A stretch of 64,000 bases of DNA from Fragilaria crotonensis (taxonomy: Eukaryota > Bacillariophyta > Fragilariophyceae > Fragilariales > Fragilariaceae), in contig JAKSYS010000090.1 of the NCBI GenBank assembly GCA_022925895.1, positions 62,001 to 126,000 of the forward strand, written 5' to 3'. The position numbers and the translations under genes are program-made. Within the stretch, counting starts at the first letter, position 1; the number at the start of each line of letters is the position of its first letter. Positions 1 through 64,000 of the stretch are shown here, piece after piece. The notes beneath the pieces were generated by a model. The model was not told the DNA's origin. It saw nothing but the letters and a program-made list of their open reading frames with translations, and did no database searches.

Positions 1-282
1 CGAAGAGCCCTGACATCGTCTTTTAGCACAGACAGCGAGGCACCAAACCTTGGGTCCCCTGGGAAGTGATAAGGACCAACTCTCGAAGTTTTGTTACTGG
101 GGTGCATGATGAGTGCTGATGAACTACAACAGAGAACTTTGGCACTTTGAAACTGGTGGCGTGAAGGGAAAATGGTGTGTGGCAATGCAGTAGCTACAAC
201 TACTACGGAATGAGTAGAAGAGAGAATTTAGTTGGTAGTGGCAGCGAGTAGAGAAACGACTCAATTGCTAAATACAATGCTG

Positions 283-726
283 CAGAAAGATAACGAGGGT
301 TTTTGCAAACGACGTGCAAAAAGATAACGAGGGTTTTTGCAACATGGTGAAGAATATAGATGATTTGTCCAATGAGCGTGCAAAAAGAAAACGTGGGTTT
401 TTGCAAACAGCGCGTGTAACGAGGATATGTCCAACGAGCGTGCAAAAAGAAAACGTGGGTTTTTGCAAACAGCGCGTGTAACGAGGATATGTCCAACGAG
501 CGTGCAAAAAGATAACGTGGGTTTTTGCAAACAGCGCGTGTAACGAGGATATGTTCAAATAGCGTGCAAAAAGATAACGTGGGTTTTTGCAAACAGCGCG
601 TGTAACAAGGATATGTCCAAATAGCATGCAAAAAGATAACGAGGGTTTTTGCAACATGTTGAAGGATATAGAGGATTAGTCCAAAGAGCGTGCAAAAAGA
701 TAATGAGGGTTTTTGCAAACTGCGGG
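283..726. repeat. Tandem 62-bp hairpin minisatellite
   Basis: About seven head-to-tail units with a period near 62 bp, most regular from 367 to 614. Every unit carries the inverted pair TGCAAAAA and TTTTTGCA separated by 11 bases, so each can fold as a hairpin with an 8-bp stem. The array ends about 28 bp from the stop codon of the minus-strand gene at 754-2973, so it lies in that gene's 3' flank. Several long open frames cross it only because the unit is read repeatedly; none looks like a real gene. Confidence 0.9.
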
Positions 727-753
727 AAAAGTAACAAAAACTTGCTCAAGAGT

Positions 754-2973
754 TTACTTGAGGGCCTTACCGGCTGCCAAAATTTTCTGCTTTGCCGAAG
801 TGAAGGTCCCGAAAAGATTGTTTTTGAAGTGCTGTCGGTGTTTCCCCACCCTCTCACCATCCTGACCATCAGGCATGGAGATGGAGGTGCAGTGACGCAA
901 TGCTCTGCCATCCCAACTGATTGCTGCCCCATGACTAAGGCGAACCGCAAGACCAGAAAATTGTACTCCATCAGGACGCTTCCCATGCACGTTTGGCATC
1001 ACAAAGTACCAATTGGAGCCCATGGACGGAATTTCCTCAGTCCACACAGCAAAGCCCTGTGATGCATCATGGACGTCAAAATGGGATGAATTTCCCAAAT
1101 TAACACTCGTATCAATGGTAAAGCCAACTCGTTTCCCATCAGCTCCATCCATTGGCTCTACCGGTTCCAATCCAGAATCTGCCTCTGTGCTCAGGATCAC
1201 GCTTAGGACATCTGGGAAACATAAATGACCAATTTCATGCATCGCAACAACCATATCGCGAAGTGTTTGGTGTGGAACACAGTCATTGGTGACAAATGGG
1301 ACGGCGACAAGGTCGCCATTCTGCACCCTGGTACCTAGAGCATGCATTGACCCGACATCGCCTGTGTTATTCCGTACGCTTGGAGAGGAAAGTGCCTCAT
1401 GAATTGCAGAATTGCAGCTAGTGATACTCTGCAACCATCCCTGAACTTTCTGACCGCCAGAACTTTTAGTCTTGCCAAGCTTGACAGCGTGCCTGACTTG
1501 GAGAACAGTGTGCATGTTCAGGCAATTTCCTGAGGGTTCCCCATCAATCATCACATCAATAATTGGATTGATTGTGGGGTCGAGGACCCAACACGTGCTG
1601 GGCAAATTGAAATGGTGGCATCCTGTTGCGTAGTTACGACCACCCTCTCTTGCCGAGTTTGAAAACGCCAATTTGTGGTTGTATAACAATTTAAGCTCCT
1701 CTAGTGGCCATGTGCCAGCATCCTCTCCTGAAAACACATCTGGTGGCATTTTCGGGCCATTGCTGTCGAGACAATGGCCTGCCCGGTAGATGAGACTGTG
1801 GTCGTCAGGTTGTAGCCCCAAAAAGCCAAGTTTCCACACAGAAATAAGCTTTTTGTCATCCTGGAACAAACCCTTGACATAACTATCTTCTCCAAACGTA
1901 TAGTAGGGGGTACCGTCCGGATTATGACAACGTTTGAGGCGTAGCCAACTCATCGGAAGTGGGATCAATGATTTGTCAGAACCAACATCGGGATGCACTC
2001 TATCCCTCGCACAATAGAAAATCCCAGCATTGGGAATGAATGCAAGGCAAGTCCTGAACAGGTAGTCAAGAGGGTCGTCACGTTTGCCAGAGTCATAGCA
2101 CTTCATCGGGGCAACAACATCAGGATCAACAAAATTACTCTTGCCGGCACCCATTGCACACGTGCGAGGACAGCCAGTGCGGTCAAGTACCACATCCATC
2201 AGATAGACTTCGCGCAAGGAATCCTTTGATGACCCCAATTTCACACCATTTTCCTCAAACATTTGGGACAGCAATGACAGTTGACCCAGCTGAGGACACG
2301 GATAACACACCTTCTTCAGTGCACGCACAATGTAGGAAAATGGAGTACGGCACAGCTTTGACTCATCAGGTGAACACGAGCCGTCGGTAATGGCATCACG
2401 AAATTCCTTCTCGAATTCCTTTTGCTCCGGAGAATCAGGTACAAATGGAAGAGCCTTCACGAGCAAGGACAGCATTTCTTCCTGTGAAGGTAGACACTCC
2501 CTGGGTGAGCGATGGGGAAGGTGTTGCCGGACGCCATCATTGCAACGGCTCTTCCTTTTCTGGGTGCACTCCTGTTTTGTGTGATCAGTTGCTTTCCGGG
2601 CGGCCGTGCTCGTCTTCTTTCTTGCACGACGTTTCGCACGACGTTTTGCGATATAGATGTCGCGGCACTTCTTGTTTTTCAGAATACGAACATTGTTATC
2701 CAGAGCCCTGTTTGTCTTCGCGGCGGCAGCATCAGCGCCGCCGCCGTTGTTCCCAACGCCAGTTGCGGCCGTCACTGCCTTCCCGGAATTTCCATTCGAT
2801 ACCCCCTCCCGAACAGATTCGTCAACATTTGGGCACAGCTTGTTGTTCTCCGTGAGAAACGACGCGCAAAAAAGTCTTGGGGAGTTACCCATGAGTAGCA
2901 CCGCAGTGCGAGACGAGGACGTCCTCCTCTTCAGAGCGATACGAGCAACGTCATTACTCAGATTTGGGGACAT
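754..2973 (-). CDS. Transposon-associated protein family, intact copy 1 (putative Fe/2OG dioxygenase-like core)
   Basis: 739-residue uninterrupted frame with ATG start; I do not recognise the protein by name. It is clearly homologous to two broken copies at 4754-6822 and 16775-18974. The N-terminal third is low-complexity and basic (KRRAKRRARKK near residues 109-119, a likely nuclear localisation signal). Blocks shared by all three copies include LPSQ near 160, FYCARD, SWLRL, a GR-Y--GC-H--LP-TCW--DP block, NTGDVGSMHALGT near 536, NSSHFDVHDASQGF (H631, D633) and ISWDGRALRHCTS (H694). H-x-D followed about 60 residues later by His on a predicted strand fits a double-stranded beta-helix Fe(II)/2-oxoglutarate oxygenase. 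I see no conserved 2OG-binding Arg at the usual spacing, so this is inference. Unlike the other two copies it has no transposase beside it in view. It is flanked by a hairpin array at its 3' side and a minisatellite at its 5' side. Confidence 0.75.
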   Translation of the reverse strand: MSPNLSNDVARIALKRRTSSSRTAVLLMGNSPRLFCASFLTENNKLCPNVDESVREGVSNGNSGKAVTAATGVGNNGGGADAAAAKTNRALDNNVRILKNKKCRDIYIAKRRAKRRARKKTSTAARKATDHTKQECTQKRKSRCNDGVRQHLPHRSPRECLPSQEEMLSLLVKALPFVPDSPEQKEFEKEFRDAITDGSCSPDESKLCRTPFSYIVRALKKVCYPCPQLGQLSLLSQMFEENGVKLGSSKDSLREVYLMDVVLDRTGCPRTCAMGAGKSNFVDPDVVAPMKCYDSGKRDDPLDYLFRTCLAFIPNAGIFYCARDRVHPDVGSDKSLIPLPMSWLRLKRCHNPDGTPYYTFGEDSYVKGLFQDDKKLISVWKLGFLGLQPDDHSLIYRAGHCLDSNGPKMPPDVFSGEDAGTWPLEELKLLYNHKLAFSNSAREGGRNYATGCHHFNLPSTCWVLDPTINPIIDVMIDGEPSGNCLNMHTVLQVRHAVKLGKTKSSGGQKVQGWLQSITSCNSAIHEALSSPSVRNNTGDVGSMHALGTRVQNGDLVAVPFVTNDCVPHQTLRDMVVAMHEIGHLCFPDVLSVILSTEADSGLEPVEPMDGADGKRVGFTIDTSVNLGNSSHFDVHDASQGFAVWTEEIPSMGSNWYFVMPNVHGKRPDGVQFSGLAVRLSHGAAISWDGRALRHCTSISMPDGQDGERVGKHRQHFKNNLFGTFTSAKQKILAAGKALK

Positions 2974-3042
2974 GATGCGGAAAATAGTACCTCGCGGAAT
3001 TGTTACACGTCACAATCGGTCTCAATTCCAAACCAAAATCAC

Positions 3043-3420
3043 AATAGCCACGTCGCAACTGATGTCGGTTCGGCAGTTCCCCGTCACGAACGCAAACTCC
3101 ACTGCACCAAATCGCAAGCGCAACCACCACTCCTGATGTATGACAGGTAGTGGCTATCGCAGCGTTGCAACTGGTGCTGGTTCGGCAGTTCCCCGTCACG
3201 AGTGCAAACTCCACTGCACCAAATCGCAAGCGCAACCACCACTCCTGATGTATGACAGGTAGTGGCTATCGCAGCGTCGCAACTGGTGCCGGTTCGGCAG
3301 TTCCCCGTCACAAACGCAAACTCCACCACCGAACCAAAATTGCAAGCGCAACCATCACTCCTGATGTATGACAGGTAGTGGCTATCGCAGCGTCGCAACT
3401 GGTGTCGGTTCGGCGGTTCA
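3043..3420. repeat. Tandem ~112-bp minisatellite upstream of copy 1
   Basis: About 3.4 units of a 112-115 bp repeat, recognisable by GGTTCGGCAGTTCCCCGTCA and CTGATGTATGACAGGTAGTG. Units begin near 3043, 3146, 3258 and 3373. The array starts about 70 bp upstream of the ATG of the minus-strand gene ending at 2973, so it occupies its promoter or 5'UTR. The minus-strand frames through it are repeat artefacts. Confidence 0.9.
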
Positions 3421-4092
3421 TTAAGATGATTGTCAGCTTGTCCTTCGCAAACAACAGTGATGCAATAACAACAATAAGGAACAACACCGACGCAATGACA
3501 GTCAAGGTACAATGAGCAGCAGCAAAAGCAGCAACAGTAATGAATTGTTGCAAAAAATGAGCATTTAAATGTAGTAGCAGACACAATGAGCAGTTCGAAC
3601 TTTTCAAACTAACATGTGGCAACCGGGCTGGCGTCGATTTTGGCAAACGGTCAAAGTAACACACATGTATGTGCGGAAATTCGGTTTGCAAAAATTACAA
3701 AGCCAATTTCCAGGATTCCTATGATGTCACGATGACAAAATTGGAGTGCCAGTTAATCGGATCTGCAGGGTTATTCTCGAATGACCTCCTTCAAAGCGAT
3801 GAAACAAGAACCACCTTAACAACTAGTAGTACTCGCCAAGTCATTTACAACTATCCACAATCTTCAACGTCGACAATTTGCTATGCTTCATAACGGCAAA
3901 GACCACCGAAAGAAAGACCCTTTTGTGGCCTCCTGGAAACTCCGTGCCGAAAACACTGATGACGGATGGACGATGATTTGTGCAGCGGGTTTTATTCAGT
4001 GTATTATGTATTATGTACAAGGTGCAAGTTCTACCGGTACTATTACTGGAACCACCTACGACTAGTACTAGAGTAGGTGGTACACGATTTTG
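3421..4092. other. Intergenic stretch, no gene seen
   Basis: Only short frames without family features. From about 3960 it contains GTAC-rich words (CTACCGGTAC, ACTAGTACTAGAG) like the host intergenic DNA further right, suggesting the accessory block meets host-type spacer here. Confidence 0.5.
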
Positions 4093-4108
4093 GTGTACTC
4101 TAACGGTA
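4093..4108. repeat. Left copy of probable LINE target-site duplication
   Basis: GTGTACTCTAACGGTA here and GTGTACTCTACCGGTA at 30499-30514 agree at 15 of 16 bases. They bracket everything assigned to the minus-strand LINE, with this copy beside its 3' end. Similar GTAC words are common in this genome, so chance is not excluded. Confidence 0.5.
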
Positions 4109-4148
4109 AAAAAACCCCAGATCTAATTTAACGTACTGCCGCGGCGTT

Positions 4149-4156
4149 CAGATTAA
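4149..4156. repeat. Left target-site duplication of MULE
   Basis: CAGATTAA here and AAGATTAA at 11221-11228 directly abut the two ends of the inverted repeats: 7 of 8 bases match. MULEs normally make 8-10 bp duplications. Confidence 0.7.
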
Positions 4157-4728
4157 GGGGAAATTACAATATCGCGTGTTTTTCAGCCACTTTTCAATAT
4201 AGTACAATGACCCTCTATATACAACTTTACATCTTACTATATCACCGATTTGCTTTTGACGTTTACAATATCACGCATACATTTGTTCATATATTACTAT
4301 ATCACGCAAACGTGATATAGTAACACATTTTGTCGCCAGCCACATCTTCTCTCCACAGATAACATGGTACACCGTATTGTAGCCAATGTCATAAATGAAG
4401 AATGGCCAACCTTGCACCACAACCTCTTTCTCTGTCATTTTGTTTCAATCTCTTGTACCTCTCAGTTTGATTGCGCTAATGTGGTAGTTGTTATCACTCT
4501 TGTAGTGTGGTCATTATTTGCGTTGTGCTTCGTCTGTGTTGAACGTTCAAATTCAAATTGACCATTGTGGGCGATGCATTTGAATCAACTGAACCTGATA
4601 CAGTAGTCTACGCACCTTTTGGTATACAGTACCATAATGTTCATCTGAGAAGTACATGAACCTAAATCCAGCCGCTTGTCGTCACCCTCATCGAATGCAA
4701 CATGACGCATATAGTTGTTATGCACACT
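4157..4728 (+). repeat. MULE left terminal inverted repeat
   Basis: Reverse complement of 10649-11220. The outer 170 bp carry iterated AATATCRCG/TATATCACG words at about 4165, 4236, 4265 and 4298 and a perfect palindrome at 4294-4323, likely transposase-binding sites. The inner part has a 65-codon frame (4364-4561) duplicated in the other arm; I do not think it is a gene. Confidence 0.93.
4294..4323. repeat. Subterminal hairpin in left TIR
   Basis: TTACTATATCACG, four bases CAAA, then CGTGATATAGTAA: 13-bp perfect arms. The mirror copy is at 11054-11083. The stem contains the TATATCACG word that recurs elsewhere in the outer TIR. Confidence 0.85.
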
Positions 4729-4753
4729 TGAACTACCTGCCTATTAGAGACTA

Positions 4754-6822
4754 CTAGCTGGGGCAACTTCGTTTGTCGTGGCCGGCCGCAGCCACTTCTA
4801 GGCACGGACTTTCAGATGCATGAGCACGGCCAGCGGCTACAATCTTCTCCTTTGCCGCAGTGAAAGTGCCAAATAAGTGATTTGCACCTTTCCAACCAGT
4901 TCCTACGGGCGCAGCACCTTCACCGTCTGGCCTAGACACAGATGTGCAGTGCCTCAGTGCACGGCCATCCCAGCTGATGGCAGTTGCATGAGAAAGCTTT
5001 ATGGCGATGCCGTTGTAATCCGTACCACATTTCCTCTTGCCGTACAAATTTGGAATCAGAAAGTACCAGTTTGATCCACAACCCGGCTTCTCCTCTGTCC
5101 ATAGACTAAAACCCTGTGAAGCGTCATTCACATCGAAGTGTGACGCGTTTCCCAGGTCAACGCTTACATCAATTGTGTACCCAACCCGGAGGCCCTTACC
5201 ATTTCCATCCATCGGAGCTATTGGCACAAGGGACGAATCGGCTTCCACGTTCTGAACAACAGAAAGGACATCCGGAAAACAGTAGAGGCCAACAGTGGCA
5301 AAGGCCTCGACAAAGCTCCTCAGTAACGGTTGAGGCACCTTATCGTTTGCAGCGAACCCGACAGTTGTCATTCCATCCAACAGGACACGGGTCCCAATTG
5401 CGTGCATTGTACCAACATCCCCGGTATTCTGCCTCGCCGTGCCCACCGCTGCTTCTCCGAAGGCGAGAATTGTGTTCACCGATCACCTCGATGGAAGCAA
5501 GTAGGTCATGCCTGCCCATATGGCAATACGTTGACTCGTGGGAACCATCAAGAATACTCCTCACCATGATAATCGACTTCCTCCCAACTGCACCAGAACC
5601 ACTGGGGGCGATGTCGACAATGATATCAACGAATGGGTGTTCCAACGGGTCAATCGTCCAACAAGTGTCGGGGATTTTCAGGTGCAAGCACCCCGGGGCG
5701 TAATGTCGACCACCCACCCTTGCTGAATTCGAGTTGACAAGGCGGCGATTGTATTCTTGCGCACGGTCAGCAACTGGCCACGCACCCACATCGTGTCCAG
5801 CAATAATGTCTGGTGGCATCCGAGGGCCATCATGATCCGCACATTGCGTTGACACGAACACTTCGCGCAGTAACCTTGGTGCTGCTGGATAGTACGAAAC
5901 TCTCCAGGCAGAGACCCCAGCACTCGTAACGGAAGCAAACCTCTTCACGTATCCATCCTCTCCAAATTGTAAACGGAAGTCCGACCCCGGTGGAACCTGC
6001 ACCGACATGTTCGTCCTTAGTCGAAACCAACTCATGTCGAGAGCAATGCGTGAACCTTCAACACCCTCAGTCTTCCTGCGCCAGTCCCTTGCGCAGTAGA
6101 ACACTCCCGCCCCCGGCAGGAAAGCAAGGAGAGTCCTGTACTTGTAGTCGTTGGCATCGTCAAGATCCTCAGGTCCGCTTGCAGGCGCCATAATTACATC
6201 ATCAGGTCCCAATGCAACAACGTCCGCGTCACCAGCTTTAAAAGCACTACTTATATTTAAGGTCGCAGCGGCCGTCGGAGTAATCTTTCGGTTACATATC
6301 ACATCCATGAGAATGAACTCCGAAAGGTACTTCGAAGTTGTGGCATGTTTCATGAAGACCTCATCCAGTGAGCGCAATTGCGTGATGGCACTGCAATTAT
6401 CACTAACTTTATAACCGGCGGCTTTCACCTGCTCCTCGTCAGCAAGCCGAAGGTCCTTGCAGATCGAACAATTAAGCGCATACGATATCCATCTTAAGGG
6501 CGTGCCGCATACCTCGACCTCGCCACCAATAGTTCCAGTCAAAGCTGCAGAACGAAACGCAATCGTAAAATCGGAAGGGAAAAATATCCCTCCCATCCAG
6601 GGAAGCACTTCAGTAGCAGTGCCAACACTTTCGGACCTGAAGGAAGTAATTCCTTCTCGCCCGCTTTCGTGGCATCCTGTTACTGAGCCGCTTCCTCGAG
6701 GCGGGCACCGCCACCACCCTTGGATTATCCTTCCCGAGGTTTAGTACAGTAGTGCGACAAATCGACGTCCGACCTCGCATCTTCAACGCATCATTGTCTT
6801 CATTCCGAACCAATCCTGACAT
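4754..6822 (-). pseudogene. Transposon-associated protein family, copy 2 (MULE cargo), frame-broken
   Basis: Homologous along its length to the 739-residue protein at 754-2973. The N-terminus from 6822 (MSGLVRNEDNDALKMR) matches the copy 1 start; the middle (ATG 6608, 422 codons) has FYCARD, SWFRL and the GRHYAPGC-TCW block; the C-terminal part (from about 5479, 241 codons) has QNTGDVGTMHAIGT, NASHFDVNDASQGF and ISWDGRALRHCTS. Three frame changes are visible: two near 6600-6660 around a segment reading ELLPSG, and one near 5470. No large deletion is evident, so it could be a recently inactivated gene or one hit by sequencing indels. The H-x-D and distal His are kept. It is transcribed away from the transposase, with 677 bp between the two starts, so a shared divergent promoter is likely. 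It ends 26 bp inside the left TIR's inner edge. Confidence 0.8.
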
Positions 6823-6837
6823 ACTACCGTGAACTCC

Positions 6838-7015
6838 CAGCTAGATGGCAGGCAGAGACAGCGTATCGTCAGTCAGCAGCACAACAAACACGCCCAGCTA
6901 GATGGCAGGGAACTGATGATGTGCTTCCAAGCGGATCGAATAAATGATGAGCAACGAGCGTCCATGCGCGTCGTCCGTAAGCAGCGCAACAAACACCCCC
7001 GGCTAGATGGCAGGG
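6838..7015. repeat. Degenerate minisatellite at 5' end of copy 2
   Basis: The core CNGCTAGATGGCAGG occurs at about 6838, 6896 and 7000, each preceded by CAGCRCAACAAACAC-like sequence and followed (last two) by GA-ATGATGATG. It starts about 15 bp upstream of the copy 2 ATG. A related core, CCACTGGATGGCAGGG, occurs in the array upstream of copy 3. Confidence 0.75.
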
Positions 7016-7498
7016 AAATGATGATGCGCTCCTCAACAACAGACGCAATGCTGATCAGCAAGAAGTCAATGTGTGTGAGAGGCAGCAAAGTGTGATCAAG
7101 GAAATGCATTTTCGCGCAATTTTGCATTTGGTTGACACCCTGATGTACTGGCGTACACGTATGTATGCATACGTGGTGTAGTATGACGTTGTCATTGCGC
7201 GCGTGCAAGACGTCAAAAAATTCATACATGCCACAGTTCATTAAGTGTCTATTCTTGCGCGCAAGAATAGACACTTAGGGAGTATCTGAACAGATTTGTA
7301 CCATACCGGTAGTAATACAACAGCAATGCGGTTTCCAATATACAGTAAAGTATTTCATAAGGATGCAGTGCCGTTTATAACAGTTTTAAGGAGTGATGCC
7401 AATGTAGTACAAATACAGCATAGCTACTACTTCTTCATCGTCTTCTCAAAGCATTGTTTCCTTTTTGTCGTCAAATACTGATCAGAACACGATAAACC
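7016..7498. promoter_or_regulatory. Divergent intergenic/promoter region of the MULE
   Basis: About 480 bp with no gene, between the array next to the minus-strand accessory gene and the transposase start. It contains a 36-bp perfect palindrome (7242-7277). Position suggests it drives one or both genes; no core promoter element is clear. Confidence 0.5.
7242..7277. repeat. 36-bp perfect palindrome
   Basis: Left arm TAAGTGTCTATTCTTGCG is followed directly by its exact reverse complement, with no loop. The symmetry stops exactly at both ends. It lies about 220 bp before the transposase start and 420 bp before the accessory gene start. Confidence 0.95.
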
Positions 7499-10400
7499 AT
7501 GGCAAAGAAGGCAAAGAAATGCTTTCCAGGCGATCCCCGCTTTTCGGGATGGATATCTCCAAGTAGCGAGGATATTTCTGCACTACCGCGTAATGCTTGG
7601 TTGAGCACGTTGCTGTTGGACTGCATACTGCAGCGATCTGCGCCGCCGGTGGATGTGACATCCACTGACACTTTTCATATTGGGAGTCTTGGCACCCGAA
7701 CTTACATCCAGTCATGTAACGATCTGATCACGTATGTACCCAATGGACCCGACGCGGTTCAAGTGGGGAGGGCAAACCGACGAAAAGTTTCACGCATTCG
7801 TGCATCTTTGCAATCTTGTTTCCGATCCCGTCCCGTCAGCAGGCTCCTTATACCGATTGTCTTGGTACACCACTTTTTTGTGCTTTGCTTGGATTGTTCG
7901 TTCTCTAGTCGAGAATTTATTACCAATTTGACAATTTACGATTCCCTGCAACGCCGCACTCGTCAAATTAATCCCGACGTCGCAACCATCGTAAAGGAAG
8001 TCAACTACTTCGTGCGGTTCTACATTCTTCAAGAGGAGGAACATGAGCACCTTCGACTGACGGATGAGGCCTTGCTTAAACGAGTGGAGTATGGAGAATG
8101 TCCACGTCAGTTGAACGGATTTGATTGCGGTTTATTTGCAGTTGGCATCGTTTTGCACCTTGTCGAGGGTAAGGTGATCACGATGGAAACGTTTACTCAA
8201 CAAGACATCACCGGTTTGCGGGCTAAACTGACGGCCGTGTTTGGGGGAGAGGGCACCGGATTAGGGACGACAAGTCAGGTTGTCCGCGCCTGCTTCCCAA
8301 AACTGAATGGAAGTAGCATCCTTGATACTTTTGGTGTGGAGGTACTGGACGTGCCTGCCGCGGAAGTACACCAAGTCAGGTCGGCGGGCGGCAGTTCGAT
8401 TACGGAGGAGGTGGAAACTGCTGTGAACAAGGAAAACACGATGGATACTGCTGGCCATTTGGGAAGTGACGAAGACATGGAAACCGCTGTGGAAAAGTGC
8501 GCATCACTACTTGATGCTACTGACGATGATTCGGCGAATGGCAACGAGGATGCGCTTAGTTATCACACTTGCGAGGACAGCGAGAGCAGTAGTGAGCTTA
8601 AGGATGATAATGTTACAGATTTTCGAACAGGAAATGAAGGGAGCAATCTGGCAAAGCCAGTGCCCGTCAACAAGTCTCCTGACGTATTGTTCTATGACAT
8701 AATGAGGGACGCGAAGGTGGATTGCTTTGCGACGTTGGAAGAGGTGATGCCATTAATTGAAACGTATGAGATTCGGTCAGGAAATCACTTGCGGGTGCAA
8801 CGCTCACTCCGAAATCAATTTAAGCAGTTCCAATGTCGGGAGCACGTCGACTGTCCATTCCAAATTTTAATATCGAGGCGGCGATCTGACGGCAGGTTTG
8901 GCGTGTCGAAGATTAAGGGTTTGCATGGCGACGTGCGACGAGCTCCGCTCGCGGCTGATGGGCGGCATTGGAAGAAGCGACATCCGAACCTGCATGGAAT
9001 TATTGGTCAGGTGGTTCAAACAAAGGAAGGAACACCGACACCGGCAGACGTTCAGAAGACGGCTGCGACACGTTCTGGTCTGATTGTGCCGTACATGACT
9101 GCGTACCGAGCACTGACCCATGAAACAAGCGCTCAAAAGGCTGCAACGTTGAAAAACTTCGAGATGATTGTCCCTTTTTTGGAAGCGTTGAAGAGCTGTA
9201 ACCCTGATTCCATTATTGGATGCGAGAGGGATAAGGACATGAGGGTCGTTGAGCTGCATGTTTTCCCCGGGATCATGAACCGAGCGCTGAAGTTTGTGCG
9301 CCCGGTACTGTCTTTGGATGCCGCCCACCTGAAGAGTGTGTTCAAAGGCACTCTGTACGTTGCATCAGTTCTGACGGGTAGCAATGATATCTTCCCAATT
9401 GGATTCATGATCTCGGCAGGCAATGAGGATGGTGCTTCGTGGCGAAAGATGCTTCGTTATCTGAAGAAAGCGTGCCCAATCATTGGAGAGCAGGTGTACG
9501 GGAATGTTGACGTGGATGGGGTCGCGAGGCCCCCATTTCTGTTCATTTCTGACCGAGACAAGGGTCTGAAACCGGCGTTGAAAGCAGTGTTCCCTGATAA
9601 TTTTGAGATGAGCTGCGCAAAACACATCGAGGGCAACGTGGCGCAGAAGTTTGGCAAGCAGTGTTCCAAATATGTATTGGCAATTGCAAAAACATTTTCG
9701 ACAAGAAATTCTAGTCGCTTATTTGAGGAGGTACGCAGGATTAAGCCGGAAGCTGCAACGTATCTGGATGAAATCACGGACAAGGATCGTGTTCTGTGGC
9801 GGACCACTCAGTGGTACTCATCTTCTACCGCCGTTGTCATTCCACCAAGGTATGGAATTGTGACGTCAAACACAAGTGAGGCAGTGAACAATATGTTCTC
9901 TGAAGCTAGAGACCTGGGGTGGTTAGAGTGTGTGAACAAACTCATCGACATCATGTCGACAAGGATATACGTGTGCAGAAAGAAGTACAGTGAACGTGAG
10001 GGGTCCGAAGTGGTGCCTAGAGTTGCGCAGATAATGAAGGTTAGGTGGGATGCAGCTGCTAGCATGACGGTTGTCGAGTTGGAAAGTGGATGCGGTGACT
10101 TTAAGGTCGTAGAACCATCATCACTTGCGGAGGATGACCTTGCTGAGAATACAGTACGATCGTCAGCAGGATACCTGGACCAAAACCGCATCAACATAGT
10201 AAAGCCAGACCTTCAATGGTGCAGCTGCGGTGTCTGGCAAGACTTCTTGTACCCCTGTCGACATGCGTGTGCAGTCTTCAGGAAATGGAAAGAAAAAGAC
10301 TTCACCTATGTCATCGGCAATTTGGTGCATCCCTACTACAGTTTCGAGTTTGTACAAAACACGTTCAGGAGCAACGTCTTCCCCGTCTGCTTGGAAACAC

Positions 10401-10624
10401 TCGAATATGATGGCGTGACGAAGGAACCAGCATTGCCAAAGCGACAGGCGGGACGCCCGAAGACAAAACGAATTCGCAGACGAAGTAAATTTGTCGAATT
10501 GAAGCAGTCGCCTGTAACATGTTCCATCTGTGGGAAAAGGGGTCACAACCGACGAAGTTGTGTTCCGTCTGTGCAGAAAGGTGCCAAGTCCAACGAAATT
10601 GCCCCAGTCTCTAATAGTGTCTAA
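7499..10624 (+). CDS. MULE transposase with N-terminal Ulp1-type protease domain
   Basis: Intact 1041-residue frame, ATG at 7499. Residues about 30-220 look like a C48 (Ulp1/SENP) cysteine protease: H125 in HHFFVLCLD, D148 in YDSL, Q204 in PRQLNG and C210 in FDCGLFAVG. An acidic linker (about 270-380) follows. Next comes a FLYWCH/FAR1-like N-terminal region (CREHVDCPFQ) and the MULE transposase core: DAAHL near D606, ISDRDKG near 684, CAKHIEGN, and TSEAVNN near E795. A SWIM zinc finger (CSCG near 908, then CRHAC) and a CCHC knuckle CSICGKRGHNRRSC near 1008 complete it. It should cut and join the element ends in the nucleus; the protease may act on SUMO or ubiquitin-like conjugates. Plant Kaonashi MULEs also carry Ulp1-like domains, so the pairing has precedent; a direct N-terminal fusion in a diatom is the notable point. 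Confidence 0.92.
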   Translation: MAKKAKKCFPGDPRFSGWISPSSEDISALPRNAWLSTLLLDCILQRSAPPVDVTSTDTFHIGSLGTRTYIQSCNDLITYVPNGPDAVQVGRANRRKVSRIRASLQSCFRSRPVSRLLIPIVLVHHFFVLCLDCSFSSREFITNLTIYDSLQRRTRQINPDVATIVKEVNYFVRFYILQEEEHEHLRLTDEALLKRVEYGECPRQLNGFDCGLFAVGIVLHLVEGKVITMETFTQQDITGLRAKLTAVFGGEGTGLGTTSQVVRACFPKLNGSSILDTFGVEVLDVPAAEVHQVRSAGGSSITEEVETAVNKENTMDTAGHLGSDEDMETAVEKCASLLDATDDDSANGNEDALSYHTCEDSESSSELKDDNVTDFRTGNEGSNLAKPVPVNKSPDVLFYDIMRDAKVDCFATLEEVMPLIETYEIRSGNHLRVQRSLRNQFKQFQCREHVDCPFQILISRRRSDGRFGVSKIKGLHGDVRRAPLAADGRHWKKRHPNLHGIIGQVVQTKEGTPTPADVQKTAATRSGLIVPYMTAYRALTHETSAQKAATLKNFEMIVPFLEALKSCNPDSIIGCERDKDMRVVELHVFPGIMNRALKFVRPVLSLDAAHLKSVFKGTLYVASVLTGSNDIFPIGFMISAGNEDGASWRKMLRYLKKACPIIGEQVYGNVDVDGVARPPFLFISDRDKGLKPALKAVFPDNFEMSCAKHIEGNVAQKFGKQCSKYVLAIAKTFSTRNSSRLFEEVRRIKPEAATYLDEITDKDRVLWRTTQWYSSSTAVVIPPRYGIVTSNTSEAVNNMFSEARDLGWLECVNKLIDIMSTRIYVCRKKYSEREGSEVVPRVAQIMKVRWDAAASMTVVELESGCGDFKVVEPSSLAEDDLAENTVRSSAGYLDQNRINIVKPDLQWCSCGVWQDFLYPCRHACAVFRKWKEKDFTYVIGNLVHPYYSFEFVQNTFRSNVFPVCLETLEYDGVTKEPALPKRQAGRPKTKRIRRRSKFVELKQSPVTCSICGKRGHNRRSCVPSVQKGAKSNEIAPVSNSV

Positions 10625-10648
10625 AAGATAATAGGTAATGACAATTTT

Positions 10649-11220
10649 AGTGTGCGTAACAACTATATGCGTCATGTTGCATTCGATGAGGGTGACGACA
10701 AGCGGCTGGATTTAGGTTCATGTACTTCTCAGATGAACATTATGGTACTGTATACCAAAAGGTGCGTAGACTACTGTATCAGGTTCAGTTGATTCAAATG
10801 CATCGCCCACAATGGTCAATTTGAATTTGAACGTTCAACACAGACGAAGCACAACGCAAATAATGACCACACTACAAGAGTGATAACAACTACCACATTA
10901 GCGCAATCAAACTGAGAGGTACAAGAGATTGAAACAAAATGACAGAGAAAGAGGTTGTGGTGCAAGGTTGGCCATTCTTCATTTATGACATTGGCTACAA
11001 TACGGTGTACCATGTTATCTGTGGAGAGAAGATGTGGCTGGCGACAAAATGTGTTACTATATCACGTTTGCGTGATATAGTAATATATGAACAAATGTAT
11101 GCGTGATATTGTAAACGTCAAAAGCAAATCGGTGATATAGTAAGATGTAAAGTTGTATATAGAGGGTCATTGTACTATATTGAAAAGTGGCTGAAAAACA
11201 CGCGATATTGTAATTTCCCC
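10649..11220 (-). repeat. MULE right terminal inverted repeat
   Basis: Inverted copy of 4157-4728, ending CGCGATATTGTAATTTCCCC at 11220. The inner edge begins 25 bp after the transposase stop codon, so the transposase 3' end probably lies in the TIR. The hairpin copy is at 11054-11083. Confidence 0.93.
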
Positions 11221-11228
11221 AAGATTAA
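11221..11228. repeat. Right target-site duplication of MULE
   Basis: AAGATTAA, matching CAGATTAA at 4149-4156 at 7 of 8 bases. Confidence 0.7.
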
Positions 11229-11309
11229 AAACGCTCGACCCGCACGACTAGACACTCCCAGTACCGTAACCAGAAGCGGCCAGTAGTCAATCCCATGATG
11301 AGTAAGGTG

Positions 11310-12451
11310 TTACTTCTTTGGCCCGAAATAAGCTGTGATGGACTTCATTCCCTGGATAGCCTTGGCTTTTGCTCGATGGATACTCTGCCTGACCAGTGGT
11401 CCGTAAACTGCTAACCAATTTTTGTTGTAAGGCACCGATTTGGTGGAATGCTCGGTGATATCGCGGCACAACAGTTGCTGGATGCTCGGTTCCATCTGGT
11501 TCCGAGCGTCGTATATGTCGGCTAACATGCGATCGACTTCTCGACGCTCTGCCTGGTTCCTCGATTTGGAATCTGCGCCGTGTAGCGATTGGTTTCGGGT
11601 AGCCCACAAAAGGAACCACTGGTTCCACAACGTACTGATAATTGCGATCTGCCATCTTAGCCCAGTTTGTCGTTTTGTATCGATCGAATGAGCCCGTCGC
11701 GCATAGTATTCATCTTGGAGCGAGCTCCAGTCGCTAGAAAAACGACCCAGGAAAACGTGTTCCCATCCGATTGCGTTCTGCTGATAAACTAATCTGCGAA
11801 TCGCTGCGGATGCTGTGCTCGGGGCGTTGAGTTGATAAGGAACTTCTTCGTTTGAGTGGAGAAACCATTCCCGGAGCGCCTGCAACAAGATGTCTTTCAA
11901 ACGCGGCATTGTGTGGAGGTCGTCGCACTTCCGTGCTACCACATGGACCATCGATGCACGCCAAGATGTATGGGCCTCCGACGTACACCGAAGGATATGA
12001 CTCCACGTCTCCGGGCAGACTTGGCAGCTTGGGCATCGATTGCGACGAGGGTCGCCGCGATGGAGTTTTGCGTTGGTCGGAAGTAACCCATGAACCAATT
12101 TCACCAGGTGAGTTCTCTTATTGATGTGACGTTGCATGGCTTTACCGTGTGCAGTCCAGTTTATTACAGACATAGTTTGTGCCGTCCATGAGTACCGCTC
12201 TCGCATATGTTCTTGTAATTCAGGCGCCGTCGCTTGGTACCGTAGAGCTGTGTCGTAGTGTGCAGTGACTGTTCCGGTTGGGAATTCCAGATGCACGCCC
12301 GCCCATTCTGTAAGTAACACCTCTGGTTGAAAAGATCCTAAATCGCGTTGATATCGCGATGCTTGAGCGTCTGCGTCGACGTTCAACTGGGCGAGGAGCG
12401 GGAGGCAATGATATGGAGTATCGCGGTCTTGATGACCTTTTACATGTTCAT
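11310..12451 (-). pseudogene. LINE ORF2 C-terminus: end of RNase H plus Cys/His domain
   Basis: Open frame of roughly 380 codons on the minus strand. It begins at the Plavaka-like insertion border with HVKGHQDRD and NVDADAQAS, the last catalytic part of a LINE RNase H domain. It then runs through a C-terminal domain with a Cys/His cluster (CPSCQVCPETWSHILRC, about 12000-12060) and ends KSITAYFGPKK. The missing first part of this RNase H is at 22466-22860, on the far side of the inserted transposon. The frame is clean, unlike the rest of the LINE. About 80 bp of 3'UTR lie between the stop codon and the MULE; a further 48 bp lie beyond it. Confidence 0.8.
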
Positions 12452-12483
12452 CAGAAGGTGCGTAATGGTGAGCTCTCCCTAAC

Positions 12484-13041
12484 ATGGCAAGATTTAGGCA
12501 GTTAATGGTAATAATATGGTTGCTTTTAACAATATTATTGTTATAATTGACATTTACATAGGTAAATCATATACGTGTATGGGGCATATGTACTGATGCG
12601 TAGCTAGATATCGGCATGTCTTCTTATTTAAAGCAACATTGAAGGTTTGTTCATAAATTTTACATTTTATAGATGCAACATTTGATAACGTTTGCTGTTC
12701 GTTTTGGACATTTGTGATGTAGTATGAAACATTGGATTGTAATTTGACATTTTATTTTCTTATTTAACGACATGTACCGGCGATTGTGTGCATATTTTAC
12801 CGCCAATTCTGCCATTTGATTTGGATCTTGCGCGCTTTAAAATTTTCCACTGAACGTAAAGTTTAAATGTGTAACCATGCTTTGTACCCACTCAAAATTT
12901 CATGTCATTGTTTCGCACGAAGTATGTATCTTGCAAACGTTTTGCTGTTAAGTATTCACTCTTGTAATTGTATTTGTCCAGTCACATAAATGGTTTTTTT
13001 CACAATCATCGATTCACTTTTGACTTTCAAGAACTGCTGTC
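12484..13041. other. Plavaka-like element 5' noncoding region
   Basis: AT-rich sequence between the left terminus and the transposase start. I see no gene; short AT-rich imperfect inverted words only. Confidence 0.5.
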
Positions 13042-16000
13042 ATGTCATCGGTGCCAACTGGTGGTAGTGTTCGTTGTGCATGTTGCAATGCAGCTTTCCA
13101 TCGACTGTCCAGTCACCTTTCTTGGAATGCACGTTGTGCCGCTTTCTACGATAGCTTGCCATCAGATATGGTCAACAACGGAGTTCTTGATGACGTGCGC
13201 AAACCTGATGCTTCAGATTGCAACGAGGAATGTGATACCGCTGGTGCAGGACAATCAAGAAAAAAATTCTAGGCGTGAAACAACAATTGACAAACCAATT
13301 GATGACCATAACAATGAAGGGTTTGATGACGACTTTGGTATGATGTCTGATGGTGATGTCTCTGTTTGTAACAGCAGTGAGGAATCAGAGGATGAGAGCG
13401 AGGACAATGAGATCCCTGATGGGATCATTTTGGACTTGTACGAGGAAATGCAGGAGTTACGATTGAATCCATTCGGTTTGGACAGGTTCTCTGGTGAAGA
13501 AAAGGTACATATAGAGTTATTGCATCTACTGAAGGAACTAAAAGCGCCACTGAAAGCCTTTTCAGGCATTCTCAATTGGGCTGCGAAGGCAAATGGCCAG
13601 GGTCACATATTCCATCCCGACTGCCAACCTTCTCGCCGCAAGGTTGTCCATAACTTGTATTGTCGGTACAACATGAAGGGATTGATTCCGAAGGAGAAGT
13701 TGTTCTACCTCCCTTACTCCAGGAGGACAGTACCAATGATATATTTCGATGCCAGGGAAGTCTTCGCATCCCTACTCTCCTGCCCTTTGCTGAATCGTGA
13801 TGAAAACTACCTATTCGATTCGCCAGAAAAGGATCCTTTCATTGGTCCCCCCCCAAATCATCGATGATTGGTGACATCAACACAGGACAGTGCTACCGAA
13901 AGACATACGAAGCCCTGGTGAAAAATCCAGATGTCGATATGATTTTACCCACAATCGTGGCCATGGACAAGACACAGGTCGACACTTACGGTAGGCTTCA
14001 AATGGAGCCACTGACCATATCCCATGGTCTTCTGAAGCACAGTGTTCGTTCGAAGCACACCGCAATGCGAATTCTTGGTTATGTTTGTCATAGCAGCCCT
14101 GCACACCAAACCAAGATGAAAGGCGGTGTTCCTGATACTGTTACACCGCGCCCATACCTGCCTGACGGCAGCGTGATTGCCCGTGTACCCCTGAAACCAC
14201 TCCCAGGTTTGCCATGGGCAACATATTTACTCAACGAGATGCACCTTCAGATTGAGTTCATCCTCGAAGTATCGGGATACCTTGACCTCCAACGTCACGG
14301 ATTCAAGTGGAATCTCCATTACAACGAGAGAGTGTATCCAGTGGTGCTGCACCCCCTATATTCCCTTCATCATTGGGGATACCGAGGGACACGATCGCCT
14401 CTGTGGGCATTACACTGCCCGATTTGAAAAGGTCAAGCAGCTTTGCCGTGTTTGCGAATGCCCCACACGTTTATCAGGGTACTCGAAGGCAAAGTTTAAC
14501 CACAGGAAACCAGCAGCCATAAACCGATTAATCGCTGGTGCCAACTCAGCTGTAAGTCAAGTAGGTGCCACCGCAAACCTGAACGCACTCAAAGACATGT
14601 CACAAAACTATCTGCGCAACGGCTTTGGCAGGGCTCGTTTCGGATCACACAATGACCGCGGAATTTTTGGCGCATGCCCTGGTGAGATGTTGCACCTTGT
14701 ATTGCTAGGTTGGTTCAAGTACTGCCTCGAAGCGTTCGCATCCCAAGCGGGGGGCCAAAATTCTGTGGCAGTGAAACGTCATGACGCGCTGTGTGCAAGA
14801 ATTGGCACACAATTGTCAAGACATAGTGATCGTGACCTCCCCAGAATGAACTTTCCCAAGGGCTTCTCATCTGGTACAAATCTCATGGGTCACGAGATCA
14901 CTGGATGCCTCCTGGTGAAGTTGTTTGCACTTCATACCACCTCATTCAAGAACATATTCCCGACCAAGAAGAAGCCCCCCAAGAAGGTGATGGCGAAGCA
15001 CACGAAGGTGAACCACATGAAGCCCAAGGCGAAGAAGGCGGGGGAGCCAGAAGGCAAGGCAAAGAAGAAGAAGGCGAAGAGCAAGGCAACAAAGAGCATC
15101 CCCACCCATCCTGATCACAATCTCCGCTTCGAATGCCATGTATCTGATTGGATATTGGCCGTGTCGTCACTCCTCCAGTGGCACCAGTGGATGAAGCAAC
15201 CGGAAATGCCAAGGCATCAAGTCGTGAAGTCCAAATACGCAGTCCAGTGGCTCATGCGCAATGTTGCAAACATCTGTCCTCGACAAACTGGAATGGGAAA
15301 CAACACAATCAAGAATCATCTGGTGTTACACATTTGCGAAGATATTTTGGACCATGGTGTGCCCGAGAATGTGAACAGTGCCTACGCTGAATCTGCTCAC
15401 ATACCACTTTCCAAGATGACAGCCCGGAACACACAAAAAAGGGCGAAGACTTTCACAAAGCAAGCGGCAGAACGATATGTAGAGAACCTCGCCATTTCGT
15501 CAGCAGTTTATGACATGGAATGCGACCACGCCAGCATGGCGAGGGGAAGGTCAGCAGCGGCAGAGGACAGCAACACATCAGCAGATAAGTGGAAGCTTGG
15601 CGGCCGGAAGTTCACGATCTCATGGCCTCTTGGCGATGCACGTCCATCATTCCAGTGGTTTCGCAAGTATCCAGGGATCATCCCCATGGAGACTCCCTGC
15701 AGGGGAAGGCAATGCATTACCTTGCAACGTATTGTTTGCCCCACACAGGGGATGGGGAGCTTCGGTGTTGCACAGAGTTCATCTCCGCTGAGGGACACAA
15801 ATACAGGGCCCATCCAAGCATCTATGACGGTCAACCATGGCATGACCACGCCATGGTCGAGTGGCCAAACTATAAGTATCCCCATCCCCTCCCAGCGTTC
15901 ATCCACACGTTCATTGACTTGCGAGACCTGCCTCCGATCACGAGGATCAACATCCCCGAAGTTGGACAAGAACCCATCAAAGCTGGCGTGTATGCACTGG

Positions 16001-16476
16001 TGCACTCATTCCTTGCCATCGACGAGGAAAACACCAGAATGGACAGCAACACCATGATTGGGCGTTACAAGATGTGGTACCATGACGAAGAAGCAACATA
16101 CCCGATTTTATATCTGATCGACGTCAGAAACATTGTGGGACCAACGATTGGAATTCGCGATGTTGACCCCACTGTTCGTGAACAAGACGAGTCTTTCCTC
16201 TTCCTCTTCCTAAGGAAAGAAGAGTGGGCATCAGCGTGGGACACCATGATCACAAGCTGCCACAAAGACAGGCATAAACCAACTTTTGAGAAGGATTACG
16301 AAGTGAAGGTTCGTAATGAAAGAGATGGTGATGATGATGAAGACGAGGATGATGATGAAGATGAGGATGACAACGACGATGATGAAGGTGATGATGAGTC
16401 GGATGACGACGACGAATCCGAAGTTGATATTGTTGCCATCAGGTCACATGAAACACGGAAGAAACGCCGAAGGTAG
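13042..16476 (+). pseudogene. Plavaka/CMC-like transposase, frame-broken
   Basis: Starts at 13042 with a possible zinc finger (CACCNAAFHRLSSH----C), then an acidic region (about 13300-13430). The core includes PTIVAMDKTQVDTYG, LTISHGLL, SVRSKHTAMRILGYV, then FIIGDTEGHDRLCGHY with CRVCECPT, and FGACPGEMLHLVLLGWFKY. The DKTQ block followed by a ...R...A..LGY line matches what I know of Plavaka transposases in the CACTA/Mirage/Chapaev group. The C-terminus from about 15700 ends in an acidic run of Asp/Glu (16318-16420). Four frame changes are visible, all at or next to mononucleotide runs: A7 at 13260-13266, the C8 run near 13857, C5 near 14350 and G4 near 15700. That pattern fits either decay or sequencing error. 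Confidence 0.7.
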
Positions 16477-16774
16477 ATGTCATCTTTGCTATTAAGAGTG
16501 TTTTCACCGTATCATCTTCGGAATTCGGTATGTAGTAGCATGGGGACTTTCGACAGGCAACAAGGGTTCAGTAAACTTCGGCACCACACCACCATCATCC
16601 TCATCATCATCATCGTCATTATCGTCAGCAGCCTCATAAGCAACATGAGAATGCCTCCGCCGCAATCTCTTCCTAACTTTCTGTCGTCTCCTCCTCTTCT
16701 TGGCACTTGTCGCTGGCATGCTTGACCCTTCCAAGTCACCACTGGCAATGGCAGCAGCTGCAGGGTTGGGGCGT
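16477..16774. other. Convergent spacer between transposase and copy 3
   Basis: About 300 bp between two convergent genes. It contains a run of TCATCATC-type codons read on the minus strand as Asp/Met-rich peptides; no separate gene is supported. Confidence 0.4.
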
Positions 16775-18974
16775 TCAGGACGATCCACAGCCAGCCATAG
16801 CAGCAGACATCTTCCTCCCGGCGTCAACCACCCTTTCCTTTGCCGCAGTAAACGTCCCATACAGATGATTCTCCGTATGTCGCACACTTCCAGCCCAATC
16901 ACCAGCGGCCCCTTCAACAGGGGGACCATCCGGTTCCGACACCGACGTACAGTGTCGGATATCTCGACCATCCCAGCTTACGGCAACTCCGTTTGTGATC
17001 TTGATAGCAAGGCCAGCAAAGGGGACCCAGGTCGAGTTGGGACCAGGACGACGTCCATGGATGTTTGGCATCACAAGATACCAGTTCGTTCCCTTTCCAG
17101 GAATGTCTTCCAAAAACTGACTGTAACCCTGAGAGGCATCGTTGAAGTCATAATGAGAAGCGTTTCCCAGGTCGACACTCGTGTCGACAGTGTATCCAAC
17201 TCGCCGTCCACCCTCACCATCCATCGGCACCACAGGATGGAGACCACAATTCCCTCAGTGTCGCGGATCACAGCATATACCTGAGGAAAGGCACACCTCC
17301 CAATCACTGCGAGGAGACGACCATTTCCTAAGGAGAGCCTCACCCACAGCCTCATTCCTTGTATGCGCTTGTGGTGACACCATCCAAGTGCACATGAGTT
17401 CCAATCGCATGCATGGTGCCGTAATCACCAGCATTGGACCTCGCTGCACCCTTCTTCTTTGCAAGTCTCAAGGCCTTATTATGCTTTGTAATACAAGCCA
17501 TCGCCTCCAAAGATCCTCACCCCCATCGTCAGTCAGGAAGTTGACATTCCTCACCATGATGACCGACTGCCGATTCCTCTGCTGACCAAGGCAAGGTAGG
17601 TCCACCATGATGTCGACAAAGTGTTCAGATGCCGGATCGATGATCCAGCACGTGTCCGGCAGACGATAGTGATGACACCCCGCGGCATAGTGACGCCCGT
17701 CCCGCCTTGCACTGTTCGCAACTGCAAGGCGTTGGTTGTATTCTACCGCCAGATATTCCCGTGGGATGTCGGGCTGCCATGAACCATCGAAGACATCAGG
17801 TGCCACCTTCGGGCCGTCGCTGTCCCGACATTGTTCCACCCTGTAGACAACCCGATTCTGCTGCAAATCCTTCGTGAGGTTCAAGGAAATTCGCCATGCC
17901 GAAACACGGTCAACGAATTCGTCAAATCACCCACATGAATAGCCACGGTACTCCAAGTACCGAAATTGTTTTTGGTTCTTCCATATGAAATCGCTTGACA
18001 TACCCTCCCTTGCCGAAGGTGTACGACACCTTCCCATTACTGTCGGTGCTCCTCTCAAGGCGAAGCCAGCTCATGTCCAGGGCCACATGTGTTTTAGCCA
18101 CACCGACATCCTCCTTGCGACGCTCTCTGGCACAGTAGAAAACGCCACATTGAGGCAAGAAGAGTATCATGGTGCGAAACTTGAAATCATTCTTATCATC
18201 AAGATCGTCTTCATGGTATGATCTGACCAACAGGACATCATCTTCACCCCCCACCACCGATGAAGCAGCCTTCTTTGTTGGAAGCTCGGCACTTGGTTCG
18301 GTTTTCATCAAAGGCGATCTATTGAGGATGACATCCATGACGTAGATCTCGCTGAGGAAGCATGACTCCATCCCAGAAAATGGGAACATGTCAGCCGCGC
18401 ATTGTAGTTGGTGTACGAAGTTGCATCCGTATGCAGCGGCTATCCAAGCAACGTTAGTGTTGCATACCTTTCGCGTCGTTCCAGCCAGGGGACACGGAGA
18501 TGTCTCCTTCCCAGTCGCGAAGGCATGATAGCGCTCCTTGAAGTGAGCTCTATCCTCAGGAGGCACCGCCATCGACAGCAATAGCATAGCTTGTCTCTGC
18601 GACGGCAGGAATTTGCGCTCCGGTCGATTCGGCAAGCATGGACCGTCATAGCCACCAACATCGCCTTCATTATCGCTATCGCCATCAACGTCAAACAACA
18701 AGTCATCATCCTGATTGCTATCGCTATCAACCTCAAATACCAAGTCATCATCCTCCTTTCCATTATTCCCATCATCGTGGATGTCATCCTGGCCATTGTG
18801 ACAAACGCCATCTTCGCCGTCAGTCGCACAAGACGACGATCGCTTCTCCTTCGCTGACGCCCCAAGGTTTCGCAAGCCTGTCGCACAAGACGACGTTCGC
18901 TTCTTATTAGCTATACTGCGCTTATCACGTCGACTGGACGACATAAAGTTCTCGTCTTGCTCCTTCGTAGGCAT
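16775..18974 (-). pseudogene. Transposon-associated protein family, copy 3 (Plavaka cargo), frame-broken
   Basis: N-terminal frame of 350 codons from 18974 (MPTKEQDENFMSSSRR), with acidic DDD-rich repeats, FLPSQRQAML, FYCARERR and SWLRL. It is followed by a frame at 17468-17884 with the GRHYAAGC-TCWIIDP block, one near 17355-17460 with a degenerate GTMHAIGT block, and one at 16775-17233 with DTSVDLGNASHYDFNDASQGY and VSWDGRDIRHCTS. At least three frame changes separate them, and near 17930 the match to the other copies is disturbed for about 35 bases. H-x-D becomes HYD and the distal His is kept, so the putative metal triad is conserved in all copies. It is convergent with the transposase and divergent from the gene at 20344. 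Confidence 0.8.
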
Positions 18975-19190
18975 CGTTCAACCCACTGGATGGCAGGGCA
19001 CGACGTCAACTACAAAAGAACGACAAGAGAACGTTCACGCCGCGACAGTAGACAAAACCAGCGATCCTGTTCTCGTCTTGCTCCTTCGCAGGCGTCGTTC
19101 AACCCACTGGATGGCAGGGAACGACGTCAACTACGAAAGAACAAAACGAGAACGTTCACGCCGCGACAGTCGACAACAACAGCGATACCA
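18951..19190. repeat. Two 120-bp direct repeats spanning the copy 3 start codon
   Basis: TTCTCGTCTTGCTCCTTCG opens each unit, at about 18952 and 19072; both contain CCACTGGATGGCAGGG and end near GAACGTTCACGCCGCGACAG. The first unit includes the copy 3 ATG and first codons, so a piece of coding sequence was duplicated together with its upstream region. Confidence 0.9.
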
Positions 19191-19512
19191 GAGCGACAAT
19201 CAACAACAATAACTTGCCATTGCCAAGAAAAAGCAATAACAAACTGTGTGTTGTTGTCGTCGAATTGGAGTGAATTTATTCTACGAACAAATGGCGTAGA
19301 AAACATACCGCATTGCAGATGCGAAATACATGTGTATCCGAAAAAGGGAAAATGCGAACTGACTTTACTATGCATTTTACAGTGGAGCTATCCCAGGATT
19401 AACCTGGGACTTCAATGCAGAAACGATTGAAAAATCTATTTCTAAATGTCTTCAAGCTGCTTACAACAAAGCACTGTACAAAACATACCGCAGAAATTTT
19501 TATTCATGATAC

Positions 19513-19800
19513 TTAGCGAGGACCACACCTGTCCAGCGCACATAAGTACTGATACGGTTAGTTTATATAAATAATCGCATTTGAATAGTATATTATAAAC
19601 ATTTGAGCACCATCATAATACTTAGCGAGGTACACACATGTCCATTGCACACAAGTACTGGTATAGTGCTTTTATATAAGAACAGGGATACGAATAGTAT
19701 AAACACACACATGAGCACAGTGATTACATTTAAGGAGAAACACATGTCCAACGCACACATGCACTGGAAGAGTGCATTTATATATATATACGCACAATTA
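19513..19800. repeat. Degenerate ~108-bp tandem repeat
   Basis: Three units marked by ACACNTGTCCANNGCACACA at about 19525, 19635 and 19742, each followed by a TTTATATA stretch about 30 bp later. AT-rich noncoding DNA between the divergent copy 3 and the gene at 20344. Confidence 0.75.
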
Positions 19801-19916
19801 AATTGTTAATTTGTATATATATCTCAACACACATGTCAAATGTACAAGTTCATTAGTATTAAAATCATAGTCTCTGTTACTCTACGCGTAATATGAGGAC
19901 CTTGATTCGGAGTGTC

Positions 19917-19934
19917 GAAGTGCACGTGCACTTC
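19917..19934. repeat. 18-bp perfect palindrome
   Basis: GAAGTGCACGTGCACTTC, centred on CACGTG. It lies between divergent genes of the Plavaka-like element, a position comparable to the 36-bp palindrome in the MULE. Confidence 0.85.
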
Positions 19935-20343
19935 AACGCACGCACACGCGTAGATACAGTACCAGAGCGAAGTCCTGCCTTGCATCGTGAGGGAACACCC
20001 AAATATTGAAAACGACTGACCATGCCCTATACGCTTAAACTGAACCGTATATTCTTACATAGAAGCCATATTGCTGTTACACGAGCAATATCTCGTTTAT
20101 TCAAACAATGCACATGCATTTTTAAAGCATTCAACTACACTTTTGAGTATACAATACATACATATGCACATTTGAGGGGGTTCGCATTCACTGTTTGAAT
20201 GGGACTTTGCCACAATAATTTGTGCAGCAAACACCATTATTGATACCATAGAATCTCAAAACAGAAAAGGAACAAACACAACTCATCGCTCTTCTGCTTC
20301 TCTAGTTGTTTTCATTGGCTTCACTTGAGTTGTTGGACAAACC

Positions 20344-21957
20344 ATGACAGGCTCACCACGAACAAGGTCAACAGGACAAGTGAGAAAGTCTCCACGACGG
20401 AACAACGTCGGACAGAAGACAGGAAAGGTAAGGAAAAGTACTAGTGTAGCGAGAAGAAAGTCGACTGGGAAAAGAATTGCGACCAAACCTGCCCCAAAAA
20501 TTGACGTTGCCAGCGACGACGTTGACAGCAATGATGAAGTGGAGGAGGTGGACAATAATCGTGATCAACGAAGGCAGAAAACTAAAGTCTCATCGAACGA
20601 TGTGGACAATGTTCTTGAACAACCAAGGAAGTTAACACTCGTGTCGTCAAGGGAAGGAGCCGTGAAAAGGAAGAAGATGACAGGAAAAGCCAAAAAACCA
20701 GTGAGAGCGCCCAAGTTACACAAATCATCATCATCGTCATCATCTTACGAAAATGAATCTGACCCCAGCGATGACGATGATGGAAATCTTTTTGCAGGCC
20801 GCGTCGTTCCGAACCCTACAATTGCAGCCGTAGTAGAGGTTTTGGATGATTATGATGATGATGATGATGATTGCGCAGATAAGAAAGAAGCAGGTGATGC
20901 CGATGAAGAAGATGACTATGCGAGTGCAACAAGCCACGAAGAGACTCCTCCACAACGCTCAGAGATACAGAGGAGACACGAGGATGTGGAGGATGAGGAC
21001 AGTGAAGATGACTATGCGAGTGCAACAAGCCACGAAGAGACTCCTCCGCGACGCTCAAAGATACAGAGGAGACTTTATGACGAGGATGTGGAGGATGAGG
21101 ACAGGAACAATCGCGCAAGTTCGACTACACTAAGCATGCAACGCAAGAGTTCCGGGAGGAAAGAAAATGGTGAGTCCGCTGTTGTGAACCTTGACGTACC
21201 AATTCGTGGCATGTCCAAAAGTGAATCGAGGAGGAATCAGCAAGAGTATGCGACACAACGGGTTAAGGCATTCGTTACATCAAAGGTGTTTCGAAAAATT
21301 AAATTTATAAGCAATGATGACATGTTACGAGAGGCGATGGATTGGGTGATGAGGCATGAAAAGGTCCCACAGGACAAGCGCTTGATGTATCGGGTGGTTT
21401 ACGAAAGTGTCTTCAATGAGTCGTTGAATGCAAAGAGGAGTACATGCGAGACGGCGGGAAAGAAGATTGTGGTGGAGGAAACGATGCCCAAATTCCAAGA
21501 GAAGGGCAAGGAATTGTTCACCATCGAGGAGTTGTGTACGCTCAGGCGGGCGAAAACCGAACGTGAAAAGGAGGCTGCGTTTTGGTTCTTTGGCAAATTC
21601 TTGTCCTGTGTGGTTGGAAAACGAGTGTGGAATGTTCAAAAGCAATATCAACTGATCTCACAGGCAACAATGACGGGTAGCAGTGACAAGCTGGTCACAG
21701 TAAGCGACGAGGCATTTGCTCTACTAATGTACGAGAATTACCAAGATAAGTGGACGAAACAGGGTAGTGCACAGGCAGGACAATCGGAGCAAAGCGGAAA
21801 GAAAGTAATTCGGGGAAAGTATACCGTTCAGAATAGTGGGACCTGCAAATATGGCGGATGGAGTCATGCCGGCATGAGGCGCTTTAATGAGCTGTACGAC
21901 TTGGTTGTTGAGGACAGGGCTTGCCCGCAGGCTGCTGCAGTGGAAAGGAGTTCCTAA
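20344..21957 (+). CDS. Accessory protein of the Plavaka-like element, function unknown
   Basis: 537-residue intact frame, ATG at 20344; I cannot assign a function. The first 280 residues are basic then acidic low-complexity (RSTGQVRKSPRR, then DDYDDDDDD), with a 32-residue segment repeated in tandem (each copy opening DDYASATSHEETPP). The C-terminal half is ordered: VFRKIKFISNDDMLREAM, FWFFGKFLSCVVGKRVW, LVTVSDEAFALLMYENYQDKW, then CKYGGWSHAGMRRFNELYDLV near the end. The KYGGWS-G--RFN line resembles a domain I recall from many uncharacterised diatom proteins, but I cannot name it. Basic and acidic segments suggest a nuclear, nucleic-acid-associated role, perhaps helping transposition. It lies 1.37 kb from and divergent to copy 3. 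Confidence 0.7.
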   Translation: MTGSPRTRSTGQVRKSPRRNNVGQKTGKVRKSTSVARRKSTGKRIATKPAPKIDVASDDVDSNDEVEEVDNNRDQRRQKTKVSSNDVDNVLEQPRKLTLVSSREGAVKRKKMTGKAKKPVRAPKLHKSSSSSSSYENESDPSDDDDGNLFAGRVVPNPTIAAVVEVLDDYDDDDDDCADKKEAGDADEEDDYASATSHEETPPQRSEIQRRHEDVEDEDSEDDYASATSHEETPPRRSKIQRRLYDEDVEDEDRNNRASSTTLSMQRKSSGRKENGESAVVNLDVPIRGMSKSESRRNQQEYATQRVKAFVTSKVFRKIKFISNDDMLREAMDWVMRHEKVPQDKRLMYRVVYESVFNESLNAKRSTCETAGKKIVVEETMPKFQEKGKELFTIEELCTLRRAKTEREKEAAFWFFGKFLSCVVGKRVWNVQKQYQLISQATMTGSSDKLVTVSDEAFALLMYENYQDKWTKQGSAQAGQSEQSGKKVIRGKYTVQNSGTCKYGGWSHAGMRRFNELYDLVVEDRACPQAAAVERSS

Positions 21958-22465
21958 ACTATTGCATTAAAGAGGAAACAGGAAGAAGGTAGGAGGGAGA
22001 ATAAGTGATGAACCGACTGCCGTTGAAGGGTCAGCCAGCATGTTGCAACCACGCTATATTCGAGCGGCGTGGGATTTGAATGATGAGTAGTGAACATTTT
22101 TACTAAATTAGTATATTTCGACACCGCCATTGATGAGTTACTAGTCCCTACAAACATTGGAACCCCAACAATACATTGCTTAGGAGCAAAAAACCAATGG
22201 CGACTTCATAACATTCTATTCAACTTTGAATTTACATACATGCAATATAATGTCCGATGTAATACAACTAATGGCGAGAAACACACAATGTATTAAGTGA
22301 CAATCAACAATAATTGTGATTAATATGTTCAATACATACGTTTAACGGTGACAACATAAAATATATGGGGACTGTGACCATGTACATGTGACTTCCAAGA
22401 ACTAATGAACAGTATTGTGTGTCTACTCAACATTTAATTGTTGCCTCACCATATAGTGCTTTCTG
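21958..22465. other. Plavaka-like element 3' noncoding end
   Basis: AT-rich sequence after the 537-residue gene up to the right terminus. No gene seen. Confidence 0.5.
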
Positions 22466-24247
22466 ATGTTGAAGCGTGATGTCAGGCATCTCTTGTAAGA
22501 GACTTTGAATTCCCGAGATGATATCCCACTCGGGGATCAACGGGTCTAGTGGCGTGCTTCGAATTGCCGTCGTGCCTACTGAGGCGTGACTCGACATTGT
22601 AGACGCCGTGCTGGCGACTGGTGGCTTCTGGAGGACGGTATCAATAGGCTCTGGCTATCCGTTACTAGAACGCCGCGCCACGTATTTGAATTCTGCAAGT
22701 CTGCGCAAAAAACACAGTAACGAGAGGAGTCCGTAGCTTTCAGATCTGTAAGCGTGTGGGGACGCACTACGGGCAGGACCCATACCGTTTGCGCATCGTT
22801 CACCGATATCATTGCTCATAGTCCACCCAAAAGAGCCCTGAATTTGATGCCAATCGGATCCATCGCTTACCCCACGAACACCATATTCGAGGGCATTGGC
22901 GACCGAGAACGGGTCGGCTTCAAGTTCCACATATTGTAGCAATTCCTTTTCCCAGTCAGAGAGTGAGGCGACATACTGAGTGAAGGTACCTGCGCACGGT
23001 GGCTTGTTGACCTCCAGGATATGGCTATGCTGTGCAATCAACCACACCCCGGGCGAGGAATGTGTAGCGCATATTGGGACGGCTTGAGTGGGGAGGGATT
23101 CCCACGAACATGTTATGTTGGATTCCCGGAACTCGCGAGCTGAGATAGGGTGACATTTAACGTAGCGTGTGTTGATCCGAACCCACAATCTGGCGGATAG
23201 CCAATAAGCTGGATGACGGTGATACATTTGGTGAAGCGGGAGAACCCAATCGCCAAGAGGTTGGAGTAGCTTCCCGTCTGGCGTGCTCCATAGGAGGTTT
23301 GCTTTATGCCACAACCTCCATGTAGGTGCTGATGGGCGTTCCTGATGGATGGATGTCCCGTGCTTATAGCTTCTCAGAAGGGAGTGATGACCTGATAACT
23401 TACTCTTGTCTAACACGCGGCCATCAATACTTGAGAGATCCGAAACGGTCATCGCTTTAAGGTACAGCCGGCAGTAGTTAAGTCGACACACTTCTGTCGG
23501 TGTGAATCTTCCCGATGTTTGAATTGCTTCCATGATGCAAAAATCGTGTAATCTTTGAAGTTTCGGTATGTACGGTGTATCGAGACGGAGTTTAGCATTG
23601 ATACTTGCGAGAAAGACTCGAAGAGAATGAAGCCATTTCGATTCCAAATGTGGGAGCGGAGTATGAACCTGTTCGAGGAAAGAAAAAGACACTCCGACCT
23701 GGGATTGAAACCACGAGACAGCAATACGGAGGAGTTTACCGGCAATCGAATTAGTTCGCCATTGACGGACGAACATCATCACTTGAGCCACTCCTTGTTG
23801 GACAAAGAGAGATCGGAAACTTGCGCCTCCAAGAGCGAGTGGTCCATACAAGATTGCTTTTTTGGTATTACGGTTGAAGCCACACCTCGGAACGATAATC
23901 GACATTGCTTTCCGTTGGACGCTTTCAAGGCATCGTTTTGATAATGAAGAACTCGCCAAAGGATAGCTGACTGCAGGTAAGTAACACGCAAAGTAATACG
24001 TCCAGGCTTCCAAGCAAGTTAATGGGACCTCCCACAAGAAAGCTGTGATTGAGTCACTTTTTTGCTTCAGCTGCCGGTATTGCTCGCGTTGCGTCCCCGC
24101 TGGATCTTTATAATGACCCAGGGCTTTATGAGCTGTGAATGCAGGAAGGACACACAGCTCCGTTCCCACATCATCGTGGCGCTCCCGAACTTTGATATTG
24201 ACCTCCACCGCAGAGTGCTTAGGAACTAACACAGGCGCCCCTTGCAT
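22466..24247 (-). pseudogene. LINE ORF2: post-RT region and first part of RNase H
   Basis: The 530-codon frame 22655-24247 follows the reverse transcriptase. Its end has the RNase H start: VSDGSDWHQ with the first Asp, then SESYGLLSLLCFL with the Glu. The next catalytic Asp (VLVTDSQSLL) is in a neighbouring frame near 22650. A third frame continues to WDIISGIQSLLQEMPDITLQH, where coding ends at the inserted transposon. The domain resumes at 12451 with VKGHQD. Confidence 0.8.
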
Positions 24248-24290
24248 GGAGAATTGCCACTGTAGTATGTGATTAGAGCACTTAGAGAGC

Positions 24291-25676
24291 TCAAGAGCCC
24301 CCCCCGCTCGCCATAAGTAAGTCCGTCCAACATTGCGCGTTTGCCTGTGCCTGAGCCACTAGTGTTTTCACCGTATTCGGTGAACCGTCGTCTGCGAAGG
24401 AGTTTGTTTGGCCGTTGCAATCATCGACGAAACCGATCAGGCCTAAGTCGACTCGAACGTCGTCTTGTGTATCCCAATACATTGCTGGATGCGCTTGGGT
24501 ATCATAACAATCAAATAGAGTGCTAGACAAAAAACACCAGATGGCCGGAGAGTTCGCGCTTCCTTGGCCAGTCCCATAGATGGGAAAGTCTTGTTCGTGA
24601 TGATATCCTGTCGGAGAAATACCTAACTCGGTGCGCACATGGAATTCAGCTTTTTCGAGAGTAGCCGCGTTGCTTTCCGTCACTGTTGCTGGAACGCCGA
24701 ATTTTTGGCTGACTGTCATACCCAGGTTCGGAATAATTCGGTCGTAACAAGCTGTAGCATCGTAATTTGTAAGAACGACAGGCTTCCGAGTGGCTCTTGA
24801 TATCTCGAGTTGGAGTTCTTCAATAAAAACTGGCTCTGTGGCATTCCGGTACGGTCTGGAACCAAACTGCCCATCATTCAATAACCGAAGATCTTCCGCT
24901 TGATGCATCGCTTCGCGCCACTTGATACCAAGAAACAAGTTGAAATCGGCTTCGTAGATGTGGATAACGCGTGTGCGATGCAACCGAACATTATCGGGGT
25001 CTTTAAATAGCATAGTATTTACCACTTTTTGCCACCGCTGGAAGGAATAGCCGCGCTCCAATGAGTAGTTAATTAGCGCTAAGCGTAGGCTTCGTAAAGC
25101 CTGCTGTCGATAATTCAGGGTATCTTGTTTCTCCCTATAATCTGGTGTCAAGTCTTCGTCAGCCGCTTCTGAGGGGTATGAGTGTCGCGCAATGAGAGCT
25201 TTATAATGCCCTAAGTGCATACCAGAAGGGGATTCGGACCAAAGTTTCAATTTGCTACAGAAATCATCGTCACTGATAGTGGGACGAGTCGTATCCGCTA
25301 TTGTTGACTGGGCAAATTGGAGATGACTGAGAAGGAGCTGGACGCTCCCTTCAAAACCAGAGACGTCGAATGTTCCCCGCAAGAGTTGGTTTTGCGTCTC
25401 ACTAGTACCAGTGTAACCCAACAGTTCCGACAAGGGTGGTATCGTGAACGGGGTACCTTGGGCTTGACCGAAATGCAACCTGTTCCTCTCTTGAAGAAGA
25501 CGAACGATCTCTGATGGGATATCGACTTGGGTCCATTGGACACACGTTTTTGGATCGTCGCCTTCGTTCAGTGGAATTTCTAGACGGACAACACTACCTT
25601 GGTGGGATTTGCCGCGTACGTGTCTTAGTTTGTCGGTGACTGCTTTGATGTCCTCGGCTTTCATGATCCTGCGCAA
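24291..25676 (-). pseudogene. LINE ORF2: reverse transcriptase domain
   Basis: 461-codon frame. Visible RT motifs: PSGMHLGHYKAL, YSFQRWQKVVNTMLFKD, the block with RVIHIYEADFNLFLGIKWR, motif A LTNYDATACYDRI, motif B GTGQGSANSPAIW and motif C GFVDDCNGQTN. GFVDD replaces the more usual YADD; both aspartates are present, so the active site looks sound. The frame ends near 24291 and the polypeptide continues in another frame from 24247. Confidence 0.85.
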
Positions 25677-25692
25677 CCGTTGCGCAGTGAGC

Positions 25693-27269
25693 TTATCGGC
25701 TTTGAAATTGATTTTTCCAGGTCGTTGATGCGCTGAAGACGCTCAGAGCTACGGGTCGCAAAACTATCCTTGATGATTCGTCTGACCTCATTTTTGCCCA
25801 TCTAAGGAGACGTGAGCAATGGCCTTGATTCCTTGGTAGTTCGTCAGTAGGGAGTTCGACTGAATATTCTTGGAGAATGATGGAACTATCGAGTGCATTT
25901 CGGAATGCGGATAAGCATTTCCGAAGGTATTGAACTCGACGTCGTGCTGTAGCTAATGCGACCGACCAAGCTGGCTCATTAAACTGTGGAATATGTGCCT
26001 CAGCGGCTAGACTTGCAGCTAAAACATCCCGATCTAGTTTTTCCGCATATTGATGCCTGTTTCCCGCATACGTCAACCGCTCGCCTCGTCGGAAAGCATT
26101 GTGCTCCTCAAGGAACTCATACATGGTGTTGATATATGCGGTGACCTGACAAGGGTTTGTTGCTTTGAGCATTCGCCGAGCTGGTGTTGCAAGGTCCTGA
26201 GTCGGACTGCCGAAGAGTTTGACCGTGTCGAAATCGAGAAAGAAACCTCTGTGATCCGAAGACAAGCGAGCATTGAAGGCGTCATATCCCATCCTGACCA
26301 GCGCCTCTTGGAGACGCGGACTTCCGAGAGCGTAATCTAAACACTTAGAGCCACGAGCGTAAGTCGCGGGAACCTTAGATGAGTGCCGACAAGCACTCAA
26401 GTTGACCAGCTTCAGTTCTCCTGCAACAAAACTTAAGCCGTCGGGATCGGAACCGAACGCTTCGTTGAAATCCCCGACCAATAAAATGTCAGCACCTGCT
26501 CGCTGATATACGAGCAACTCTTTGAGCAAATCTCGACGAAATGCTGATCTTGGATTACCTAGCGCGTCCTGAGATTGCAGAAGGAGGCTTCGTTGTTGGC
26601 CTGCCACAGTTAAGTTGCCGTCTTGTCCCCGTTTGTCAACTGGTTGGTAGGCGGATGCAATGACAAGTTTGGTCCCCGAACGACCAACACATTCTTGAAC
26701 AACCCACCGTCCCCATCGATCTTGTGTTTGACGGATGATCCGACCGGATAAGCTCCCTATGGTTAAGAGGAACGTACCGCCGGGCTTGTAATGCGTTCGA
26801 AACGGGATGGGCGTAGTGCCTGCGATAAACTTTGTTCGATGCCAGTATTGTTTAACCGTATCGTATAAAATACTTCTATATACACTTGAGTGACGTCGAG
26901 GTTGTGCTCTTGCCCGCAAAAAACGTCCCCTTGAACTTCTTGAAGAACTTTACATACGTCGTTGAGTTGTCCGCCTCTCCGGTCTAGAGATAAACCATTG
27001 ACGTTTTGAACGTACACTCGGGTACAATTGGGCGCTTTGGAGGTGAGAATGTCGGCCCAAGGGTTATTCTCGCGTTGGTTGCTCCGAGTGAGCGAACTTG
27101 GCTGACGTGCGTGCTGGTCAGAGTCCTCCAAAAGATTGCTTTGGGACATATTCCTACTGAAAAGATTTTTCCATTGCGCTTGTGCGCTTTCCAATGATTG
27201 TCTCGCATTTGAACCTTCTCCCGAAGCTGATATCCCTTGGACGGCTGCGATGCTTCCTTGTGTACTCAT
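25693..27269 (-). pseudogene. LINE ORF2: N-terminus and apurinic-type endonuclease
   Basis: Starts near 27269 (MSTQGSIAAVQG). Endonuclease/exonuclease/phosphatase-fold motifs: VQNVNGLSLDRR, FCGQEHNLD (catalytic Glu), LLVGDFNEAFG and SSDHRGFF. Two overlapping frames (26763-27269 and 25693-26919) carry it, with a frame change near 26880. The domain would nick target DNA for target-primed reverse transcription. Confidence 0.8.
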
Positions 27270-27366
27270 GCTTTAGTCGCTCCAGCTTGATCCGAGGGAT
27301 AGGTGTATTGGGAATCAAGGGAGCGGGTAATGGATAAGGCGTCGGTTGGGTTAGGCAGGCGACATA

Positions 27367-30300
27367 CTAAGGTCGTGCGGGGAGATTGACCTGAGCAGGG
27401 CTGCTGATGATGTCCGGAGAGTCGAAGGCTTCATCAAGGTTAGTACATACTTCCATAAGCTCAACTTCGGAGTTGCAACCAGGGGAATCGTCTGAGCTGT
27501 AGGCTTGACGAGAATGGTCAGGCTGTTGTTGCTTCTTGTTACATAGTTTTCGATGCGAACGTTGTTTCTTCTTTTCCGGGAAACAATAAACCTTTGAAGA
27601 GGTTGACAATGTGACTGACTGGGCATTGGACTGTGACGACCCTGAAGCAGAACTTGCACTACTTGTAGAACATAAGTCCGTAACTTGTCTTTGAGTCGGC
27701 ACCGACCTGGAAGGAGGTTTTTCCGTGGACTCCACCGCAGTGATTGGTTCTTGTTCTCGATCTGATTCCATTTTTGTCGCCAATCCCTCCATAAAGACAG
27801 ACAACTTTTCAAAATGTGCATGTAGATCGAGCATTGTAGTCGACATTTTGTGTTGACATTCCATATTTGTCAGTAACCGATTGTTCATTTCTGTAAATTG
27901 TTTTTCGTGAGAACTTTCATCTCCTCCATATCTGCGGAGATATGTTTCTGAATTTCGCCAGATTTCTCGATCTGTTCAGTTGCCTTCTCCACTTTGTCCG
28001 ACACCGCGGCCAATTTTTTATCGAATTCGTCGATCCTTGTGAACTGTTGTTCGATTGATTGTAACCGCATTGAAGACTTTCGGCCTGATACATCAAGTGC
28101 TTCCAACTTCTTTTCATTGATCTTTCTAATTCGAGAAACTTGGTATCCGACGAAGTTCTAGAAGCGTGCGTGAGGGAATGTGTTGACCCGGCGCTCCGAT
28201 CTTCATCAGTGCCGATGGATGTATCGCCTCCTGCACTATTAAGATCGGCTGCTACCTGGCCTTGTTTGGTCTTCCATGCGTTGCGATGGGGTCTCATTGG
28301 GTTGGAGGCCTCCATTGGTGTGGGCCACTCTGGACTGCCTTCCGATCGTCGTTTACTTGTGTGATTTTGGGCGCGGTTGACCTCCTCTTCTGTTCGAGCG
28401 TTCGGGAAGGTGGGACTTGCTCTTGAGTGTTGTCATGCCACCCTGTTGCCGTTGAGAGCTTGTCTAAAAACGACACATTTGCGGCAATTTCGGCTTGGAT
28501 ATGAATGACATCCGGTAAACCTGGAATCTTGTCCCAGTATCGTGCTTCTCGATGATTGGGTGGATACAAGCGTGATTTGTAGGACCTCCACTCTTGTTGA
28601 ACCTTCTGCAAATACTGGCTTGGGACCAACAAGTAAGCTTTATGATCGGGTGGTCCATTCACGACATCGCAAAGTGCCGGGGAGACGTTATCTACCGCCA
28701 GTATTGTTGCTGCCCATTCTCGAGTAGACCGTTCGATCGTGGTTCCGTCCGCATTATATTCAATCCGTGCTTGGTCGAGATGGTTGATGGTCGGCGTCAT
28801 AGGAATTGCCTTCAAAGAACGTGCCCACCTTTCATGTACCTGAAAATGGCTGCAAATTTTTTCATCTGTCATTGTACCTAATGCATATCTTGGGATGAAA
28901 AGAGCACTCCCGTGACCTGTTAAAACTGGAAGCAACGCATGACATAAGGGCATCACGTGTTTCTCTCCGCATTGGATACGAAGATGTGGTATCAACTGAT
29001 CCATTGGAGACTTTTTGTACCGGACAATGTCAAAGTATGGGGTGTTGGTGGGAAGCACGCTGCGCAAGAATTGAGTATATCGATGAAGCTGGGTGGTGTT
29101 GGGAGCTTTCAAGAGGACGTATCCTGCGATGACCATTTTTCCACTTGTGCTCTTGGAATTTGAGATCGATAACTCCACTCTTTTTGGCCTTGAGAACTCC
29201 TGCCGTAATGTTTGACCGCAACCACTGACCTGGAGTAATGCTGAAACCGATCCGAAGTCCAAAAATGATCTGACGCTGGGAATGAACGATTGTTATAACA
29301 GGAGTGATAAAGTCTCGAAGTTCTTCTGCGATCATGCTCGGTGCCGATTTAGACACAGAGAGGTCTTCGCTCTCCCACCTGTAGAGAATTCCTACCTCAT
29401 GGGGAATCAGTTCCTGAACGATGTCATAAATGGCTTCATTCAGTTTCTTTTTATCTTTCTCGTATGCATGAGTGTTCTCAGGTGGTGTCCATTTGACATT
29501 TACTCGATGAGTACCGTCGTTTGTGGGAATATTCGGAAAGGGAAGACTTCAACTGTGTGGGCACTGAGTTTTCACTTGCCAACTCGGGATGTGGATTATC
29601 GGTCATTGCCTGCGAGTCAACTTCTTTCTCTTCTTCGATGTCTTCGGTAACTGTGGTCACAGGTGGGAGACCTTGAGACCAGGAGAGCTTTGAGAATCGT
29701 TTCTTTTTTGGTGGATTCTGTTTCGTTGCACTTTTGAAAGCCGACAATGCCAAACTACTGGGAGACTCATCCTCCAATGACTCTAGGAGGCGATCAGGTG
29801 AGACGGTTGTGGTATTGTTGGTGGGTGGTGGTTCGTTATCGGTAGACTTCGGAGGGCTTTTGGAACGTCTCCGCCCCATGACTGGAATCCAATCCGTCTG
29901 GTCGTCGGTATCCATCGGTGTCGTCATAAACGGCATGGTTTTCCAAGAATAGGCTAACGTGTCCGTGTCATGAAGAGTAGAAGGATCATAATGAGAGGTA
30001 CTCTCTGGAAACGTTCATCGCCCAGGCATTTAACTGCGGTGGGATATCCATCTCTTGATCTACATGGAACCGAAAATTATACCAGATCGAACGATGCACT
30101 TGAAGCGGATCTGACTCCATTGCAGCCCAAAGTTTATCACATTCGAAACAGTCTTCGAAGACGAAGAAACCTAAATAGAGGTAACGAAACCAGTTTTCTT
30201 TGGTGCCGTGCTGACGATAAGCGTACGCGTTTGCATCGCGTCGAGCGCGTTCTTCAGCCGAAAACCAATCGGGACCGTTTGGAGTTGGATGATCGAACCA

Positions 30301-30396
30301 CTGGTCGCAACGAAAACTATACAAAGGATGCAATAGTTCTGCTTCCGCTGGGAAAGCTGACGGAGGCGTTGATTGCCTCCTTTCCGGCATGGTCAT
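27367..30396 (-). pseudogene. LINE 5' region, ORF1-like, in several frames
   Basis: Broken frames at 29986-30396 (MTMPERRQST...), 29478-29936 (MDTDDQTDWIPVMGRRRSKSP), 28294-29262 (IAGYVLLKAPNTTQLHRYTQFLRSVLPTNTPYFDIVRY...), 27917-28315 and 27367-27888. The 29936 start and the R/S/P-rich region suggest an ORF1 nucleic-acid-binding protein; the later part is predicted helical and Lys/Glu-rich (about 27900-28100), suggesting a coiled coil. I recognise no catalytic motif. The most 5' frame may be a separate small ORF. Assignment to the LINE rests on contiguity and strand. Confidence 0.6.
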
Positions 30397-30498
30397 GGTG
30401 GTGAGGTTACGCGACAACTTCCTATTCGGTGTACGCAATTACGGTCGAAGGACAGAACGTATTTGCGAAAACTAAACTAGAAAATTGTGTGGTGTACT

Positions 30499-30514
30499 GT
30501 GTACTCTACCGGTA
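30499..30514. repeat. Right copy of probable LINE target-site duplication
   Basis: GTGTACTCTACCGGTA, one mismatch to 4093-4108; borders the 5' end of the LINE. Confidence 0.5.
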
Positions 30515-31130
30515 GAACTATCCGTAGTACAGTACCATATCACGAATTGACGAACGTAATCTACGCATACTACGACCTAACTGCCATGAACCATTGAAAG
30601 AAACTTGAGATCTAGATTATCAGCCTCAGACTCTCATGGCACTCGCCGACCCAGTATCAGAAGTTGATATAGATGATTCACCGACGCCTTGATGGTTCTA
30701 TCTCGGTTTCACCACGGAGTCGTAGTCACTAGCCATAGTTCTGTCGTCATACGTATCATCATCGGGGTAAGTTGGCTTGGAGTCCTCGCGGTAACTGGCG
30801 TCGTCCAGCTCGCCAGACTGGTCGTCATCGTAAGCGCCATCATCATCATCATCATCATCGCCATCATCGTAAGAGCCATCATCATCGCCATAGCCTTCCA
30901 GCAATACTGATCCATTTTTCGAATCGTATTCTGAGCCAATATCATCCATCGGTTGAGATTGATTCAGAGGCATGTTTCCTCCAACATAGTCGCCAGGACC
31001 AGAGACGTCCGAACGATATGAATCATGCCCCCCCAGCAGACAGTGACCGGCTGCTGAACCCAACACCGTCGGGACCAGCGACGTCGGAACGATATGAATC
31101 ATGCCCCCCGGCAGAAAGTGGCTCGGTGGT

Positions 31131-34062
31131 TTATCCATATTCACCCATATCCTGAAACTGAGCGGCGACGCTTTTTTCCGGATCATCGAAGTATGGACTG
31201 CCCTCGTTGGGCCACGAGTATGGCCTGTCATACATCGGGGATTTCGAGACTGGAGCCGATCCCGCCCAGGCAACATCTGCCGTGGCGTAGGCGTCCAATA
31301 TCGACTGCTTACCTTTCCTAAAGCCGCCGAAGAGACTCTTCTTCTCTTGCAAAACCTCAGAATCCTGAACAAATGAGGGACCAGCGAACCTCCGTCGTCT
31401 TCGTTGTCGCCTTCGCAAGTACCATGTGCAAGATACGAAGAGTAGGAACACACCGAGGAGGGAAAGGAGGACAATAAGCAACGCGTTTGAGCTTGACGTA
31501 CTCTCATAGGGCGGTGTGAATTCAGCTTCATTGTCCTTAGATGGGTCTTTCTTTGATGAGACACCTTCGACGATCTCAAAATAAGTGTCAGCTCTCTTGA
31601 GAGATTGATCCAAGTCCTGCGGCTTCGCACCTATCGCATCTTCAACAGAGGACGAATAGTCTATTTCTGGCGGAGGACGGTACTGACCATTAATGTTTGT
31701 TGAGACGTCGATGGTGGACGCTGGTCGGCTAGCATCGTCTCCATTGGTATCTCTCTGAAGGAGACGACCAGCCGCGGCGTCGTCGCCAACTTTGATATCC
31801 TGTCCAGTAATCTGCACGTCCAGTATAGTCACATTCTTTTTACTCAGTTCCTTCTGGAGGTATTTCATGACAACCATCTCGAACACCCTTTGCGTCGCGT
31901 TTGTCATAGGTGTCGCCACCACTCGAGAGTCAAGTGAAATGATCCTAACGTCCTCGACCGGCATGTCGCCGACGTACGTGGAATCGAACATTAGATTCAC
32001 GCTTCGTGTGATTTCCTTGTACTCCTGAAGCCACTTGAACCTCAACTCCCCCACCCTTAGTGTCTCGGCATATTTAATGCAAACAGTGGCATCAATCGGA
32101 GCACACGCGTGGGTCGACGACAGCGGTTTACATGAACCTGGAGCAACAGTGAGTCAAAAGGGACGCAATCAGAGACATACGACCATGAACAGCTATCAAC
32201 TCACCTTGAACTTGTAGCACTTGTGCACAATCAATCGAGACTTGATGATCTCTTGCTTGTGCTACGAGGACTGGCTCGGTGCTGATAAGTGACCGCGCCG
32301 TCATTTCAACGTTGTTCTCAATCAAACGGTTGAGATCAATCCCTGTGATATCTTTGGGATGCTGGACGTTGAAACTGTACGATATGTTCATCATCGGAAG
32401 GCAATCAGCGTCGGTGTTGAAGTGTATGGCTCCATTGAAAACTCTGGGAGCATACAAGAAAAACTCGGATGCAAATGGATAATCAGCCACACCAACCCCT
32501 GCACTGATGTCAATGTAGTCGTTGGAGGCTATAATGCTTCCTAACGTACTATTGGTACGCGAGTACCTCATGTCAGCGGTTGTCAGGGTGATGTAAATCG
32601 CCACAGTATCATTTGCGAACAAATACAACGGTTCAAATTCCTCCATAGGAATTTTACTCAAGAATCCATGACCAGCTCCCCTGAATGTTGAGTGGGAAAT
32701 CTTTCGCCAAGCACGCGGTTCATTTTCATATCCTGCGAAGTCGCCCAACCTTGTGTAGACCATTGCTGTGATGTTGCCACCTTCGTAGTCTGTATGCAAC
32801 GAAAGAGTCGTTATTCTGACAGGCTCCCCTTTTGCAGTCACAGTAAACATATTTCCAAAAGCGCCAGTTCCGCCGTCAAGCGCAGTTTGGAGTACCTTTT
32901 TGTTCGAACAAATCCATTCGTCTGGCTGTGCACGACTCGGAGTCGCGGAGATTTCCAGCGTGGGAAGCAATGTTGGAGCAGGTACTGTTGGTGATTCACT
33001 AGGCTCTAACGTTGGCTGGGAGGTAGGCTTTAATGTTGATGGGGATGATGATGGTTGAGGAGAAGGATTTGATGTAGTAGGAAATGATGACACTGTCGGT
33101 TCCGATGATGGTGATTCTGTTGGCTCTGAAGTGTCAGCTGCGGTTGGCTCCGTTGAAGTAGCAAGTGTCGGTTCTAACGTTGCACCTATCACTGATGGTT
33201 CCGAGGAACGATAAATAGTTGGATCAAACGACAACGCAACGGTTGGTTCTGATGATAATGCTATCGACGGTTCCGTTGTGGTAGCGGTCTCAGTGGGGTC
33301 TGCTGAACGAGCTCTGCTGGGCACGTTCCAGGTGGCGACAGTGGGCTCGAAAGTGTCACCGACCGTTGGATCCGCAGTTGTGGGCGATGCAGTCGGCGAC
33401 GAAGTGTCAAATGGACGTGATGGAACAGGAGTCGGGGATATCGATGGCAATTCCACCACCGAAGGGCTGGCGGAGGGAACGCAAGTACGACCCGCTTGGT
33501 AGTAAAACCGCCCGCTCCATGCTCGCTTTCCAAAAAATGGGGTTTCTGTAAGGAGTGGAAAGCCACCAACGCTAACGCCCACGTACACTGCAATATCTTC
33601 GTTGTCAATATAAAGATCTCCAACAACTGCAGTGGGCATCTCCTCTGTAATGTTCCTGTACCTCAAGTCCGACGAGTCCAGCGTCACGTAGAAAGCCCTC
33701 ACTTCATTGGGGGCCATGGTCAATTTTCCAAGAGAAAAATCTCGGATAGGTGTGCCTGCGTGCCGTCCAGCCCCCACCACAGATCCCTTTTTGACCAAAG
33801 TCCATGGCTGAAGGCTCAACTTCCCGTTATCATCTTTAAAGCTGTTGGGTTTCGTGTAGATTTCGTAGTTCACGAGCTTCATTACGTCAACATAAATGTC
33901 CATGGCATAAATGGAAATCTCCCCACCAAGAGTCTTGATATCGAACATGTTGCCATAGGAACCCATATTATCATCGAAGGTCGTTTCGAGCTCAAACGTG
34001 CACGCTCGATCGTCGAGCATCAGCCCGCGTTGTCCTTGGTGATTGTCGCCATGGTTCTCCAT
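31131..34062 (-). CDS. Single-pass surface protein with two related ectodomains and SEPT-type linker
   Basis: ATG at 34062. Two related modules (about residues 15-190 and 380-600), each starting with a Cys and an LET/LQTALDGG...FGNMF block, are joined by a Pro/Thr/Ser linker of repeated SSEPT units. An intron of about 68 nt near 32138-32205 (GTGAGT...CCAG) connects to the second exon, which carries more ectodomain, a transmembrane helix (ALLIVLLSLLGVFLLFVSCTWYL) and a basic stop-transfer RRRQRRRRR. No signal peptide is visible, so an upstream exon may be missing. The frame stops at 31131, but a plausible acidic tail (DDDGSYDDGDDDD...) continues in other frames to 30698, across a tandem duplication with C6 and C7 runs, so the C-terminus is uncertain. 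Likely a wall- or adhesion-related protein. Confidence 0.65.
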
Positions 34063-34083
34063 TCCTCCTTTGACCCGAGGCAA

Positions 34084-35030
34084 ACAACCAGTGAAGTCAA
34101 TCCTTTCGCCCTTCGTTCCTCTGATCTACTCTCTCCTGTGTTGTCTTACTGGTCACCTCAACAGCTTTATCAGTGCTTGTCGGCTTCCAACAAACAGGAA
34201 CAGGAAATGGAACGGAACAGGAACGATGGAGTGAAGCGTGAAGGACTTGAAAACTGCTAGGCTTGCACGACATCATGGACAAGACATTTTGATTCGTCGA
34301 CATAGGAAACAGTCATCGTAAAGGGCCTGGTCATCATTTCGAAATGTCGGAATGCCAAGTCAAATGCCATTGTTCTGCGGGAGACGTGACACGGAGTCTG
34401 GAATCGGTAAACTACGACACCACGGCAATACAGTGGTTAATAAGGGACCAATCACCACGTACCCCATTCACAATGCCCCGTGACCCCGTGACGATCGGAG
34501 CATATTCCAGATGACCCTCATAATGTCGGGCAAATGACGGTTGAATCGAAGGCAGAGCTGTACTGTCGTACATTGTACTTGTACCCCTTTTACGAGTTAC
34601 GCATACAAGAATACTACCCAATTACAGCAGTACTCTACGACTGTACACTGTACAGTATCAGTATTCAAGTTCAACCTCCATCGGCACCTGGTACAACTGT
34701 ACATTGTAGATAATTTCAGTACATAATTTCAGAGAGTCAACTACTAGTACAGTACGAGTCAGTTTGGTACCAGACGCTAGACGCTACTCCAAGTACTGTG
34801 CACTGTGAACCACGTGTGGGGTATGGGGTACAGTACAGTATGGGGAAGTTCAATAGTGCGAAGTGCAAATTGCAACGCGGTCGAAGTTCAGCGAAGTTCA
34901 GCGATTTCAAGCTCTTACTTATTCTTGTGATCAACTAACCATCTGTTGCCGATTCTCTTCTGTTCATATACTCAACTCTGTAGTGACAGTTTGATCTGCA
35001 TTGCTTGTCGTTTATCACTCTCATACCACC
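34084..35030. other. Intergenic, GTAC-rich
   Basis: Divergent spacer about 950 bp long. From 34540 to 34930 it is full of GTAC words (GTACTGTAC, ACTAGTACAGTAC, GTACAACTGTAC). A first exon for the neighbouring surface protein could hide near 34100-34290, but I cannot define it. Confidence 0.5.
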
Positions 35031-36386
35031 ATGGCTTCCGTGGATCCAGAATGCGATGCCTCTCCTCGCAAACTCGAAGGGCAAGAGATGCGAACCCCAC
35101 CTGAGGAAACTCATCGCTTTCTTGCTGAAGCAGGTCTCGATGCAACGCTGATTGATCCTGCGTCAATGAAAGCTCTGGAGGCGATGTTTTCAACCGGAAA
35201 GAAGATGATGAAGGAGGAGGCAGATGCAGAAAATTTGAAGCCCGCTTTCGCGGACGATTATCGACCACTTATGGAGGTCCAGACAAATAGAACATTCCAC
35301 CATGCTGAATCGGAAATAACCATGGCTGCATTAAAGTCTACAACCGAAACAAATTTGTCAGCCGCAGGATCTACAGAAAAGTCTCGAGACGATTTAATCC
35401 TGCAGCAGCTGAAAATTCAGACTGCGATGATAATGGACATGCAGAGTCGCATCGAATATTTGGCGAATAAGGTACACGAGTTGGCGGCGCGTGTTCCAGG
35501 AGACAGGACGGTTCAACCACAATACCAGCATCCTAATCATCATGAGATGTATCATCCCATGCATCCGCCTTTATATCAAACGTTGCATCCGCCAGCACAG
35601 CAATTTCGGCAACCGCTTTCACCAGACGGTACAATCCCGGACCGTCAAGACGAGCCGGTTCCAAATGGACCTCCTCCTCCTCCATTTCGTCCACCCCGGA
35701 ATCTTTTCGGCACTCTTTGTGATTCTTTTGCGAATCTTGCGACTTATGTTCGGAATTCTCGCACGGTTCAAGTAATGCGTGCATTTACAACCCTCCATCG
35801 TCGACATGTTCGCGTGGATGGAGGGTTTATATTCAAGGTTGTGCTAATGGTGGCCATCTTTTCTGCCAAAATAATGTCGCGTCCCCCAACACCAGGCGCA
35901 TTTTGGACTGCCACAATTAAATTTAATTTGGTCATGGGCATGGTGTTCGTCGGGTTTCTGATCCAATCAGGGTATATCTCCTTTTTGTACCGGTTTTTCA
36001 TCACGCACAAACTATTCGATCGCATCTACGGCGGCGAAGATGTTGACATCGATGGCCTCGTTTGGAACAATCCTGCTACTCGTGGGAACAACGCGAACGG
36101 CAACAACCTGCGTAATATGATCCCTCGCAACCTCATGCTGGGAGGAAACATTCCGGCTCCGCGGAACGGAATAAACGTCCTTTTGGACATTGCAATACTG
36201 CTTGGAAGCTTTCTTCTCTCAATACTTCCGATGTGGACACCTGAGAGACAGCCGCAAGAGCGGCAGGCACGAATGGCACAAGCTCAGGCTCAACCGAATG
36301 CAGTGGCCCCGCCTCCTGATCTCGATCAACATGCGGCTGAGGATGATGATGACGACGACGATGCGCCGCATGCTCATCAAGATTGA
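35031..36386 (+). CDS. Unknown multi-pass membrane protein with coiled coil
   Basis: Start chosen at ATG 35031 (good context, MASVDPECDAS), giving 451 residues; the frame is open ten codons further up. Seen: an N-terminal soluble part; a helical, probably coiled-coil segment (LILQQLKIQTAMIMDMQSRI); a His/Pro-rich linker (HHEMYHPMHPP) and a polyproline stretch. Hydrophobic segments follow at about GFIFKVVLMVAIFSAKIM, FNLVMGMVFVGFLIQSGYI and VLLDIAILLGSFLLSILPMW. The tail is acidic (DDDDDDDAPHAH). The layout is reminiscent of peroxin-like tail proteins, but I see no decisive motif and leave the function open. It is divergent from the surface-protein gene. Confidence 0.7.
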   Translation: MASVDPECDASPRKLEGQEMRTPPEETHRFLAEAGLDATLIDPASMKALEAMFSTGKKMMKEEADAENLKPAFADDYRPLMEVQTNRTFHHAESEITMAALKSTTETNLSAAGSTEKSRDDLILQQLKIQTAMIMDMQSRIEYLANKVHELAARVPGDRTVQPQYQHPNHHEMYHPMHPPLYQTLHPPAQQFRQPLSPDGTIPDRQDEPVPNGPPPPPFRPPRNLFGTLCDSFANLATYVRNSRTVQVMRAFTTLHRRHVRVDGGFIFKVVLMVAIFSAKIMSRPPTPGAFWTATIKFNLVMGMVFVGFLIQSGYISFLYRFFITHKLFDRIYGGEDVDIDGLVWNNPATRGNNANGNNLRNMIPRNLMLGGNIPAPRNGINVLLDIAILLGSFLLSILPMWTPERQPQERQARMAQAQAQPNAVAPPPDLDQHAAEDDDDDDDAPHAHQD

Positions 36387-36465
36387 AAAGTTGTGCACAC
36401 GTATACGACAGAATAGCTCTACTAGAAAGTACACTCTAGAGATCCTAGATGATCCAGAACAACTT

Positions 36466-37494
36466 TCACTTTAAGAGGCCCCGAAGACCTTCGTAGGTTA
36501 TTGGAAGGCTGTCCATGGTTGGAAACATGAGTACCTTACTTCCTGGAGAATTCGCCACCTTGGTCTGAGCCTCAAGGTAACGATTTAGCATTAGGAGCTG
36601 CACCGCCTTGTCAACGCCATCGTCGCCCTCTGTCCTGACAGCACTAGCGATCGCATCAATTGCAAACGTAAATCCCTCAGCTTCTTTCTGCACTCGCGCG
36701 GCTTCGGCTTGCGCCAGTCGCACAATTGCTTCTTGTCTGGCCTCCGCGTCGACAATGTAGGCCCTGGCGTTCCCCTCGGCTTCGTTGATGAGTTTTGTGC
36801 GTTCTCCTTCCGACTTGAGAATAGCAGCACGCTTGTGTCGTTCCGCTGCCATTTGAAGTTCCATGGCGGCAATTATATCCGACGATGGCTCCAAGTTTTG
36901 TATTTCGACACGCGTGATTTCGACGCCCCAGGTTTGACAAACTTCGTTCATGACCTTGAGGAGAGCCTGATTGATACGTTCCCGAGATGAGAAGGACTCA
37001 TCCAGAGTTAATTTCCCAACTGCCTCTCGGAGCTGTGTCAAACAAAGATTGAGAATAGCAAATTGCAAGTCGTTGACGTTGTATCGAGCAGCCTCCAAGG
37101 AGAATATTCGCATGTAAATGACAGCATCTGCCTTGATTGGAGCATTGTCAAGGGTGTAGCACTGTTGAGGAGGAACATCCATCACCTGTTCACGCGTCGT
37201 CGCCTCATAGCTAATTCGTTCAAAAGGCCGTGGGAGGAAGTGATAGCCGGGACCTAGCTTGCGGTGGAACCGCCCAAAGCGTTCCACGAGGCATTCATTG
37301 CCAGTGGTGACAACTTTGAGACATGAGATACCGAAGCATGCGCCTGCAACACCTGTCCCTATGGACAGCTCACGCCATGGGATGCTGTGAGCAACTGTTA
37401 CGATGGACAGGAGGAACACTTGGGAAATATTGAATTTCATTTTGCGGAAATCAAAAGAGGGATTTGCCTTGTCGGTTCGACGACGATCCACCAT
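36466..37494 (-). CDS. Stomatin/prohibitin-family (SPFH) membrane protein
   Basis: ATG at 37494; an internal ATG at 37440 would give MKFNISQVFLLSIVTVAHS, a good signal-peptide-like start, so either may be used. SPFH domain: VTTGNECLVERFGRFHRKLGPGYHF, then NAPIKADAVIYMRI and QLREAVGKLTLDE with SSRERINQALL. The Glu/Ala-rich coiled coil typical of stomatin-like proteins follows (ERHKRAAILKSEGERTK..., EAEARVQKEAEG). Closest in pattern to stomatin-like protein 2 (SLP-2/paraslipin), a scaffold organising membrane microdomains, often mitochondrial. The C-terminus ends LPITYEGLRGLLK. The 3' end is 80 bp from the convergent gene ending at 36386. Confidence 0.85.
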   Translation of the reverse strand: MVDRRRTDKANPSFDFRKMKFNISQVFLLSIVTVAHSIPWRELSIGTGVAGACFGISCLKVVTTGNECLVERFGRFHRKLGPGYHFLPRPFERISYEATTREQVMDVPPQQCYTLDNAPIKADAVIYMRIFSLEAARYNVNDLQFAILNLCLTQLREAVGKLTLDESFSSRERINQALLKVMNEVCQTWGVEITRVEIQNLEPSSDIIAAMELQMAAERHKRAAILKSEGERTKLINEAEGNARAYIVDAEARQEAIVRLAQAEAARVQKEAEGFTFAIDAIASAVRTEGDDGVDKAVQLLMLNRYLEAQTKVANSPGSKVLMFPTMDSLPITYEGLRGLLK

Positions 37495-38089
37495 TGACAA
37501 AATAAGCAATCAACATTCTCCCTCAAGGTTTAGGGTTTAGGTGCATACGACCTCCTCTTATGATTGTCTACAATCTTCAAGGAGCATATCGGCAAAGATG
37601 CTATCTTTCTGAATTTGAAGTGAACATCGTACTAGCTACTAGTAGCTACATGTAGTACTTGTACTAAACACTACACACAGCCTGCGATTGTTTGTCTCAA
37701 GGATGTTTCATATGACAATGTACCAGTACTGTACATCTCGTACCTCGACCAATGTTGTACAGTACTGTACTGGTACTCGACAAGTCTATCCCAGAGCGCA
37801 TAACATATATGCCTGGTATATGGATATATAACATATACACCAATGGCAGCTCGCAACGAACAAAACACCGATAGCGTGTCTTTATGGACTATATATACAC
37901 TTCTACGTTTATATACGCAAAAAAGTCACCAAAAATCATCAACAACATAAACTTGAGTGAGCGTCATTTTCTTCACTTCACCGGTGGGCAGTGTGGAGTG
38001 CTCCGTATAAAGTATCTCCTCTCCAACGCATTGCTGTTGCGTCGGCTCTACTTGTTTCTAGCATAACATCTTCACAACCCTACACCGCC
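37495..38089. other. Intergenic, divergent promoters
   Basis: About 600 bp with GTAC words (37625-37780) and TATATA stretches (37805-37910). No gene seen. Confidence 0.45.
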
Positions 38090-39949
38090 ATGCCGGCTGA
38101 AGAAGGCGCATCCCCACTCGAGATAGACCCGGTCGGATTTCAAGAGGGTTCCCCAGATCCAGATTCTTTCGCTATTTCTGTGCCCGATGAAACGACGTCG
38201 TCAGCTCCAAGGGGTGGCGCTTCGGTCCCCCTCAAAAAGTCAGGCATCTTTGGCACGTCGTCCAACTTAGTCAACTCCATAGTAGGGGCTGGAATCATTG
38301 GTATCCCCTATGCCTTCAAGCAAAGTGGTCTCCTGGCGGGAGTCTTCTTGTTAACGCTGGTAGCGTACATGACAGGTAAGTCATTCTTGGGCGCAGGATG
38401 AGCCTGTACGGTTCATGTTCTCGATTTTTTTCTGTGCCTCACACTCTGCCATTGCTCCCAGACAAGTCACTACGTATCATTGTCGAACTTGCGAGTTTTC
38501 ACCCGAAACTCAAACATCGAAATGTCGGAACCTACGAGGACCTAATGTCCTATCCCTTTGGTAAAGCTGGATCCACGTTCATCCTCTTCAACATGCTGGT
38601 TTTATCGTACGGCGCAATGGTGGCGTATTTGCTCATTATCAAAGATACAGTCCCAACTATCTTGGGCATTGCAGATGGCACTCGGGGAGGCTTCGTGGAG
38701 CGTGAACTCATCATGGTCATCACCTCTCTCGTTGTCATCGTGCCGTTGGCAGTACAACGTGACATGGCATCCTTGGCCATCACGTCGGTTTTGTCAGTCT
38801 TGGCCGATGTTGTATTGGTCATTTTCATTGCCATCATGGCACCCATTGCTCAAACCGTTGCCCAAGCGGGAGGCTTTGGTCAGGTCTTGAAGGACGAGTG
38901 GCTCAATCCAACTATTTTCATTGGTTTGGGTATTCTTAGTACTGCCATGGCTTGTCAACATTCAGCCTTTATTGTATCAGGATCTCTCGAGAACAAGACA
39001 CAGGCTCGTTGGGCATCAGTTACGTTTCGATCCATTACCACGTCCGCGTTGTTGTGTGCTGTCTTGGGCATTTGCGGATACTTGGGATTCTTGGATGAAA
39101 CCGAAGGAGACGTTTTGAACAACTTCGAGGGCAATGCCGTAGCAGCCAATGGTGCTCGTGCGTTGTTGGCAATCACCATGTTTTGTGAGTCCTCATCTTT
39201 CACTGAGGCTCTGCCGTCGTTGACGTGATGTTTCGCTGACACAATTTTGCTTCTTTTGGCGCAGTCACTTACCCGATGGAAAGCTTTGTCGCTCGCCACG
39301 TTGTGCTCAAGATTTTTTTGATAGTGACATTGACGGATCCTTGGATGCGAGTGGCAATCCCAAACCTGAATTCCTGTGCTTTAGTCGACGTTTTGCAGTC
39401 ACAATTGGAATCTACATTGTGACGTTGATCCCAGCCTTGATTGTCAATGATTTGGGTCCTGTTCTCTCCATCACTGGCTCGCTAGGCGGATCCATGCTTT
39501 CTTATATGGCACCGGGGATGGTATATTTGGGAGTCAACGGAGATCATTTCACAGCTTGGACCAACAACTTGATCGAAGCGCACCGATTTCGAAAGACTAA
39601 ACAGAACGGTGGCGACGTGGACCTCCCTTTGGAAGGCGATGCCAATCAACAGATTCAGCAGCCTGAAATGTATCCGTCTGGAAGTAAACCTTTATGGTGG
39701 TTTCCTGCTCTAATGCCGATCTGGTGCGCCCTGGCGTCTGCCGGTAGTAACGGGATGAAGAATAAGATACCAGACGATACGCAAACGCCTACTCTGACCA
39801 ACGAGGAAGAAGGCGACGTCGTTCACCCATCCCCGCGGCAATACATGATCGCAATCTTCTTTATTGTTTTTGGGACTATTGGCATGGTGGCTGGACTACT
39901 ATCGAACATCTACGTTCAAATGAACAACGTATTCTACTCTCCACACTAG
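38090..39949 (+). CDS. Amino-acid/auxin permease family transporter (SLC38-like)
   Basis: ATG at 38090. Three exons: introns 38376-38461 (GTAAGT...CCAG, joins T-D-K) and 39185-39264 (GTGAGT...GCAG, joins MF-FTYPMESFVARH). Hallmarks: SSNLVNSIVGAGIIGIPYAFKQSG (first helix), ACQHSAFIVSGSLENKT, TYPMESFVARHVVLK, and DLGPVLSITGSLGGSMLSYMAPG. About eleven hydrophobic segments; probably H+- or Na+-coupled neutral amino-acid transport at the plasma or vacuolar membrane. Right after VLK a T7 run (39313-39319) puts the rest (FDSDIDGSLDASGNPKP...) in a different frame. The family's sequence clearly continues there, so one base is probably missing from the assembly. Confidence 0.88.
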
Positions 39950-40102
39950 ATCTGTGAAAGTGCTCGTGGCGCGACTTGGCGAACCCCAGTAATTGTCTGC
40001 TTATTTGCCCTTGTTTCAACAGTGTCACTCATCAAAATGGAGTCAGTGCTGCTGCTATGCACTATAATGATGTATCTCGGCTGGAATACTGGTGTATCTG
40101 GT

Positions 40103-42138
40103 TTAAGAACGTACCAGTTTCAAAATTTCTGGCTCAAGATACTCGAAGATTGTTGGATCTTCAATAGTAGGAGTAATCGAATAATTTTCTTTGTTTGCAA
40201 TTTTTGCCATCGTTCCACGTAAAACTTTCCTGATCTTGTCTTGGGCAGCGCCTTCACGATGCCCACCTTTTTGAACGAAGCTACCGGGCCGAGCGTCTCG
40301 CGCACACGTTGGATGAGTTCCACACGAATTTTATCATGGCTCTCCTCGCTTCCGGCAATGAGAGTTACAAATCCAATAGGTACCTGCCCTTTGAGACTGT
40401 CCTTCACTCCGATGACAGCGCAATCTGCCACCTCAGGATGCTCCATAAGAATCTCTTCCATGGCACCGGTACTTAATCGATGCCCAGCGGTATTGATAAC
40501 GTCGTCCGTTCGCCCCATGATAAACACATAGCCTTGCTCATCAATGTACGCGGCATCTCCAGTATTGTAATATCCAGGATATCGTGCAAGATATGAATCC
40601 ATGAAGCCCTGCTCATTCCTGTAGAGTGTGGTCAATGTGCCTGGGGGGAGAGGCAGCTTGATGACCATATTACCCAATTGATTGGGGGGTAACCGTTTGC
40701 CATCATCATCGAAAATGTCCACTGCAAAACCTGGCACCGGTGCGGCACAAGCACCGTATTTGGTAGGAAAACGCCCTAAACCTACTGAATTCCCTACACC
40801 TGGCCACCCTAACTCCGTCTGCCACCAATGATCGATCGCTGGAATGTCATAGTCTTGAAGTGCGTGTTCGCACCAGTGCAACGTATCAGGATCAGAGTGC
40901 TCACCGGCCAAGAACAGTGTTCGCAAACTCGATAGGTCGTATTGCTTTACCAAATTAGCATGCGGATCAGCCTGTTTGATGGCACGAAACGCAGTGGGCG
41001 CCACAAAGAGTGTTTTGACAGAGTGTTCCTCAATCACCCTCCAGAATGCGCCCGCATCTGGAGTCCCAACTGGTTTACCCTCATACAAAATGGTGGTGCA
41101 CCCCTGGAGCAAGGGACCATAGACAATGTACGAATGACCGACCACCCAGCCAATGTCAGATGCAGCCCAAAACACTTCGCCGGGATTCGTATCGTAAAAG
41201 GCACTCATTGAGTATTTGAGAGCGACAGCGTACGATCCTGTGTCTCTCAGGATTCCCTTTGGAATTCCCGTCGTACCTGACGTATAAAGCACGTAGTGAG
41301 GATGAGTTGATGGCAATGGTATCGCTCCCACTGGCTTCGCTTTGGCCATCATCTCGTGATAGTCCACGTCCCGGGGCCCCAAGGTGCATGTCTCAACGGT
41401 ATCTCGCTGAATTATAACACACTTCTCCACGCCATGATCTGTCACCAAATCAAGTGCGCGATCTAGCAGTGGCTTGTACGGAATGATTCGAGAGGGCTCC
41501 TTGCCCGCCGAGGCACAAACAATCACTTTCGGACGGCAATCCTTGATACGCGCCGCCAACTCCGGTGACGCAAAGCCTCCAAAGACTACGGAATGTATTG
41601 CACCGATTCGGGTACAGGCAAGCATGGCAATGATGGCTTCGGGAATAGGTGGGCAGTAAATGAGGACTCGGTCTCCAGAAGCGACACCCAAGTCATGCTG
41701 GAGGGCGCCTGCGAAGGTGGAAGCTTGATCCAGAAGGTCCTTGTATGTGAACTTTATTTGAGTGTTGGTGAGAGGAGAGTCGTAGATGAGAGCTACTTGA
41801 TTACCACGGCCGTTTTTGACGTGTATATCCAAACAGTTGTAGCAAGTGTTGGTTTGACCGTCTGGGAACCACGCGAAAACGTTGGACTTGGAAGAGGACA
41901 ATATAGTTGATGGCTCCCGAAACCAGTGTAGATTATGTGCTGCCTTTCTCCAAAAGGTGTCCGGATTGGAAATGGATTCGGTGTATTCAGAGAGATACGC
42001 ACCGTGCGAACCTGCAATCATTCTGGGATCGAACGGCGTCTTCGAGGAAAACATCCACACTGGCTTTATCCGACAACTCGACCCTGTCGTTCCAAGAAAC
42101 CGCCAGTGATGGCATCGTCGCAAGATCATGGTTCTCAT
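40103..42138 (-). CDS. Acyl-CoA synthetase, ACSS3/propionyl-CoA synthetase type
   Basis: ATG at 42138; the first 30 residues (MRTMILRRCHHWRFLGTTGSS) look like a mitochondrial presequence. AMP-forming adenylate enzyme: ACAS N-terminal region (YTESISNPDTFWRKAA), YVLYTSGTTGIPKGILRD nucleotide loop, WAASDIGWVVGHSYIVYGPLL, DHWWQTELGWP, YYNTGDAAYIDEQGYVFIMGRTDDVIN, and catalytic-lysine motif LPKTRSGK. Converts propionate or acetate plus ATP and CoA to the acyl-CoA. At the AAAAC/TTTCC site 40221-40228 the frame slips by one base. The expected C-terminus (VLRGTMAKIANKENYS... to EPEIL) continues in the next frame to a stop at 40103, whereas the unslipped frame ends at 40120 with unrelated sequence. 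Confidence 0.9.
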
Positions 42139-42676
42139 GAGATCAGTGATGAGAAGAAAATACTTCGCGCAAGGTTCTCAAAAATATGCGATCAAGTGAC
42201 ACTATATAATGTATATGACATCCCATATCCCCATGTCGCCGATATGCATATCCAAATCCCATCCGCCATCCGTCATTTCGAAGTTCGTTACGGCTGTGAC
42301 GAGTGACGAGTGACGAGTGCCAAGATTCACACACATGCCAGTACAGTACGACTGTATTGCAGAAGCCTCATCCAAGAAAACTGTCATTTACCCGACCTTT
42401 CAGTTAGGCAGATAATTTTTTTGACGAATCTTGGACCGGACTCCTTGAGTCCCGAGTCCCGAGTTCCTACCGGTAGTAGTGCCGAGTGCCGAGTCCGCGT
42501 TCAGTCTGCGGTCTCTGCGACGTCTTCACGCACATTCGATTCCGTCCACTGATTGTGCGAACCGCGTAACGCGTTTCATTACACACTTTGGAAGGCATTC
42601 ATTTGTGCGTACTTCTTGGCAGTGGAGGAATCTCGTGTCATTGACGGCGGCAGCAACTGATATATCTTCTACAAGC

Positions 42677-43945
42677 ATGAGGTTTGCAAATCATTGCTTC
42701 TGCAGTGCCCTGTTGCTGTTTGTTCTGGTGCTTGGAGCAGCCTCGGGGGGAAGAAACTGTCAAGGATTCGACAGAAGAAACCAATGCAACTCCACAGAAA
42801 TCATCTAAACCAAAGTTTGATGCTGATCATACAGATTGGGGAACCTATTATGACCCAAAGGGCGAGTTCTGTGGAAAATATGATTGCTACAAGATTCTTG
42901 GATTCGACTTTGAGGAGTTTGGAAAACAACATCCTGATCGCAAGGAGATTACTCAGAGATACAGAAGCTTGAGTAGAGCATGGCATCCGGATAAGAGCAA
43001 ACACAGAGATGCGAAGGAGCGATTTGTGGTGGGTTCGATACGCCGTTCTCACTTTTGTGTGTGTGAGCAACTCAAGCATTGATCTAACATTTGCCGTTCT
43101 CCTAGAAAATTGCTCGCGCCTACGAAGTCCTAACCAATGAAAGCACTCGAAAGGAATATGACTTTATGCGTTACAACCAGGAGGCGTACTTCAAGAAATA
43201 CGGTTCAGACGTCAAGTGGGCGTATGCGCCTAAAACTGATACTCTCATTGTCATTATCTTCCTTCTTTCGACTGGATCTGCTATTTCCTGGTTCGCCCAG
43301 AAAGCGCAGTGGCAAAATGTGGCGGACAAACTCATCAAGGCAGCAGTGGAGGACTGGGGTGCAAACCAGGGAGGTACACCGGAATCCAAGAGCTTACGTG
43401 ACCGCGCCTTGAAGATTCTTGAGGAGAGGGAGCAGAAGGCCGACGGGGACGTTGCCGTCACTTCTGGGGAAAGTAAGAAAAAGAAGAAAGTCAAGCAGAC
43501 TGCTAGTGAGAAAAGGAAAGAAACAGAGGATGCTCTGAGACCGATCATTACTGAACTTGTGGAGGAAATGGTAGACTTTGGTGCTGGATACCACAAGCCA
43601 ACATGGCGCGATCTGCTGGTTGTCAAGCTTGCGTACTTTCCCATGACATTCGCCACTGCTGTTGCATGGCATGCCAACTACTTGATCCGTCGGTTGCAGA
43701 AGATTCCTCTCAATGACGAAGAACGAGAAGTGTTGACGCGGCGCGCCGTTGGAGAGGTCAACTGGGCAGCATGCAGTGAGGAAGAGCGGAAAGAAATGGT
43801 GACAAAAGACCTGTGGGTAGCGGAAAACATGATCGATTGGGAAGAACAGCAGGAGGTGAAGCTTTGGAGCGGTGTTGACAAGAAACGTTACGCTCGCATG
43901 AAGAAGAAGGGAGCAAGAACGACAAGGATGAATGATCACAGCTAA
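42677..43945 (+). CDS. ER membrane J-domain protein, DNAJC25-like
   Basis: ATG at 42677 opens a signal peptide (MRFANHCFCSALLLFVLVLGAAS). After a G6 run (42745-42750) the coding sequence shifts frame by one base to GEETVKDSTEETNATP..., probably a homopolymer indel. J domain: DCYKILGFDFEEFG...ITQRYRSLSRAWHPDKSKH (HPD present). An 80-nt intron (43026-43105, GT...CTAG) joins ERF to KIARAYEVLTNE. Then a transmembrane helix (TLIVIIFLLSTGSAISWFA), a charged linker and a second hydrophobic region (LLVVKLAYFPMTFATAVAW). Length and order fit DNAJC25, an ER co-chaperone stimulating BiP. Confidence 0.85.
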
Positions 43946-44131
43946 ACTTGTCACGACATTCTTCACTCCAAGTGAAACCCTTAGTCACTTACAAAATGGT
44001 GCCAACGCAGAATTCTGTTGGGTGCCACACTTCAGGCACACATTTGAAGAGACTACTATAGTGTGTAGCAATAGACAAATACAACCTATGCACTATAACT
44101 TTTTAGCATTTTGTGCTGTGTACACTCTTCC

Positions 44132-44854
44132 TTAGCCAATGGTTAAGAAAGACTTTTCATCGAGGGAGGAACTATACAACTTCTCACGATGGCTTTGCAA
44201 GAAAACAATCCAGTCTTGCCAGTGCTCCTTTCGCACATAGGAGAAAGGGGTATGTCCGCGAACATCGCTCATGAGCAAGAGTTCGGGAGCCTGTTCAATA
44301 AGAAATTCCAACATTTCAAAGTTTGGTTCGGGGGACCACGCTGCATCGTGCATGGCAGTGCGACCATAATCATCACGAACAAAAACTGTGCAATTCGCTT
44401 CCAAGACGAGAAACTTAACAACGTCCGTAAAGCCACGCCGACATGCCATGTGCATGAGAGATTCCCCAAACCGATTACAGCATTGAAGATTGCGTCCTTC
44501 CACAACGTACGCACGTAATCTATCAATGTTACGGTCTCGAACTGCCTGTATCACTTCCTGGTGGTAGGAAGCAATCTCATCATCTGTAGGTGTATGAAAG
44601 AGGTTGGACATGGTGGATATTTGAATGCGGGCGTCGCATCCATTAGCACGAAAGGCATCAATGATGAAATCCATCGGACTTGCAGGTTTTGAGCAAAGGA
44701 AGTCCAGACGTTTGCGTTTCTCGTCCATGGTGGCTACGGTAGCTGAACTCTCGGCGTTGCTTACTTCGTTGTACCGCCGTTTTACTTTGCGGTCTGAAGC
44801 AGTGTGAGGTATTCTTTTCTGGTGAGGATTCTGATCTAATAGCTGTAGCGACAT
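44132..44854 (-). CDS. Ankyrin-repeat protein
   Basis: 240 residues, ATG at 44854. Residues about 95-215 carry three ankyrin-like repeats: GESLMHMACRRGFTDVVKFLVLE, GRTAMHDAAWSPEPNFEMLEFLIEQ, and GHTPFSYVRKEHWQDWIVFL. The N-terminus is basic (KRIPHTASDRKVKRRYNE) and may be nuclear. Ankyrin repeats bind partner proteins; no catalytic part is seen. Small ankyrin proteins of this shape are common in diatoms. Convergent with the DNAJC25-like gene. Confidence 0.8.
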   Translation of the reverse strand: MSLQLLDQNPHQKRIPHTASDRKVKRRYNEVSNAESSATVATMDEKRKRLDFLCSKPASPMDFIIDAFRANGCDARIQISTMSNLFHTPTDDEIASYHQEVIQAVRDRNIDRLRAYVVEGRNLQCCNRFGESLMHMACRRGFTDVVKFLVLEANCTVFVRDDYGRTAMHDAAWSPEPNFEMLEFLIEQAPELLLMSDVRGHTPFSYVRKEHWQDWIVFLQSHREKLYSSSLDEKSFLTIG

Positions 44855-46418
44855 CCTTTCGTCAGTTCGCCTGCTTGCACTCGTATTGGCGTGTTCAGTT
44901 TAAGTGAGAACTCTTTTCACCCCACTGCAGGCTGCCGATAAGTGTTGTTTCATGCGAAGCTGTGGACTCCTGTATGCTAGTACCAGAAAATTACGTAGAG
45001 CTTCCATTCAGAGCGAACAGGTGGTTTGTCAACCACGTGGCCCCAAAACCAGAGTCATCTGCATGGTGCGTACTCGGCTTAGTTGATGTTGATGGATCTT
45101 GCCTATGTAAGCCGACCTATCGTGAGCCAAAAGATGTCGCAAAACCGTTACAATGACGTCGAACTGACGAAATTCTGTGCATAATGAGCCTCCGACATCC
45201 GTTCTTGTGGGCGCGCATCAACGATTTACACAAGAGTTTCCCGTAGAACCAGGACTCACTCGGATGCTCTGGAGTAGTACACACGTACTATCAGGTAGTA
45301 CATACAAGGACACTACTCGGAGTACAGTCAGGAAAATGCATACCGGAATCATAGTGTGTGTGGCTCGATGAAAGGTTCGCATTTCGCACACCCATCTGTC
45401 CTTCGATTATTTTTGTGCTGCAATGATCCGTCACTCCGCTCATGAAATTCTTGCAAAATGGAAATTTAGCCACCTTCTCTTCATTTCAAAACTGTTATTT
45501 GCCGGAAACACGCTGCGACTCAGAGTACGAAACTTAATCATATATAAGTATACTCATAGCGCCAGCGTAGCACCAATCCCAAAAGGCACTCAAGATCGCT
45601 CACAATTTTGTCCTTGTATGTCACATGTCACATGTCACATCATACCAACAGAGCGAGCTAAAGTTCCCAGTTCCCAGTGCCTCGACCTTGTACAGTGTAC
45701 AGTGCAAACCTGGGACTTGCACAATTCCAGGTTCCAGTACGGATACTTTGATTTCGCATTACTAGTTCTCGTACCCACTACCCACGGAGGTCCTACTCCA
45801 AGGGGCGAAACGGCGAGACCCTATACAACAGGCGTTGCAAGTTACGTGAGCATCCAACATCTACTCTAGAGATTCGCTGCTGCCAACTAAGCTTAGCATT
45901 ATCTGTGCCTTCAGGCATGATCTCTAATCTGTTTACATCTCGAACTACACAGAATCGGCAAACCAGAACCTTCACACACGGGCGCATCATAGTCCTACCG
46001 TCAGGCTAGTTTCTAATCCAGGTCAGCAACGCTAGATCATGTACTGGCGTCTCCCCAGCACCTCACACCATCTCTCCAATGTGCGTCAGTTTCAAGCCCG
46101 GCCGCGAAAGTAGGTGAGCAACCTCGCACAATGACCAGGCGATCCTCAAACCTACCCAAACCAAGGCTGTTCACTGAACAAGGAAGTCATGAGTACATGA
46201 TACGTCTTACCTGTCTTACCCCATTACCATCATATTGATAATGAGAAAAGCAGAGGATGTCGTATCTTTTGAGCGGATCGCTTCAAATTTGGCAGCAATC
46301 CGTCGCTTATGTACCTTGGCTTTGCTGCATCTCACACGGCTCGAAGTATTGCGATCGAAAGGGGAAATCTCGGCTGAGATACAACATATTGAGGCGCAGG
46401 AGACTCCTTACCGTGTGA
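44855..46418. other. Intergenic, no gene seen
   Basis: About 1.56 kb. Small frames exist (for example 45423-45869, 46235-46432) but none has domain features. Contains GTAC words near 45290 and 45690 and a short triplicated CATGTCA (45620-45640). I looked for tRNA-like arms and saw none. Confidence 0.45.
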
Positions 46419-47073
46419 TCAACTCATCATGAAAATCCGATTGGAAATATCTGACATGATCCATTCGACCCCGCCAGCAAGTCCATCGCCAGTTACTGCG
46501 CTGCACGATTGAATCGACCAGTGACGATTTTGGTAGATTGGATCCGTCTCTAATTCAAGCACTTGTGCAATTTCTTCCGACGACAGGGCGCCGACGATAT
46601 CTTGCTTGTTGGCGAAAATTAGGAGCGAGGCTCCTGCCAACTTCTCTTGACTCAACAGTGACAGCAATTCTGCCTTGCAAAGCTCAACACGAACACGATC
46701 GGCGCTATCGACTACCCAAATAAGTCCATCGGTAGATTCAAAGTAATTCTTCCAGTACGCTCGAATGGATTTTTGTCCGCCGACATCCCATAATGAAAGC
46801 GAAAAGCCCTTGAACTCAAGGGTTTGAATGTTGAATCCAAGTGTGGGCTCAATTTTGTCGATGGGCTCACCGCAGAACTTTTTCAAAATGGTTGTCTTTC
46901 CAGCATTGTCCAGACCTAAGATCAGGAGGCGGACTTCCTTTTCTTTGGCCTTCACCTGTTGTGAAAGCAAGTGAGATGACGGAGCATCGCATTCCAGTAC
47001 GTCGTAATTGGGATAACTGACATAGCTCAAACATTGTTATACTCACCTTTTTCAATATCGTCAAAAGCCCCAT
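46419..47073 (-). CDS. ARL2: ARF-like GTPase ARL2
   Basis: Two exons: a 27-nt first exon (47047-47073) encoding MGLLTILKK, a 91-nt intron (46956-47046, GTGAGT...ACAG), then the rest from [11 protein letters not shown]. GTPase motifs: P-loop GLDNAGKTT, switch [19 protein letters not shown] and [20 protein letters not shown] and [18 protein letters not shown] are diagnostic of ARL2 rather than other ARFs. ARL2 regulates tubulin folding cofactor D, so microtubule assembly, and mitochondrial functions. About 190 residues, normal for the family. Confidence 0.93.
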
Positions 47074-47383
47074 GTCGTTGGGGGGGGGGAGCAAGTCTCG
47101 GTTGCACTCAATGGCAAATCAGTCTCTGCAGCGAACAATGACACCGGTGCGATGATCGAGGACCAGATAATCTCGGGCAGTATGACATACGACAAGTACA
47201 TGTAGGCAGTGGTAACGGAGTATGCATACTGCATACTACTGGTTTTGTACCAGTACGACAGTACGCGTACGACTCACGGCTGTATACCTACAGTAACTAT
47301 CGTACAGGATGCTGCGCCTTCAACTCACTAAAACCAAAACCCTAAACATGAAACTTGAACAGAATTGAGTTTTCACGCTTGGC

Positions 47384-48763
47384 ATGTTGAGTGCAAACAG
47401 AAGACATGTCGCCGTTGTCACATGTTTTGGAACTGAAGGGTATCCCATGTCAATCGTCGGAACGGGCATTCAATCCTTGGGACGCTACCCACTCTCTCTC
47501 GTTCTCTGTCACCTCCAAGAAACGGAAGGCACATCTCTCTTGATAACGTCCAAACGATATGTCCGTTACGTCCTGCCATCATACCGTCTGAAAGGCAAGG
47601 ATTTTTCAACCAGCGTGGTGAAAGCCAAACATCGACATCATTTCATCGAATACCCCGCCCAAGACCCGGAAGTGTTGTTAGATCGACTTAATACGCGGCG
47701 ATTAAGAAAGAGAATTGTCCATAGCCGGACCAAACTATGCTATGCATACGACAAGACGACTCGTGAGTTGGCAAGTACCGAGCCATCCCAACAATGGCCT
47801 GCTCAATTGGAACTTCTCAGATTCCTTAATAACACCGACAAGATCTTTGGGACTACCCTACTTGTGTCTTATCCTCGTTCTGGAAATACGCTACTCCGAA
47901 ATCTCTTGGAACGGCTCTCCGGTATTGTCACTGGATCCGACAACCGTCCGGATCGCAAACTTAGCAAAGATTTGGCAACCATTCACAACTTGGTGGGAGA
48001 AGGTGTAACTCGCCGGGTGCACGTCGTTAAGACACATTATCCCGAACGCCGTGGGTCTCGTTTGGTGGCACAACGAGCGATTCTTCTGGTTCGGAATCCT
48101 TACGATGCCATCGATTCGTACTGGAATTTGAATTTAACTAATACACACACGGAAACAGTGACAGACGAGGTCTACGCAATGCACAATGGTACATTTGAGG
48201 ATTTCTCCAGGAACGAAATGAAAGTTTGGATTAGATTTCAGAAGTTCTGGTTGGATGCTCCGATTCCAGTATTAGTGGTTCGATTTGAAGATTTGATTAC
48301 TGATATGCAGAAGGAAATGTCACGGATAGCCACCTTTGTTCATTTCGATCCGAAATGCGTCCAGCATGCCTGTGACACTCCAACAATCTCGCAAGTCGGA
48401 GCGTACCAGCCTCGATCGACAGGAAGGCGACCCTACGGCAAGTCGCTGGAGAAAGGAAGGTACTCCGAAGATTTGATCAGGACCTTTCATATCATTGCCA
48501 CTCAGGAACCTGGATTGCATGACCAGACCATGTTGCAGTACTTTGGATACGATATGTTGGAACAGTCTTTTCCAAACAACTTCTGGAATCAGACAGTTGC
48601 TCCTATGAATGCGAAACCATTAGCTGGACGCGAAACTTTGATGGAAATCAATACTGGATATGAACTTCGAGCCCTAAACGATGAGTATGGTCGGTCCATG
48701 AAACAGTGGCGCCTCGATCATACAAAAAATGATCACGATCCTTTTCCGATTGTGCAGAGGTAA
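47384..48763 (+). CDS. Sulfotransferase domain protein
   Basis: 459 residues from ATG 47384. Cofactor (PAPS) motifs: the 5'-phosphosulfate loop LVSYPRSGNTLLRNLLE near residue 160 and the 3'-phosphate site RAILLVRNPYDAIDSYWN near 234. VVKTHYPER, VLVVRFEDLITDM and the C-terminal GKSLEKGRYSEDLI line also fit. Transfers sulfate from PAPS to an acceptor, probably a carbohydrate or protein in the Golgi. No signal anchor is clear; the first 150 residues have no recognised domain. It resembles the WSC-domain/sulfotransferase relatives in pattern. Confidence 0.85.
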   Translation: MLSANRRHVAVVTCFGTEGYPMSIVGTGIQSLGRYPLSLVLCHLQETEGTSLLITSKRYVRYVLPSYRLKGKDFSTSVVKAKHRHHFIEYPAQDPEVLLDRLNTRRLRKRIVHSRTKLCYAYDKTTRELASTEPSQQWPAQLELLRFLNNTDKIFGTTLLVSYPRSGNTLLRNLLERLSGIVTGSDNRPDRKLSKDLATIHNLVGEGVTRRVHVVKTHYPERRGSRLVAQRAILLVRNPYDAIDSYWNLNLTNTHTETVTDEVYAMHNGTFEDFSRNEMKVWIRFQKFWLDAPIPVLVVRFEDLITDMQKEMSRIATFVHFDPKCVQHACDTPTISQVGAYQPRSTGRRPYGKSLEKGRYSEDLIRTFHIIATQEPGLHDQTMLQYFGYDMLEQSFPNNFWNQTVAPMNAKPLAGRETLMEINTGYELRALNDEYGRSMKQWRLDHTKNDHDPFPIVQR

Positions 48764-50988
48764 GATGCCGCGGATAAGCTTGGATTCGTTGTGCTTGAGC
48801 GGCATCAATCCTGCCTTGGATGTCAAGTGTCGACGTACCTGGTACTCCGAGTATCATACAATTACTTTTGTTCCTGGCACCTAGAACTGCTACGACAGTA
48901 GTTTATAAAATTGATAGCAGTACTACGGTATTAGTAGGACCAGGCACTTTCTTCAATACAGAATATAGATTCAACCTCGACTATGCTACTAATTTTAACT
49001 AGACAGAGTAGAGAGAGTTGGGACTGAGAGTTCGATATAGATTCTAAATTCTAAATAGATCGGACAAAACGGCATAAAGTTTCGAAGTATCCCCTGCTCA
49101 ACTAATCGACTCTACTCAAAAGTACTTGTACTAGAACATATACTCGGACTTTGTTCATTCATACATGACTACGTGAACATGTATGCACAACTCCGACAAG
49201 TGCTTTTTCCAACATTGGGATGCCAAGTATCATATCCTACTTAAACTTGTACCAGTGCAAGTACGAGGCGTTCACTCGGAGTTGTTCACAAGATTTATGA
49301 CGCGTACACCTGTTTGACCATTAGGTCTCGCCTCACTGTTACTTCAGGCTCTCAGCTCCCATATGGTTGTCATGTCAGCTCAAGCCTTTGGGATACTGCA
49401 GCCCCACTGATTGCTGTGACGGAGAAGCACCCGTTGGTGCTGAACTTCGTTTGGAGCCTTTCGGTACTACGTTTGACAGATGCACTTTATCTAAAGGACT
49501 TTGCTGACTGTTTGAACGTCTCGAAGTGCCGCATCGATGCGGTGGACACGCTTGGAATCATTTGCCAAAGGGCTGAATGCTTGAAATGTCTCACAATGAT
49601 GATTGTGGAGAGCGCTTCGGAAGGGCAGAACCGTGCCCCAACCTTGCTGTATGGATCATCATGCAGGATTCTCATGCCCAATGCCATGCACAACTTGCAG
49701 CGATTGCTGGCCGTGCATGTTTGCATGTTGGTGTGCATGCGTCAATTACGAGACGAATGGAGGACAGCGAACGACGAGAAATTGAGGGCAATCGATATGT
49801 CCGCAGTTTTGTGGATCGATGTAAGTGACTACATTTTGACATTAAGTGGACGAGCGACATTAAAGTGGAGAAGCATGTTTGATGATTGCAAAGTGGAAAA
49901 TCATTTTATCATGCTGAAAATCCAAACAGCGCCTCATTCATTGAATCACATGAAAAAGTGTTGACAATCCCTGAAAACCCTGAGAAAGTGTGAAGGTGTT
50001 GAGGATTAAGGCGCAGAACCGAAAGATAGATAGTCAGACGCAAAGGCTAAAGACAATCCAACGGATGACGATCCAACCTACTGTAGTACTCTGACTACAT
50101 GGCAATCTGTGTGAGAAGACTACGAGTGAGGTGGGTCGTACAGAGACGGCACAATGGCAGTTGTCGCATCTTTTTGAAGAAGGGAGATCCCGCATTGGGG
50201 CATCGCACAAATTCGTGTGATGGCATTGCTGACTGAGGCGCTTGAGAAAGGGATTATGGTGTCAGAAGGATTAACGTTGGTTTGCGATCTAGTAGGATCA
50301 ACAACAAGGCCTGAATGAAACCTGCAAACAAATTACTAAAGGCATTGCAAAGCACTCGGAGGATTCGAGTCCACGTCAATCATAGGATTCTACTTTCTAC
50401 TACCAGGTACTTCATAGTACTGGTACTGTATGCATCGCGTGATGGATGGCTTTGAAGGCAACGGACGTTTTGAGGCACTTTGCAAACGCTTCGTCACGAT
50501 TCTAAAGAGATTTTAGAAGAAAACGTAAAGATGACGTGAAGCAGATGTCACATATTGCCTAAGTAGAAATTGTGAAGACGTCACAGACATGAGTCCTCGA
50601 CCAGTTCGTATTTTCATTACCATTTTTTCGCGTATGTACTCGGGTGTTGCGTCATTACCATCCACCAATCCAAACGTACGCGTGGAAATTCAACAATTGC
50701 CGACGAGGCTTCCCACTTCGGCGTGCTCAGTTATTCCGATCGTCGTCGCCCACAAGTCAGCTGACTTGCTGAGTCTGTCCTACTTGTCGCTCGACATCGC
50801 AGATAGCAGACGGAGTTGACCGTGTGGCGTGATTCAAACTCATCATACATACATCTCTTGCGCTGAGATCGATTGTATCACACAATATAATCATAGTGTT
50901 CGCAACAACACCAACGTCCATCCAGTCAACGATATAGCAATTTCTGTGTGGTTTTTGTCGATTTTCGGAATCTCCTTCCCAAAGAATC
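48764..50988. other. Intergenic, no confident gene
   Basis: About 2.2 kb between the sulfotransferase and the thioredoxin-like gene. A 216-codon frame at 49314-49964 begins with a non-ATG codon and has no recognised domain; it could be an exon of an unrecognised gene but the support is weak. GTAC words near 48830-48960. Confidence 0.4.
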
Positions 50989-51923
50989 ATGTCTCGCTCC
51001 GTTCATACCACCAAAGCCATGGTGTTCCTCATTATTGCTACATTTCTATCAATATCATCATGGTCATGCGCAGCCTTCGTTCCTCCTCATGTATCATATC
51101 AGTCAACCCGATGGAGTGGATCGCACTTATCCATGGCATCCACTATGATGGAATCGACTCGACAATCGTTTGAAGAACGAATGAGAAATGCAGTTCTAGG
51201 AGGCCGGACGAAAGAGGTGACGCCCAGTACCAAAGCGACGACAATGCCAGTCAATCTCAAGATAGCTTCCTCCTTGGACGACTACAAACGGATTGTCGGA
51301 GGCGAACGCGAGCGTATCGTTGTGGTGAGATTCTTTGCTCCCTGGTGCAAGGTAAGAAGCTTTCTTCGTCTTGTGAGACGGTGCACGAAGGGAAGAAGGC
51401 TACATTCGTCTCCTTCCCCCCATCATGGGCAAGTGAAGTGCGCGAAAAAGATTATCGACACATTTGCACTTTCACCATCGTCCATAGATTCATTGTTTAT
51501 CCGGGTTACCCTTTGATGGATGAGATTTGGCGGTCGCTTCGTGACTTGAGTGTTTCGTCTCTATTCTAAAAACTCTCAAAAGCTGCTTTGCTAACCAATG
51601 CACACTCCGACCTACAGGCCTGCAAAGCAATTCGACCATTATTTTACCGCTTAGCACGAGAGCATTCTAATGTTCTGTTCGTGGACGTTCCTGTGACGGA
51701 AGCAAATGCGAATCTGCATCAAGGGTTAGGTATCCCGTCTCTCCCTTTTGGTCACATTTACAGTCCGCGTGGCGGCCTAGTTGAGGAACTAAAGATTACC
51801 AGGCCGCACTTTCCCATTTTTGCACACAAGCTACAATCCTACATCACAGGGTCCTGTGACTTGGTTGACGGAAATGTGTCGTCGCCATATGAACGTAACC
51901 AGCAAAATCTCTCTGAATCATAG
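50989..51923 (+). CDS. Plastid-targeted thioredoxin-like protein
   Basis: ATG at 50989. The N-terminus is MSRSVHTTKAMVFLIIATFLSISS followed by WSCAAFVPPHVS: a signal peptide with a Phe just after the cleavage site, the pattern of the diatom ASAFAP plastid-targeting motif. An intron of 266 nt (51352-51617, GTAAGA...ACAG) joins FFAPWCK to ACKAIRPLFYRLA, producing the active site WCKAC. The cis-Pro is in GIPSLPFGHIY. Ends at 51923. Likely a thiol reductase of the plastid or its periplastid space. Confidence 0.85.
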
Positions 51924-52831
51924 GAGAAAGCTCGGTAGATCAGTTCAATGTAAACTATTATTGATAAAGCTCATTGCCTTACTATTGCCTTTGTCCCTGC
52001 TCTGCATAGCTGCAGGTTAGCTATTGAGGTGTCGCAGAGTGTTCAAACTTGAAGCTAAGAGTTTTCTTAGATTCGTTGGGACTCGGCGTTCTCAAAGGCT
52101 CTCGCGAAGGTGTATGCTGTATGCGTACTGTATACTGTTCGTTAAGGCTCCGTCCAGTACAAATGTGCCGCTGGAAAGCAGGTTTTCTGACGTACTTCGA
52201 ACGGGGCGAAGTGCAAAATCTGGACTGTATCATAGTACTCCGATATCATACCATCATACATCATACTGCTTGTACCCTATGCACGTATCACGTTGCACTT
52301 TTGCATGCATACACAGACTACCATACGGTACTTGTACCTTGTACCTACTACCTGGTACCGGCACCTGTTTCTTTGGATCACATACTGTACTCGGAATACG
52401 TGGCATCATAGTACTTTCGTACCAAAGTACGAGTAGACAGATACTGCTTGTAGATTGTAGCGACAGTCCAGATTCGTGAATGCACGAATGCATCGCGTTG
52501 ATAGAGAAACGAAGAATCTCCGTGTATTCCCGAATTGTTACCTTGTACTACGCGTGCGTGAATAACCAAGTTCAAGTACTAGTACCAGAGCTGTGTTCAG
52601 TACTACAGTAGTGTAGACTCGGACTGACAATCGGCATACGATTCAAAAATTCTTACGTTTGACTTCGGATTTCTGACATACAGCCGACTATCGACTATCG
52701 ACTCCTTTCACAAGAGGGAAAAGGACGCAAATTCTGACAAACGTATAATTTCGAATTGCATCACACTTCTCGATTATCTTTTCCCCCTTCGACTCGATCT
52801 TGTGCCACTTACAATTTCTCAACAAATCACG
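51924..52831. other. Intergenic, GTAC-rich
   Basis: About 900 bp; strong GTAC word density from 52150 to 52600. No gene supported. Confidence 0.45.
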
Positions 52832-53664
52832 ATGTGCACGACGACAGGTGAAGTAGACCAGCCACTGCGAGACCTTGGTCCCTCTGTTCAGGTTTCGAAA
52901 CATCCTGTTTTGAGCCATAAGATCACTGTGCTTCGTTCATCGCAAACAAAACCATCGTCGTTCCGCGCTGTTCTGAAGGAAATCACCTACCATCTAGGCT
53001 ACGAAGCAACGTCGACCCTCAAGACGAAGCCAGTCGCCATTTCCGTCCCAACTGATGATGATCATTCTCACGTGGAATGTACTGGTCAAAAGTTGGCCGA
53101 ACGAGTTGCCCTCGTTCCCATCCTCCGATCGGGATTGGGAATGACCGAATCCATGTTGGAACTCTTGCCCAATGCAGGCGTACACCACATTGGGATGTAC
53201 AAAAAGAAGGGACAAATGCCAGTCCAGTACTACAATCGGCTTCCACGCGATTGTCAAGCCGATGTCGCCTATGTTCTGGACCCTGTCATTGCCAGTGCAA
53301 CGACGGTCATGAGTGTCGTGGGGATCCTGAAGAAGGTACAGTTTTTCTTCAAAAGTAATTGTATTAATGATGCCATGCGAAATCAGATTTCTCACCTTTA
53401 TCATCCTTGATGCAGTGGGGCGTCCCTAGCATTCACATTATCAGCGTCGTTGCTTCGCAATCAGGGCTGGTCGAGTTGATGACACGACACCCGGACATCC
53501 ATGTGACGGTCGGAGTGGTCGATGCCACACTCACCGAAGATGGCGTTGTTTTGCCTGGACTTGGAGATGCTGGTGATCGTCTCTTTGGCACGCCCATGAT
53601 GGACGACGATGATTCCTTGGTCCATCCTAGCAAGAGACGACGTGCAGAAGATGTCGACGAATAG
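52832..53664 (+). CDS. Uracil phosphoribosyltransferase
   Basis: ATG at 52832 (MCTTTGEVDQPLRDLG). An intron of 80 nt (53336-53415, GTACAG...GCAG) joins VGILKK to WGVPSIHI. UPRT signatures: VPILRSGLGM, the PRPP loop position VLDPVIASATTVMSVV, and the uracil-binding GLGDAGDRLFGT. Makes UMP from uracil and PRPP in pyrimidine salvage. The usual PRPP loop reads DP-LATG(G/S)T; here DPVIASATT keeps the DP and Thr but Gly is replaced by Ala. Tail KRRRAEDVDE resembles a nuclear signal. Confidence 0.9.
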
Positions 53665-53794
53665 AGGAAGTATGGCGCGGGTTGCCTACAAGTATCTAGT
53701 ATGTAGTCGTAAGAAGCTATGCAAGTGGAGAGTGAATAACGTTGAAATTCAGAAAATCATTGGAGAAATGAGAAGCAAGTTTTGCTTTACCTTA

Positions 53795-54885
53795 TCATAT
53801 TATTTGATCTTTGGCCGGCGCACTCCTAGGTACGCTCGTGGCTTCATTGGATCCATCTTGCCGTTGTTCCAATCGTTGTTGAGCAAACCGCGACAGTTTT
53901 CGTTCAGTAACGGGGGTCGCCACCGCCGCATTCGCGATTCCATCGTGCACTTTTGTAGACGGTCGCTCGGCCACCACACCCGTGAAGACTTTGTTGGAGA
54001 TGGACTGTCGAGGAGGCTGTGGCGATGGAAGAGTATGGGCTGAAGTTCCGACCCGAGGAATCTCGCGAATGTCAGTTCCTCCAAATTTCACCTGTTTGGC
54101 GCGGGGAGTGTCGTTTGGAATTTTAGGTGATGCTTGGTCGCCCGCAATCTTGGTCGATCGCTTCGAAGGCGGTCGGTTCAAAAAACCCTTTGCCCATCCC
54201 GATCCTTGAATCTTTTTGGAACTCTTTTGGTTCATATCTTTCTCGGCTTCAGCTTCTGCTTCCAATCGTTCCAATTCCTCCAGTCTCAAGGAAAGCTTCT
54301 CAAAGTCATGTTCATTGATTACAACGGGTTTGGTGTTGATGCGGTCATTCTTTATTGTGTTAAATTCATCGGTTGTTGAGTTGTCTCCATCGGAATTCCA
54401 CTCCATAGGCTTACGGAGGAGAGACGGCACGTTGGTCTCGTCACCCTTTTCCAGAAACTCTAGTTCCTTGGCAACGTCGATGGCTTCCGCACGAATTTCA
54501 TTACCGTTGTCGTCGTACTCTTCTCTAATCTCAAAAAATCCAATTGGGGACTCGTCGACCGGATGTGTCGCCACAGCCTCGGTCGCCGACGGCTTTTTCT
54601 TTATTTTGATCTGTTTCACTTCTCCAACCTCCTTCGTCAAAGACTGCATCCTTGTCTCGAACAAGTCCAAAGCTTCCAATCGACTCATGTCTACCAAGTG
54701 TCCTTGGAAAGTTTAACTGTGACACCCTCCTGATCACCGAGTTTCTCCACGATGGCGGGTTTTAAGGTTCCTGCGAAGAATGCCTTACTTGTGAACGGAA
54801 TCATGACATTGCGTCCTGTCAAGGGATCTTGAAGGAGCTTATGCACCCCGTCAAGGTCCGATAACGACGCGCGGGCGAACGACAT
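53795..54885 (-). CDS. URI/RMP-like unconventional prefoldin
   Basis: ATG at 54885 (MSFARASLSDLDGV). Prefoldin-type segment MIPFTSKAFFAGTLKPA with VTVKLSKD, then MSRLEALDLFETRMQSLTKEV in a different frame: one base is missing or extra near 54694-54698. The long frame ends at 53795 (300 codons). Features of URI: DNGNEI in a segment FFEIREEYDDNGNEI; acidic/coiled middle (LSLRLEELERLEAEAEAEK); C-terminal FTGVVAERP, which resembles the URI box. URI is a scaffold of the R2TP/prefoldin-like complex involved in RNA polymerase assembly. Homology is by pattern, so moderate confidence. Confidence 0.7.
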
Positions 54886-55363
54886 GTTATCTGCGCTCTC
54901 GTTAGATCAGGGCGCTTATTCTTCTTGAAGATATAATGCTGTCCGTGAATTATGGAGCAGTACTGAACTCTTCGGGTGTGTGATGTTGGAGGCAGAGCGA
55001 TTGCAATCGTCGCTTGTGGTGAATCGTCGGATCTGCATTCCATAAATAAGGAGGATTGTGAAGACATAGGAGTTGATGGCAAGCCGAACACGCCACAATG
55101 CTGGAGTACTGTGGGTAGTTACTGAACTCTAGTGTATATCATATTGTATGGATAAAGGATCACGTCTTCTACACGTAGTACTTGTAGTGGTACATGGTAT
55201 TAGTGTAGTCCTAGTACTCCAGTAGGAGTACATTTTACTTGGAGTACTGTATTCCTTAGGTGTCGCGGCCAGACGCGAACTTCGGCGCCATTGCGACACC
55301 CACCACGCCACTGACCCGCCATGAACAAGAACGGTGAGTCGTTCGTTATATGAAGACAAAACC

Positions 55364-56347
55364 ATGACCTTCCGGGTGGCCATTGTCGGAGCCCACGCTC
55401 TTCGGGTTGCCAAGGTATTATCGCTAGTGAAAGAGAATGCACAAATCGACGATGATGTCGAGTTTCTTCCTTTGGTGGCATCTTTTGGCTCATATGAAGA
55501 CGATCACGGAGCGACGGTGAGGTATCTTTCTAACGTTACGTATCACGGTGTGGATGGAAAGCAAAAGGGTGCAAGCATCGCTCAGTTTTATGATGACTTT
55601 CCGGAAGGACTTCATGAAGACAAGCCTCAAGATCCGCCGATTGCCATTGTTGCGATTGGAGTTGGAATTGAAGATGACCGCGACGTGCAAGAGATACGAA
55701 CGTTCCTTTCGACGCTCGCTGGAAATCTTGAGGGAATGGTGTTGGAATGTATCCAACCCAACCCTGAGTATGAGACTATGGCAGACGAAACTAAGGCATT
55801 TCAACAGATGGATGCAGATGCGAAACGAGAAGCGACTGAACGGCAAACAATCGGACCAGGAAAAATGGCTATGTTTGTCCTTGAACTCTTGGCCATGAGC
55901 AGATTGGCTAAAGGTGTTATAGGTGCCGACGGACTTGATGTAGCTGACGGCGGAGAAGAAAGTCCAATTGATCCCCCAGTTGAAGACTCAGTTCATGAAA
56001 TTGACGAGAGTAAGAATCGCTACGCCTGTCGCATCTGTCGTCAAATTCTGCTTGGTGATGCCGACCTACAGGATCCACCCCACGTACCGTCGCGACATCA
56101 ATTCAGCTACAGAAAGCAAATGGCAGGAACAGCAGGGACTAACTGCCAAAGTCTCTTTCTCGGCTCAGGATTACCTTGGATGGGAAATATCAGCGAGTAT
56201 GAAGGGAAATTTGCTTGCCCTTACTGCAGTGCCAAATTAGGAATCTGGAAATGGGCGGGTACACAATGCAGCTGTGGCACTTGGGTCACTCCGGCTATTC
56301 AAATCCCGCTCAGCAAGATAGACGTCGTGTTGCCTACAGAGAGATGA
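55364..56347 (+). CDS. Protein with YVH1/DUSP12-type zinc domain but no phosphatase domain
   Basis: ATG at 55364 (MTFRVAIVGAHALRVAKVL), 327 residues. The C-terminal 110 residues match the zinc-binding end of YVH1/DUSP12: YACRICRQILLG, CQSLFLGSGLPWMG, GKFACPYCSAKLGIWKWAGTQCSCGTWVTPAIQI, SKIDVV. In DUSP12 this follows a dual-specificity phosphatase with HC-x5-R; here the N-terminal 200 residues lack that motif and instead begin like a small alpha/beta domain (VAIVGAHALRV... IAIVAIGVGIEDD). In yeast Yvh1 the zinc domain is the part needed for 60S ribosome maturation (release of Mrt4), so a ribosome-assembly role is possible. Confidence 0.75.
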   Translation: MTFRVAIVGAHALRVAKVLSLVKENAQIDDDVEFLPLVASFGSYEDDHGATVRYLSNVTYHGVDGKQKGASIAQFYDDFPEGLHEDKPQDPPIAIVAIGVGIEDDRDVQEIRTFLSTLAGNLEGMVLECIQPNPEYETMADETKAFQQMDADAKREATERQTIGPGKMAMFVLELLAMSRLAKGVIGADGLDVADGGEESPIDPPVEDSVHEIDESKNRYACRICRQILLGDADLQDPPHVPSRHQFSYRKQMAGTAGTNCQSLFLGSGLPWMGNISEYEGKFACPYCSAKLGIWKWAGTQCSCGTWVTPAIQIPLSKIDVVLPTER

Positions 56348-57116
56348 TTCGGTTGCTTTGACCAGGAACGATTTTGTTACACGGGTTCCCAAGTCGGAAG
56401 AGCGCCGCAAGGTGTGGAACAGAGCAACAGGTTGACCATGCATCGCTCGTTGCACCGAAACTGTGAGTACTGCGATTAGAGTTTCATCGTCGCTGTCGCT
56501 GTCATTCGAGTCCAAGGACAACAAATGTGCTCGACAAGTTCCTAGGATCTTTCTTTTGCGTTGGTGACCTAAGGGCTATTCGCAGTTGGACAAACCCTTT
56601 TTTTAAGTTCCAAATCTCCAAGTCCATTCAGATATGCCTCTTGCTCACTAATAGGATCTCTCCAATACTGTTCCCTGCTCACTGTATGCTCTAATGCCAC
56701 GCAGTGGGTATTATATCAGGTTCAATAGGACCAATGTTCTTTGTTTCGTGTTTCACATATCAAACTTCGCAAGCTGTAAGGTGATGTGCCATTCCAGTTT
56801 CACCCTGAGTGATAAAAACCTGATGGGGTCGACTGTGCTTGGCGGTTGTCGCGTATGGAACACGAAATGTAGAAGAGTGGAAGAATGTTGAGGGGGAATG
56901 GGAAGTGTACTCGGAACATGTACTGCAGTACCAGCTGCTGTACTACTGAGGTACTGTACTGGCATATGAGTACTGGTGCGCCGTCCATCAATGATTCTCT
57001 GGCCTTCGACCTTCGACCTTCGACACCTGTCAATGCTCCCACACATCTCAAATCTCACCTCCCCAGCTGATTCCTTTCGAAATTCGTCACTAAACTTACG
57101 ACAGAAACGATTTAAT
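56348..57116. other. Intergenic
   Basis: About 770 bp with GTAC words near 56905-56975. No gene supported; a triplicated TTCGACC word at 57006-57027 is just before the next gene. Confidence 0.4.
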
Positions 57117-58256
57117 ATGGAACGACGGTGCGCATTGGCTATCCTCTGCCTTTTGCTTCTCGTCAGCTTTCCACTTGGTTCTGCGTCACCGCAATTTAAC
57201 CCATACTCAGTCCTCGGTGTGCCGAAGACTGCCACATCCGATGAAATCAGGCGCAAATACCGCAAGCTTTGTTTGCAGTACCATCCGGATAAAAATGTAC
57301 AGAAGTCGGCCAAGGAGCGAAAGAAATGTGAAGATATCTTCAAGAACATTCAGAAAGCTAACGCATTGATCGGTGACGACGAAGCAAGAAGAAATTATGA
57401 ACAAAGTTTGGTCTATTCCTTCCCTCAACAGCGTACATCGTCACCCGGTTCTCAACAACGGACGTCCAGCACGGATTACTACAATGATATCCTTCGAAGA
57501 TATTATCAGCAGCAACAGCGATCCACGCCTTCATTTTCTTTCGGAGGCGTCGATATATCCAACATGTTTTCCTCCGGACCAGCCGCTTGGACGCCTTTCC
57601 CCTCGGCTCTAAAATCGAAATACATTCAAAAAATTCAGATTCCGCTACAGGATTTATACAGTGGGAAGTATGGTGTTGACTTGATATTGAAGGATACAAT
57701 CTGGAATCGCTATAGTGCTGCCTTTCGGGGTGGGGTGGCATCGATGCTGCTCTATCAATCCCTCGTCATCTCAATTTCCATGATTCGCATTGTGAGATTT
57801 CCTTGGTCCCTTGTCGTAGGCGCCATTTGTTTCCACTTGGGTTTGCCCAAACCGACCAAGCTGGACTATATGGTAGACCTTCAGCCTGGTTGGAAACAAG
57901 GTACAAAGCTATCGTTCTGTGAGGTAGAACGTGGGTTCGATGTGGTGTTTATCATCGAAGAGGCTAAGCACAAGATTTACAAACGAGTTGGGAACGATTT
58001 ATACACGAGCGTTACTATCGACGAGGCGGAGAGAGAAAATGGATGCACTGTATGCTTGGATTCATTGCATCAGGATGAAGGGCCGATATCAATCACCTTG
58101 CAGCCGAATCAAATTCGTCACTCGGGAGAAAGCATTGTGTTGAGTGGAATGGGATGGCCTGGGAAGAAGGGGAAGCAGCCGGGAGACTTAATTGTTTCTG
58201 TGAATGTTGAAAATTCCTCGAAGAAAAAGCGAAAAAAGAAAGAAGCCCGTCATTAG
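57117..58256 (+). CDS. ER/secretory DnaJ protein with membrane segment
   Basis: ATG at 57117 with signal peptide MERRCALAILCLLLLVSFPLGSA. J domain right after: NPYSVLGVPKTATSDEIRRKYRKLCLQYHPDKN (HPD). A Q/S-rich linker follows (residues about 100-165). A substrate-binding-like region (YIQKIQIPLQDLYSGKYGVDLIL) is split by hydrophobic segments (VASMLLYQSLVISISMIRIV, WSLVVGAICFHLGL), then a second beta domain (ISITLQPNQIRHSGESIVLSGMGWP...GDLIVSVNVE) ending in a basic KKKRKKKEARH tail. No CxxCxGxG zinc repeat, so type II/III. The membrane insertion inside the DnaJ C-terminal domain is unusual. Confidence 0.8.
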   Translation: MERRCALAILCLLLLVSFPLGSASPQFNPYSVLGVPKTATSDEIRRKYRKLCLQYHPDKNVQKSAKERKKCEDIFKNIQKANALIGDDEARRNYEQSLVYSFPQQRTSSPGSQQRTSSTDYYNDILRRYYQQQQRSTPSFSFGGVDISNMFSSGPAAWTPFPSALKSKYIQKIQIPLQDLYSGKYGVDLILKDTIWNRYSAAFRGGVASMLLYQSLVISISMIRIVRFPWSLVVGAICFHLGLPKPTKLDYMVDLQPGWKQGTKLSFCEVERGFDVVFIIEEAKHKIYKRVGNDLYTSVTIDEAERENGCTVCLDSLHQDEGPISITLQPNQIRHSGESIVLSGMGWPGKKGKQPGDLIVSVNVENSSKKKRKKKEARH

Positions 58257-58460
58257 TGCGTGCGAAGGTCCATTGGAAGCTACAATGTAGTTCCGACCAG
58301 GATCGACGAAACGTTCGATTCTAATTCATCCCGCAGGATTTACCTGCCGTGCGTCCACTCTCTTCGATGCTGCGCAATGCTTGTCGCTTCTCTTCCTTGC
58401 GATGCCATGCCGCTTTCCGCGATTAGAATTCCATAATCTTGGTCACGCGACTGTGACAAA

Positions 58461-59951
58461 ATGTGGGACTCATTCAGCCGTCAGGTCGCCCTGTCGTGCT
58501 CACTTTCTCCTTGGCTCATGTTTCTTACGAAGAACACCATGGTGGTTCCTGCAGCGAAGCATCCTTCAGTCAACTGGTCATCGGCGGATGAAATTCGTGA
58601 AAGTAAAAATCATAATGATTGCAGCTTCGCGATTCATGACAAAGCAAAAAAGCGAGGGAGGGACGATTTCTCTTCCATGGAACCTGATCGCCTTTCCACA
58701 TTATCGAACCCAATGCATGAAGAAAGGTCCCGTGCTGATTCTGGTGTTTTGTCGTCTACACCTGCATATGCATTCCATCCGCGTAATTTTCTCGTCCATA
58801 ACCACACCAAGGTTCCGCAGTCTGTGACGACCGTGGGCTCCAAAGCATCCTCCGCCGACTGGTCTCCTCTTCCATTTCAAGATTCCAGGCGTACCTGTTC
58901 AAGACCTGAGCCTCTACAGCACTCATATGGTGCCTCGGAAAGCAGTAGAATTGTGGCTACGTCATTATCTGAGATTAGTTTCCTTGAAGCCTCGTCGTCG
59001 TTCATGTTCGACTATGGATCTTTTGTGGTGCCACCGTCACTTGTCTCGAGAGCAAGTAGCAAATGCTGTCTCTTGGGGCAACCGTTGATCCAGTCGCCAG
59101 CACCAATAACATTTTTGTCATCGAACCGATCGGCTGGAAGCAGTGTTCGCCGCTATTTGTCCAGTACGACACCCCTCAGCGAAAATACTTTCCATCCGAC
59201 AATGTTCTCTGTTGATAGCACCAGCTCTGGTCGAACGCCTTATTCTGACAATGCAGGGGCACTTTTCCGATGCGCCTCTGGCGACGATTCTGTACATCAA
59301 GTCCTTGCGTCTGCTCAACATCGTGAATTAACCGCTCTTGAGCGAACCGGAACGGTGTTCTGCGCGACTGACAAAGTAAAGAATAAAGTTGCGGTCAACA
59401 CAGAGCTCGAGGCAGCTACATCCTTCTCTAATGCGCATTTAGCAAATGCAACACCAACCCGGTCCCATCACAACCCTCGCCTTCACGCATCCAAGATGCT
59501 GCTCTTTGCGGCGGTCAGGCGAGCTGCGGAGGAGGACAATGACAGCGAGAACGAGCTCGAAACTCTCTTCTGCACTTGCCCCAAATCAAAGTGTCTGAAA
59601 TTGTATTGTGTTTGCTTCCAGCGCGCTATCCTTTGCGACAAATCATCCTGCAAGTGTACCAACTGCAAGAATACAACGAAGCATGCCGGGCCCAATGGTG
59701 CTCGAACGATGGCGATTGCGAGTATTTCGAAACGTCGACAAAATGCTTTTGGAAAACGGGAGAAGCAAGTTGGTCTTGGCTGCAGCTGCAAGCGGAACAA
59801 GTGCTTGAAAAAGTATTGCGCTTGCTATTCCGAGGGGATTCCGTGTGATGATGACAAGTGCGGGTGCGTAGATTGTCAGAACGAAGCCCGTTCGTCAGCC
59901 TGTTTGAGCGGCAGTCCTTTGTCCATGGGAAGCGAGATATGTCCTGTTTGA
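58461..59951 (+). CDS. CXC-domain (tesmin/TSO1/LIN54-like) DNA-binding protein
   Basis: 496 residues, ATG at 58461. C-terminal pair of CXC motifs: CTCPKSKCLKLYCVCFQRAILCD...CKCTNCKN and CSCKRNKCLKKYCACYSEGIPCDDDKCGC, separated by a short spacer containing RQNAFGKR. These bind CHR-type promoter elements in DREAM-complex subunits (LIN54) and plant TSO1/TCX regulators. The first 360 residues are Ser-rich and unstructured. A nuclear cell-cycle or developmental transcription regulator is likely. Confidence 0.88.
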   Translation: MWDSFSRQVALSCSLSPWLMFLTKNTMVVPAAKHPSVNWSSADEIRESKNHNDCSFAIHDKAKKRGRDDFSSMEPDRLSTLSNPMHEERSRADSGVLSSTPAYAFHPRNFLVHNHTKVPQSVTTVGSKASSADWSPLPFQDSRRTCSRPEPLQHSYGASESSRIVATSLSEISFLEASSSFMFDYGSFVVPPSLVSRASSKCCLLGQPLIQSPAPITFLSSNRSAGSSVRRYLSSTTPLSENTFHPTMFSVDSTSSGRTPYSDNAGALFRCASGDDSVHQVLASAQHRELTALERTGTVFCATDKVKNKVAVNTELEAATSFSNAHLANATPTRSHHNPRLHASKMLLFAAVRRAAEEDNDSENELETLFCTCPKSKCLKLYCVCFQRAILCDKSSCKCTNCKNTTKHAGPNGARTMAIASISKRRQNAFGKREKQVGLGCSCKRNKCLKKYCACYSEGIPCDDDKCGCVDCQNEARSSACLSGSPLSMGSEICPV

Positions 59952-61006
59952 GATCGGAAGCGACGTATATGCTTTTACAGTCGAGGCTGTGATCCTTCCT
60001 GCATCCTACCGCCCTGTCAAAGGGGCTTGACGGCGTTTCTGTTTTGACTTCGCGAAAAGAATCACGTCTTTTGGAGATAGACAGTATCGCAACGGTGGTG
60101 GTCTTCCCTTCGTGCAACAGCTGGATCATGTGACAATTGATAGCTACTCATTTCTCGCTAGGGCTGAGAGTCGTTTAGGAATGGTGATAGACTGTACAAC
60201 AATAGCAAACACGATGTGTCTCTAGCCGCGCATCGAATTGTTCTTATCAAAATGTAATACCACGTTTGGTATTCAAACAACACACACAAAGTGCTGACAG
60301 ATACTCATAGCTCCATTCGAGAACTGGCTGATGATGGCACGCAGAACAGAGGTGTTCATTGGGGAAGTAGATGCAACGGTAAGTATGAATATTTGGGGGA
60401 AGAACCTAGTCACAAAGATCCACTGGAACGTCCAGGAAGAAATAGCGATTTCAATTACCCCGCATCTTCAGTGGACTGTGGAGTAGGAGCCGTGCGGAAT
60501 CAGGACTACCGACACGACGCTACGCCAGTATGTATCATTCATCATTCATCAAAGACTGAACAGAAAATAATGAGTTAGGGTCATGATAGCAGTTACCAAG
60601 TGAGTACTAAAGCACCAGAACTCCAGCTACTATGTTAGAGCACCTTCCTATTGTTCTGCAATCTTATGTAGTCTACGTCGGTATAGTGGTGCGTACTGTA
60701 AGCTGTAAGTACTCGTCCTGTGCTCGTAGTACTGGATTACGTCTAACATTTCGCCGCTGTCTTCGCTACGGTACTTGTACTTGCGTATGGCCGTTTTGTT
60801 ACATTCGTACCGTAGTACAAGTACGTGTCTGAACATGCATACCAACTACCAACTACCGGTATACCAATAAGCCAATGAGGATAGAGCACCTGGGCCAATT
60901 CGACTGATGTCATGTTTTCCCTCTGTATCGAACTTGCTTGCTGACAGTGAATGTCGATGCTTGATGCTGGTTCATGCCTACAGATGCATCGACGCTTTCA
61001 AAAATA
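59952..61006. other. Intergenic, no confident gene
   Basis: About 1.05 kb. A 95-codon frame at 60291-60578 lacks features. GTAC words at 60660-60850, including CCGTAGTACAAGTACGTG. Confidence 0.45.
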
Positions 61007-62969
61007 ATGCAGTTGACCGCGACGACGCTTGTAGGCCTCCTCCTTTCGGCAGCGGCTGGACCGCTTTTGTTCGGAGGAGTACAAGGATTCCTTCCTGCCG
61101 TCGTTCACACTCGTCGTGTCACGGAGCCATCCCTCCTCGGACTGTCTATAACAAAGAAAACTGAATATTATTGGGAAATGGGAGACAGTTTCAGTTCTAC
61201 TATCACAACAGCTGAGCCGCCGGTTGCACGTGCAGTCGAGATACTCGGCATAATCGGTGGTGACATTCTCTGTCCCCTGGTGGTATCACTGTTGCAGAAT
61301 GGCTTTCCGTCGGACTGGGAAACGTTTTGGTCGCAAGGTGGCAAAGTAACAAATGCCCAACGGATCGCCGCGGCGGCAGAAAAACTAGGACCGACCTACG
61401 TCAAGTTTTGTCAAGCCTTGGCTTCTCGACCTGACGTGATACCGAAAACCCTCGCAAGCGCCCTTGAGGTGCTGCAGGATGACATGGAGCCCTTTGACAG
61501 CGCCATTGCACGATATGTAATTCGGTCAGAATTGGAAGCTAGCATGGATTCAAATGATTTGGAACACTTTCTTAAAAGTTTGGGAGATGAAACCGTGGGA
61601 GCAGCCAGTATAGGTCAGGTCTACAAGGGGTACTTGCCAGGATGTGGTGACGTCGCGGTCAAGGTGAAGAGACCGGGGGTGCGGGAACTCGTGGAGCGCG
61701 ATGCAGCGTTGCTCCGGACACTGGCAGGTTGGATTGAATCGATTCCGGCGTATCCCACTGGCGGAGCAAATCGACTCGTCGCTACCGAATTGGTGGAAGC
61801 TGTAGAAGAATTTTTCTCCCGCATCTTCGAAGAGCTCGACTACCGACGAGAAGCCGAAAACTGTGCTGAATTTGGAGCCTTGTATTCTGCCAAGGATAGG
61901 CGAGTAAAAGACGTCCAAGTTGTGGTCCCGAAAATTTTCCCTCAGTTTTGCACAGCGAACGTTCTCGTGATGCAATGGCTGGAAGGAACAAAGCTCACTG
62001 ATGTCGATCTAGCCGATCAAGCGTCAGTGAAGGAAAACCTGGAGATTATATCTATAGGTATTGCCTGCACGTTGAGTCAACTACTGGAAACTGGTGTAAG
62101 TCGTCGCATCGGAAGGTTTGCGAGCGTTGACTTGAAAGTTACTCACCTTTGCATGTCTCCTTGAACAGAGGCTACACGCTGACCCACATGCCGGGAATCT
62201 GCTCAAAGTCACACGTCCAGAGGGCAACCAACTTGGCTATCTCGATTTTGGAATTTTGTCGTATGTACCACCGCAAGTTCGAGACGGGCTCGTGTGTGCG
62301 GTATCTTACCTAATTTTTGCTAGGGATGTCGAGGCTGTGGCAAGCTTGTTTGGAGAGTTGCAGTTGTTACCTTCAGGGGTTATGGATGATCCTAGCGAGC
62401 GCGCTGCCTTGACTGTAGCCATGGAGGTGACCCTTAGCGAGGCTCTTGTGTACGCGACAAACCCTCGCGACAACTCAACGCAAATCCCGATTTTGAAATT
62501 TGATAAGCTCTTGTCCGGTTTGACGCGCCTCATTCCAAGGTTTCGATTCCAGCTCCCGCCCTACTTCATCAATAATGCTCGTGCTCTGAGCACGCTCGAA
62601 GGTATTGCAAGGAGTCTAGATCCATCATTCAATGTTTTTCGAGTAATGTATCCATTCGCCCTGAAAAGATTGTTGACGAATCCTACGAACTCCCAGGTTG
62701 TGGATAAGACTCTTCAGAATCTAATACGCGATCCTTTATCACTTAGAGTGGATTATAGCAAGGTGGCTAAAATCCTCGAAGATTCGGCGCTTATCACTGG
62801 TTTTAGCCGTGCTCGGGTGCTCTCCGACATTGTAAAGACACGAGGTGGTCGGAAATTGGCATTCCGCATTCTTTCAGAGGAGGCGCGTCATCGGAATCCT
62901 TTCTCTAGAAGGCATCTCAAGGCACTGAATCCATGGAGACGACGAACAGTAACGCCGCTCCATCTGTAA
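61007..62969 (+). CDS. Plastid ABC1/UbiB-family atypical kinase
   Basis: Start at ATG 61007 (signal peptide MQLTATTLVGLLLSAAAGPLLFGGVQGFLP, with a Phe near the predicted cleavage, as in diatom plastid proteins); an upstream ATG at 60974 is in the same frame. A 73-nt intron (62096-62168, GTAAGT...ACAG) joins QLLETG to RLHADPHAGNLL. ABC1 hallmarks: KLGPTYVKFCQALASRPDVIP, GAASIGQVYKGYL, VAVKVKRPGV, FEELDYRREAEN, ADPHAGN and LDFGIL. The usual KxGQ reads KFCQ. The family regulates prenylquinone metabolism, in plastids at plastoglobules. About 630 residues. Confidence 0.87.
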
Positions 62970-62986
62970 ACTCAGCACACATCAGA

Positions 62987-64000
62987 TTACTCGGCCACGA
63001 TTTGGAATTCCTTCTCAACTCCAAGCTTCTTCGCCAAATCGAAACGCAGCCCACTCAAGGTTCTGCTGTCAAGGCTAAGGATCATATACAGCTTACGCTT
63101 CTTGAGGTATGGAGCGGGGACCTTCTTTGCCTTCTTGAAGACAAACGGGACAACGTCGCTTCGGAGCACTTCACATTCATAGACTTCGTTAACGAGAAGC
63201 GCCAATTCTCGTGTATTATCGCGGACGCCTTCGCAAACAAGGTAGAGCCATAAAACGTAGCTCACAACACTTCCCAGCTCTCTGAGCATTCGCTTTGCTT
63301 CATCGCGACATCTGGAAACGGCTATTGGGGATGGCGCACCAGACGTTCCTTTGAGCGGCGCAAAGTCACAGAGCATATAATGACCATACTTAATCCAGGA
63401 ATTGACAAATATCTTGACTGCTGCCTTCACTGAATTTCGGGCACCACTGGGGTTGCTCCAGATGGCTGTAGCTAATGGACCGCCACGGCACCTCGATCTG
63501 TTGGGGGTTTTCTTTTCCATTTCTTCTCGCAGTTCCGCCTTGAAAAGCATGCCGAGGAACGCGGCTCCGCTCTTGATGAGGTGGAGTGAGTCAATCATCC
63601 GAAGCCATCCCTCGGAAGCCTCGCTAACACTATCACCGTCAAAAATGTATTGGGGAGCGACAATCAACTCCATCATTTCCTGAAGCGCGGGCCAGTCGTT
63701 GGGGCTGCAACACCGCGATAGGTTCAATTCGCCGCCCTCGCAAGCAACGAGCTTGTCAAGATATTTCAACGTTACTTCGATTCGATACTGGTCGGGGAAA
63801 TGAGTTCCCTCGCTCGTGGGACCTTCGCAGAGCATATCACGTATGTGTCGGCCCAAGTTTGCGTTCAAGCCTCGCTGATGACACGCTGCCATTTGAATCA
63901 ACAAGTCCGCTCCTACTCCAGGGTCGGTTGAGTGAAGCGATCGGAAAAAGGAGTTCGAGACAGTTGATGGTATTTCTTGCATGCCAGCAGCATCCTTGAT
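62987..64000 (-). CDS. Unknown protein, 5' part outside the window
   Basis: Minus-strand frame open to the window edge (331 codons from an ATG at 63982; the frame continues upstream as IKDAAG). I recognise no domain. It looks like a soluble, mainly helical protein (YVLWLYLVCEGVRDNTRELALL, SAAFLG-type helices) with a basic patch near the end (FVFKKAKKVPAPYLKKRKLY). The 3' end is 17 bp from the convergent ABC1 kinase stop. Confidence 0.65.
   Translation of the reverse strand: MKDAAGMQEIPSTVSNSFFRSLHSTDPGVGADLLIQMAACHQRGLNANLGRHIRDMLCEGPTSEGTHFPDQYRIEVTLKYLDKLVACEGGELNLSRCCSPNDWPALQEMMELIVAPQYIFDGDSVSEASEGWLRMIDSLHLIKSGAAFLGMLFKAELREEMEKKTPNRSRCRGGPLATAIWSNPSGARNSVKAAVKIFVNSWIKYGHYMLCDFAPLKGTSGAPSPIAVSRCRDEAKRMLRELGSVVSYVLWLYLVCEGVRDNTRELALLVNEVYECEVLRSDVVPFVFKKAKKVPAPYLKKRKLYMILSLDSRTLSGLRFDLAKKLGVEKEFQIVAE

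Follow-up and report, generated by a model that had tools for sequence, protein, structure and literature searches.

We analysed a window of 64,000 nt from Fragilaria crotonensis (assembly GCA_022925895.1, contig JAKSYS010000090.1, positions 62,001-126,000, forward strand). Within it, a single protein family is present in three copies: one intact (copy 1), one in a MULE (copy 2) and one in a Plavaka-type element (copy 3). The features of the locus, in window coordinates, are as follows.

261-724, no strand assigned: tandem array of 62-bp units on the downstream side of copy 1
754-2973, minus strand: copy 1 of the accessory family, one unbroken 739-aa ORF
3044-3419, no strand assigned: 112-bp tandem repeats, ~3.3 copies, upstream of copy 1
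4157-4728, plus strand: left TIR of the MULE, 572 bp, matching the right TIR at 571/572 positions
4754-6822, minus strand: copy 2, the MULE accessory gene, its stop 25 nt from the TIR
6841-7030, no strand assigned: repeats upstream of copy 2, 65-nt units 105 apart, with three CTGCCATCTAG sites on the gene strand
7499-10624, plus strand: MULE transposase, a single 1041-aa ORF with Peptidase_C48, MULE and SWIM domains, its stop codon 24 nt before the right TIR
10649-11220, minus strand: right TIR of the MULE; the element's flanks, CAGATTAA / AAGATTAA, are read as a TSD (7/8)
12449-22468, plus strand: Plavaka-type element, 10,020 bp, with CATCA..TGATG termini, TIR 18/24 and TSD TT, inside a retrotransposon
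12968-16476, plus strand: Plavaka transposase region, in several frames, with the Pfam Plavaka match on 13864-14427
16775-18974, minus strand: copy 3, the Plavaka accessory gene, with 7 frame breaks flagged
18948-19186, no strand assigned: two tandem copies of a 121-bp repeat where copy 3 starts, with two CTGCCATCCAG sites on the gene strand
20344-21957, plus strand: additional 537-aa ORF within the Plavaka element, without a family match

Both tblastn within the window and a frameshift-tolerant alignment recovered the family at the three positions given for it by the initial annotation. Copy 1 matched the MULE copy at E=5e-74 and 6e-55 and the Plavaka copy at E=2e-72 and 2e-30, with a short extra piece at 3e-4; all other tblastn matches listed for copy 1 in the window had E>=0.44. 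Pairwise identity is 44-45% over 548-571 aa for all three pairs (45, 44 and 45%), with 256/571 and 249/564 residues of copy 1 identical to those of the element-borne copies in an alignment that begins at residue 158 or 152, the N-terminal ~150 residues being unalignable. The FYCAR, TCW, GD-G-MHA-GT, SH-D--DASQG and SWDGR--RHCTS blocks, previously described as conserved and identically ordered, are indeed among the invariant columns (173 of the 548 aligned in all three copies) and are collinear throughout. The family is conserved at the protein level across an ancient divergence, with an identity between copies of 25-33% at 4-fold sites and a dN of 0.57-0.59.

The MULE is bounded at 4157-11220, and its flanking repeat of 8 bp with one mismatch fits the MULE criterion of long TIRs and a TSD of ~8-11 bp. 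The near-identity of these TIRs and the domains of the transposase (PF10551, E=4.4e-7; Transposase_mut, 2.2e-5; SWIM, 5.3e-6; together with Peptidase_C48) confirm the earlier reading of copy 2 as cargo of a MULE. The cargo and transposase genes are divergent and, because they form a compact two-gene layout with stops 24-25 nt from the TIRs, the cargo is unlike a random captured fragment. Two frameshifts, near 6607 and 5441, interrupt the aligned part of copy 2, and the frame changes once more upstream of that part if the start is the ATG at 6822. These breaks occur although the TIRs and the transposase ORF look fresh, so the MULE cargo may be dispensable in cis, or the assembly may be faulty.

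For copy 3, assignment to a Plavaka/CMC-like element holds on the strength of the transposase domain (PF18759, E=4.2e-7, scoring 30 bits where the cut-off is 26.3), the ends and the TSD, but the element had been drawn too short, as it reaches 22468 and includes the extra 537-aa ORF. Its ends were located through the terminal signature in PMC12730594 and match the PlavakaB criterion (CATCA..TGATG, 2-3 bp TSD); generic inverted-repeat searches for them gave nothing above chance, and the 2-bp TSD is weak taken alone (16 end pairs tried). Excision of the element restores the retrotransposon's in-frame LQ|HVKGHQD, which four control joins fail to do. The alternative that the end match reflects homologous coding sequence of retrotransposons flanking the element was rejected, as a single retrotransposon is split by the insertion. 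Two of the seven frame breaks flagged in copy 3 flank an insertion, and this gene is convergent with the transposase.

Copy 1 is, as had been noted, intact, and is alone among the three in forming an uninterrupted ORF; its description as standalone is not warranted, as its 3' end lies only 753 bp from the window start. No transposase is visible beside it within the window. Nor did the window contain a further MULE TIR (<=3 mismatches), and the search for a Plavaka-like end near copy 1 (<=5 mismatches) yielded one poor match, inside the gene at 997, with no CATCA motif in 1-753. Residues 101-120 of copy 1 form a basic stretch (12 K/R of 20).

Each of the three copies has tandem repeats on its 5' side. 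The exact motif CTGCCATCYAG has five sites in the 64-kb window, all just upstream of the element-borne copies and on the gene strand, with the CTGCCATCTAG sites at 6841, 6898 and 7003 and the CTGCCATCCAG sites at 18986 and 19107; when up to one mismatch is allowed there are 7 sites, against an average of 1.9 in shuffles. A 13-mer is common to the upstream regions of copies 2 and 3, at a score level reached by 3/593 random segment pairs, the common motif having been found by looking and not predicted beforehand. CTGCCATCYAG does not occur upstream of copy 1, where the best shared word has 8 or 6 bases.

As a possible trace of methylation, CpG observed/expected ratios were uneven (0.73-1.17) and gave no usable signal: 0.77 for the copy 1 gene, 0.73 for the Plavaka transposase, 0.86 for the whole Plavaka element, 0.97 for the MULE, 1.03 and 1.17 for the retrotransposon and 0.98 for the window at 34-64 kb.

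No sequence similarity was detected between the transposases of the two elements (best E 0.21), in agreement with the earlier view that they are unrelated. That the accessory gene had been shared or exchanged between them stands as far as descent is concerned, since the alignments clearly point to a common ancestry of the three copies, but the direction of any exchange cannot be read. The sharing is ancient, given that the three copies are equally distant from one another and their synonymous sites are saturated, and because the gene order differs between the two elements, a swap of a whole block is ruled out.

Homology pointed to no function for the cargo family: Pfam, NCBIfam, PHROGs and PDB sequences held nothing that matched it credibly, and neither did the scans made of viral, phage, plasmid and prokaryote collections. 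In Pfam, copy 1 and pieces of copies 2 and 3 gave matches below cut-off only (LydB, 0.16; OprF, 0.12). PDB sequence matches were judged to be chance (best 0.27 for copy 1; 0.028, to a viral glycoprotein, for the C-terminal profile). No relative was confirmed in viral contigs scanned for the cargo family and for the MULE transposase, or among 73 pattern matches in genome contigs (0 confirmed), and phages and plasmids gave no tblastn match to the C-terminal 248 aa. Nine genome-contig loci (L001-L009) were also judged to be chance: the best tblastn match with copy 1 (L002, E 0.001, 25 residues) falls outside the reading frame of the sole ORF listed at this locus, the only one viewed in context, and the others are short or weak among the tblastn matches listed. 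In a profile search of 294 genomes, 11 genomes reached E<=0.1 (best 0.011); we regard these matches as noise, all being partial and 6/11 of those listed having internal stops.

Taken together, we put at about even the chance that this family belongs to DNA transposons as an integral accessory gene, with a nuclear product that benefits the element, likeliest by countering its silencing. An old gene family would then have been carried inside the termini of two unrelated superfamilies, MULE and Plavaka/CMC, and its product, for which the basic N-terminus suggests a nuclear location, would act there in the element's favour. The product might be an enzyme whose substrate is a DNA or chromatin mark, a putative catalytic role suggested by an HxD...H order as in 2OG-Fe(II) dioxygenases, or a DNA binder directed at the motifs repeated beside its own gene start.

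A sharper form of the enzymatic option, whose probability overlaps with that of the accessory-gene explanation, is that the protein is a TET/JBP-type 2OG-Fe(II) dioxygenase, which would make the system an algal equivalent of that in fungi. We consider this a real prospect, although one that falls short of an even chance. H631-x-D633 and H694 are invariant in 3/3 copies and lie inside the best conserved C-terminal block; furthermore, according to PMC12730594, fungal Plavaka elements carry TET/JBP genes, one type of which is so diverged that HHpred gives E=1.4 to CMD1. Against this, neither Tet_JBP (PF12851) nor any other 2OG model matched copy 1 or the pieces of copies 2 and 3 in Pfam scans, no conserved Arg/Lys was seen in the alignment where 2OG is usually bound, beyond the distal His, and the two structure predictions are of too low confidence to help (mean pLDDT 35.9 and 31.2). 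PF12851, searched for in 246 of the 294 genomes, had no hit, an absence that says nothing, as control genomes were likewise silent. PF13640 was absent from 8 genomes and present in 18/99, and 25 loci supplied proteins for a profile comparison (8/25 pieces without HxD, some perhaps wrong); the cargo profile did not match them, with hhalign probabilities of 0.05-0.14 per cent, a negative that is weakly informative for a query profile of three sequences.

It is also conceivable, if unlikely, that two transposons independently captured members of a host gene family in the style of Pack-MULEs, in which case copy 1 would be the host original and the gene would have no role in the elements. The intactness of copy 1 with no transposase in view and the frameshifts in both element-borne copies would fit such a history, and MULEs do take up host gene fragments, as PMC6446971 describes. 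Yet the gene is nearly full length in both elements and no fragment, the MULE cargo sits 25 nt from the TIR with its 5' repeats present, and a single recent host gene is excluded as the source because the copies are equidistant at ~45%. Distinctly less probable is a second transposition protein, that is, a transposase helper like TnpA of En/Spm or MURB of MuDR with no part in anti-silencing. Tandem repeats and short motifs are typical binding sites of these helpers, and the gene lies inside both elements; one protein would, however, have to serve two transposases without detectable similarity and with different termini, and the motif is near the cargo start, away from the termini.

Returning to the accessory-gene explanation, we tentatively propose a more specific version, which we hold to be possible but somewhat improbable: this family, unrecognised by the libraries searched and probably an HxD...H enzyme, would be a portable anti-silencing module of DNA transposons outside fungi and plants, held by at least two unrelated superfamilies since before synonymous saturation, and may bind the short motif repeated ahead of the gene that encodes it.

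Fungal DNA transposons that carry TET/JBP genes were reportedly described by Iyer et al. in 2014. In Kojima (2025, PMC12730594), one type of fungal TET/JBP gene is found in seven transposon lineages and another in five, including Plavaka. The Fragilaria family resembles these in that one accessory family spans unrelated superfamilies, including Plavaka with CATCA..TGATG ends, and in the HxD...H order of the cargo. It differs in having no detectable Tet_JBP match, in its diatom host, in its MULE carrier, which does not appear among the lineages named in the abstract of Kojima (2025), and in that no recent transfer is visible, the divergence being too old. The locus had been put forward as an undescribed system; this kind of system has been published for fungal TET/JBP, but neither the protein family nor its MULE carrier was found in the open-access literature searched, and a table row on diatom MULEs in PMC6446971 lists a single ORF without further motifs.

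Arabidopsis VANDAL elements encode the VANC anti-silencing proteins, which contain DUF1985/DUF287 domains and often target tandem repeats (PMC5735166). Like VANC, the family described here is an accessory gene of a MULE-type element, associated with short motifs in tandem repeats within non-coding element parts; unlike VANC, it shows neither DUF1985 nor DUF287 when the cargo proteins are scanned against Pfam, and is also present in a non-MULE element. An Ectocarpus Sola1 element carries a DNA methyltransferase gene suggested to modify epigenetic marks (PMC12477816); in this stramenopile DNA transposon, too, the accessory gene and the transposase are encoded on opposite strands, whereas the protein and the superfamily are different here. 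In diatoms, overexpression of young elements is known to accompany loss of a DNA methyltransferase. Should the Fragilaria family truly prove to be a transposon-borne anti-silencing factor in an alga, algae would join fungi (TET/JBP) and plants (VANC) as groups in which portable counter-silencing genes arose or spread, transposon-encoded countermeasures would look like a general rule, and diatoms would offer a tractable target.

One accessory protein family occurs three times within the first 19 kb of the window, and its presence in two unrelated, well-bounded DNA transposons, a MULE and a Plavaka-type element, is both real and ancient. The features concerned are as follows:

754-2973, minus strand: copy 1 of the accessory family, an uninterrupted ORF of 739 codons
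4157-11220: MULE, with terminal inverted repeats of 572 bp (571 matches)
4754-6822, minus strand: copy 2, inside the MULE (MULE copy)
7499-10624: MULE transposase, a single 1041-aa ORF with an Ulp1-type (C48) peptidase domain, a MULE domain and a SWIM finger
11221-12448 and 22469-26919: the two parts of a retrotransposon into which the Plavaka element has inserted
16775-18974, minus strand: copy 3, inside the Plavaka element (Plavaka copy)
20344-21957: further ORF of the Plavaka element, 537 aa

In a tblastn comparison of copy 1 with the window, the other two copies were matched with E-values down to 5e-74 and 2e-72; beyond these, one short piece of copy 3 was found at E=3e-4, and the rest among the matches listed had E-values of at least 0.44. 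In frameshift-tolerant alignments, which start at copy 1 residue 158 or 152, the MULE copy is identical to copy 1 at 256/571 residues with 2 frameshifts, and the Plavaka copy at 249/564 with 7 frame breaks flagged, while the two element-borne copies are identical to one another at 245/548. Among the 548 columns present in all three copies, 173 are invariant. These include the blocks named by the initial annotation, bearing out its claim that the same family is present three times, and the likeness between the sequences is far beyond chance. If the ATG at 6822 is the start, the MULE copy has one extra frame change ahead of the aligned part. Elsewhere in the window lie ordinary genes (acetyl-CoA synthetase, Band 7, ABC1 kinase, tesmin-like CXC, DnaJ and sulfotransferase).

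The MULE is flanked by CAGATTAA and AAGATTAA, a target-site duplication matching at 7/8 positions. Since the accessory gene lies inside these bounded ends, with its stop 25 nt from the left terminal inverted repeat and the transposase stop 24 nt from the right, it is built into the element. A perfect palindrome of 36 bp is found between the two genes (7242-7277). The peptidase domain stands at the start of the transposase ORF, fused to the transposase; ULP-like genes occur in plant MULEs, which this fused C48 domain recalls.

No ends of the Plavaka element were visible by generic search. For PlavakaB, section 3.2.2 of Kojima 2025 (PMC12730594) gives ends of the form CATCA..TGATG and duplications of 2-3 bp, and the two stretches searched, 11221-13000 and 18975-22650, contain CATCA once and TGATG 16 times, with a matching duplication (TT) in one pair only, at 12449 and 22468. 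With 16 pairs to choose from, a duplication of 2 bp carries little weight when taken alone. Compared over their first 24 bases, the two ends agree at 18. The main evidence, which is strong, is the empty site: excision of the element together with one TT rejoins a single retrotransposon reading frame (...PEWDIISGIQSLLQEMPDITLQ + HVKGHQDRDTPYHCLPLLAQLNVDADAQ...), which carries a single stop of its own farther upstream and was not kept in control joins with 0, 1, 3 or 4 bases removed. The Plavaka element is therefore 10,020 bp long. It comprises a transposase region in several frames (PF18759, E=4.2e-7 in Pfam), the accessory gene and the 537-aa ORF, for which neither Pfam nor NCBIfam gave a match and which tblastn at E<=1 found nowhere else in the window. 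The split retrotransposon contains RVT_1 (E=1.1e-6) and Exo_endo_phos (3.3e-4) domains, both slightly below Pfam cut-offs, and the MULE directly adjoins its 3' part.

As the initial annotation had held, the two transposases are unrelated, with no detectable similarity between them (best E 0.21), and gene order differs, the accessory gene being divergent from the transposase in the MULE and convergent with it in the Plavaka element. The accompanying proposal that the gene was shared or exchanged holds for an ancient sharing of a common family. The three copies are equidistant from one another (dN 0.57-0.59), and in codons of 4-fold boxes sharing their first two bases (120-132 per pair) the third base agrees in 25-33%, the saturation level. 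The protein has therefore long been conserved, and its presence in both MULE and Plavaka goes back to an ancient sharing; a recent exchange is excluded. Both element-borne copies are frameshifted, yet the MULE repeats and transposase ORF look fresh; this could reflect either a mistake in the assembly or the movement in trans of a copy that was broken beforehand. Copy 1 may stand free, or it may belong to a third element with its transposase to the left of the window.

Tandem repeats lie at the 5' side of all three copies: copy 1 has a 112-bp repeat (about 3.3 copies), the MULE copy a pair of 65-nt units set 105 apart, and the Plavaka copy a 121-bp repeat (2 copies). Downstream of copy 1, at 261-724, are 62-bp tandem repeats with an inner symmetry, TGCAAAAA...TTTTTGCA. 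Exact CTGCCATCYAG occurs at 5 sites in the 64 kb, 3 before the MULE copy and 2 before the Plavaka copy, all on the strand of the adjoining accessory gene; allowing one mismatch raises the count to 7, where 1.9 would be expected, and 0/100 shuffles reached 7. The longest word common to the 300-nt upstream regions of these two copies is GTTCCCTGCCATC, whose score of 13 was reached by 3/593 random segment pairs; copy 1 has only 8- and 6-base words in common with the other two. Found by looking, the motif before the element-borne copies is suggestive only.

Domain searches gave no credible match for the family in Pfam, NCBIfam, PHROGs or PDB sequences; Pfam returned only LydB (0.16) and OprF (0.12), both below cut-off, and weak PDB-sequence matches were taken as chance. 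Searches of viral contigs, prokaryote genomes, phages and plasmids yielded no confirmed relative. The C-terminal block of all three copies contains invariant H631-x-D633 and H694, arranged in the order seen in 2OG-Fe(II) dioxygenases, to which the TET/JBP enzymes of fungal transposons belong; we treat this only as a lead. Profile comparison with PF13640 proteins, some pieces of which were doubtful, yielded nothing. Two structure predictions failed (mean pLDDT 35.9 and 31.2), probably because of the lack of homologues. Residues 101-120 of copy 1 include 12 K/R, which is compatible with a nuclear protein.

Most likely the accessory gene acts for the benefit of the elements. The role we would put first is anti-silencing, in which the protein counters host silencing of its element, because targets of the VANC anti-silencing proteins of Arabidopsis are described as often forming tandem repeats (PMC5735166). 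In Phaeodactylum, loss of DNMT5a is reported to correlate with methylation loss and overexpression of young TEs (passages in PMC9998398). In a survey of MULEs (PMC6446971), the diatom group is listed with one ORF and a SWIM finger, and without further motifs. The nearest precedent for the sharing of an accessory gene is that of the fungal TET/JBP transposons, as presented in sections of Kojima 2025 (PMC12730594), the MuDR passages of which concern other cargo and the main text of which lacks the words 'diatom' and 'stramenopile'; no published diatom or stramenopile case was among the matches listed from the open-access literature. The initial annotation's candidate for an undescribed system thus stands in part: the kind of arrangement, an accessory gene in unrelated transposons, is already known from those sections, but the protein family and its MULE carrier look new within the open-access literature searched.
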